DNA of 64,000 bases from Buxus sempervirens (taxonomy: Eukaryota > Streptophyta > Magnoliopsida > Buxales > Buxaceae): assembly GCA_947561395.2 (NCBI GenBank), contig OX387182.1:7674595-7738594 (forward strand), written 5' to 3'. Position numbers and translations under genes: made by a program. Below the pieces are notes generated by a model. That model was not told where the DNA came from and did no database searches. It saw only the letters and a list, made by a program, of their open reading frames with translations. Of the stretch, positions 1 to 64,000 are shown piece after piece. Position 1 is the first letter of the stretch. The number at the start of each line of letters is the position of its first letter.

Positions 1-1501
1 AGTCTCATACAAAATTTCACTTCATTCCGATGAAAAATCTAGGAGTTATGCTCCTTTGAAGTTGCTGCTGGGGATTTTTAAAAGTGGTAAGTGCGCAACT
101 TTGGAAAATTGTCTAGAAAAATCCACTACATAAAAGTCCACGAAAATTGGTGTGATTGAAGTTTGTATGGCCATCTTTCAAAAGAAACTAGCCTCATACA
201 AAAATCCCTTCGGATGTGCCTTGGGTGGTCTCCTGAACAGGCCCCGAAGATCACAGATTTACCCAGAAAAGTACAAATGAACAGTTCTGAGTAAATCGGC
301 TACCAATAATTCAAATGGAATCCAAAAATTATGAAACCAACTGGATTTGAAAATAGACTCATAAAGGAATACTCAGAAACAAAAATCACTCAAATCGGAC
401 TTAAAACGAACACATGGCGGTCTGTCGAAGTGACAAGTTCTGTACTTGAACCTGAACTGTCTATTCAACTTCGACAGAGAGATGTCAAAAATCCGCTAGA
501 TAGAAATTTGTGAAATTTGGTGGACATAAACTAGACAGCCTCACCTTTCCCATGGTTCTAGAATCGCCCCAAAATTCATCCGGATGATGAAGTTATGGGC
601 GTCCGAAGTAGGGGTACAGGTGCTGTCAAGCTAAGCCATTGTTGAAGAAAAAACCAAATCCGAAAATTGATACAAATATGTGACTCGTGCAAGATGAACA
701 CAAATACTTTAAAAATCATCCAAACGGCATTCCAGAATTGATTGAGGCCATTTATTTGAGATTTATCACAATAAATGCAATAAACCCCCAAATATGAGCC
801 TATCCCGCCAAAACAGTGATATGTATGTGCAAGTGTAAAAAAACCAAACAAGATCAATAGCATGCATACATATTCATCCAAATAGGGTTCTAAGATAGCC
901 TAGGGTTCCGTTCCATTATCGTTTCCCTCTGTTCTCTCTCCCCATTAAACACGGTTCTTCAAGATAATCAAGGGTACTTTGAATATGGAACGGTTTACAA
1001 TCAATCAAAAAGGCCTTATGCTATATGGGTTCTAGCACTAGGGTCAATCCCTAGTCTCGTTTCTCCTAGATTCGCCTTCACGTTTTACGGCTAGGGGAGT
1101 CTTGAGATACTTTGAGCCGGGGAAGGATTTCCACACATACAAACAAGGCTTTACACTACAGAAAGGTAGAAGAAGAGATCTAGATCTAGGAATGTAAAGA
1201 CAGAAAATAAAAAGAAAATTTGAGGCTTACCTGAGTTCTGGAGGCGATTCCGCAGCGGTTTTCTTCTTCTCTTGGAGTTCTTCTTTGCGAGAATTCAAAA
1301 CAAGAGTTGAGTGCCCCTTTGCTTAAGGAGGAGTCTCCTATTTATAGGCAAAGGCTAAGGTCATTGGTAGACACAACTTAATGTCTAGAACCCCCCAATC
1401 TTAACCCTAAGGTTATTTCCGAGATTTCCCCTCATTTAATAAGGGACATGATGGTAACAAGTGATTTCTCTCGGAAAACCCTAATTTTGAGCAAAACTAG
1501 C

Positions 1502-1644
1502 GTATCCGGCATGTCAGGCCGGATACACAAGTACCTTAATGTATCCGTTCTATGATGCCGGATACACTGAGGTCTACTTGTATCCGGTATTGTCCACCGG
1601 ATACAAAGAAGGACACTTGTATCCGGCCTGAGTTGCCGGATACA
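1502..1644. repeat. U3 stem-loop module (four hairpins) in LTR
   Basis: Four quasi-palindromes of the form GTATCCGG-loop-CCGGATAC follow one another at a period of about 39 nt. The fourth has the loop CCTGAGTTG, which recurs in the 5' leader copies of this module. Confidence 0.75.
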
Positions 1645-1685
1645 AGGAAAAAAGCCTTTTTTCCGAATTTTAACACAGGCAATAT

Positions 1686-1766
1686 TTATTTACATGTAAT
1701 ATCGTTTAAGTAAATGTCCTCGTATTTTTTTAATCTCCATTTACTTAAGATATTACATGTAAATAA
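1686..1766. repeat. Short foldback, arms about 29 bp
   Basis: A left arm at 1686-1716 is nearly perfectly complementary to a right arm at 1738-1766, around a loop of about 21 nt. Related LTRs lack this segment, so it is probably a small inserted hairpin element or part of a composite insertion with the next feature. Confidence 0.6.
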
Positions 1767-1784
1767 GCAAACACCCCCCCCCCC

Positions 1785-2123
1785 CCCATTTGAATCCATT
1801 AAAAATAGTTCCAGACCCAAATTCCAAGTGAATAAAAAGTCAACTTTCCAGTTCTAGGCAAAATTCCGATTTTTCAGGTCTGGAAAAAAGGTTCAATATG
1901 TTAAAGCCGTGGTATTCGTCAAGATTTAAAATCTCAAAAAATTCATTTATGCAATAACATTGCTAAAAACCTGATTATCGGGAAAAATTATCTTGAAATC
2001 TTGCTTTAAAAAATATTTCATTTTCTGGGGTCAAAAGTCAATAAAATTCAACCGGAAAAAGTTTGACTTTGCACAAAAGATAGAATTTGGGTCTTTTCCT
2101 TTACGGCTTTGGATTCAAATGGG
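1785..2123. mobile_element. MITE-like inverted-repeat element inside LTR
   Basis: The segment begins CCCATTTGAATCC and ends with its complement GGATTCAAATGGG. The inverted similarity continues imperfectly for about 80 bp inward (AGACCCAAATT on the left, AATTTGGGTCT on the right). A run of 14 C (1774-1787) overlaps the left end. The segment is absent from the related LTRs. No convincing target duplication was found, and the superfamily is unknown. Confidence 0.45.
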
Positions 2124-2222
2124 TTAAGTATCTCAAACCTAATGCAAAGAATTGAAAATTCCAATAAAATATTTCTCTCCTTCAAGATTTATCAAAAATC
2201 GTGCAATTTTGGGGTGTCTACA

Positions 2223-2860
2223 CTTCCGAGACCGCAATTTTTTGGTTCTGACTGATTTGAGACATGCGGTGCTTTACCTCCCTTTGCGGGTTCTTCATCA
2301 GTTCAGAGCGACCCAGGGGATTATAATCCCAAGTGGGTATGAGGACCATCTTGGGCCACTTTCACCAGCCACCATGAAGCTGAATGCTTGGTTGATGAGG
2401 GAGTGGTCCTATGTTCGCTTTATGCGGAGCCCAGTCTTCTCAGAGTCCCATGTGAAGGACTATCTCTTCTGGATCAAGGAGCAGATACAGAGTCAGGCCC
2501 CAGTACCCGAAGATCCTCCTGCAATCTTGGCTCCTACTTATGAGGACATCCTGGAGTCTGAGAGAGCTTCTCATAAGCGACTTCAGCAGATATGGGTATG
2601 AGAGGCCCAGGAGCTCAGGATACGGGGTGTTTATCTGGAGAGGCAGCTTGAGGAGCAGATATCCCGCCGTAAAACTATGGAGGAGAAACTGGAGGAGCAG
2701 AGGCAGGCCCGCCTTAGGAGCATGCGGATTAGACAGACCCTTTCAGATGAGGTCATTTCCTTCCTGAGTGATCCCGTTGCAGAGGGGGGCTTCTGGAGTT
2801 ATTGCAGCTCAGTCAGCTCGGATTCAGGAGCTTGAGGAGCGGCTAAGAGATAAAGACTAG
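2223..2860 (+). pseudogene. Antisense extra ORF of element A (broken copy)
   Basis: This aligns with the better preserved antisense ORF at 45502-46380. It carries the same tract rich in aromatic residues (for example KDYLFWIKEQIQ) followed by a charged, coiled-coil-like tail. It lies opposite to gag-pol, between the pol end and the LTR side. It is a fossil reading frame and is not expected to be functional. Confidence 0.7.
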
Positions 2861-3835
2861 CCTTATTTCCTGCACATTTTTTTTATACCTTTGTACGAAA
2901 GCAAACTCCAATAGTGGAAAGACAAAGGATTTAATTCAAAATAAATTTTTTATATTATTGGCCTCAGAATGCTCAGATGCTTGTAAAAACAAAGGTTTTA
3001 TGAAAAGTATTTGATTTATCATCACCGGCCAAAGTATAGCTTTTCTTTTTTATATATATATTTTTTATTTTTATTTTTTTTGAAATTTGGTCATGTACTT
3101 AATCACCCATAATTAAAAGAATTAAAACCAGGTTAAATAATGAGAAGGGTAATCCAAAAAATAATGAGTGATCAAAACCGTCCATCTTGGGACCTTTAGA
3201 GTCATCCCCAAATGCCTTTTCTTCCAAAACTGACCCCATTCTGCTCAGTCTCAATATTCATGCCGATTTGCTTCAAGCTCAGATCTCCATGACCAACTCA
3301 ACCTCTGATTTTCTTTTTTTTTTCTTTCTTTTTTTCTTTTTTTTTTCTTTTTGCTTATATTGCCCCTAGCGCCCGTTACGGTTTTCACTAGGGCCGGCTT
3401 CTGCATTCCGTCATCACCAATCTTACTCTGAAATTTGAATGAACAAATTAAGATCACCGAGGGCTTAAAAATAGGACGAAACAAAGGCTAGGCTTGGTTT
3501 ATGAAAGAGAGGGTATTAAAGGCCCAAAATTTTTCAAATGTGGAAATAGGTCAACCGAACTTACAGTCATGATGAATTTAACCATTTTTCCATAATTTGC
3601 ATTCTTTGCATCTCTTTTCACACTTTGGCTTTCATTTGCCATTTTTCATTGCTTTTCTCCCTTTTTTTCTTTTTTTCCTTAATTTTGCCCCAATTGGCTT
3701 TGCCCCCATATAAGACTGTAAATCCGGTTTAGGTTTATCAAAGAAACGAATCGGCTCAACTTGGCTAAACTAGGGGTTAAAATTTTGAAGGAAATAAAGA
3801 AAGATGGCCTCGGATCATTTCCTAGTAATGTTCAA
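2861..3835 (-). other. 3' noncoding stretch of element A
   Basis: This is AT- and pyrimidine-rich DNA between the antisense ORF and the integrase end, including a T/C-rich run at about 3309-3352. The matching stretch of the young element is 46381-47342. I see no gene in it. Confidence 0.6.
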
Positions 3836-6800
3836 TCAAGGAAAATACCTTTTTACTGCATCAGAGTTAATTGGCTCAGGAAAATCTGTCCCATCCATTT
3901 CTGCTAAAATGAGTGCACCCCCTGACAGAACCTTCTTGACGACACACGGCCCTTCCCAATTGGGCTTGAACTTACCACGAGGATCTTCCAAAAATTGTAA
4001 GATTTTCTTTAGCACCAAGTTTCCTTTTTGGAAAGTTCTAGGTTTCACCTTCTTATTGTAGGCCCAGGCCATTCTCCTTTGGTACAACTGGCCATGACAA
4101 AGGGATTTCAACCGCTTCTCTTCTATCAGGTTGAGTTGATCATGTCTTGACTGTATCCATTCGGCTTCTTCCAATTCAGCTTCCATGAGCACTCTAAGTG
4201 ATGGGATCTCTACTTCCACTGGCAAGACTGCTTCCATCCCATAGACTAGGGAGTACGGGGTTGCCCCAGTTGAAGTCCGAATCGAGGTTCTGTAGGCATG
4301 TAGAGCAAGTGGTAGCATTTCGTGCCAATCCTTGTAGCTCACTACCATTTTCTGAATGATTTTCTTTATGTTCTTGTTGGTTGCTTCTACTGCCCAATTC
4401 ATCTTTGGTCTGTATGGAGCGGACTTGTGGTAGGTAATCTGGAATTGCTTACACATCTTCTTCATGTCCTTGTTCTTAATATTTGAAGTGTTATCTGATA
4501 CTATAGCACTTGGCAGTCCATAGCGACAAATAATATTGTGCTTCAAAAATTTAATAACATGGTTACTTGTGATATTCGTATATGAAGCTGCTTCTACCCA
4601 CTTAGTGAAATAATCAATCGCTACCAGGATGAATCTGTGCCCGTTCGATGCCTTAGGGGAAATCATGCCAATGACATCTATGCCCCACATAGAGAAGGGC
4701 CACGGTGATGTCATGTTGTACAACTCACTTGGGGGTGCATGCTTGTTATCTGCATAGATTTGACATTGATGACACCTCCTGACATGTATACAGCAATCAT
4801 GCTCCATGGTCGACCAGTAGTATCCCAACCGCAGGATCTTCTTCGCCAGCATGTGTCCGCTCATATGGGGTCAACAAACTCCTCCATGCACAGTCTCAAT
4901 CAACCTTTCCGACTCAGCCTTAGCAACACATCTGAGCAGAATATCGTTATGTGACCTCTTATACAAATGTCCACCACTTAGCAGGAACTGACCAGCCAAT
5001 CTTTGTATTGTCCTCTTCTCAGTAGAAGTGGCATTCTCTGGCAAACTTCGATTTTTCAAGAAAGCTTTGATGTCTTGAAACCATGGTGCTTCTTCTTCGG
5101 GTGCTCCCTCTAGAACGAGACAGTAAGCCGGTTCATCTCTGGCCTCAATTTCTAGTGGTCTGATGTCTACCCCTTCTGGCATGCTGACCATTGAAGCCAA
5201 TGTTGCTAGAGCATCCGCAAACTGATTCTTGGCCCTTGGCATATAATTGAAGGAAATTCGAGTAAAAGTTGTGCTTATTTCTTCCAAATACTGGTGATAG
5301 GGGATCAATTTGTGATCCTTGGTTTTCCATTCACCAGTTGTTTGGACGATGATAAGACTCGAATCCCCGTATACGTCAAGTTCCTCCACTTCATGATCTA
5401 TGGCGGCTTGCAACCCAATTATGCATGCTTCATATTCTGCAATATTATTGGTGCACTGGAATCTCAGCTTTACTGCGATCGGGATGTATAAACCATCTGG
5501 TTTGACCAAGACTGCCTCTATTCCATTTCCATTCATGTTGGCGGCCCCATCGAAGAACATCTGCCAAGAACTCTCACTTTCCTCCTCTTCAGTAAACAGA
5601 ATTGCCTCATCAGGAAAGTTGGTCTTGAGAGGTTGGTATTCTGGCAAAGGATGTGCAGCCAGGTGATCAGCTATGGCTTGACCCTTAATCGCCTTCTGAG
5701 TAATGTACGTGAGGTCAAACTCGGACAGTAGTAGTTGCCACTTTGCCGTTCTGCCAGTCAGTGCTGGTTTCTCAAATAAATATTTCAAAGGGTCCATCCG
5801 GGATATCAATAGTGTGGAGTGACTAAGGAAGTAATGCCTTAGCCTCTGAGTTGCCCACACTAGCGCACAACAAATCTTTTCCAATGGTGAGTACTTGGCT
5901 TCATATTCTATGAATTTCTTACTCAGATAGTAAATTGCCCTTTTTTTCTACCAGTCTCATCATGCTGCCCCAAGACACATCCCATCGACGTTTCCAACAC
6001 TGACAAGTACAGGATCAGTGGTCTTCCTAGAGTTGGTGGCACTAGCACAGGCGGAATCAATAAATACTCCTTGATTGTATCAAAGGCCTGCTGGCAATCC
6101 TCATTCCAGACCGTCGGGTTATCCTTCCTCAGGAGCTTGAAAATTGGTTCACAGATAGCAGTGAGTTGTGCTATGAACCGGTTTATGTACTGAATTCTTC
6201 CAAGGAACCCACGAACCTCCTTCTCAGTTCTGGGTGCTGGCATTTCAATTATGGCCTTGGCTTTTGCCGGGTCGATCTCAATTCCTCTTCGGCTCACTAT
6301 AAATCCCAACAACTTCCCTGATGTAGCCCCAAAGACGCACTTAGCCGGGTTAAGCCGTAGACTGTATTTCCTGAGCCGATCAAACACTTTCTTCAGATTG
6401 ATCAAGTGGTCCTCCTCTTTGCATGATTTGGCAATAATATCGTCCACGTAGACCTCCATCTCCTTGTGGATCATGTCATGGAATAGTGCTGTCATGGCCC
6501 GCTGATATGTTGCCCCGGCATTCTTGAGCCCAAATGGCATGACCTTGTAGTGGAATGTGCCCCAAGGTGTGATAAACGCTGTTTTCTCTTGATTTTCCTT
6601 AGCCATCTTGATCTGATTGTATCCAGAGAACCCATCCATGAACGAGAATAGGTTATGTACCGCAGTATTATCGACCAGAATGTCGATGCGTGGAAGCGGA
6701 AAATCATCCTTTGGGCTTGCTTTGTTCAAATCTCTGTAGTCCACGCACATTCTGACTTTTCCGTCCTTCTTTAGTACCAGCACTATGTTTGCGAGCCACT

Positions 6801-8970
6801 CGGGGTACGTAGAGACTGCTAAAAATCTTGCTTGAAATTGTTTGACCACTTCGTCCTTGACCTTCAAGGTCCATTCAGGGTTCAATCTTCTCAGCTTCTG
6901 CTTAACTGGCTTAACCCCTGGCAAAATTGGCAACTTGTGCACCACCATGTCAGTTTCCAACCCCGGCATGTCCCGATACGACCAAGCGAATACATCCTTG
7001 TAGTCTGCCAAGAACCATGACATTTCATTTTGCTGCACATCAGACAAGCATGCCCCGATTTTCACAATTTTTGGGTCCTCTTCGGTCCCAAGATTTATAG
7101 ATATGGTCTCCTCAATATTAGGTTGGACCCCCTTTTCATGACGTTCCAATTGATATTCAATTTCTTTTGGAAAGTCTTCTTCTTCGACCTCAGTCTCTTC
7201 TTCGATCCCCATGAGATCAAAGTCGAGCTCAAGGTCGAAGTCATATTCAACCTGGTCCAATTCGGTTTGATTATATGATTCATAAGTGGTTTGGACCTTT
7301 TGAAAAAATTAAATTTCTTAGAAAAAATAGAAAAATCTTTTTGGGTTTTTTGTGAGTCCTCTAAATATAATTCCCCTGAAGACGAAGGCTCATTAGGACT
7401 TTCAGGGAAATGGCATTCCACTATTGGAGTTTTTTTTTTGGAAGCCGCGTCAGTTTGCCAAACAAACGCTGCTTCAAAGGTAAGAGGAGTTTCCTCCCAA
7501 TTATTTAAAAAATGTTTTTCGGGAGCGGGGGAAATTGTGCAAGCTCGCTCCTCAAGCTCAGAATCAGACGCCATCATCACCGAATGGGTTGTACTGCCTT
7601 TTTCTGCTACGGGGCCCAGTCAAAAAATGACCTCCTCTGGAATCTTCACCGCAGCTCAGTCAACGAACGGCAGCTCCTTGTCACCATCAGTCTTTTCGCC
7701 TTCAGTCATGGCGAAGAACGCACCAATATCTTCGGAGAAATCCACCTGTTGCTCGGGCTGTGGCCCAGGCCCATCCGCTGTTTCAAGTATTGGAGACGGG
7801 TTTTAGGGTTGCAGGGTCAGAACAAAAGGCCTTTGGTAAGGGTTGACATTTCGGTAGGGAGGCTTGGATTGGTCCATAGGAGGAGACAGTTGGATTATAC
7901 ATGAAGGTTTAGGAAAATTTTTCCTTAAGTGGGGGAATTTTCCTTTACTTCTTCTCTCTCCTTCTTCATACTTCTGCCTTATCCAGCCTTTGGGCTTGAA
8001 CCCCGGTCCTACGTTAGGAACCAGCTTCTTGGCCTTGATTAGCTCCACCATTCCCTGCAAATTTATTCCCAGGCCTTTCCCCAGGTGAAAGTGGTATTTC
8101 TTTATCACTTTCTTCACTATTTTCTTAGCCGTAGTCCCCTTCTTTTCTTTTTTCTCACACCCTTCAAGTATGAAATTTACCGTCTCAAACTGAAATGAGT
8201 GAAACGCAATCTTGTCGATAGTCAAGTCTACATTTATCAAGGGTACATCAGGTGACACAATGGGAGGCACCAAATTTTCAGCTAGGACTGTTATCACCCT
8301 TTGCCATCTTATGTATTTCACCCTTTGGTGGAGCGTGGATGGTATTGCCCTAGCCGAGTGTATCCACGGCCTTCCTAGGAGCAGATTGAAGGCTACGGAT
8401 ATATCCATTACCTCAAATGTGATGTTGAAGATATTCAGTCCAATTGTGACCGGCAGTTCAATCTCCCCTAGGGAGTATGTCTTAGAGTTATCAAAAGCCC
8501 TCACTATCCTCCTATTCTGCTTGATCTTTGACTGATCCAGACCAAGCTTGACAAAAGTGATTAACGGGCAGACGTTTAACACCGACCCGTTGTCAATTAA
8601 AACCCGTGCCACCATGCTGCCCTTACAAGGCACTGTGATATGCAAAGGGTCAACATGATAGCACCCACCTGGGCTTATCTCACCTTCGGAGAAACTTATC
8701 ACATTATGTGATAAGATTTGACCAACCATTTTGCCAACTTGGTCTGGATCGATAGTCTGGGATACGTGTGCACTCTGTAGCACCCTTAACAATGCGTCCC
8801 TGTGCTTTTCAGAATTCAGCAAAAGGCCCAGTATTGAAATCTGGGCCGGGACTTTGTTCAGCTGATCCACAAGATTGAATTCGCTTTTTTTTATTATTTT
8901 TATGAGGTCGGCTACCTCATTTTCTGCAACCTGGGGGGTGTCTTCTCCTACTTTTGTTTTTCCCTTCATT
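3836..8970 (-). pseudogene. pol region of element A (protease-RT-RNase H-aRNase H-integrase)
   Basis: Recognisable parts in element order are: an aspartic protease with the plant-type DNGS active-site motif (near 8590); reverse transcriptase with YVDD (near 6440); a first RNase H; a second, archaeal-type RNase H starting near the FDGAANMNG motif (about 5550); and integrase with an HHCC-type zinc region (about 4750-4860) and DDE core (about 3950-4700). The order is that of Ty3/gypsy, and the second RNase H is diagnostic for the Tat clade. This is a broken fossil. Confidence 0.9.
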
Positions 8971-10357
8971 TTTCTCTTTTCTTCAGTTTCTTTTCTCTCT
9001 CTCTCTCTCCACCTCTGTCTCTTTTTCTTTCTCTACTCCTTCCACACATTTTCCCGAGCTCGTCATGAGGTTCACCTCCTCCTGGTTCCGGTTCCTGACC
9101 ACTGGAGTCGTAGCCGTGACCCCCTCACTGTAATTCCATGGTACAGTTGCCTCAGAGTAGGCTAATTTAGGGACATCGACCACCAATTGCTAAAGTTTGG
9201 ATCGGGATGCATAAGCCGGTCTAGGGATACTGTAGGAAGCAGGAATGTTTACAACCATGGGTTGGAGCTTGGACCCAGGTGTAGCTGAGGGAACTGAAGA
9301 GGTGATGGATGCAGTGGTGGGGTCAAGGTTAATGACCAATGGAGCCTTTGATGGCTTGGCTGGAGGATAGGTGGGTGGACTGCAATTGAAGACCAAAGGA
9401 GGCCTTGCAATGTTTATTTGGGCCATAAGAGAGGAGACCCGGTTCAGAGAGGAGCTAATGTCCTCAGCAGCATGATCGTTTTTCTGGGAGACCACATAGA
9501 CCTCCTCTTCTTCTTTCTCTTGAAAAAAATAGACCTTGACCGTGGTCCCTACGGGAGTTATAAGTTGAGATGGGTCAAAGGCCCTTCTCGTGGTGGATAT
9601 GGCAGTGATAGAGTTAGATGGGCCTGCCCCATTGTGGTACGGCAGAGGGTTTTGCCCAATATCATTTCCCGATGGGGCGGGCGCAGCGGTGTTAAAAACC
9701 AAGGCCTTCTGATCCAACAGATCCTGGACCGCGTGTTTCAAATCCCAGCAAGCATCTGTAGAGTGCCCTGGTGCACCCATGTGGAAGTCACAAGTGACTG
9801 CCGGATCGAAATTCGTTCCCTTTGTGGCATTTGGGCTTGGCTCCTTCAGAGTCACATATTCCCCTTTCAGCAGGGTTGGCAACAGTTGGGAAAGAGATAC
9901 CGGGAGAAGCGTGAAAACTCTGTTCCTCCTTGCTGCTAACCAGGCCTCCTTCTCTTCCTTAGTAAAAGTCCTCCTCAGGTTTGTAGGCACGGAGGGGGAG
10001 AAGTTGACATTGAGGGGGGTTTGATATGAGTGCTGGGCCTATTGGGCCTGCTGGGGTGCAGGGATGTTGACATGGAGTGGTTTCTTGGCGGGAGGAGCCT
10101 ATACCAGATTTACTTCTCCTTCTTTCCGGGCTCCGTTCTTTTTAAACCCAGTTCCCTTCTTCTGTGCCAGGGAAGCAGAGGAATCAGATTGCCCAGTCAA
10201 AGTAGAGTAATCAATGAGCCTTCCTGACTTGACCCCTTCCTCGATCCGGTCTGCCACCTGCACCAGGTGTAGACACCCCAAATTGCACAAACAATCATCA
10301 AAAATTATTATCCCCTGGAAAGCCAGCACAGAATTTGAAGAAAATAAACTTTTACCT

Positions 10358-10499
10358 GTATCCGGATACTCAGGCCGGATACAAGTACCCTTTCCCGTAT
10401 CCGGATACTCATACCGGATACATGTGAGCCTTAGTGTATCCGGTACCATGTACCGGATACCTTAAGGCCCTTTTTTATCCGGTCTGATATACCGGATAC
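10358..10499. repeat. U3 stem-loop module in solo LTR
   Basis: Four hairpins of about 25 nt each (8-bp stems GTATCCGG/CCGGATAC, 9-nt loops) are separated by 14-16 nt. They lie about 90 bp inside the LTR start and 160-300 bp upstream of the TATA box. Confidence 0.8.
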
Positions 10500-10655
10500 T
10501 TTAAGTTTGCTCAAAATTAGGGTTTTCCGAGAGCTTTTCACTTTTACCATCATGTCCCTCATTAAATGAGGGGAAATCGCGGAAATAACCTTAGGGTTAA
10601 GGTTGGGGGGGTTCTAGACATTAAGTTGTGTCTACCAATGACCCTAGCCTTTGCC

Positions 10656-10663
10656 TATAAATA
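10656..10663 (+). promoter_or_regulatory. LTR TATA box (TATAAATA)
   Basis: CTATAAATAG is conserved in every LTR copy of the window (minus strand at 1339-1346, 20219-20226, 44516-44523 and 60362-60369; plus strand at 15914-15921). It marks the likely U3/R start. Confidence 0.75.
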
Positions 10664-10766
10664 GGAGCCTCCTCCTTGAGCAAATGGCACTCAACTCTTG
10701 TTTTGAATTCTCGCAAAGAAGAACTCCAGGAGACGAAGGAAATCGCTGCGGGAGTGCTTCCAGAAT

Positions 10767-10775
10767 CCAGGTAAG
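10767..10775 (+). promoter_or_regulatory. Splice-donor-like site in LTR leader
   Basis: CCAG|GTAAG lies 115 nt downstream of the TATA box. The same CAG|GTAAG core at similar spacing occurs in the other LTRs (boundary near 16018 in the diverged LTR, near 60254 and 44408 on the minus strand). Splicing is known in the Tat/Ogre group. Use of this particular site is inferred. Confidence 0.45.
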
Positions 10776-13648
10776 CCTCAAACTTGTCTTTTATTTTCTG
10801 TCTTTACATTCCTAGATCTAGATCTCTTCTTCTACCTTTCTGTAGTGTAAAGCCTTCTTTGTGTGTGGAAATCCTTCCCCGGCTCAAAGTATCTCAAGAC
10901 TCCCCTAGCCGTAAAACGTGAAGGCGGATCTAGGAGAAACGAGACTGGGGATTGACCCTAGTGCTAGAACCCATGTAGCATAAGGCTTTTGAATGATTGA
11001 AAACCGTTCTATAATCAAAGTACCCTTGATTATCTCAAAGAACCGTGTTTAACGGGGAGAGAGAACAGAGGGAAACGATAATGGAACGGAACCCTAGGCT
11101 ATGCTAGAACCTATCTTGTTGAATCTATATGCATGATATGTGGTTATATTAATCTTACTTGGTTTTTCACTCTTGCACACATATTACACTTTTTTGGTGA
11201 ATAGGCTCACATTTGGGGATTTATTACATTCATTGTGATAAATCTCCAATAAATGGCCTCAATCAAATTCTGGAGTGTTTTAAATGTTTTTCAAAGGTTT
11301 TGGATTCATCTCACACGAATCTCACACACTTTATAAATTTTCGGATTTGATTTTCTTCAAAAGTGGCCTAACTGGACAGCACCTGTATCCTGACTTCGGA
11401 CGCTCATAACTTCATCGTCCGGATGAATTTTGGGGCGATTCCAGAACCATGGGAAAGGTGAGGCTGTCTAGTTTATGTCCACCAAATTTCACAAATTTCT
11501 ATCAAGCGGATTTTTGACACCTCTCTGTCGAAGTTGAGTGGACAGTTCAGGTTCAAATACAGAACCTGTCACTTCGACGGAGCGTCATGTGTTCGATTTA
11601 AGTCCGATTCGAATGATTTTTGTTTCTATGCACTCCTTTATGAGTCTATTTTCAAATCCAGTTGGTTTCATAATTTTTGGATTCCATTTGAATTATTGGT
11701 AGCCGATTTACTCAGAACTGTGCATTTGTACTTTTCTGGGTAAATCTGTGATCTTCGGGGCCTGTTCGGGAGACCACTCAAGGCACATCCGAAGGGATTT
11801 TTGTATGAGGCTAGTTTCTTTTGAAATATGGCCATACAAACTTCAATCACACCAAATTTCGTGGACTTTTATGTAGTGGATTTTTCTAGACAATTTTCCA
11901 AAGTTGCCCACTTACCACTTTTAAAAATCCCCAGCAGCAACTTCAAAGGAGCATAACTCCTAGATTTTTCATCGGAATGAAGTGAAATTTTGCATGAGAC
12001 TCTTATTTACTATAATCTTTCAAATGGATTTGGTTTGATTTGATTTAAAATTGTATTTGAATGATTTCAAGACAAATGGCATACTTTTTACCAAACTTCC
12101 CGGATTTGATTTAACTTGGTTTTGAGCAACTTGTGCTTTGATTTCCACCTCTTTAATGTTCCAGAAATGATATTGACATAAAAGGAGAACCCAAAATTCA
12201 TTTGGATTCTCATGTGAAGATATCATACATTTGACCTTTTTCAAGGTTTCTCATGATTTTTAGCAAGCTTTCTTACTTTGTTTTTGCATGAACATACACT
12301 TGGCAACCACTTTGTGTGGATGAATGGGGGTGCCTAACACCTTCCCCTGTTCATAATCTAATCCCCTTACCCATCTCTGGATTTGATTTTCAAGTAGGGT
12401 TATTTTTACCCTAGAATTTGTCGTTTGGCTATTTTTGCTTATTTTTAAACTTTTGGTGTCCATTCTCACCCCAAAATCATGAATGATGGCGACTCTCCCA
12501 CTTTTATTTCGAGCCCCGTGTGTTAACGGAGGGATGATCATTCCGGTGATTTTTCCCATGTCTCACACCAGGGCTGCAAAATTGGTGGTGACCTGCCCCA
12601 CCAGATGGTTGTAAAAGGGCTGCCCCAATGTGCCCACAAACGTTGAGATCATTTCGGGTTCTAGCATAGGCGGCCTGACCTAGGAGGTAGCCTCTCTCCA
12701 TCTCTTAGCATAATGCCGTACAGACTCATCCTTCCCCTTGCTCATCCTCATCATGTCGTACCGGTCTAATACGATCTCAGAGTTGAATTTATATTGGTCC
12801 AGAAATGCATCGGCCAAGTCCTTCCATCTTCTGATCCTTCCGTGGTCCACCAAGGCAAACCACCTCAAGGCTGACCCTGTCAAACTCCTTTGAAAGAGTT
12901 GGATCAGTATGCCATCATCCCGGCCAAACTGGCATAGGGCCCCGCAGTATAGTTTCAAGTGGCTCATAGGGCAGCCCGTGCCATCGTATTTGTCGAAGTC
13001 CGGGCACTTGAACTTTGCTGGTAGACATACATCCGGGTACATGCTGTAACGCCCCGGATCTGTGTTGTTCAATAAAGATATAACACGTCTCACGGAGGTT
13101 AGGCAAGGATCGATAATCAAATATGATCGCTGGATAATCATCTAACTATAACCTGTCAGAGTGCACAATTTGATTCATTCAAGAAATGTAACATTTAGAA
13201 CTTAACTAGAATCATATGGTTCAACCCCCAATTAGACTTTAATACACCTCAAATATTTAAAGTACTCAAATTCGGAACAAGATAACCTACAAGTCTAAGG
13301 AAGGTAATAGTAATCTTCCTCCCTATAAGCCTCAGCAGGATCTACCCCAGTAGTCGCTTCACCACGAGTATCTGAAAATCATAACAAAACAACAGAGTGA
13401 GATACGAATATCTCAGCGAGTAGCACATGCATGCAGAAATAGTTAATCACAGTTCAAAGCTATGCATCGATAAACATTCTGTACGATTAAACAACTAATA
13501 TCAATTTCAAGTTCAAACCAAAACCCATTTCATCAGTCAAATCACATCTCAGTTATGTACGGCAACACATCGATTGGTCAATGTCATGACTATCGTTTAG
13601 TTGATAAATTAAACATGCCAAGTAGACACTCCACACCTCCATGAACAC

Positions 13649-13774
13649 AGTTCCGGCCTACTCAGGGTTTCGGAAACTCTGAAATGACGGCCTACTCAGG
13701 GTTTCGTCATCAAATGCAGGCCTACTCCCCGGGTTTCTGCATTGACAACCAGGCCTACTCAGGGTTTCTGGCTG
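13649..13774. repeat. Array of four stem-loops with shared loop-side sequence and different stems
   Basis: The 15-nt string GCCTACTCAGGGTTT (17 nt in the third copy) occurs four times. Each copy is bracketed by a different complementary pair: TTCCG/CGGAA (13651-13675), ATGACG/CGTCAT (13684-13710), AATGCAG/CTGCATT (13713-13743) and CCAG/CTGG (13749-13771). Inside, CCT and AGG can also pair. Confidence 0.85.
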
Positions 13775-14378
13775 CTCTACACCGGTCGTGGCAACACACA
13801 AGGCCATGCAATTCCAACAACCAGCAAATAACATTACATTACTAAGCTTAGACTCTGGATCCAGGACAAGCTAGACCAAAACAGTAAAACATCGTATAAT
13901 CTCAATTCCAACATTAAAATAAAACCATTCATTCCACATCATGTATATCTCATCACAGTTCATCATCTGTCCCTCTGGACCAAACAGTATCTCAATACTT
14001 TCAGTATTTCTCATTTCCACAAACCATGCCATTTGAATACAGAACACAGTTATTTATAATAAGACAATACATTCAGCATTTTCCAAATAAATGAAACCAG
14101 AAGTCAATAATTTCTCAAATAGAACAGTGTATAAATTCGTGGAGAAAACAACTAAGAACTCCTAGAGTTTTGGGTATCCAGCACAACATGTATAAAATAA
14201 CCCAAACCCATCCTTAGAAGCCTTTAAGAATTTGCCACTAGAATTCTCCTAGGAATTAAATAAGAAATGTAGGTTCCAAGGTTGCCAAACAAGTGATTGG
14301 TGAAGTGATATAAACCCCAAGACATCAAAATCCCCCTTGGTTCAGTCGGAAATCAATTCGGCAAGTATAATTGGGTAT

Positions 14379-14640
14379 GCGCTCACTTCCTGAAGTGAGC
14401 GCCAGTCGGCGGATGGAAAACAGGCGAAAATTTACTATGCGCTCACTCGACGCTAAGTGAGCGCGAGCTGAGCGGGAGAAAGGCGCGAGAAGAGCGCGGG
14501 ATAGGCGCGAGATAGGCACATCGATTTTAAGTGGGTGCGAGCTGAGCGCCAAGTAGGCACGAGCTCGGCGCCAGATCAAATTTCTTAGGCGCCTACTTCC
14601 CGAAGTGGGCGCAAGTGGGCGCCAAGTAGGCGGATACCCA
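14379..14640. repeat. GC-rich hairpin cluster
   Basis: Long hairpins lie at 14379-14402 (GCGCTCACTT with AAGTGAGCGC, 4-nt loop), 14439-14464 (nearly the same stem) and 14589-14612 (GCGCCTACTT with AAGTGGGCGC). Related GCGCGAG/GAGCGC fragments lie between them. The DNA is far more GC-rich than its surroundings. Confidence 0.75.
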
Positions 14641-15345
14641 CTGCGATTTTCAAGTCTCTGTTATTTCGAGATCTCCAATTCTAGCTGGTTTGTTTAGGTC
14701 TGTTATTGCTCCAATACACTCCTAATGCTCCCAGAAGACTTCCCAACCAATTTTGGATTTAATCTAAACATCTTTAATTTCAAATAAATTTTCAATCCGA
14801 CGTTCGGACTTGCGGTATTCCAGAAAACCCAGAACTCACAATACAACCATGGCATTCGAAATATGTCACGAATAAAACTAAAACCTCGGTTTTAAATCAG
14901 TGCTACTCACCAGTATGCGCTTAATCCCAGAACAACAGCCTCTTCCACAATCGACCGAGCACGACTCCGGCTACGCGCGAAGATGAAAGGGTAGCCGAAC
15001 GAATCCTCTGCTCGCGAGAGAAATAACCTGCAGAAATCCGACTCCAATAACCTCCTAGTAGTTCTTCTGATCCTTGTTCTTCACAGGAATAACCCTAATC
15101 ACCATTCCAGCCGCAATCGCCAAGTCGCCGAGTTCTCCAGATAACGAGACTAACGAAAAGTATTTCCGTAAGTATGATACGAGTATTCCTATAAACCCAA
15201 AACCCTACTTTCCCTTTTTGGTATATTTACCTTGCGATACATACGCCGCCCGATCAATCTTTAACTCCTTGATCCTATGCGCGCTCGCCCATTGGAAACC
15301 CTACATGTTCCGGCCACTTAGGTTAACAAGCGCCCCAGCTATATT

Positions 15346-15346
<1 letters not shown>

Positions 15347-15389
<43 letters not shown>

Positions 15390-15390
15390 T
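15347..15390. repeat. AAT trinucleotide microsatellite
   Basis: About 14 AAT units with slight interruption lie close to the right end of the LTR-like insertion. Confidence 0.9.
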
Positions 15391-15526
15391 CTCACCAAAA
15401 ATCAGGGTCTTACACATGCACAGGTCGTCGAAGGTGGTACCTCCGTAGCTGTTTCCCCCCTTTACTTCCTTAAGTTCTTCCTGGATTCTTTCGATCTTAT
15501 GCAGGAGTTTCCTTTCCATCTCCTCC

Positions 15527-17159
15527 TGTAGACACCCCAAATTGCACTAAAAATGAGAAAATAATTGGAAATATTAATTGGGATTTGAAACAGGTCAAAA
15601 AAGTGTAAAATCTGGCCAAACTGGTTATGACCGTATTTTGTTTACGGTCTGATCATACCTGCAGTTGATATACGGTCACGGCGTGCCCGTATTAATAATA
15701 CGGGCACGGGGGTCTTTGTGCGAATTTTACCTTTTTGATTTTTGAGTCTTATCTGCACCCAAATATCTCTCTTGGATAAGCGAATTCTCTTATTTATCTG
15801 TTCGAATTATCTCATTTATCCTTGTGGATAAAGGATTGGCATGATCTTGTGTTTAACTCAAACTGAAACTCTATCTTGCCAAACCTTGGACCAACCATGC
15901 CCCTGTGTTTGCCTATAAATAGAGGGCCTCTCCTCTAGCTAAGGGCCACGAAATTTTGAAGAATCAAAAGCTCCAAGAGAAGGAAAGGAATCCCTGCTGC
16001 TCTGCCTGCTCAATCCAGGTAAGTCCCCTATCCCTTTTTATTTTCTGTCTTCAATTCTAGAAGTAATAGGATCATATCTATTGCTGTAGAATAAGGCTGT
16101 ATCTGTTTTCGTATTCCTAAACTTGTCTCTAAGTACCTCAAGAGTCTCTCTAGCCGTAAAACGTGAAGAGAGAACTAGGGGAAAGGGGAACAGGTGGATC
16201 CGTAGGGTAGACCCCCATGTGCTCTAATCTGTGAGATGTGGCTGTTTTAAATATCCTGATCATGTTTTAATGCTTTTTATGATATATCTGAATGAATCAC
16301 ATGAATCTATGATGTTTATAGCATGAGATCCCCACTTTTTGACAAAATTTGGATTTTTGCCACTTTTGCACCTACAGCACTGTTTTCGTGATTTTTGTGA
16401 TTTTAGGCTAAGATCCTGGATTTATCATGATCAATATGATAGATCTGAATCCAAAAGCCTGAAAGTAAATTCTAGGGTTTCATGAAGTTGTTTTTAAATC
16501 GTTTTTCATTATTGAGAGAAGACCCTACTGTCTAAGTTCTCCCCTTTTGATGTTTTTCATCAACGTGGGTCTTTTTGGTTTTGATTTTCAGATTTAATGT
16601 GAAATTTGGGCTATACCTATGTCCTGGACTATTCAAGTTCAATTTTGAAATATTTCATAAAAATCATATTTTTCTAGATTTCTAGAATTTAGCTTGAAGC
16701 CAGATTTTTGGATTTTTCAGTTTAAATTGATTTTATTTGATTTTATCTCAATTTTATTTTGATCATGAAACCCTAGGAATGGTATGATCATATTTGAAAG
16801 TTCTGGATCAATCAGACTATTCATATGAAAAAACCATATATTTTTGCCTTTTTTGTGATTTTGTGTGATTTTTATAGCAAGCTTTTTCCTTTATTTTAAA
16901 CATGAACAATACCTGGCAACCACCTTGTGTGGATGAATAGGGGTGCCTAACACCTTCCCCTGTTCATAACCTAATCCCCTTACCCATCTCTGGTTGTTTT
17001 TTTTATGAGGGATATTTTGCCCTAAAATTTGCCGTTTGTGCTTATTTGATATTTTGGTGTCCATTCACACCTAAATTGAATGGTGGCGACTCTTTGTTTA
17101 ATTTAATCCCGTGTGATGATTGAGGAAATCATTAGATTGATTTTTTCCCATGTCTCACA
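15527..17159 (+). mobile_element. Solo LTR, diverged Tat subfamily, TSD CCTCC
   Basis: It begins TGTAGACACCCCAAATTGCA and ends CATGTCTCACA. It is flanked by CCTCC at 15522-15526 and 17160-17164. At 1633 bp it is shorter than the other Tat LTRs, and most of its middle is unalignable with them. It shares the ends, the TATA box (15914-15921), a CCAG|GTAAG motif (boundary 16018) and the conserved block near 16915-16990. Confidence 0.92.
15629..15708. repeat. U3 palindromes of the diverged LTR
   Basis: GACCGTA/TACGGTC form one hairpin from 15629. A 27-nt palindrome lies at 15682-15708, with arms CGTGCCCGTATT and AATACGGGCACG. They occupy the U3 position where the other Tat LTRs carry the GTATCCGG module, but with different sequence. 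Confidence 0.7.
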
Positions 17160-17658
17160 CCTCCCTGGTTTTTTTCTTCTCCATTTCTTTCTCAGATTCC
17201 ACAGTGTTTTCCCTTATCAAGGTAGGTTCAGGGACCGATTCAGAAATGAGCTCAGGCATGGGTTGAGCCGGAGGAGGAATGTAGGCTTGAGGTGGCGGTG
17301 CTTGATGGGAGGTAGAGGCTTGGTTTTGGGCCTGGGCCTGTTGGGCCTGAGCCGCTAGTAAGTCTCCCAGCATCTTAGCTAGTCCGGCTACCTGCTCTTG
17401 CAGCTGAGCAAAGTCCTGAGCAGGGACAGTAGCTTGGGCTTGATTCTCTTCAGTATTCATGGTGTGGGCTTTTAATCTAGTTACGAGATCAATAATTGCA
17501 AGTATGTATACCTGGGGAAGGAAAAGTAAAGGAATATGTTAGCTTCCATTTAACTGGAGTCACACCCTATAAATGTAAACAAGCAGGTTAGGTGAACACA
17601 AGTCCAGATTTATTTGTTTTCTTTTTTTGGTATTTTTTTGTTTTTTGTTTTTTTTTGT

Positions 17659-18345
17659 TGGAATATTTTAAGGCTTCCAAGTGTCCCACAAGTGTTTTGA
17701 TTTGATTGGAAAAAATAACCAACCAAAGGCCTCTTGGAATATTCTAGGGCTTCCAAATGTCCCACAAATGTTTTGATTTGATTGGAAAAAATATCCAACC
17801 AAAGGTTTCTTGGAATATTCTAAGGCTTCCAAGTGTCCCACAAATGTTTTGATTTGATTGGAAAAGATATCCAACCAAAGGTTTCTTAGAATATTCTAGG
17901 GCTTCCAAGTGTCCCACAAATATTTTGATTTGATTGGAAAAAAAATCCAACCAAAGGTTTCTTAGAATATTCTAGGGCTTCCAAGTGTCCCACAAATGTT
18001 TTGATTTGATTAATAAAAATAACCAACCAAAGGTTTCTTGGAATATTCTAGGGCTTCCAAATGTCCCCAAATGTTTTGATTTAATTGATAAAAATAACCA
18101 ACCAAAGGTTTCTTGGAATATTCTAGGGCTTCCAAGTGTCCCACAAATGTTTTGATTTGATTGATGAAAATAACCAACTAAAGGTTTCTTGGAATATTCT
18201 AGGGCTTCCAAATGTTCCACAAATTTTTGATTTTGATTGGTTCTCGTGACCAAAGAAGGGTTTTTGGAATATTCTGGGGCTTCCAAATGTCCCACAAATT
18301 TTTTGATTTGATTGATAAAAATAACCAACCAAAGGTTTCCTTTTT
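17659..18345. repeat. Leader tandem repeat, about nine 76-bp units
   Basis: Each unit starts with GGAATATTCTAGGGCTTCC and ends with a TTGG-A-rich-CCAACC inverted pair. Translated frames across it are by-products of the repeat. Confidence 0.9.
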
Positions 18346-18672
18346 TTTTTTTTTAGTTGCTGAATTTTCTCAGTTTTCAAGTTCAAAAGCTTGATTGAAA
18401 CATGTTTGAATCGAATTGGTATCAAAAAAAATATGACACCTTGGTTCCCTCTTTATGTATTTTCCTTAAGCTTGTGGAAAGGGTAGATTTGAGTTTCAAA
18501 ATTAGGTTAAATCCTAAAAACATTTTTTTTTGTATTTTTGTATTTTATATATATATATATATTTTGAAATATTTTTATATTCTCTTTGGGGTGCCTAAGG
18601 ATTATCCGCAGTGTTTTAAGCATTTTATTCTAAAAATTTGGGCTGAAAAACCAATTTGGACATTTTCTGCAT

Positions 18673-18820
18673 GTATCCGGCATGAAATGTCGGATAAGGC
18701 TATGGCTTATTGTATCCGATACAAATAATCGGATACATGCATAGGTCTTTGTAATCGATAAAGTATGCCGGATACGAATAAAACCCTGTTTAACCGGCCT
18801 GAGTTGTCGATTAATGCCGA
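18673..18820. repeat. Leader stem-loop module of element A
   Basis: A degraded set of four hairpins begins GTATCCGGCATG and ends with the loop CCTGAGTTG. It is homologous to the module at 56954-57094 and has the same order and spacing as the LTR modules. Confidence 0.7.
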
Positions 18821-19780
18821 AATGACCCTTTTTGACTCATTTTTTCACCAGATCATGTTTTTTTCATTCCCACTTGATGTTCACCTTGACTTGGCCTTGA
18901 AATCCAGCCCCAAATTGGGCTTTGACACTATACTTGCATAATTCACAAATTCATGAGGGTACTTGTACCCACCAAAGTTGTACACCAATTCTTGGATTTT
19001 GTATACTTGGTTGCCTCCTACATGGACTTTGGGTAGGATGACCTTTAAATTGAGTTGGAAACTCATCCTATAGGTTACAGCAACCTTAGGCTATATACAT
19101 TTTTGGGAAAAATTTCATCCCAAGCATATGACACCATGGCTTTTAATTTACATGAAAATAATAAAAAAGAACATGGCTTTACCTTGCCACCTTGTATTAC
19201 CTTCAATATGGTATTCAATTTATACCTTGGCCAGTGAAACATGCAAACAGTCTTCTCACATTTCCACCCAATTCCCCAAACACAATTGTGTACTTTTAGC
19301 TGAAAACGTGTTTCTCCACCTTCAAGCGTATGGTTTTTGGGTTTTGGCTTAATTGGCCACTTAGAACTCAAGTCTAGTGATGCCCGGAATCGAATCACAG
19401 ATCCCATTGTCATCACATCATTGACTCAAATTCTAAGGTGAATGTTTTCACTTTCGCTTTCCGAAGTAACGACCTCAGTGCGCCAAGCTACACACATTCG
19501 GGTTCAACTTCCTATAGGTAATGGGTAGGTTGGGCAAAGTGTTTATAGTGCTCAAGTGCATTTTGAATTTTGAGGTACATTCACAATATCCCAACCCCTT
19601 GCCACTCTTTTTTCGTAACCATGCATACAATTCCAAGCCAAGGCATATATTACAATATAATGAAGCTAAATACAAGCAAGCAAGAGAGTCAAAGCAACTA
19701 AATATGCACACAAGTATTATATGCCCAAAAAGTAGTATACAAACATGGCATTATATTGCACAAACCACCATTAGAAAATA

Positions 19781-20624
19781 GGGTTCTAAAAACAACATAG
19801 GGTTCCGTTCCATTATCGTTTCCCTTAGTTCTCTCTCCCCGTTTAACGGTTCTTCGAGATAATCTTGGGGTACTTGGAATATGAAACGGTTTTCGTATAA
19901 TCAGAGGTTTATTCAAAAGAGGTTCTAACTCTAAGGTCAATCCTTAGTCTCGTTTGTCCTAGATCCCGCCTTCACGTTTTATGGCTAGGGGGAGTCTTGA
20001 GATACTTTGAGTAGAGGAAGGGTTTTCATACACACATCATAGGCCTTATTCTACAGAAAGGTAGAAGAAGAGAGCTAGACCTAGAATGTAAAAAGCATAA
20101 AAATAAAGAGAAGTTTGAGGCTTACCTGGGTTCTGGAAGCAGTCCGGCAACGGTTCCCTTCTTCACTCGGAGCTCTTCAATCTCCAACTTATGGCCATTT
20201 GCTTAAGGAGGAGCCTCCTATTTATAGGCAAAGGTAAGGGTTAGGGTTTGCATGATGGTAGATACAAAATAATGTCTAGAGCCAACCAACCTTAACCCTA
20301 AGGCTATTTCTGAGATTTCCACTCCTTTAATGAAGGATATGATGGTAAAAAGTGAAAACTCTCAGAAAACCCTAATTTTGAGCAAAAAGCTTGTATCCGG
20401 CACATCAGGTCGGATACACAAGTACCTATTCGTATCCGGCATATGTTGTCGGATACATTAAGGTCTATTTGTATCCGACAACTTATGTCGGATATAAAGA
20501 GGTATGCTTGTATCCGACCTGAGTTGTCGGATACAAGGAAAAAGCTTATTTTCTCAAATTCTGTGCTGGTTTCAAAGGAAATAATGATTTTTATCATTTT
20601 TCTGTGCAATTTGGGGTGTCTACA
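19781..20624 (-). mobile_element. 5' LTR remnant of element A
   Basis: This is about 840 bp of Tat LTR, ending at 20624 with GTGTCTACA. It carries the TATA box (20219-20226) and the stem-loop module. It is clearly diverged from the other LTRs, which agrees with element A being old. Confidence 0.8.
20393..20536. repeat. U3 stem-loop module in LTR remnant
   Basis: Four 25-nt hairpins are separated by exactly 14 nt. Hairpins three and four use GTATCCGA with TCGGATA(C/T) instead of GTATCCGG with CCGGATAC, so both sides of the stem changed together. Confidence 0.8.
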
Positions 20625-21385
20625 GTTTCACGCTGGCACCACTGAGTGGCACCAAGTGAAACACTCTCGCAAAGCCCACACAAGATATATAAGATCGACT
20701 AGACGTGTTAGAAATGTTGAGGATTTACAATTTAATATAGATTAAAAAAAACAAAGTGAAGCAAGAAAGGAAAGGTAGAAAGAAAGATCAGATATTGTTC
20801 ATTCTAACAGACGAATTGGTCTAGATATCGTTCTAGAAGACAAAGAAAATACTCTAAAATCCAAGAAAATTCTGAACTTCAATAATATTTGTGATTAAAA
20901 AAAAAATGAATTGCCAGGCCCCCCCCCCCCCCCCCCCCCCCCCCCCAACAAAAAAAAACCTAAAAATAGAAAAAGGAATTTGACAAATATAAATTCCTAA
21001 AATATAGATTAAAATAAGAGTTCTACCAAGAATACAACTCAAAATGTATTTTCTACAAAAAAAATACAACTCAAAACGAATTTTCTTGACTCATAAACAA
21101 AAGTAATCAAATTTTTTTTAAAATAGCAATAGCAAACTCGCGAATTTGAAAATCAAAAGGATGGAATTTAGCCAAATCCATTGTATGTTTCTTTGGATTT
21201 GCCTCCTACAATTTGATGAAATGGACTGAAGCAGTTTTGTAATCACCACGCAGTCAACGCTGTGTTCCACTGATCATTTTTGGCTGAAATTTTTGGATAC
21301 AAATTAGATTTCCAAATTTAATATTGAATTTGGCCACCACATGTTATCTGAAATACCTCAGTGAGTGCTCACGAGGTTTGCAACA
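20625..21385. other. Flank between element A and first kinase copy
   Basis: AT-rich DNA with a 28-base C homopolymer at 20919-20946. The last part should hold the promoter of the first kinase copy. No TATA box or gene is convincing. Confidence 0.5.
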
Positions 21386-24417
<3,032 letters not shown>

Positions 24418-25360
24418 TGTTATCTCCTTCCTTTTATTGGGTGGCATGTGCTCTTGGCGTGGCAGGGTAGAAAGAAGACATGAATACTTTTTGACAAGTT
24501 ATTTAGTTATATTTATATATTGACCAGAAGACATGCACAAAAATCTGTTCTAGAAAGGCGCACACACGCATACTCTTGTATATTTATTATATATAGAGCA
24601 TTTAAAACGTAAGGGGAAAAAGAAAAAAGGAATTTTGGTTGAAATAACTAAATTGCATAAATACTTGTTGTTTTTATCTCCTAATAATTGTTTAGAGAAG
24701 TTCTAAACGAATTGTCTAAATCATATCAAGGTCAACTTCTAGCTTAGCTTATTTTTATTATCATTGTCATTTTTATATATAGTGTTTAATGTGAAAACAT
24801 TCTCCAAAAAGTTTGAGATTTGAATTTTAGTAATTTGATATTGAGCATTTTCTTATAAAATATATTGAAGGCATGGGCAGGTGGTGGAATAGTAGGTTGC
24901 CTATATGAATGGTTAGCAAGCAACAAGAGTCCAAGTAATTATAAGGAATTATTTAATCTTCATCATTTTTTTAGCAAGAAAGGTCATTAAAAGTACATTT
25001 GGATTATTGAAGAAGGATTGACCTATATTATAGATTGCATCCTTTTTCAATACGAAAGCACAAGTTAGGGTTGTAAATGCTTCTTGTGTCTTACACAAAT
25101 CTTTAAGAGAATAACAACCTGATGATTTCTCTTCTCTTTTTTCCTGCATAAGCACTATTTTGTGATAATTTAACCTGAGATATTTATATATATTATCTTA
25201 TAAAAGAACCTAAGCACCTTATATTTGTGTTTTTTACTTCGTGTTTGTTCCTTTCAGGTTTAGCTATTTAGGAAAATTAACTTTTAGTTATACCTTTTGT
25301 ACATATTTAAAATTCAGTCAAAGTTAAAAAAATTTTTTATTTGGTAGTTTATTTTTAGGA
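24418..25360. repeat. 3' flank shared with the third kinase copy
   Basis: This stretch is collinear with 63231-64000 at high identity. The kinase copy and at least about 750 bp downstream were therefore duplicated together. A minus-strand open frame of about 60 codons (ending near 24949) is preserved in both copies but matches nothing I recognise. Confidence 0.8.
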
Positions 25361-25990
25361 AAAGAGTAACTTTTAGTGATACTTTTAAAGCAGCTAAAAT
25401 CTTTGTTTATTCGTTTGTCCTTTAGCTAATTGTTAGTGGCAGAACCAGGACTCTAAATCTAGGGGGCAAAAAAAAATTTCAATTAACACTTCTCATAAAA
25501 TATAGAAATTTCAATGAGTTGGGGGTGGGGTGCAAACCAAAAATTTTAAAGGGGGTTTTCATGAAATATAGAAATTTTTATGAGTTGGGGGGCCAAACCA
25601 GAAATTTTAGAGGGGGTTATCATGAAATATAAAAATTTCAATGGGTTGGGGGGCAAACTAGAAATTTTAGAGGGGTCAAAACATAAATTTTAATTAAAAA
25701 ATATATTAAACATATACATTTTTAATTAAAAAATAAAAATTGGCGATACATTTTGTAAATATTTAAAATTCCATCGAAGTAAACAAAAGTTTCCTTCTAT
25801 CGTTTGTGCTTTAGTGTTTGGTAGTTTATCTTTGGGAAATGTAAGTTTTAGTGATACTTTTAGTACATATTTGAAATTCAGTTGATATTGTTCATCAAAT
25901 TGTTCATCAAAATAATTAACTTTTAATGGCATTTTAATGTACAAATTGTACCAGAATGTGCTAACATTTGCCTTTCTTTGAATCACCAAA
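25255..25990. repeat. AT-rich degenerate repeats with an inserted G-rich tandem
   Basis: Imperfect units of about 100 bp (TTTGGTAGTTTAT, then ACTTTTAGTGATAC) lie at 25255-25435 and 25736-25990. Between them, 25436-25690 holds about three units of roughly 63 bp (GAAATATAGAAATTT followed by GGGGGGCAAAC) after the start GTGGCAGAACCAGGA, which resembles the edge of a common plant dispersed repeat. The family is not identified. Confidence 0.55.
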
Positions 25991-26939
25991 ATGCCCTTAT
26001 ATGACTTGTAAACCTTTTGTAACTACCTTAGTTATAAGTCCTTTTAATGATGTTTACAATTAATAAAAAGTTGTAAATACTTAATTTTGTAACTACTTTT
26101 GTCATTTATCATAATAATATAATAATAAATAAAAAGTCACAAAATTTTAATAACATTTCATAAATAATCATAAACCTTAATAAAGTTATTAAAAAATATA
26201 AAATCACAAACCAAGGAAATATTAATAACGCTACATAGAAATATAAGACTAAATAATAAAATTGGATGGAATACATAAACTTAAAGAAAATTATAGAAAC
26301 ATAGAAAAATATACGAACATTCATAAAAATAATAAAAGCTTGAAAACACTCAAGAATTAATGAGTAAAATATTTTTTCTTTAAAAGAATAAGAATCTGAA
26401 AAAATAATTTTTTCCTTATATAACTTGGCCAGTATTATATTGTGCATGTGCAAAATTTCTTCGCAATGCCAAATTTTTGTCCTATACTCCTTGGGGATTA
26501 AGATTCAAAATTGCATTGTTACTCCTGCTTTTCATCCACGCATTTAGTATGAGATTTAAAGACACCATGAGTACTAAGAGAGAATTGTTAACCCTCACCA
26601 AGTAGGTCTATCCACAAAACTCACCTTTGCGAACATTTAGTAACACCTCAATGCTTATCCCACTAACTAGTATGTATAGGGCAAACTAAACAAAATAAAC
26701 TAGAATATGTTATCGATATTCTTAGCTCATACATATGAAGAACACTTCTTATTCTATAAATTTGCTATTTGCCTTTTTCTTATGAATATAGATGTAAAAT
26801 AAATGAGCTTTGAGATTGATTTGATACTTTTGAATTATCTTAATAGAGTTTTTATTGTTGAATTAATTATTTGTTTGCAAATGAAAATATTTTATTAATC
26901 ATTCAGTGTTATTATCATTGTAGGAATACTTAAGTAGGG
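25991..26939. other. AT-rich stretch without recognised gene
   Basis: Very AT-rich DNA. The longer minus-strand frame at 26109-26453 is low-complexity hydrophobic and is not supported. I see no gene. Confidence 0.5.
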
Positions 26940-27340
26940 ATGGAAGATTGCAACACTCAATCCCGAAAGGGAGTTAACACAAAAATAAAGAAGATACCCA
27001 CTATTACCCTACTTGATCAACACAATCTTAGTCACAGATGTCATGGTAATAGTTGGAAGCCTGTTGTATTAATTATAGTTGTTATAAATGCTATAAATAC
27101 AAAATGTGTAATGTCAATCAATAGAGATGATGTAAAAGCAAGACTTAACACTTTAGAGGAGCATTACAAGACTATCAATGAGATCTTGGCATGTTTGTAT
27201 AGGATTCAACAAAATAGATGATAAAGGTGGATGATGAAATATCTTTGGGCAAAATTGGGCTGATGGAGAAGTTACTGAACATAGTGTGGAAGCTGAGGCC
27301 CATATAGGGACTAATGTTAAATAGTCAAATGACATTGTTA
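26940..27340 (+). pseudogene. MYB/SANT-like domain relic
   Basis: The 93-codon frame 26940-27221 contains SINRDDVKARLNTLEEHYK, which resembles the third helix and linker of plant MYB/SANT-like (trihelix-type) proteins related to PIF/Harbinger accessory factors (their pattern is roughly N-x2-R-x-(K/R)-TLK-x2-Y). The part before it is diverged and the frame is lost soon after. It is probably a decayed domesticated or transposon-borne gene fragment. The assignment rests on one short motif. Confidence 0.4.
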
Positions 27341-27433
27341 AAGAAAAAAATCACATAGGACAACATCAAACGAGAAAAAAAGTTCGTTACTCTTCAAATC
27401 CACAAAAAACGAGGAACAGAGCTCATTACAAAA

Positions 27434-28545
27434 TTTTTGGGAAAATGACCGTACAGTATGTTTTTTTTCCTCAAAATGTCTCTTTCATTCTATCATTTTA
27501 CACAATGACCATTGCAACGCCATTTTTAAAATTTGAGGACCAAGTACACACGTCAGCAACTCTTGTGGCCATTCATTTTTAAAGACATCTTTACCCCCAT
27601 TTAATTGGTTCAAACCACTGTCTAAACGTATTTTGAATTGGTATCAACAACCGAACCGATTTCTCCATAGAATGTATTTCCTCTTTGTTGAAACACATCC
27701 TATCTTCGTTGTGTTCAACGATGGTTTTTAACATTTTTTTATTTTTTTATTTTATAGTCAAAAGTTTTCACCTGACCAATGTTTGCTTTCCAATTTGTTC
27801 CACGAAGTTTGAAATATTTTTGGCAATTTTGAGTTAATCTAGTTGCTTACTTGCTCTGCCCAATTGCAATTTGCTTTGATTGGAATTTTGGAGAAGCATG
27901 GTGTTTCTAAGTTAGGTTATGGTGTTTATTAAGAACTTCGTTTTTGAAATCTTGTTCCTGAATCGTATGTAAGATTTTAGAGGAGAATTGTCTTCAAATT
28001 CGATGTTGGAGACGTTGCCACCTTCATCTCTTCCGAACAACTCTAACAAGGCTCGTCCCAACTCTCTTTGTTTGATTGAAGATGGTTAAAAGCCCCTTTC
28101 AATGATGGGTGGAAGAAGATGACAAAGGACCCAACCCCTTTCCTTTCAATGCTGTAAACCCCTTTCAACGATGGGTGGAAGAAGATAACGACAAAGAATC
28201 CAAGACCTTTCCTTTCAATAAAAGCTTGATGGAAGAAGAAGAGGGTGAGATACGGAGGGCTTCCGTTTGATGAAATGAGTTTTTGGTTTTAATTTAAGAA
28301 AACGTGGTGAAGGGCCTAACAAGTTTTTGGTTCTATTTCTCATACCAACTTGGACAATGGTTGAACCGATACCAGTAGGAGTAGAAACATCTTTTTCAAC
28401 TTACAATAGAGTAGATGCTACTTGTAATACCATTTGGTCATTATTTCGCAAATATTGTATCTCTATAGTCATGATGTAAGAAAGCATGATGAAAAGGTCA
28501 TTTTAGTAAAAAGATTATACAGTACGGTAATTTTGTAAAAAAGCA
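27434..28545. mobile_element. Non-autonomous terminal-inverted-repeat element
   Basis: The left end (AAAATGACCGTACAGTATG) pairs with the right end (whose complement reads AAAATTACCGTACTGTATA). The inverted similarity extends about 70 bp inward. An internal near-duplication (CCCCTTTCAACGATGGGTGG, about 70 bp, near 28090-28210) is present. No transposase is seen, and superfamily and target duplication are unresolved. Confidence 0.45.
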
Positions 28546-28713
28546 TGATGCTACTTGTAATACCAGTTGGACAAAATTTTATTTGACATTATTATCATTT
28601 TCCTTGTAATAGTGACATTACATATGAAGAGGTGTGGATTTTTCTTTCTTTGTTTTTTTTTTTTTTTTGATAATGTGTGGATTTTTCTTTCAACCAGCAT
28701 GAATACGTGAGTT

Positions 28714-28945
28714 CAGAAATTATTATCAACCTCGCACGTTTCATCACTTTTATTAAAGAGAGCCATTCCTCTCACATCTTATGTACTCTTGTATTAATCT
28801 TCACAGTCAAACTGACACGTATCCTTGAATTAATTTAGGAATTATTATCAATGTGGTTGAAGACTGATATAAGCACATAAGATTTGAGACGAATGGCTAC
28901 CTTTAATAGGACTGATGAAACGTGTGAGGTTGATAATAATTCCAG
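28714..28945. mobile_element. Hairpin MITE
   Basis: A left arm of about 67 bp starting AATTATTATCAACCTCGCAC (28718) is repeated inverted at 28876-28941, with about 85% identity. The spacer is about 95 bp. There is no coding capacity. Confidence 0.7.
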
Positions 28946-29110
28946 AAACCATGATTTAGCGAATGGCGTGCCCGGCCGGCAAGCCAGCCATTCCCCAACA
29001 CCGAAGTCAACTCTTCTAGAGGATGAGTGTCGCTATCCCAAAGACCGACAACATGGTGGAAAACGTCGTAGAAGAAAGACTCGATCCACAGGATCAGCAT
29101 AGCTGTGTTT
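28946..29110. other. Short GC-rich open stretch of unknown origin
   Basis: Both strands are open for more than 60 codons, and the composition is much richer in GC than the flanks (GCCCGGCCGGC at 28970). The plus-strand frame ends with a run of Lys/Arg. I do not recognise it in either frame. An exon remnant or organellar insert is possible. Confidence 0.3.
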
Positions 29111-29704
29111 GACTGATTTTGTCCTGCTGAAAAATTTTAGTTGCCCAACTTAAAAATTTTTTTTTTTTTAAACGTGCCCAACTTAAAAATTGAGATGAAT
29201 AGATCTGAATCATGAACATGATGACTGTTTTGAAAATTGGAACATTTTTTTCGGCACAATTCCAAAGAGAGATACTCTAATTATCAATTAGATTATGGAG
29301 AATATATAATCTAATTATTAATTAGATTATAGATATAGTTTTCAGCAGACACTGTCTTTGATTCCGAACAAAACGGGGAGGAACACTGACAATGCGGTCA
29401 CATCATTGGGCCCACAGTGATAATATTCAGAAGTTTCGGGGTAGGATGTGGTTGTCGTCACACCCACGAAACTGACAACACCTTTATCTTTTTCTTTCGG
29501 ATCTAAAAATTCTTTTTAATATTGCTGCCACATCTGGGTTTAAATCGTCTTTTTAATATTGCTGTCACATCCCGATTCAAATCGTCACCGCATCTCGATG
29601 CGCAGACGATCTCATCCCTGTACTACGTTACAAAAAAAAAAAATCTCATCCCGTACCACATGTTCTTTGAGATGCGTCTGTGAGTGCTTGCAGGGTTTGC
29701 AGCA
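29111..29704 (+). promoter_or_regulatory. Upstream region of second kinase copy
   Basis: AT-rich DNA with repeated ATCTAATTAT strings (about 29275-29335) and a 38-bp tandem duplication (TTTTTAATATTGCTG, about 29511-29590). It presumably holds the promoter, but no clear TATA box stands out. An in-frame upstream ATG at 29684 would only add seven residues before the signal peptide. The ATG at 29705 matches the other copy and is preferred. Confidence 0.4.
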
Positions 29705-30149
29705 ATGCTTATCAGAATCAGGTGGTTGTTCTTCTTTCTTATTGTAATTGTGTGCTTGGCAAGAACATGTTTTTGCGCTGGAGACACCATCGCTTTCGGT
29801 GAGTCTCTCTCTCCCAACCAGATCCTGACATCTAAAGGTAGCATTTTTGAACTGGGTTTCTTCACAATAAATGGCTCCATCAACGTCTACCTAGGCATCT
29901 GGTACAAAAACGTCTGGAAAAAAGTTGTTGTTTGGATAGCCAACAGAGATAAACCTCTCTCTAGCGCTTCTTCTCCTCGCCTAATCCTCTCTGACGAAGG
30001 TAATATGCAACTCATGGAGTCAGGAATCCAAGTTTGGTCGACTAATTTGCCCTCTAAGCCCGGGACACTACAAAAAAACAAGGTTTTAGCGGCGGGGAGT
30101 AATTAACTTTTAGCGGCGGTCTTTTTAATGACCGCCGCTAAAAATCATC

Positions 30150-30535
30150 CTGTCCCCCGAGCTATTTCTTTACCCTCTCCCAATTGAACTCTCGCCCTAA
30201 TCTCTGTCTCTTTCCCCATCTCTCTCTTTTGCCGAACTGAGCTCTCGCCCTAATCTCTGTCTCTTTCCCGATCTCTCTCTTTCCCCGTCTCCTCAATCTC
30301 TCTCTTTTGCCGAACTGAGCTCTCGCCCCATCTCTTTCCCCTAGACTCTCGCCCTAATCTCTCTCCTCTCGTGCTCACTACTCCCAAACACACAGCCTTG
30401 GTTTGTCGGGTTAGGCTCTTCTTGACAAATACACAGCTCACGACCCACGGCGATTCCTGGAGATCGACGATCTCAATCGTCTGCGGCAGTCGAGATCTTG
30501 ATAATACCGGCGGCGACGATCGATTTAGGTAAGTG
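30150..30535 (+). other. Captured 5'UTR-like segment in CACTA element
   Basis: A CT-rich stretch (CTCTCGCCCTAATCTCTGTC repeated) is followed by GGCGGCGACGATCGATTTAG and a consensus GTAAGT donor at 30529. This is the layout of a plant gene's first exon, and the donor gene is unknown. Confidence 0.45.
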
Positions 30536-33459
30536 CATATTTACGGTGCTTGGAACAAAAGAATTCGTTTTGGATTCTTCATTTGATAAATTTTGATTAG
30601 TTTTGTGGAAGATAATGTTTACGAGTCTTCGCTGCTAGAGTCCCCGCAGAGAAACACGGATCGTGGGTTGAAATTATGCCCTTCGCGGATGAGAGATAGT
30701 ACTTCTAAAAATTAAAGTTCGTATCTAGGTTTGCTGTTAATGAATTTGACTCTGTTAATAAATTTTAGTCAAAGGTTGAATCCGTTATTGCTGGCTTTGG
30801 CTTGATTCGTCTCAGTTTGTCTCTGCATCTTGATGCTAGGTTTGTTTGACTCTGCCCTATTCCTCATCTCGACTTTGTACCAGCCAATGCACTGAGTCGC
30901 CTAAAGGATAAACCTAAGTTGGGCGGAAGGCATAGTGACTCACATTCCCCAGAAGCTGTTTCACAGGGAGTCTGAGTTGCAGCCTTGGGTATCTATTCAA
31001 ATTTCTAAGATCTCTGTGAGGCGCCAATCTGGTAATATTGTTTTCTGCGTTTTCTGCTGTTTCGATATGTATATATGTGAAGGCCCTTCTAGCTTGGTTG
31101 TTCAACCGCATCCATATTCTATTCCTTGCTTAAATTTGTTTGGAGGTGTCCTAGTGGTAAAGTTGAGGGGAGAGGATTCACTTGTAGCCAAAATAAAATT
31201 AGAGGCATGTTTCTTTTCGAACTGTTGTGGTCACCAATTGTTGTTGTGAATGATGTATTCATGTGGTATTTATTATGTGAAAATGCCAGTGTCGTGGCGC
31301 CTCTTGCCTTATCTATAAATTCTGAATATTGAAGGTGTTTCTGTGCTCATTCCTTGGATTAACTATACTTGAACTAACCTCCAGTTAGGATCCGAAACAT
31401 TTTTCAGGAACCTGCATGTTAGGATTTGGATGGAATGCTGAACTTGTTTGAATAATCTGGTTTTCTGTTAGCAAGGGTATTTACTTGTGAAATTTGATAC
31501 TTGGATTTTCTGCAGTAATGGGATCCTGTCTTTTTGCGGTGTGCTGGGGTATTTGATGAACCCAATTGGGCTGTTGTTTAACTGAGGCTCAAGCACACCG
31601 GGCTTGTCCTCAGGTATTAAAGCAAATTGTGCCCCTATTTGACAGTTTCAGATGGAGAATATGTATGATCAAGGTATATTTGAGCGGCAAATTGATGGAT
31701 CAGATTAGGCCTTCAATATTCAGAATTTATAGATAAGGCTGCATCTGATTTAGAATTTGTTTTCTTCTTTTTTTGGTCGCTGCAGAGTCGGCACTACTTG
31801 TTTGCCAAAAGGACTCAGCACCTCAAATCAGCAAAGCCCACTCTGAAGAAAAGCTTGTTACGACCTCTGTTCGAACAAGCCAAGGTGATACCTCCATTCT
31901 TACTGGTATTAGGTTTCTCTCTCATCCTTTCTTGATCACTTAATGATGAAGTTAATTATTCATTTAGAATTTTGCAGATGAATTGGGTTTGAAACTATTA
32001 CCTTAAAACTATAGGAAGAGAACAAATTGAGTAATTAAGTAAATCAAGACTTGTTGTAATGGTGGCAGCTAGAATACAATGCAGAGCGTGGTTGTTGGTA
32101 TTTACTTGGATATGTACACTTGAAGTACAAAAAAATAATAATAATAGTATTTTTTTTTTTTATACTTTTAAATATCTGGTACTCTTCATGCTTCCATTGT
32201 CTTTAGGAAACTGGTTCTCCTCTGACACTCTGCTTATTTCTTCCTTTCACTTTAGTTCTTGGAAAAGCAAAGTATGGTACATCACCACTTGTCGTGACTG
32301 CAATAGGTTAGACAAAATACTCTTCTAAGATCAGGATACAAAGTTATTGTCAGCAATTGACACCACCACTTGGTGCTGCCCGAGTAAACAAAGATGGTGC
32401 TGATGTCAAAGCTGTCCCACTTTGGTATTTTTTTTCCTTTTTTGTTTCACTCTTTTTGCAAGATATCAGAAACTTTCATGTGAAAGGGAAGAAAGTCAAA
32501 CAAGACACCATACAAAATGCAGCCAATAAAGCATAAAGTAGGTAAGGTGGGGCCTGCAAGTAGAATAGTGGACAAGGACCCTAGCCAGCTAGAGCTACAC
32601 ACAACTGTAAAGACTACTAAGCCACATGAACCATGCAATTGCGACAAAGTGAAACTGTAGTAGCTTCAAGCTTTGTGCTTGAAAGGGAATAACTTTCCAG
32701 ATTGAAATTATGCTTTGTTTCAATTGTGCTTTGTTCCAGATTGCAATTGGATTGAGAAGCAATAAATGCCCCTTCAGAGAGCATATCTTTAATGTTAGCT
32801 CTTTGAAAGAATGCTCAACATTTTCTCGAGTTTTAGCACTACATTCAAGGTATTGACATCTGAGATCTTGTGCAAGAGCAATTCCCTCTTCTCTAGTTAC
32901 AGCACTTTCGTTTTCCTAAAAAATATTTTATCATTAAATTGAGTATCTCACCTTTTCTAAGTAAACTGAATACTATTTTAAAACAGAGTATGACCTGTGT
33001 TTGGTGCTGTCATTTGTGTCACGAGATCTATGATCTATCTCTGTTGGTTTTGTTCCTTCTGATTCTTCTATGTTAGATGGCCTAGTCATGTTACATGAAT
33101 GTCCAGGGAAGGTATGAGGAATTAACCAAAAAAAGGGAAGGTATGAGGGAATGTATGTTGAAGGAATAAAATAAGATATGGTGGTAACTGTGTTTATTGC
33201 CCATTAATGGAAACTTTGCCTTTTGATACTTGTGTAGGAATTGCTAAGAACACAACAATGAGAAGTTGTAGTGTTCATACCAAATCAGTACCTGCTGATC
33301 CTTTTGACAAATATATCATTGGTTTGTAAGTCTTTTATCAGGAAACAAACATCAGTGCTTCTCTTTTCATATAGTGCTCGTTGTTGTTTTAAATAGCAAG
33401 TTGATTTTCTACAAGTTCTTCAGGGATTTTATTTGACTTGTGTTCTTTTATAATAACAG

Positions 33460-33544
33460 GTTCTTGGAGCTTTTGAATGGTCCGGAAATAACCCATTGCC
33501 GCTGGAGATATGGATAATTCCTTATATTCTCCCATTCCATCCAG
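33460..33544 (+). pseudogene. Captured oxidosqualene cyclase-like exon in CACTA element
   Basis: The 85-bp exon-like block is bounded by AACAG and GTATAA. It encodes [17 protein letters not shown] and then ILPFHPG, close to the conserved [21 protein letters not shown] region of plant cycloartenol/amyrin-type synthases. Only this exon is recognisable and the downstream MWCHCR part is absent. It cannot make an enzyme. Confidence 0.7.
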
Positions 33545-33981
33545 GTATAAACCTCATGATACTTTCATTCTGTATCAACTATACAAATTAGAAATTTTGA
33601 TGGTAAAATAACAGACATGTTTTGACTTTCGCAATCATACTATTGAAATCATGCTTATGTAGATGAATTTGAAGGTTTGGAGATGACTATTTTCGCAGTG
33701 GAGCTTGAAGGTTTGGAGGTGGATTTTGAAGCATCAAATCATGGTTGTGAGCAAAAAATATTTTTTTTTTTCTGATAAGGTTTGTAGATGAATTTTGAAC
33801 CATCAAATGTCATGAAACAGGGTTTTTTTTTTTTTTTGGTGGCTTGGTACTAATATTGTAATGGATTGTGTAAGTTTCAAATTCATGTTCTTTTTCAAAT
33901 TGCAAATTAAATTTTTTTATTTTTATTTGGCTTAATCGTGTAATTTAGGCGATTGCGGATAAGAGAGAAAGAGATGGGTGT

Positions 33982-34022
<41 letters not shown>

Positions 34023-34140
34023 GGTTGTAATTAAAAGAAAAACGTGGGTGGGTAATAGAAATTTTGTTTGGGTGGGGTGCGGTTGTAATTAAAAGAAAAA
34101 CGTGGGTGGGTAAAAAGAAATTTTGTTTTGTTTGGGTCGA
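33982..34140. repeat. 38-base G homopolymer and two-unit tandem repeat
   Basis: The G run is 33982-34019. It is followed by two copies of a unit of about 60 bp containing CGGTTGTAATTAAAAG and AAACGTGGGTGGGTAA. Confidence 0.85.
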
Positions 34141-36135
34141 TTTGGGCGGAAAAAAAGAAAACAAAAATGTGACTTTTAGCGGCGGACAAAGACCGCCGCT
34201 AAAAGTAAAAAAGACCGCCGCTGAAAGAATCAGCGACGGACGAATCATCGGCGGACAGGCGTCGTTCGTTTGGGCTTTTAGCGGCGGTCTTTTGACTTTT
34301 AGCGGCGGTCTTTGTCCGCCGCTAAAAGTCACCTTTTTTGTAGTGGGAATTCTACAGTGGCTGTTCTTCTTGATGATGGAAATCTTGTTTTGAGAGATGG
34401 GTACAATTCATCTGGTTTCCTTTGGCAGAGTTTTGATTACCCAACTAACATATTAGTTCCAGGAGCAAAACTTGGGTTTAACAAACTCACTAAAGCATCC
34501 CAAGTCCTTACGACATGGAAAACTTATGAAGATCCAGGAGCAGGGATGTTCTCTCTTGGGATAGACCCAAATGGATCCCAACTCTATTTAGAGTGGAACA
34601 AGTCTCAAAGGTATTGGACTAGTGGATCATGGAATGGCCACTTTTTCAACCAACTTCCTGAAATGAATGACAAGAAAATAAGGGAAATCTTCAACTTCAG
34701 CTTCGTCTCCAATGAGAATGAAACCTTCTTCACATATTCTTTTCATGATACATCCAACAACGCCATACTTGGGACTGATTCGGGGGAGTTCAGACTATAT
34801 AAGTGGTTAAAAGGTGTTTCGGAAGAGCATTTGTATTGGGCTCTACCCACGAATAAGTGTGAGATTTATGGTGTATGTGGAGCTTTCGATAGCTGCCTTC
34901 GGCAAGATACAATCTCTTGTGCATGTTTGGATGGTTTTGGACCACGCTTTCAGCCAAATGGGGGCCTGCGTGATTGGTACAAAGGGTGTGCGAGAAGAAC
35001 CCCCCTGCGATGTGAGAACAAAACTTCCGGCACGGGGCAAGAGGATGATTTCTTATTGCAATCAAATATAAGATTACCTGGAAATGCACAAACATTGACA
35101 ATTGGTGGGGATCAACAATGCAAATTAGTTTGCTTGAACAACTGTTCTTGCACTGCTTACACTTATGCTAATGGTCAGTGTTCAATATGGTATGGAGAAC
35201 TTTTTAATCTGCAACAACTAAATAACAGTCAAGGAAGTGATCTTTATGTCAAACTTGCTGCTTCAGAGCTTCCAAGGCTAAAGGCTAAAGCTAAGAAGCC
35301 ACTACGGTTGATTATAGTATTGCCAACTGTTCTAGCAGTGCTTATTTTCTGTTTCTTCCTGTGCTATCTACGAAAAAGAAGGCTCAAACAAAGAGGTAAG
35401 GACCAAAGTCATAGTGTCTAAATCAATTTTTGCATCTTCAATACCCGAGTCTTCTTATGTATATGAAGCAGGGGAAAGCGAAACAAGCCAGGACCTGTTA
35501 TTGTTGGATTTGGGGACAAGCAATAAAGCAAATGATTGCAATTACAGTGACATAAGTAGGCTCCAGAAAGGACAGAACCAGGGTGCCAACTTGCCGTTAT
35601 TCAGTTTCTCAAGTGTCTTGGCGGCTACTAATAACTTCTCTGCTGCAAATAAGCTTGGAGAGGGTGGTTTCGGGCCTGTTTATAAGGTAACATTAAAAAA
35701 CTTCTTTAACACTTCCAGTACAAAATATGGATCTCACATTTAGTTTTCATGCACGAAAATCGTCAAAAACAAACTTAAAAGAGTTCACTTACAGGGTACA
35801 TTAAAAGATGGGCATGAAGTAGCAGTGAAAAGACTCTCAAGACAGTCTGGACAAGGATTGATTGAGTTCAGAAATGAGATGTTAGTAATTTCACAGTTGC
35901 AGCATAGGAACCTTGTTGGACTTCTAGGATGTTGCGTGGAAAGAGACGAAAAGATACTGATCTATGAGTACATGCCCAACAAAAGCCTGGATTCTATACT
36001 CTTTGGTATGTAGTTATTCATATGACAAACTATTTCCCTTTTTTTATTCTTGGAAACTAATAGAAGTGATTTTATGATCAAGTGTTTGAAGCTTCTTGCT
36101 TATATATCTAGTGCCAAAAAATGTGACAGATCTAA

Positions 36136-36366
<231 letters not shown>

Positions 36367-37049
36367 TAGTAAGTAGAGATTGCATTCTTTGCGCACAAAC
36401 TCGCATTCCCAGAAACTGAGGTGCTTATGTCTAACAATGGAAATATCCATTGCAGCTATTGACATTTTTTTTTATTGTTGAAATGCAGCGGTTATATGTC
36501 CCCTGAGTATGCCATGAATGGCATCTTCTCAATCAAATCTGATGTTTTTAGCTTTGGAGTGTTGATGCTAGAGATTTTGAGTGGCAAGAAGAACTATGGA
36601 TTCTATCATCTTGACTCACTTAATCTTCTAGAATATGTAAGTGACTAGAATGAAGCTAATAATATTCTTAGGTTTAATTTATACTTTATGCAAGTTCATT
36701 TTACCATCTCTTTCCCCTTTTCTTTGATTTTGTTTTGTCTTAGGCATGGGAGCGGTGGAAAGTTGGCAAGGGATTGGATTTGATAGATCCCTCGTTGTCT
36801 GATCCACCTTTGACACCTCTAACATTGAGATACATCCAAGTGGCACTTTTGTGTGTGCAAGAAAGTCCAAATGACCGACCTACCATGTCTGAAGTTTTCT
36901 CAATGTTCAGTAATGAATCTGCAACTATACCTTGACCTAGGGAGCCCGCTTTTTTAATTACAAGAAGAGATTCAGATCCAAATTCTCAAAGAAGTGTCCC
37001 AAGTAATTTTTCTCTGAATGTTGTAACAGTTTCCTTGGAAGCCCGTTAA

Positions 37050-39428
37050 CATTATCCCTTTTCCATTACTTTTTTGCTACCCTAAAAAGTCTCGTTAACA
37101 TTATTGTATGTATCTTTTATTTTCATGTATAAATTTTTCTATTTCAATTTGTAATCTTCACTCCATTTTAGGTTATGATCTTTAATCTATGTTTGTAGTT
37201 TGTCTTTTTCCATAAAATTAAGTTGCTCCCATTATTAGTAGTTTAAAATCCAAGACCTAATTGGACCAAATGATCTAGCTTGTTGATGCAACACAATTGA
37301 ACCAATGTCCCCTGCATCTCATTTCAGTATCAACTGAGATTCAAGTCAACAAACATAAATGGTCTATTTAAAGCATCTTCTTGCCTAACATGTCACATTC
37401 TTAGCCTCCTTAATACAGGGCTTTTGATGTTTCTTATAGATGGTTCAGCTGGTGTTTCTTTTGCAAGCTACCTCACCACTCATATATACTTGACCATGAC
37501 ATTTCAATTGGATGAACATAGTAACTGTTAGTTATTCCAAAGAATTGACTTGAAAGAACTAGCTTTTCCTCATCAAAGATGTTCAGGATTTTTCTAAAGA
37601 GATGAGGTATGTTAGTTTCTATGAAGAAGGATCAGAAAGCCACGGTTGTTATGATTCCAATGAAAGATTTCAATAAAATTGAACACTTTCAATTGCATAC
37701 ATGCATGAACACTGAATTCGACATGAGTTCTAAGAATCAAAAACAGTGAACACCCTAGAAGATTTTTCTTCTTATCATTTTCTTCAATTTGATTATGCCT
37801 TCTGAAGAACAATTTCATTTTTGTAGTAAGGGAATCTTTTCTGCGTGAACAGATTCCTTTATTTCAGATTTGTCTGTTACTTTACTCCTTTCATCCACAG
37901 GCTCCATTGAAAGGGCCCCGCGGGGGGGGGGGGGGGGGGGGGGGGGGGGCGGGCGCGGATAATGCATAGAATTCACGAATGAAAGACAAAGTGTAGAAAG
38001 AGAAAATGATTATGACTATATATATCACAGTATATCACAATAGCCCAAAATGAAATTCAAAGAAGGAAATTCTCTGTCTTGATGAATACTTGTTAATTTG
38101 CTGGATCAATGTTTGTGATTAGGACCATATATATCACAGTACAAGGTTAGAGGAAGGAGAGGGATTAGAGAAATCGTGAGAGAGAAAAAACCGAAGACTT
38201 AGAATTTAAGTGCCAAAATTTCATAAGAAATGAAATTTCATAGCGTATGGTCAAACCCATGCTCTCAAAATAGGCGAAGTTCCATGTTCTAACTGAGAAA
38301 TCGAAAATAAATATTTCCCTAAGAACCTTATTATCATAACATCTTTTACATTCAAGCAAACAGAAACTAAATGAACGATAAGTGTTGGAACTTTACAGGC
38401 CCTTATACTAAAATTTTCCTGGGCTTTGTGCTTGTTATGTATGGTCCCTTGAATCCATTAAAACAATATGAACTGAAATCTGAGATTGATCTGAATGAAT
38501 CAAAAGTTGATTTTAGGGATATTTTAGTATTTCTATATGAAAGGTCCAAATTTTTATCCAGTAGGGGTAGCTATAAATACACCTGTTTCGCTTTAGCCAC
38601 ACCACCTATAGTTTTGGAACAAAATTAGCATATATGATTTGAATATTCCACTGAAAAGCAAATATCTGTTGAAGGATATTAGTGAAAAATTACAACTATA
38701 ATTTGTTTTAACCGTTGAAGTTGAACAAAATTGCGAGTTTGAATACAACCATCCCATCAGGATGAAGAAAAATAGAACAATCAAGACAAACATCATAGTC
38801 CATATCATAATACACAACTTTAACAATTAATGCAAAAAGACTTAAAATCATTACCATTAATTGTCTTTATGCTGCACATCATGAAAGGAATACATATATT
38901 TGATAAGAATCATGAAAGGAATACATAAAAATGATCTCTTTGCAAAGAGATCATTTTTAATACTTTGCTAAAGCAGATGTAGATCCACCTTTCTACTTTG
39001 CTTGCCATTATTGTTAAAAGGTGCTTAGAGGACGTAAAGCAAGGAAGGCTGTTGGCTTCAGGAAGAGCAGAAACCACATAGCAGTCGGTTACTCTGCCGT
39101 TTGTGTAGATGTGTTTCTAGAATCCTATTATGCCAATAAAACTTGCTAATTTAAAAATAAATAAAGTGGAATCGAAAATTTAAGAATAAATATCAATGTT
39201 TGCAACTGCATACAAAAGTGAGGAATTTAGCTTATGTATCTCTCTATTTTCCTTTCAAAACCAAGACATGTAAATCCCAGTATAATACAGAACCAAACCC
39301 AAAGCATATAAGAGAACTTACGCAAGGTAAGACATGTGATTTTGGAAGTAAATAAGACTGCAAAGCAACTTTTACACTTTTCCAGGCTTGCCACAATAAG
39401 GAATTATTTAGTGTAAAACTTTTAAACT
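37050..39428. other. Intergenic stretch without recognised gene
   Basis: AT-rich DNA. It contains a 28-base G run (37922-37949) bordered by GGGCCCCGC and a 32-nt perfect palindrome (listed separately). The small frames here have no family signature. I see no gene. Confidence 0.5.
38927..38958. repeat. Perfect 32-nt palindrome
   Basis: The arm AAAAATGATCTCTTTG (38927-38942) is followed at once by its exact complement, with no loop. A direct repeat TCATGAAAGGAATACATA lies twice just upstream. Confidence 0.9.
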
Positions 39429-39683
39429 CTGTTTGGTAACGCTTTTGCTTTCTTGCTTTCAAAAGTAAGAAAGCAACAAAGTAATTTTCTGCTTTTCAAA
39501 AGATCTTTTGTTGAAGCAAAACCGTTTGGTAAACTTTTGATTTGTTGATAAGAAGCAAAAAGCATGTTTGGCAATTGCATTAGCATATAAATTGCTTTTA
39601 TGCTATCGTATAAAACTACTGTAAATAGTTGATGCATTTTACTTAAAAATATACTTGACGTATATTCTAACGGTAGTTTTTTG
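39429..39683. repeat. Dispersed-repeat-like stretch (GTTTGGTAACG)
   Basis: CTGTTTGGTAACGCTTTTGC and CCGTTTGGTAAAC motifs with AAGCAAAA runs resemble the ends of common non-autonomous plant DNA transposons. Boundaries are not resolved, and the next element may be nested in it. Confidence 0.35.
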
Positions 39684-40077
39684 TAGACCTGGAAATGGGT
39701 CAGGTTTGGGCGAGTCATAAAAAACCAACCCGCCAGCAATCGGATTTAACCCACCAACCTGATTAATATTTTTTTAATTATGAAAAATACACCAATAGAA
39801 AATAATGTGAATTAGTGATACAATTTAGAGTTAAACAAGACATTATCAAATTCAACAAGTCATTATTGGGTTAAATCAACTGATTTTCTAAATTAGTTAT
39901 TATCTGCCCTCATTATCGGGTTAAACAGGTCATTACCAGGTTAGATTCGAGTTGACCTGAATACAAACGGGTTACTAAATCCTCAACCCGAAATCAACCC
40001 AACTATTACATGGGTCAACCCAAACCCATTTGTTCGAGTTGGATTCAAGGGGGTTGGGTTGATTTTGGGTAGGTCTA
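39684..40077. mobile_element. hAT-like non-autonomous element
   Basis: It begins TAGACCTGGAAATGGGTC and ends GGGTAGGTCTA, with terminal pairs TAGACCT/AGGTCTA. The interior is full of (A)ACCC/GGGTT strings in both orientations, as in TAG-ended plant hAT relics. No clear 8-bp target duplication is seen. Confidence 0.5.
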
Positions 40078-41195
40078 TTTTTCTATGCTTCTCTTGAAAT
40101 CAATGTAATTGCTTTTTTGCTCCTATCGGCAGGGCAAGAAAACCAAACCCAGGATCGAGATGTTGCTACCTACAATATTCGAAGGATCTTTGATGTAGTT
40201 TAAGATTGTGCAGCTCTAGTGTGAGCATGGGTGTAAATGCTACTAGAGAAGGGTTCTTTGGCGCATGGAACTTGTGTTGGCATAGCGTTGCCTATTGTGG
40301 GAGAATCGGAAAGACTACAACAAGATACTTAATATTAAAGTCTTGATGGCTCAAGTCAGGGGCAATGTGTGGTCATGCTAGCAAAGAAGGCTAGACGGTC
40401 TTACAGTCAAGTATGCCGCTAGAGCGATCCAACTTATGGCTAGGATCAAACGCCCTTGAATCCCACTTTAGCGATCAGCAGGGATCAGACTTTCCTACAT
40501 TCCCATGAGTACTCGTATGGGGTTTAGGGTATTGCAACCCACGAGGTCCTTGGTCCCCGACTCTTTTAATTTAAGGGACTTAAATCCCAGGAATTCCAAC
40601 CTTCGAAGCAGTTGTGAATACCATGTAGAGAACCGATCACATTAATTGCCTAGGGTAGAGTACTCGACTCACCCTTTTCCAGAACACCATGAATTAAGTA
40701 AAATATTAACCACCTCCAATGGGTCTGTCCATCATCCATCGGATTAATATCACGCTAGGTATACCTATGCTAAAGCATGCCAGTCCATTAAGGTCAATTA
40801 TTAATAGGACCGTCTCTGTGGTTTAGTACTTCACCATTATATTCTACAATGAATATTCCATTCAATTTTTATGTAACACATTTGTGCTTTAAGAAATAGT
40901 CCATTCACTGTTAAATAGATATAAATACACCTTGATACATATATGCTTAAAAGATGAAACTGAATAACTAGCAAGCTAATTTTTACCCATTAATGAATTC
41001 CGCTTTTTCATCTATTTAAGCATGATTGTACCATAAAACCAAGACAAAATCATTCTCATAGTTACACACTCATTTAAGCCCCTCACGTGTTTTTATAGTA
41101 ACAAATCCCTTGAGACTTGCTATTAATAAAAGAAAATCAATATCAACAATTTCACAAGAGTTCTAACACTTGTGCTCAATAATTGGAGCTATAAG
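40078..41195. other. Intergenic stretch without recognised gene
   Basis: The part 40240-40800 has a more balanced base composition than its surroundings but no open frame of note. I cannot assign it. Confidence 0.4.
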
Positions 41196-41934
41196 TAGGG
41201 CTGGTTGGGTTGGGTTTTGATGAGTTCGGGCTCAACCTAATCTAAAATCAATATGCCCAACTCACCTTGGCCCGACCTAAACCCAAACTGCTTGAACCCA
41301 AACCCAACCCTAAAATTATTTCTCGAGTTCAGGCTGGGTTCGGGTTGGCCCAAATTAATGGGATCTATCAAGGATCTAATGAAATATAATAGCAAAGGCA
41401 ACAAATCTATAATGTTTTTAGTATAGGAAAGCAAAAAATTGAGTTTTTAAATTATAACATTTCTAAGATTTATTGACCAAATTATAAGACAACACATTCA
41501 ACATTATGAAAGAAATACTTACTGAAAATGTGGTCCTTTGTAAATCTTAAGTCATTATCCATACAAAGGTTAACATTATCAAATTTCCTAAATCTTGAAA
41601 AGGTTATAAGTTTGAAGCATTATATTCAATTCTATAGAACCTTATCTATTGGGGAATTGATTGGAAAAATAGAGAGGAGGGCTTGGAGTTTGAAAAAACT
41701 TAGGAAGAAGATGAGGTTTGCAATAAGTCATTTAACCTTGGCTTTATATACTTCAGGCTTTTTGGGTTTTTCGGGCTATGAGGTGAAAATCCTCCAAGCC
41801 CAACCCACACTCAAGTTTGGGCCAAAAATCAAGCCCAACCCAAAACCAAACCCAAAATAAAACCTTAGATCGAGCTATTATTCGGGTTGGGTTGGGCGGG
41901 CTTAGGGCAGGCTGGACAAAACTTACAGCTCTAT
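41196..41934. mobile_element. hAT-like non-autonomous element
   Basis: It begins TAGGGCTGG and ends CAGCTCTA, which is inverted TAGAGCTG. Subterminal GGTTGGGTTGGG and CCCAACCC strings lie at both ends. No transposase and no matching 8-bp duplication are visible. Confidence 0.5.
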
Positions 41935-42376
41935 CAATAATGCAGCAACAACTTCCAATCATCACATTCATTTAAAAATTACATTTGAAACTTACAATTT
42001 CAACTCATTAACCAACACAACCTAAATACCCAAATTTTAAATTGTAATCATTCAAGTATCCAATTTATATATGTTTACATCAATGTGACTTTTTGTTTAA
42101 TAAAACCACCATCCAATACCTGTACGTACGAACAATGATTCCACTCTCTAAAAAAATTAATTTAATACAATGTCAACTCAAACAAAAGAGCACCATATAA
42201 CACTCAAATGGAATTATGATTCTGCACATACCCTAATTTCTAAATATGATGACAATCTGAATTGCTTTTTCTTACAACACTGGACTCATAGATACCACGT
42301 CCCTACTTTATTCAACCATTCATATAATAATCCATGAGTATAAGTTGAATTCGGTCCAAACCCCCCCTGATAGGAA
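41935..42376. other. AT-rich stretch, nothing recognised
   Basis: Low-complexity AT-rich DNA between the hAT-like relic and the minisatellite. I see no gene. Confidence 0.5.
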
Positions 42377-42635
42377 CTAATAAAATATTCAACGAATTCC
42401 ATCCCTACAATTTTAAAGGTTCAACAAAACCTGCAAGTTAATAAAGTATTCAACGAATTCCATCCCTGCGTTTAGGCTCAACAAAACCTACAAGTTAATA
42501 AAGTATTCAACGAATTTCATCCCTACGTTTAGGTTCAACAAAACCTGCAACTTAGTAAAGTATTCAACGAATTCCATCCCTACATTTAGGTTCAACAAAA
42601 CCTACAAGTTAGTAAAGTATTCAACGAATTCCTAC
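42377..42635. repeat. Minisatellite, about 4.5 units of 57 bp
   Basis: Units read AAAGTATTCAACGAATTCC, then CCCTACGTTTAGG, then TTCAACAAAACCT. The array stops exactly at the insertion point of the retrotransposon that follows. CCTAC of the last unit is the duplicated target. Confidence 0.9.
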
Positions 42636-44911
42636 TGTGAGACATGGGAAAAAATCACCGGAGTGATCATCCCTCCGTCAACACACGGGCTCAACGCAAA
42701 AGTGGGAGAGTCGCCACCATTCATGATTTTGGGGTGAGAATGGACACCAAAGAGTTCAAAATAAGCAAAAAGTGAAAAAAGAAGCATTCTAGGGTAAAAA
42801 TAACCCTACTTGAAAATCAAATCCAGAGATGGGTAAGGGGATTAGATTATGAACGGGGGAAGGTGTTAGGCACCCCCATTCATCCACACGAAGTGGTTGC
42901 CAAGTGTATGTTCATGCTAAAAAGAAAATAAGAAGCTTGCTAAAAATCATGAAAAAGCCTTGAAAAGGAACAAGTGTATGATATATTCACATGGAGATCC
43001 AAATGGATTTTAGATCTCCTCTTATGTCAATATCACTTCTGGAACATTAAAGAGGTGGAAATCAAAGCACAAGTTGATCAAAACCAAGTTAAATCAAATT
43101 CGGGAAGTTTGGTAAAAAAGTATGCCATTTGCCTTAAAATCATTCAAATCCAATTCTGAATTGAACCAAACCAAATCCATTTGAAAGATTAGGGTAAATA
43201 AGGGTCTCATGCAAAATTTCACTTCATTCCGATAAAAAAACCTAGGAGTTATGCTCCTTTGAAGTTGCTGCTGGGGATTTTTAAAAGTGGTAAGTGGGTA
43301 ACTTTGGAAAATTGTCTAGAAAAATCCACTACATAGAAATCCGTGAAATTTGCTGTGATTGAAGTTTGTATGGCCATCTTTCAACAGAAACTAGCCTCAT
43401 ACAAAAATCCCTTCGGACGTGCCTTGGGTGGTCTCCCGAACAGGCCCCGAAGATCATAGATTTACCCAGAAAAATGCAAATGAGCAGTTCTGAGTAAATC
43501 GGCTACCAATAATTCAAATGGAATTCAAAAATTATGAAACCAACTGGATTTGAAAATAGACTCATAAAGGAGTACTCAGAAACAAAAATCACTCGAATCG
43601 GACTTAAAACGAACACATGGCGGTCCGTCGAAGTGACAAGTTCTGTACTTGGACCTGAACTGTCCACTTAACTTCGACAGAGAGGTGTCAAAAATCCGTT
43701 AGATGGAAATTCATGAAATTTGGTGGACATAAACTAGACCGCCTCACCTTTCCCATGGTTTTGGAATCGCCCCAAAATTCATCCGGATGATGAAGTTACG
43801 GACGTCCGAAGTAAGGGTACAGGTGCTGTCAAGCTAAGCCATTTTTGAGTAAAACCAAATCCGAAAATTGATAAAAAAATGAAATTTGTGCAAGATGAAC
43901 ACAAATACTTTAAAATCATCCGAAAGGCATTTCAGAATTGATTGAGGCCATTTCTTTGAGATTTATCACAATAAATGCAATAAACCCCAAATATGAGCCT
44001 ATCCCGCCAAAATAGTGATATGTATGTGCAAGTGTAAAAAACCAAACAAGATCAATACAACATGCATATAGATTCAATAAAATAGGTTCTAGCATAGCCT
44101 AGGGTTTCGTTCCATTATCGTTTCCCTCTGTTCTCTTTAAGATAATCAAGGGTACTTTGAATATGGAACGGTTTACAATCAATCAAAAAGGCCTTATGCT
44201 ACATAGGTTCTAGCACTAGGGTCAATCCCCAGTCTCGTTTCTCCTAGATCCGCCTTCACGTTTTACGGCTAGGGGAGTCTTGAGATACTTTGAGCCGGGG
44301 AAGGATTTCCACACATACAAACAAGGCTTTACACTACAGAAAGGTAGAAGAAGAGATCTAGATCTAGGAATTTAAAGACAAAAAATAAAAAGAAAAGTTG
44401 AGGCTTACCTGAGTTCTGGAGGCGATTCCACAGCGGTTTTCTTCTTCTCTTGGAGTTCTTCTTTGCGAGAATTCAAAACAAGAGTTGTGTGCCCTTTGCT
44501 TAAGGAGGAGCCTCCTATTTATAGGCAAAGGCTAAGGTCATTGGTAGACACAACTTAATGTCTAGAACCCCTCCAACCTTAACCCTAAGGTTATTTTCGT
44601 GATTTCCCCTCATTTAATGAGGGACATGATGGTAAAAGTGAAAAGCTCTCGGAAAACCCTAATTTTGAGCAAACTTAAGGTATCCGGTATATCAGACCGG
44701 ATAACAAAGGGCCTTAAGGTATCCGGTACATGGTACCGGATACACTAAGGCTCACACGTATCCGGTATGAGTATCCGGATACAGGAAGAAGTACTTGTAT
44801 CCGGATTGAGTATCCGGATACAGGTAAAAGTTTATTTTCTTCAAATTCTGTGCTGGCTTTCCAGGAGATAATGATTTTTGATGATTGTTTGTGCAATTTG
44901 GGGTGTCTACA
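42636..44911 (-). repeat. 3' LTR of element B
   Basis: TG...CA termini on both strands (TGTGAGACATG at left, GTGTCTACA at right), with the TATA box on the minus strand at 44516-44523. It is almost identical to 58482-60757. Confidence 0.95.
44680..44822. repeat. U3 stem-loop module, 3' LTR of B
   Basis: Four hairpins of GTATCCGG/CCGGATAC type lie at a 39-40 nt period, as in the other Tat LTRs. Confidence 0.8.
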
Positions 44912-44926
44912 ACTGCCCCTCTTTGC
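44912..44926 (-). promoter_or_regulatory. Polypurine tract
   Basis: On the minus strand, GCAAAGAGGGGCAGT ends directly against the 3' LTR start TGTAGACACC. This is the position of the plus-strand primer in LTR elements. Confidence 0.75.
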
Positions 44927-45501
44927 GAGAGCTGCGAAGCAGTGAGTTGCAAAGAGTAGACAAGCCCAAATTGCATTCCCTTGAGCATGATTTGCTCGGT
45001 TTAATTCAATTTCTGTAGAAAACCATTTTTGAGTGGAGATTTGCCAAAAAGCCCTCACTTTAAGGGGGGCATCTCTCCAAGAGTTCTTAAATTCCACTGA
45101 GCCCTTTGTGGCTGTGAAGTGGATTTTAAGCCCAAAAATAGGATTTTTTGAAAAACTGATTTTTTTATCAAACCAAGTTGAAAATTGAGTGGATATCATC
45201 CTTTTGACCAGGCACATTTCCCAAAGTTGTCCCAAATTCCACAAAGCTCTCGTGGCTGTGAGGTGGATTTCAAGACAAAAATAGGATTTTGAGAAAATAG
45301 TAAGAATTATAGCACAAGTTTGCTTTTTCTTTTTTTCCTTTTCTTCTTCTTCTTTTTTTTTCTTTTCTTTTCTCTCTTTTTTTTTTTCTATTTTTTTCTT
45401 TTCCTTCTTTTTGGCTTTCTTTTTGCTTTTTTCTTGCTTTTGCTCTTCTTTTTTTTTTTTTTTTTTTTACAATATACTGAAATATCCCTTCTCCTTTGCA
45501 G
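44927..45501 (+). other. Segment upstream of antisense ORF, with pyrimidine tract and splice acceptor
   Basis: It holds a direct repeat of about 70 bp (near 45087-45155 and 45228-45298, TTCCAC...GTGGCTGTGA). A long T/C tract (45320-45495) ends in CTCCTTTGCAG at 45501. Read on the plus strand, this is a textbook 3' splice site just before the antisense ORF. Confidence 0.6.
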
Positions 45502-46380
45502 CTTTGGCTACTTGATCATTTGAGCCAGATTGAAGAGATCAATCGACACTTCTTCCCGAGTCTGAAAGTCCCTCTCTTGATGAGCAACAGGGGGTGCCCC
45601 GATATTCCAGGGGGCAAACAGGGCTGGTTCACTTTCTTGGGCTCGCTTCAGGATGACCAGGTGAGATGGCCTGGTACTTATCAGCCTAATGCGGAGACAG
45701 TGATTAGCTTCCGAGACCGCAACTTTCTGATTCTGGCGGGCCTGAAGCATGCAGTGCTGTATCTTCCTCTGCGGGTCCTTCGTCAGTTCCGAGCGACCCA
45801 GGGGATTATCATCCCATGTGGATATGAGGATCGTCTTGGGCCCCTTTCTATGAAGCTGAATGCCTGGTTGATGAAGGAGTGGTCCTATGTCCGCTTTATG
45901 CATGGTCCAGTCTTCTCAGAAGCCCATGTGAAGGATTATCTCTTCTGGATCAAGGAACAGATACAGACTCAGGCCCCGGTACCCGAAGATCCTCCTGTAG
46001 TCCTGGCTCCCACCTATGAGGACATTCTAGAGTCTGAGCGGGCTTCTCATAAGCGGCTTCAGCAGATATGGGTACGGGAGGCCCAGGAGCTCAGGATACA
46101 GGGCGCTTATCTGGAGAGGCAGCTTGAGGAGCAGATCTCACGCCGTATTGCCGTGGAAGAGAAGCTGGAGGAGCAGAGGCAAGCTCGTTGCTTTGAGGTC
46201 CGTATGATCCGGCAGAAGTACCAGGATACTTTGGCCAGCCTTAGGAGTATGCGGATTAAGCAAGCCCTTTCAGATGAGGTCATTTCCTTCCTGAGTGATC
46301 CCGCTGCAGAGGGGGCTGCAGGAGTCATTGCAGCTCAGGCAGCTCGGATTCGGGAGCTTGAGGAGCGGCTAGGAGACTAG
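45502..46380 (+). CDS. Antisense extra ORF of element B (DUF7745-like, coiled coil)
   Basis: An open frame of about 292 codons runs opposite to gag-pol, between integrase and the 3' LTR. Antisense extra ORFs at this place are known for Tat-lineage elements. The N-terminal two thirds (VPLLMSNRGCPD, KDYLFWIKEQIQ, aromatic and Trp/Tyr-rich) resemble the plant DUF7745 or plant-mobile-domain style proteins carried by such elements. The C-terminal third, from about residue 170, is a Glu/Arg/Leu-rich coiled coil ending in IRELEERLGD. There is no in-frame ATG near the frame start (the first is at 45580), and a strong splice acceptor lies at 45501, so it is probably an internal or last exon of an antisense transcript. 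Function unknown. A broken homologue lies at 2223-2860. Confidence 0.7.
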   Translation, partial: LWLLDHLSQIEEINRHFFPSLKVPLLMSNRGCPDIPGGKQGWFTFLGSLQDDQVRWPGTYQPNAETVISFRDRNFLILAGLKHAVLYLPLRVLRQFRATQGIIIPCGYEDRLGPLSMKLNAWLMKEWSYVRFMHGPVFSEAHVKDYLFWIKEQIQTQAPVPEDPPVVLAPTYEDILESERASHKRLQQIWVREAQELRIQGAYLERQLEEQISRRIAVEEKLEEQRQARCFEVRMIRQKYQDTLASLRSMRIKQALSDEVISFLSDPAAEGAAGVIAAQAARIRELEERLGD

Positions 46381-47342
46381 CTTTATTTCCTGCACATTTT
46401 TCATACCTTTGTACAAAATTGAACTCCAATAGTGGAAATACAAAGGATTTAATTCAAAATAAAGTTTTTATATTATTGGCCTCAGAATGCTCAGATACTT
46501 GTAAAAACAAAGGTTTTATGAAAAGTATTTGATTTATCATCACTGGCCAAAGTATAATTTTTCCTTTTTATATTTTTTTTGTATTTTTTATTTTTTTTTT
46601 AAATTTGGTCCATGCACTTAATCACCTATAATTAAAGGAATTAAAACCAGGTTAAATAATGAAAAGGGTAGTCCAGAAAATACTGAGGGATCAGAACCGT
46701 CCATCTTAGGACCTTTAAAGTCATCCCCAACTGCCAAAACTGCCCCATTCTGCTCATGCCAACTTTGCTTGAAGCACAGATCCCCATGATCAACTCAACC
46801 TCTGATTTTCTTTCATTTTTCTTATTTTTTTTCTTTTTGCCTTTTTGCCAATGTTGCCCCTAGCGCCAGTTACGGTTTTCACTAGGGCCGGCTTCTGAAT
46901 TCCGTCATCACCCATCTTACTCTGATATTTGAATGAACAAGCTAAGATCACCGAGGGCTTAAAAATAGGACGAAATAAAGGCTATGCTCAGTTTATGAAA
47001 GAAAGGGTATTAAAGGCCCAAAATTTTCAAGTGTGGAAATAGGTCAACCGGACTTACAGTCATGATGAATTTAACCCTTTTCCCCCAAATTGCATTTTTT
47101 GCATCTTTTTTCACACTTGGCTTTCATTTGCCATTTCCATTGCTTTTCCTCTCTTTTTCTTTTTCTTTCCTTACTTTGCCCCAATTGGCTTTGCCCCAAT
47201 TTGTTTTGCCCTAATTTAAGACTGTAAATCCGGTTTGGGTTTATCAAAGAAACGAACCGGCTCAACTTGGCTAGACTAGGGATTAAAATTTTTGAAGGGG
47301 ATAAAGAAAAATGGCCTCGGATCATTTCCCAGAAATATTCAC
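46381..47342 (-). other. 3' noncoding stretch of element B
   Basis: This lies between the antisense ORF and the integrase end. It is AT-rich, with T runs and short repeats of CCCCAATTGGCTTTG type. The small frame at 47071-47346 consists of these repeats and is not supported. Confidence 0.6.
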
Positions 47343-50300
47343 TCAAGGGAAATACCTTTTTACCGCATCAGAGTTAATGGGCTCAGGAAAATCTGACCCA
47401 TCCATTTCTGTTAATATGAGTGCTCCCTCTGATAGGACTTTCTTGACGACATATGGGCCTTCCCAATTGGGCTTGAACTTACCACGAGGGTCTTCCAGAA
47501 ATGGTAAGATTTTCTTTAGCACTAAGTTTCCTTCTTGGAAAGTTCTGGGCCTCACTTTCTTATTGTAAGCCCGGGCCATTCTCCTCTGGTACAACTGTCC
47601 ATGGCAAAGTGCTTTCAACCGCTTTTCTTCTATCAGGTTAAGTTGATCATGTCTCGACTGGACCCATTCGGCTTCTTCTAGTTCTGCTTCCATGAGCACT
47701 CGGAGTGATGGGATCTCTACTTCCACGGGCAAGACTGCTTCCATCCCATAGACTAGGGAGTACGGGGTTGCCCCAGTTGAAGTCCGGATCGAGGTTCTGT
47801 AGGCATGTAGAGCAAGTGGTAGCATTTCATGCCAATCTTTGTAACTTACTACCATCTTCTGAATGATTTTCTTTATATTCTTGTTGGCTGCTTCTACTGC
47901 CCCATTCATCTTTGGCCTGTACGGAGCTGACTTGTGGTGGGTGATCTGAAACTGCTCACACATTTTCTTCATGTCCTTGTTTTTAATATTTGAAGCATTG
48001 TCTGATACTATGGCACTTGGCGGTCCATAGCGACAAATGATATTGTGCTTCAAAAATTTAATAACATGGTTGCTTGTGATATTCGCATATGAAGCTGCTT
48101 CCACCCACTTAGTGAAATAATCAATCGCCACCAAGATGAATATGTGCCCGTTCGATGCCTTAGGGGAGATCATGCCGATGACATCTATGCCCCACATAGA
48201 GAAGGGCCAGGGTGATGTCATGTTGTGCAGCTCACCTGGGGGTGCATGCTTATTATCTGCATATATCTGACATTGGTGGCACCTCTTGACATGTACACAG
48301 CAATCATGTTCCATGGTCGTCCAGTAGTATCCCAGCCTCAGGATCTTCTTAGCCAGCATGTGCTTACTCATATGGGGCCCACAGACTCCTCCATGTACCG
48401 TCTCGATCAACCTTTCCGATTCAGCCTTGGCTACACATCTTAGCAGAATGTCGCTATGTGACCTCTTGTACACATGCCCACCACTTAGCAGAAATTGACC
48501 AGCCAATCTCTGTATTGTCCTCTTCTCAGTAGCAGTGGCATTTTCTGGCAGACTCCGATTGTTCAAGAAATTTTTGATATCTTGAAACCATGGTGTTTCT
48601 TCTTCTGGCGCTCCCTCTAGAACGAGACAGTAAGCCGGTTCATCTCGGACCTCAATTTCCAGTGGTCTGATGTCTACTCCTTCTGATATGCTGACCATTG
48701 AAGCCAAGGTTGCTAGAGCATCCGCAAACTGATTCTTGGCCCTTGGCATATAGTTGAAGGAAATTCGAGTGAAATTTGTGCTTATTTCTTCCAAATACTG
48801 GTGATAGGGGATCAATTTGTGATCCTTGGTTTTCCACTCACCAGTTGTTTGGAAGATGATAAGACTCGAATCCCCGTATACGTCAAGTTCCTCTACTCCA
48901 TGATCCATGGCTGCTTGCAATCCAATTATGCATGCTTCATATTCTGCTATGTTGTTGGTGCACTGGAATCTCAGCTTTACTGCAATCGGGATGTGCGAAC
49001 CATCTGGTTTAACCAAGACTGCCCCTATTCCATTACCGTTCATGTTGGCGGCCCCATCAAAGAACATCTGCCAAGAACTCTCACTGTCTTCCTCTTCAGT
49101 GTACAGAATTGCCTCATCTGGGAAGTTGGTCTTCAAGGGTTGATATTCTGGCAAAGGATGTGCAGCCAGGTGATCAGCTATGGCTTGACCCTTGATCACC
49201 TTCTGGGTGATGTATGTGAGGTCAAACTCGGACAGTAGTAGTTGCCACTTAGCCGTTCTGCCAGTTAGTGCCGGTTTCTCAAATAAATACTTCAGCGGGT
49301 CCATCCGGGATATCAATAGAGTGGAGTGACTAAGGAAATAATGCCTTAGCCTCTGAGTGGCCCACACTAGAGCACAGCAAGTCTTTTCCAATGGTGAGTA
49401 TTTGGCTTCATATTCTGTGAATTTTTTACTCAGATAGTAAATGGCCCTTTCTTTTCTACCAGTCTCATCATGCTGCCCTAAGACACATCCCATCGATGTT
49501 TCCAACACTGACAAGTACAGGATTAGCGGTCTTCCTGGAGTTGGTGGCACTAGTACCGGCGGGTTCAGTAAATACCTCTTTATTGTGTCAAATGCCTGCT
49601 GGCAGTCCTCATTCCAGATTGTCGGGTTATCCTTCCTCAAAAGCTTGAAAATTGGTTCACAGATAGCAGTGAGCTGTGCTATGAACCGGCTTATGTATTG
49701 AATCCTTCCAAGAAAGCCCCTGACCTCCTTCTCGGTTCTGGGTGCTGGCATTTCAATTATGGCCTTGGCTTTAGCCGGGTCAATTTCAATTCCTCTTCGG
49801 CTCACTATAAACCCCAGTAACTTCCCTGATGTAGCCCCAAAGACGCACTTAGCCGGGTTAAGCCGTAGACTGTACTTCCTGAGCCGATCAAACACTTTCT
49901 TCAGATTGATCAAGTGGTCCTCCTCTTTGCATGATTTGGCAATCATATCGTCCACATAGACCTCCATCTCCTTGTGGATCATGTCATGGAATAGTGCAGT
50001 CATGGCCCGCTGGTATGTTGCCCCAGCGTTCTTGAGCCCAAACGGCATGACCGTGTAGTGGAATGTGCCCCAAGGTGTGATAAATGCTGTTTTCTCTTAA
50101 TCTTCCTTAGCCATCTTGATCTGATTATATCCTGAGAAACCATCCATGAAGGAAAACAGGCCATGTACCGCAGTATTATCGACAAGAATGTCGATGTGTG
50201 GAAGCGGAAAATCGTCCTTTGGGCTTGCCCTGTTTAAGTCTCTATAATCCACGCACATTCGGACTTTTCCGTCCTTCTTGGGTACCGGTACTATGTTTGC

Positions 50301-52500
50301 GAGCCATTCTGGGTATGTAGAGACTGCCAAAAATCCGGCTTGGAACTGTTTGACCACTTCGTCCTTGACCTTCAGAGTCCACTCAGGTTTCAATCTTCTC
50401 AGCTTCTGCTTGATCGGCTTAACTTCTGGTAAAATTGGCAACTTATGCACCACCATGTCTGTGTCCAACCCCGGCATGTCCCGATATGACCAAGCGAACA
50501 CATCTTTATAATCTGCCAAGAACTGTGACATTTCATTTTTCTGCACATCAGACAAGCATGACCCGATTTTCACAATTTTTGGGTCATCTTCAGTCCCAAG
50601 GTTTATGGATATGGTCTCCTCAATATTAGTTTAGACCCCCTTTTCATGACGTTCCAATTGGTATTCAATTTCTTTTGGAACGTCTTCTTCTTCGACCTCG
50701 GTCTCTTCTTCAACCCCCATGAGGTCAAAGTCGAGCTCGAAGTTGAAGTCATATTCAACCTGGTCCAATTCGGTCTGATTATATGGTTCATAAGTGGTTT
50801 GGACCTTTTTGAAAAAATTAAATTTTCTAGAAAAAATAGAAAAATCTTTTTGGTTTTTTGTGGGCCTTCTAAACATAATTCCCCTGAAGACGAAGGCCCA
50901 TTAGAACCTTCAGGGAAATGGCATTCCACTATTGGAGTTTTTTTTTGGAAGCCGCGTCAGTTTACCGAACAAACGCTGCTTCAAAGGTAAGGGGAGTTTC
51001 CTCCCAATTGTTTATTACAAAATTTTGGGGAGCAGGGGAAATAGGGAAAGCCTGCTCTTCAAACCCAGAATCCGATGCCATCATCACCGGGTGGGTACTG
51101 CCCTTTTCTGCTACGGGGCCCAATCCAGAAATGACCTTGTCTGGAATCTTCACTGCGGCCCAGTCAATGAACGGCAGGTCCATGTCTACCCCTGTCTTTT
51201 CGCCCTCAGTCATGGCGAAGAATGCACCAACATCTTCAGAAAAGTCCACCTGCTGCTCAGGCTGTGGCCCAGGCCCATCGGCTGCTCCCAGTATTGGAGA
51301 GGGGTTATAGGGTTGTAGGGCCGAAACAACAGGCTTCTGAAATGGGTTGACATTTTGGTATGGGGGTTTGGACTGGTCCATAGGAGGAGAAATTTGAATT
51401 ATATAGGCGGGTTTTGGAAAGTTCACCCTCAAATGCGGGAGTTTTCCTTTGCTTCTGCTCTCCCCTTCTTCGTGCTTCATTCTCCTCCAACCTCTGGGCT
51501 CGAAGCCCAACCCTACCTTGGGGATCAGTTTCTTAGCCGTGATTGGCTTCACCATCCCCTGCAGATTGATCCCCAGGCCTTTCCCTGGGTGAAAGTGGTA
51601 TTTCTCCATCACTTTCTTGACCATTTTTTCTGCAGTGGTCCCCTTTTCTTTCTTTTTCTCACACCCCCCAGGTATGTAATTGACCGCCTCAAATTGGAAT
51701 GAGTGGAATGCAATCTTGTCGACAGTTAGGTCCACATTGATCAAGGGTACATCAGGTGACACAATGGGCGGCACCAAGTTTTCGGCTAGGACTGTTATCA
51801 CCCTTTGCCCTCTTACATATTTCACCCTTTGGTGGAGCGTGGATGGTATTGCCCTAGCCGAATGTATCCACGGCCTTCCTAGGAGCAGATTGAATGCTGC
51901 GGGTATATCCATCACTTCAAATGTGATGTTAAAGATATTCGGCCCAATTGTGACCGGCAGTTCAATCTCCCCTAGGGAGTGGGTCTTGGAGCTATCAAAA
52001 GCCCTTACTATCCGCCCATTTCTTTTTATCCTTGACTGGTCCAGACCCAGCTTGGTAAAGTGATTAACAGGCAAACATTTAATGCCGACCCGTTGTCAAT
52101 TAAAACCCGTGCAACCACGCAGCCCCTTACAAAGCACAGTGATGTGCAAAGGGTCCACATGATAACACCCACCTGGGCTGATCTCACCCTCTGAGAAACT
52201 TATCACATTATGTGACAAGATTTGACCAACCATTTTACCAAGCTGGTCCGGATCAATGGTCTGGGATACGTGTGCACTCTGTAGCACCCTTAACAATGCA
52301 TCCCTGTGCTTTTCAGAATTCAGCAAAAGGCCCAGTATTGAAATCTGGGCCGGGACCTTGTTCAGCTGATCCACAAGATTGAATTCACTTTTCTTTATTA
52401 TTTTTATGAGGTCGGCTGCCTCATTTTCTGCACCCTGGGGGTGTCTTCTCCTACTTTGTTTTTTCCTTTCTGTTTTCTTTTTTCTTCATTTTATTTTTTT
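47343..52500 (-). CDS. pol region of element B (protease-RT-RNase H-aRNase H-integrase)
   Basis: In element order: protease with DNGS motif (near 52095); reverse transcriptase (about 49700-50500) with YVDD near 49950; Ty3-type RNase H (about 49150-49520); a second archaeal-type RNase H (about 48680-49060, FDGAANMNG, then a GDSSLII-type motif); and integrase with its HHCC zinc region (about 48300-48400) and DDE core (about 47770-48220). It ends at the stop by 47343 and has no chromodomain. Domain set and order define the Tat group. Most domains look conserved, but the region has a few breaks, so it is a recent fossil. Confidence 0.93.
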
Positions 52501-54644
52501 TCTTTCTCTACTTCTGTCTCTTTTTCTTTCTCTTCACCCCCTGCACATCTCCCCGACCTCGTCATGAGGTTCACCTCCTCCTGGTTCTGGTTCCTGACCA
52601 TTGGAACCGTAGCCGTGATTCCCTCGCTGTAATTCCATGGTACAGCGGCCTCTGAATAGGCTAATTTAGGAATGTCAACCATTAGTGGCTGGAGTTTGGA
52701 CCGGGATGTATGGGCCGGTTTAGGGATAGTATGGGCTGGCTGCACATTTACAACCAGGGGTTGAAGTTTGGATTTGGTGGGGACAGAAGAAGTGATGGAA
52801 GCAGTGGTGGGGTCAAGATTGATGACCAGTGGAGCCTTAGACGGCTTGGATGGGGAATAAGTGGGTGGACTGCAATTGAAGACCAATGGAGGCCTTGCAG
52901 TATTTATCTAGGCCATCAGAGAAGAGACCCGGTTTAGAGAGGAACTTATGTCCTCAGCAGCAAGATTATTATTTTTTTGGGAGACCATGTTGATCTCCTC
53001 TTCTTCCTCCTCTGGGAAAAAATGGACCTGGACTGTGGTCCCCACGGGTGCTATAAGCTGAGATGGGTCAAAGGCCCTTCTCGTGGTGGATATGGCAGTG
53101 ATGGAGTTGGATGGGCCTGCCCCATTGTGGTAAGGCAAAGGGTTCTGCCCAATATCATTTCCCGACGGGGCGGGTGCAGCAGTGTTAAAGACCAATGCCT
53201 TCTGGTCCAACAGGTCCTGGACCGCATGCTTCAATACCCAGCAGTTATCAGTAGAATGCCCCGGTGCACCCATGTGGAAATCACAGGTGACCGATGTGTC
53301 AAAATTTCTCCCCCTGGTGGCATTCAGGTTAGGCTCCTTCAGGGTCAAGTATTTCCCTTTCAGCAGGGTTGGCAGTAGTTGGGACAGAGATATGGGTAGA
53401 GGGGTCAAAACCCGGTTCTTTCTGTTGGCTAACCAGGCCTCTCTTTCCTCCCTGGTAAAGGTCCTCCTTGGGTTTGCTGGTACGGAGGGAGTGAAATTGA
53501 CATTTTGCGGGCTCTGATAAGACTGCTGGGCCTGTTGAGCCTGCTGGGGTTGCTGGGGTACAGAGATGTTGACGTGCAGTGGCTTCTTGGCTGGAGGAGC
53601 CTGGACCAGGTTCACCTCTCCTTCTTTTCGGGCCCCTGTCTTCTTGAACCCAGTTCCCTTCTTTTGGGCCATGGAGGCCGAGGAATCAGACTGCCCCGTC
53701 AGAGTAGAGTAGTCTATCAGCCTTCCTGACCTGACCCCTTCCTCGATCCGGTCCGCCACTTGTACCAAGGCAGCAAAGTTGGTGGTGATCTGACCCACCA
53801 GATGGTTGTAAAAGGGCTGCCCCAGTGTGCCCATAAATGTGGAGATCATCTCCGGCTCTTGCATAGGTGGCCTGACCTGGGAGGCGGCCTCTCTCCATCT
53901 CTTGGCGTACTGCCGTACCGGTTCATCTTTCCCCTTGGTCATCCTCATCATGTCGTACCGGTCCGGCACGATCTCCGAGTTGAACTTGTACTGGTCCAAG
54001 AAGGCGTCGGCTAGGTCCTTCCACCTCCTGATCCTTCCATGGTCCACTGTAGCGAACCACCGAAGGGCTGACCCGGTCAGACTCCTCTGGAAGAGCTGGA
54101 TCAGTATGCCATCGTCCCGGCCAAATTGGCATAGGGCCCCGCAGTATAGTTTCAAATGGCTTAATGGGCAGCCCGTGCCATCAAATTTGTCGAAGTCTGG
54201 GCACCTGAACTTAGCCGGTAGACAGACGTCCGGGTACATGCACAGGTCCTCGAAGGTGGTGCCTGCATGGCTGCCTCCCCCCTTCACTTCCTTCAGCTCT
54301 GCCTGGATTCTTTCTATCCTCAGCAGCATTTTTTTTTCCATCTCATCCCTAGCCTTTTCTTTTTCCAGCTCTTTCTCAGACTCTACTGTATTTTCCCTGA
54401 TCAGAATGGGCTCAGGGACTGGTTCAGAAATGGGCTCAGGCATGGGCTGAGCCGGAGGTGGAATATAGGCCTGAGGTGGTGGTGCCTGATGGGAAGTAGA
54501 TGCTTGATTCTGGGCTTGGGCCTGTTGGGCCTGAGCCGCCAGTAAGTCCCCCAGCATCTTGGCCAGACCGGCCACTTGCTCCTGCAGTTGAGTAAAGTCC
54601 TGGGCAGGGACAGTAGCTTGGGCTTGGTTCTCTTCAGTATTCAT
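52500..54644 (-). CDS. gag region of element B
   Basis: It starts at the ATG of MNTEENQAQATVPAQ (54644), the same start as in element A. A Gln/Ala-rich coiled-coil N-terminus is followed by the retrotransposon gag core (CRFPDFDKFDG-like motif, then LYCGALCQFG and WRRWKDLADAFL-like helices). A zinc motif of the form C-x2-H-x5-H-x4-C (CDFHMGAPGHSTDNC, near 53270) comes next, then a Ser/Pro-rich linker towards the protease. It forms the virus-like particle shell. Boundaries with pol are approximate. Confidence 0.9.
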
Positions 54645-54842
54645 GGCTCTTGCTTTGGATCTGGTCACGGGAGCAATGATTGCAAATAAGTGTAAATGTA
54701 CCTGACATAAGAAAAACAAAGACACAAGTCAGCTTCCATTTAACTTGAAACACACCCCTATAAATGTAGGCAGATAGGTCAGGTGAACACCAGTCCAAAA
54801 ATTTTTTGTTTTTTTTTTTGTTTTTGTTGTTTTGATTTTGTG

Positions 54843-56641
54843 TTGGAATATTCTAGGGCTTCCAAGGGTCCCAAAAAAAAAATTTTTTTTTATTTGATTG
54901 ATAAAAATAACCAACCAAGGTTTTCATGGAATATTCTAGGGCTTCCAAGGGTCCCAATTTTTGATTTGACTTGATTGGTAAAAAGGAGACCAATCAAGGG
55001 TTCATGGAATATTCTAGGGCTTCTAGAGGTCCCACTTTTTTTGACTTGATTGGTAAAAAGGAGACCAATCAAGGGTTTTTTATGGAATATTCTAGGGCTT
55101 CCAAGGGTCCCAATTTTTGATTTGATTTGATTGGTAAAAAGGAGACCAATCAAGGGTTCATGGAATATTCTAGGGCTTCCAGAGGTCCCACTTTTTTTTT
55201 GACTTGATTGGTAAAAAGGAGACCAATCAAGGGTTTTTTATGGAATATTCTAGGGCTTCCAAGGGTCCCAATTTTTGATTTGATTTGATTGGTAAAAAGG
55301 AGACCAATCAAGGGTTCATGGAATATTCTAGGGCTTCCAGAGGTCCCACTTTTTTTGACTTGATTGGTAAAAAGGAGACCAATCAAGGGTTTTTTATGGA
55401 ATATTCTAAGGCTTCCAAGGGTCCCAATTTTTGATTTGATTTGATTGGTCAAAAGGAGACCAATCAAGGGTTCATGGAATATTCTAGGGCTTCCAGAGGT
55501 CCCACTTTTTTTGACTTGATTGGTAAAAAGGAGACCAATCAAGGGTTTTTTTATGGAATATTCTAGGGCTTCCAAGGGTCCCAATTTTTGATTTGATTTG
55601 ATTGGTAAAAAGGAGACCAATCAAGGGTTTTTTATGGAATATTCTAGGGCTTCCAAGGGTCCCAATTTTTGATTTGATTTGATTGGTAAAAAGGAGACCA
55701 ATCAAGGGTTCATGGAATATTCTAGGGCTTCCAGAGGTCCCACGTTTTTTTGACTTGATTGGTAAAAAGGAGACCAATCAAGGGTTCATGGAATATTCTA
55801 GGGCTTCCAGAGGTCCCACTTTTTTTTGACTTGATTGGTAAAAAGGAGACCAATCAAGGGTTTTTTATGGAATATTCTAGGGCTTCCAAGGGTCCCAATT
55901 TTTGATTTGATTTGATTGGTAAAAAGGAGACCAATCAAGGGTTCATGGAATATTCTAGGGCTTCCAGAGGTCCCACTTTTTGATTGACTTGATTGGTAAA
56001 AAGGAGACCAATCAAGGTTTTTTTATGGAATATTCTAGGGCTTCCAAGGATCCCAATTTTTGATTTGATTTGATTGGTAAAAAGGAGACCAATCAAGGGT
56101 TCATGGAATATTCTAGGGCTTCCAGAGGTCCCACTTTTTTTGACTTGATTGGTAAAAAGGAGACCAATCAAGGGTTTTTTATGGAATATTCTAGGGCTTC
56201 CAAGGGTCCCAATTTTTGATTTGATTTGATTGGTAAAAAGGAGACCAATCAAGGGTTCATGGAATATTCTATGGCTTCCAGAGGTCCCACTTTTTTTGAC
56301 TTGATTGGTAAAAAGGAGACCAATCAAGGGTTTTTTATGGAATATTCTAGGGCTTCCAAGGGTCCCAATTTTTGATTTGATTTGATTGGTAAAAAGGAGA
56401 CCAATCAAGGGTTCATGGAATATTCTAGGGCTTCCAGAGGTCCCACTTTTTTTTGACTTGATTGGTAAAAAGGAGACCAATCAAGGGTTTTTTATGGAAT
56501 ATTCTAGGGCTTCCAAGGGTCCCAATTTTGATTTGATTTGATTGGTAAAAAGGAGACCAATCAAGGGTTGATGGAATATTCTAGGGCTTCCAGAGGTCCC
56601 ACTTTTTGATTTGATTGGTAAAAAGGAGACCAATCAAGGGT
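54843..56641. repeat. Leader tandem repeat, about 23 units of 77-81 bp, alternating two types
   Basis: Each unit has GGAATATTCTAGGGCTTCC and the inverted pair GATTGGT/ACCAATC. Unit types (CCAAGGGTCCCAATTTTTG and CCAGAGGTCCCAC) mostly alternate, giving a higher-order period of about 157 bp. Several long open frames across it are artefacts of the period. Confidence 0.93.
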
Positions 56642-56953
56642 TTTTTTTTTAATTTATTTTTTCCAAATTTGCTGAATTTTCTCAGTTTTCAAGTTCCAAA
56701 GTTTAACTGACACATGTTTGAGTTGAGTTGGTGTCAAAAAATATGACACCTTGGTTTCCTCTTTGATTTTCAAACTTAGGTTAAATCCTGAAAGAATATT
56801 TTATTTTATTCTTTTTGTTTTTCTTTCTTTGATTTTGTATTTTTGGGAACATTTCTTATGTTCTTTTCGGGGTGCCTAAGGATTATCCACAGTGTTTTAG
56901 GCATTTTATTCTGAAAATTTGGGCTGAAAAGCCAATTTGTGCATTTTTTGAAC

Positions 56954-57094
56954 GTATCCGGTATAATATACCGGATAAGAATATGCCTTATTGTATCCGG
57001 TCACCATAACCGGATATCCGCATATGTCTTTGTATCCGGAGATATGTACCGGATATGATTAGAGCTGTTATTAACCGGCCTGAGTTGCCGGTTA
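56954..57094. repeat. Leader stem-loop module of element B
   Basis: Four 25-nt hairpins are separated by exactly 14 nt each. Stems one to three are GTATCCGG-type. The fourth is TTAACCGG/CCGGTTA with the loop CCTGAGTTG, and the same loop caps the fourth hairpin of LTR modules that have a different stem. Confidence 0.82.
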
Positions 57095-58461
57095 TTGCCG
57101 AAATGACCCTTTTTGACTCATTTTTTTCACCAGATTTGATTTTTTTCATTCCCAATTGATGTTCACCTTAATTTGACCTTCAAAACTTGCCCCAAATTGG
57201 GCTTGGACATTATATTTGCAAAATCCCCCAAATTCATGAAAAGAACATGGTTTTACCTTGCCACCTTGTATTACCTTCATTTAATATGGTATTCACATTA
57301 TACCTTGGCCTGTAAAACATGCAAACGGCCTTCCCACATTTACACCCAATTTCCCCAAACGCAATTGTGTGCTTTTAGCCGAAAACGTGTTTCTCCACCT
57401 TCAAGCGTATGGTTTTTGGGTTTTGGCTTAATTGGCAACTTAGAGCTCAAGTCTAGTGATGCCTGGAATCGAATCACAGATCCCATTGTCATCACATCAT
57501 TGACTCAAATTCTAAGGTAAATGTTTTCACTTTCGCTTTCCGAAGTCACGACCTCGGTGCGCCAAGCTACATACATTCATGGTTCAACTTCCTAATAGGT
57601 AAAGGGTAGGCTGTGCAAATTGTTTCAAGTGCTCAAGTGCAATTTTAAAATTGTGGTAACATTCATAACGTCCCAGCCCCTTGCCACTCTTTTTCGTAGC
57701 CATGCATTCAATTTCAAGCCAAGGTACTAATGACAAAGATAATGAAGCTAAATACAAGCAAGCAAGCACCAAAGTAACCAAATATGCACAAAAAATATTA
57801 CATGCCCAAAAAGGGGTATACAAAACATGTTATTTGTACAAACAACAACTAAACCATGGAAGCATGCTTGACCCAAAAGCATTCCCTAAAATTCCAGATT
57901 TTCATGCCTTTTTCATGCTCAAAGTGTACCATTTACCCCAAATTGAAGCCTAAAATTTTAGCACTTACTTGGCATGATACAAGAAAGGTTTTGATGATTT
58001 AAACATGCTTGAAAACCCCCAAATATGCACTGAAATTTCCAGAATTTTCATGCTCAAAAGTGCATCCTTTATACCCCAAATTAAAGGCATGGCAAAAAAA
58101 AAAAAAAAATTTTTAAGCACAAAAAAGTATGCTTCATAGGAATCATGTTTGAATACCCAAAAAATTCTGAACTCCTTGATTTCATGCTATTAATTCTCAT
58201 ATTCAAACCATGGTATTCAAAATTCAAATTAGAGCATGTTATCACCAAATACAACCAAATCATGCTTCAAGATAGGCTTTTCCTAAATCAACCTTTAGGC
58301 AACATCAAGCAAAACATACATGACTTGATTCATATAAAATTCAAAAGCATCCCAATCTGATTTAGAATACAACATTATGCACAAATAAAACAAACAAAAT
58401 AGCAAGCATTCAAAAGTGATGAAAAAGCATGAATATACACAAAATGGCTTAAATCAACAGT

Positions 58462-58479
58462 TCCCTAGCAGAGTCGCCA
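58462..58479 (-). promoter_or_regulatory. Primer binding site, tRNA-Arg type
   Basis: On the minus strand TGGCGACTCTGCTAGGGA starts two bases inside the 5' LTR. It matches the 3' end of plant tRNA-Arg (pattern TGGCGACTCCGCTGGGGA) with two differences, as known for Ogre/Tat elements. Confidence 0.85.
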
Positions 58480-58481
58480 GT

Positions 58482-60757
58482 TGTGAGACATGGGAAAAAA
58501 TCACCGGAGTGATCATCCCTCCGTCAACACACGGGCTCAACGCAAAAGTGGGAGAGTCGCCACCATTCATGATTTTGGGGTGAGAATGGACACCAAAGAG
58601 TTCAAAATAAGCAAAAAGTGAAAAAAGAAGCATTCTAGGGTAAAAATAACCCTACTTGAAAATCAAATCCAGAGATGGGTAAGGGGATTAGATTATGAAC
58701 GGGGGAAGGTGTTAGGCACCCCTATTCATCCACACGAAGTGGTTGCCAAGTGTATGTTCATGCTAAAAAGAAAATAAGAAGCTTGCTAAAAATCATGAAA
58801 AAGCCTTGAAAAGGAACAAGTGTATGATATATTCACATGGAGATCCAAATGGATTTTAGATCTCCTCTTATGTCAATATCACTTCTGGAACATTAAAGAG
58901 GTGGAAATCAAAGCACAAGTTGATCAAAACCAAGTTAAATCAAATTCGGGAAGTTTGGTAAAAAAGTATTCCATTTGCCTTAAAATCATTCAAATCCAAT
59001 TCTGAATTGAACCAAACCAAATCCATTTGAAAGATTAGGGTAAATAAGGGTCTCATGCAAAATTTCACTTCATTCCGATAAAAAAACCTAGGAGTTATGC
59101 TCCTTTGAAGTTGCTGCTGGGGATTTTTAAAAGTGGTAAGTGGGTAACTTTGGAAAATTGTCTAGAAAAATCCACTACATAGAAATCCGTGAAATTTGGT
59201 GTGATTGAAGTTTGTATGGCCATATTTCAACAGAAACTAGCCTCATACAAAAATCCCTTCGGACGTGCCTTGGGTGGTCTCCCGAACAGGCCCCGAAGAT
59301 CACAGATTTACCCAGAAAAATGCAAATGAGCAGTTCTGAGTAAATCGGCTACCAATAATTCAAATGGAATTCAAAAATTATGAAACTAACTGGATTTGAA
59401 AATAAACTCATAAAGGAGTACTCAGAAACAAAAATCACTCGAATCGGACTTAAAACGAACACATGGCGGTCCGTCGAAGTGACAAGTTCTGTACTTGGAC
59501 CTGAACTGTCCACTTAACTTCGACAGAGAGGTGTCAAAAATCCGTTAGATGGAAATTCATGAAATATGGTGGACATAAACTAGACCGCCTCACCTTTCCC
59601 ATGGTTTTGGAATCGCCCCAAAATTCATCCGGATGATGAAGTTACGGACGTCCGAAGTAAGGGTACAGGTGCTGTCAAGCTAAGCCATTTTTGAGTAAAA
59701 CCAAATCCGAAAATTGATAAAAAAATGAAATTCGTGCAAGATGAATACAAATACTTTAAAATCATCCGAAAGGCATTTCAGAATTGATTGAGGCCATTTC
59801 TTTGAGATTTATCACAATAAATGCAATAAACCCCAAATATGAGCCTATCCCGCCAAAATAGTGATATGTATGTGCAAGTGTAAAAAACCAAACAAGATCA
59901 ATACAACATGCATATAGATTCAATAAAATAGGTTCTAGCATAGCCTAGGGTTTCGTTCCATTATCGTTTCCCTCTGTTCTCTTTAAGATAATCAAGGGTA
60001 CTTTGAATATGGAACGGTTTACAATCAATCAAAAAGACCTTATGCTACATAGGTTCTAGCACTAGGGTCAATCCCCAGTCTCGTTTCTCCTAGATCCGCC
60101 TTCACGTTTTACGGCTAGGGGAGTCTTGAGATACTTTGAGCCGGGGAAGGATTTCCACACATACAAACAAGGCTTTACACTACAGAAAGGTAGAAGAAGA
60201 GATCTAGATCTAGGAATGTAAAGACAAAAAATAAAAAGAAAAGTTGAGGCTTACCTGAGTTCTGGAGGCGATTCCACAGCGGTTTTCTTCTTCTCTTGGA
60301 GTTCTTCTTTGCGAGAATTCAAAACAAGAGTTGTGTGCCCTTTGCTTAAGGAGGAGCCTCCTATTTATAGGCAAAGGCTAAGGTCATTGGTAGACACAAC
60401 TTAATGTCTAGAACCCCTCCAACCTTAACCCTAAGGTTATTTCCGTGATTTCCCCTCATTTAATGAGGGACATGATGGTAAAAGTGAAAAGCTCTCGGAA
60501 AACCCTAATTTTGAGCAAACTTAAGGTATCCGGTATATCAGACCGGATAACAAAGGGCCTTAAGGTATCCGGTACATGGTACCGGATACACTAAGGCTCA
60601 CACGTATCCTGTATGAGTATCCGGATACAGGAAGAAGTACTTGTATCCGGATTGAGTATCCGGATACAGGTAAAAGTTTATTTTCTTCAAATTCTGTGCT
60701 GGCTTTCCAGGAGATAATGATTTTTGATGATTGTTTGTGCAATTTGGGGTGTCTACA
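58482..60757 (-). repeat. 5' LTR of element B
   Basis: 2276 bp with TGTAGACACC...TCTCACA termini in element orientation. TATA box at 60362-60369, splice-donor-like CAG|GTAA at about 60254, and a primer-site-like TGGCGACTCT at 58553-58562. Confidence 0.95.
60536..60667. repeat. U3 stem-loop module, 5' LTR of B
   Basis: The same four-hairpin module as at 44680-44822. Confidence 0.8.
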
Positions 60758-60762
60758 CCTAC

Positions 60763-61709
60763 GTTTTACAGTTTTGACAAAAACATGAATTGATTTATAA
60801 TAAACAATAAAACCCCATTTAAGCAAAGATTCCCCAACCTTCATTCAACGACCAGATCAAATAAAAATAGATAAATTAAAAAAAGAAAAGAAGATTGTAA
60901 GAGACAATGCAAAGAATCATAAAAAATACATTAATCCTACTTACCTTAACACCCAAACCAATTTTCCCTCACTTTCTTCTTCTCCAAGACCTTTAGCAAC
61001 AGTCCATGTCTTGCAGCCACCAACAATAAGGATTAGGGTTGCTTTACCTTAATATTCCTTTAATAAGAAGGGTTCAATCTCAGCCATCAATTTCTATTAG
61101 ATCTAAAGAAACATAAGATGCGATATGGTGTGTGCTCATGCACACAAATCCTATACCACATCCACCCAAAATGTAATAAAACAAAGACTATAAAGTCTTA
61201 GTCAAACTCAAAATATAATAAAACAAAGACTATAAAGTCTTTGTCAAAATTTCAAACTAAGCTTGACTAGGACCTTACAATGACAGATTCTGCTGTATTG
61301 TAAGTCCTTCTCAAAACAACGCAATAGATAACGCCTAAAGTGGCTTAAAAACTTGGTATCACGATCAAAGAAGAGTATTGTACACCATGTAGATGTACAA
61401 TGGGGCTAGCTGATTATATTTAATTCAGATTATATTTAAAAAGGTAAAAAAGTTTAAGTTGAAAATATTTAGTAAGGCTTCGACAAGTGGCCTATGATTG
61501 TTGTTCATTCCACATGAGATACAGAAAGCTGGGGTTTCAAAGGGAACGGGATTGCAATAGCACTGATTGTTGGAATGAACGATACCTAATCTATTAGAAA
61601 AGTTATGGTTTTGGAGAGTTGCCTGGAAGTGGGAGCTAAGACCAAGGTCCAGGGATAAGTGTTTAAACCACTTTCAGATTTCTTCTTTCTCATGGGACAA
61701 TTTTCTCAG
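60763..61709. other. Flank between element B and third kinase copy
   Basis: AT-rich DNA with short duplications (AATAAAACAAAGACTATAAAG twice near 61175-61235, quoted only in part here). No exon of the receptor ectodomain is present. Similarity to the other kinase copies starts only at 61710. Confidence 0.5.
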
Positions 61710-63230
<1,521 letters not shown>

Positions 63231-64000
63231 TGTTATCTCCTTCCCTTTATTGGGTGGCATGTGCTCTTGGTGTGGTAGGGTAGAAAGAAGACATGAAACT
63301 TTGTTAGTTATTGACAAGTTATTTAGTTATATTTATATATTGACCAGAAGACATGCACTAAAATCCGTTCCAGAAAGGCACACACACGTGCATACTCATA
63401 TATATTTATTATAGAGCATTTAAAACGAAAGGGGAAAAAGAAAAAGGGAATTTTGGTTGAAATAATTAAATTGCATAAATAATTATCGTTTCTATCTCCT
63501 AATCATTATCATTATCATTTTTATATATAGTGTTTAATGTGAAAACATTCTCCAAAGCACTAGTTAATCTTCATCATTTTTTAAGGAATTATTTGATCTT
63601 CATCATTTTTTAGCAAGAAAGGTCATTAAAAGTACATTTGGACTATTGAAGAAGGATTGACCTCTGTTATAGATTGCATCTTTTTTCAATACAAAAGCAC
63701 TAGTTAGTGTTGTAAATGCTTCTTGTGTCTTACACAAATCTTTAAGAGAATAACAACCTGATGATTTTTCTTTTTCTTTTTTTTCTCTGCATAAAGTGAT
63801 TGAAGAACTACATGTTGAAGAATCTGAACCAATCCTTGAGCTAGGGATCGAGAGCATGATTTAAGATATATATATTTGTGTTTTTTCCTTCGTGTCTGTT
63901 CTCTGTGGTTTATCTATTTAGAAAAATTAACTTTTAGTGATACCTTGTGTAAATACTTAAAAATTCAGTCAAAATTAACAAAATTTTTTATTTGGTAGTT
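63231..64000. repeat. 3' flank duplicated from (or to) copy 1
   Basis: Collinear with 24418-25350 through to the window end, apart from some short indels. It includes a 70-bp stretch near 63795-63862 that is absent from the copy 1 flank. Confidence 0.8.

Follow-up and report, generated by a model that had tools for sequence, protein, structure and literature searches.

A rigid array of short palindromes, carried by a Tat-type retrotransposon family that is very abundant in the Buxus sempervirens genome, is probably a promoter-proximal DNA-binding array common to sense and antisense promoters. It came to notice in a 64,000-nucleotide stretch of contig OX387182.1 (hereafter the window), where a preliminary description read it as RNA hairpins recurring in U3 and the 5′ leader. 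The letters of the array, its geometry, its pattern of conservation, and its position before TATA boxes are all directly observed. We stop short of greater confidence in DNA binding because one internal array (array 4) and the leader array are without a clear TATA box in many copies.

We infer that a protein recognising this sequence, probably as a dimer or a larger oligomer, would bind the array on double-stranded DNA as an ordered complex, and that this putative complex would read up to eight half-sites on a single fixed lattice. The bound complex would set the activity of the neighbouring TATA promoter, and the promoters under this common control would be that of the long terminal repeat (LTR) and those of the two PMD-type genes that run antisense in the region from pol to the 3′ LTR. 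Activation or anti-silencing would be a likelier effect than repression, and the mode of action may be like that of the repeated motifs of Sireviruses, with possible VANC-like self-regulation. What had been an RNA-structure puzzle becomes a testable promoter question, centred on one base-exact cis-element common to a sense and two antisense promoters.

The host element

The minus-strand element at 42636–60760 is a Ty3/gypsy retrotransposon, with gag at 54725–52908 and pol at 50048–47343. A domain scan of pol identified RVT_1 (1–82, partial), RNaseH (145–275), RVT_3 (330–448), and rve (615–712), an order – reverse transcriptase, RNase H, second RNase H-like domain, then integrase – that points to the Tat lineage, of which a second RNase H is a mark. 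Its LTRs are ~2,279 bp long and 99.3% identical (3′ LTR, 42636–44914; 5′ LTR, 58482–60760; both minus strand), and the U3 array lies about 93–235 bp from the 5′ end of the LTR. Tandem repeats of ~76 and ~158 nt are present in the leader directly upstream of gag in two elements (54844–56646 and 17654–18339).

Relative to loci L032–L034, the window element is a deletion derivative that has lost antisense gene 2 together with arrays 3 and 4; of antisense gene 1 it keeps a remnant of the second exon at 45481–46380 (plus strand) but not the first exon. The preliminary description therefore recorded the module in U3 and the leader only. An Rfam scan of the window gave no matches above the gathering score, and a tRNA scan gave no match. 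Elsewhere in the window, three related stretches (21743–24429, 34345–37060, and 61706–63507) are 83–90% alike, and a frame at 34312–35421 resembles, as judged by eye, a lectin-type receptor kinase.

Array architecture

The module consists of four 25-bp palindromes, GTATCCGG-N9-CCGGATAC, located in U3 and in the leader, with a start-to-start spacing of 39 bp in seven of seven window arrays and 14 bp between consecutive inverted repeats. The element at 42636–60760 has three of these on the minus strand: a leader array (56954–57095), the U3 array of the 3′ LTR (44680–44821), and that of the 5′ LTR (60526–60667), in which the third palindrome is mutated in one arm. A second, older element has a leader array at 18673–18814 (minus strand) with palindromes 3 and 4 decayed. 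The remaining U3 arrays are in a partial LTR at the window start (1502–1643, minus strand), in an apparent solo LTR that seems to lie within another element (10358–10499, plus strand), and in an LTR that appears truncated (20393–20534, minus strand; partly of the TATCCGA/TCGGATA type). The solo LTR (10264–12567, plus strand) breaks the gag region of the window-start element, and the alignment resumes on both sides.

The four-palindrome module is thus borne out in both leaders and in U3 at all seven places first described, with one start, given as 60536, found 10 positions away at 60526. The fourth loop had been reported as constant; it is CTGAGTTG in some arrays and ATTGAGTAT in array 44680. 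Paired positions had also been reported to change together, which holds only partly: two of the four palindromes in array 20393 are altered in one arm alone, and the third palindrome of leader 18673 has three left-arm mismatches. Among 16 distinct leader arrays, the outermost positions fail to pair in 14, 13, 8, and 15 cases for palindromes 1–4, respectively.

Genome-wide, TATCCGG-N9-CCGGATA has 28,399 exact sites in 676.5 Mb and the reversed control pattern has 5, excluding a chance origin of the palindromes. A centre of 8 bp gives 21 sites and one of 10 bp gives 14, and for the gap between palindromes CCGGATA-N16-TATCCGG has 17,900 sites versus 20 for N17. Among 62 sampled arrays (chaining at 37–41 bp), the interval is 39 bp in 150 of 154 cases and 38 bp in the other 4; most loci were chosen by a loop-9 pattern, and the loop length therefore rests on the genome counts. 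Half-sites seldom stand alone, with 8 of 293 exact copies in 239,506 bases having no other within 60 bp – two of the eight come from leader array 18673, which is decayed – and two reversed control words have a combined total of 7 occurrences in the same 239,506 bases. The half-site is approximately TA(T/A)CCG(G/A), with a 9-bp centre, a 39-bp period, and two to four sites per array.

Loci L009–L028 (overlapping L035–L038 and L046) and L001 (the window itself) were excluded, and chance two-unit chains at window position 39864 and at L045:3804, as well as weak terminal units exceeding 4 mismatches, were removed before counting. Loci L049–L058 were drawn from a mixed-arm listing, and the palindrome that brought each of them in is therefore biased; for other families, 10 of 20 chosen places were sampled. 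The CCGG cores of arrays generally fall on a 13-bp lattice (13, 26, 13, 26 ...), and in other families (L055, L056, L058, and L047:1509–1753) palindrome pairs are 104 bp (8 × 13) or 103 bp apart, not 39 bp.

Arrays, TATA boxes, and antisense genes

All 20 of the 20 U3 arrays of the family are located 156–168 bp before the LTR TATA box, TATAAATA; a TATA word is expected by chance at 0.0007 per base per strand. In the 3′ LTR of the window element this LTR promoter motif is at 44516–44523 (minus strand), its first base 157 bp past the U3 array in the sense direction. The same motif follows the 5′ LTR array (60362–60369), array 1502–1643 (1339–1346), and array 20393–20534 (20219–20226), each on the minus strand, and array 10358–10499 on the plus strand (10656–10663). 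Some arrays have further TATA words on the opposite side too.

Longer relatives, in which the LTR arrays are ~20 kb apart, contain two extra arrays between pol and the 3′ LTR. Array 3 has four palindromes, and in five of five elements TATAAATG is 13 bp beyond it on the antisense strand and an antisense ATG, 128–130 bp from the array, opens antisense gene 1. Matches to both DUF7745 and PMD were obtained for each of the four first-exon frames scanned, three of which pass a curated cut-off. The second exon of this gene has a dN/dS of 0.07–0.25 (10 pairs), and that of the first exon (0.68–1.42; 3 pairs) gives no support for selection on that exon.

Array 4 has two palindromes, followed by TTTTATAAG in three of six copies and by TTTACTTAAG in three, with a TATA-like word present after it in three of the six. 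In the two elements measured, the second antisense frame lies 1.3 and 1.7 kb downstream of it. Antisense gene 2 frames match Pfam PMD in all four cases scanned (3e-13 to 5e-14), and the gene, with a dN/dS of 0.06–0.12 (6 pairs, 4 copies), is under purifying selection. An AlphaFold model of its product had a pLDDT of 38 and was dropped. A CG-rich inverted repeat, AAGTCGCG...CGCGACTT, comes after array 4 (L034:575–614, antisense, and five relatives), both in copies with and in copies without the TATA-like word.

Loci L047 and L054, which belong to other families, have a TATA box 12–13 bp past the end of the array, and in L047 a frame that looks gag-like by eye follows in the sense direction. The DNA past the antisense gene 1 TATA box (L030/L033, after array 3) resembles L047:1754–1800 and L054 (GCAACCAGC...), a likeness suggesting that array and TATA box may have been transferred as one module from promoter to promoter. 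A close TATA box accompanies the leader array in 1 of 17 copies (L051), the remaining copies having CACAAAT (15) or TCCAAAT (1) at that position, and the leader array may be what remains of a promoter, may act as an enhancer, or may have some other role.

Conservation and mutation of the half-sites

Among 55 non-independent pairs from 11 elements, differences amount to 126/3080 positions in half-sites, 650/1980 in loops, 747/2310 in spacers, and 849/8220 in the TATA-side flank of 150 bp. When the two LTRs of the same element are compared (seven elements), half-sites differ at 4/392 positions versus 3/1595 elsewhere (Fisher p 0.03). Half-sites thus do mutate after insertion, and not slowly, yet they are kept in amplifying lineages, which argues for selection on sequence and spacing, the signature of a protein-bound DNA site.

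Symmetry could also be kept without function, by template switching or by conversion of arms and units, and spread by recombination. Unit shuffling is visible between 44680–44821 and L043:1489–1630, where flanks are near-identical (5/150 positions differ) and inner units are swapped (28/78 loop and spacer positions differ); the identical stems appear to have served as sites of recombination or template switching. One-arm units are frequent in GA-type arrays. A change from GG/CC to GA/TC amounts to one and the same C-to-T event on each strand, and symmetric decay of this kind could therefore look like covariation. Conversion, however, should homogenise loops and spacers, yet these differ most; decay of half-sites after insertion hits single arms; and TATA positions and exact spacing are left unaddressed. 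We regard such mutational upkeep as highly improbable, and as the least probable of the explanations considered.

RNA hairpins or DNA sites

The preliminary description favoured an RNA element, in which the arrays fold in the genomic RNA for packaging, dimerisation, or pairing of its two ends. The leader and U3 of one element do both have arrays, and their folds are far more stable than those of shuffled sequences (z -3.6 to -12.1), a property inherent in any palindrome array. Minimum-energy folds of both strands of four arrays, eight in all, nevertheless never take the four-hairpin form and cross-pair instead because the stems are nearly identical. Mispairs within stems show no preference for wobble, A.C (15) and G.U (14) being equally common, with 13 others, among 107 distinct oriented palindromes with the outermost pair excluded.

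A covariation check was run on aligned arrays against shuffles. It yields little in the U3 arrays, with two doubly changed cells among 12, both from array 20393 (12/500 shuffles), or in the leaders, with two among 16 distinct copies (63/500 shuffles). Genome-wide, the arms are strongly associated, as pairing would also predict, with 4,387 single and 8,452 double changes at pair 8 (169 doubles expected with independent arms) and 545 single and 1,045 double changes at pair 4 (2.6 expected), although the copies are clonal and inflate these counts. These numbers, although they do not count independent events, favour symmetry of both arms.

The TATCCGA variant tends to run through whole arrays: none of six TATCCGA-variant palindromes in C1:0–5.92 Mb shares an array with a canonical one, and one-arm units occur beside such palindromes. 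Array-wide TATCCGA is predicted by a shared recogniser or by common descent, and not by pairing alone. A central dyad test on 30 cluster representatives was tried as a discriminator between RNA and DNA; loop pairs 4/6 and 3/7 showed no complementarity above chance and pair 1/9 was complementary at 0.60 versus 0.36 (p 0.0085), a result that did not separate the two.

Both centre and linker are base-exact genome-wide, which weighs against folding because hairpins with single-stranded linkers need neither. Moreover, the stem letters themselves are conserved, beyond complementarity, and arrays are not restricted to the RNA ends, since they also stand before the TATA boxes of antisense genes and so should fall outside those mRNAs. 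The idea of matching hairpin arrays at both RNA ends is unsupported by these data, and we consider an RNA element very unlikely. DNA-level factor binding, which the same description had named as the alternative, fits the fixed geometry, the conserved half-site letters, and the TATA positions.

Small RNAs offer another reading, in which read-through transcripts fold and are diced, or in which the array is a host silencing target. There is a precedent in maize Sireviruses, where small RNAs are over-represented at palindrome clusters, according to the accessible text of PMC10760457 (citing 2016 work). However, no selection would then be expected for identical half-site letters or base-exact spacing, and TATA proximity is left unexplained. 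Such a foldback is very unlikely as the primary role of the array, and could be a by-product of DNA binding.

A possible regulon

The antisense PMD genes are natural candidates for the putative binder of the arrays, because they share the array and because gene 2 is under purifying selection. As a tentative extension, which we think possible but doubtful, the element may have its own regulon, in which an antisense PMD protein would bind the arrays at the LTR, at both antisense genes, and possibly at the leader, and would feed back on expression and silencing. If this is true, array-wide switches from TATCCGG to TATCCGA would be a trace of binder and operator co-evolving from one lineage to another. 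The shared operator would be a direct handle on whether Tat-type antisense genes regulate their own element, with thousands of natural variants available.

Comparison with known systems

No published report of these arrays was found among the matches listed in the open-access literature. Arabidopsis PMD proteins MAIN and MAIL1 are linked to the DOWN promoter motif in the accessible text of PMC7156037 and PMC9899485, a likeness in that a promoter motif is tied to PMD proteins. As a match to the array it was rejected, since DOWN (CATGCAGTTT in the MORC1 promoter) is unlike TATCCGG.

Antisense genes are known from related elements. Grande has an antisense gene23 with its own promoter and a nuclear product (PMC7264820), and the antisense genes of Retand have been suggested to act in regulation (PMC11963269). 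The present element has an antisense ORF between pol and the 3′ LTR, as in Retand sensu PMC11963269. It differs in that no TRP28 (PF04195) was found among the proteins scanned, which have PMD and DUF7745 instead, whereas TRP28 is reported in 97% of Retand clusters. A shared cis-array does not appear in the accessible parts of either description.

In the VANC anti-silencing system, VANDAL elements encode the reader of their own motif arrays (PMC5735166, in part), a type defined by an element protein that binds the motif and brings about loss of methylation. The likeness lies in short motif arrays in non-coding parts, with motif letters evolving together and half-site variants between subfamilies. 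VANDAL is, however, a DNA transposon with direct, same-orientation motifs and a known reader protein, whereas here the motifs are palindromes and the reader is putative.

The closest parallel in form is with Sireviruses (Ty1/copia), whose repeated motifs are dyad-symmetric, contain CGG/CCG, and cluster before the LTR TATA box and before env, as given in the accessible portion of PMC2829016. The position before the LTR TATA box is matched here by 20 of 20 U3 arrays, and the citrus Sirevirus motif AATCCGGCTWRCCGGATT shares ATCCGG/CCGGAT with the array palindromes. The present host is not a Ty1/copia Sirevirus, having the gypsy domain order with integrase last, and Sirevirus motifs differ in that the centre is short or absent and copies are many; a fixed 39-bp lattice and antisense promoters do not appear in that portion of the description. 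Palindromic cis-arrays in LTRs are already known as a kind, and what is apparently new, not having been met in the open-access literature, is a rigid 39-bp lattice that the LTR of an element has in common with its two antisense promoters.
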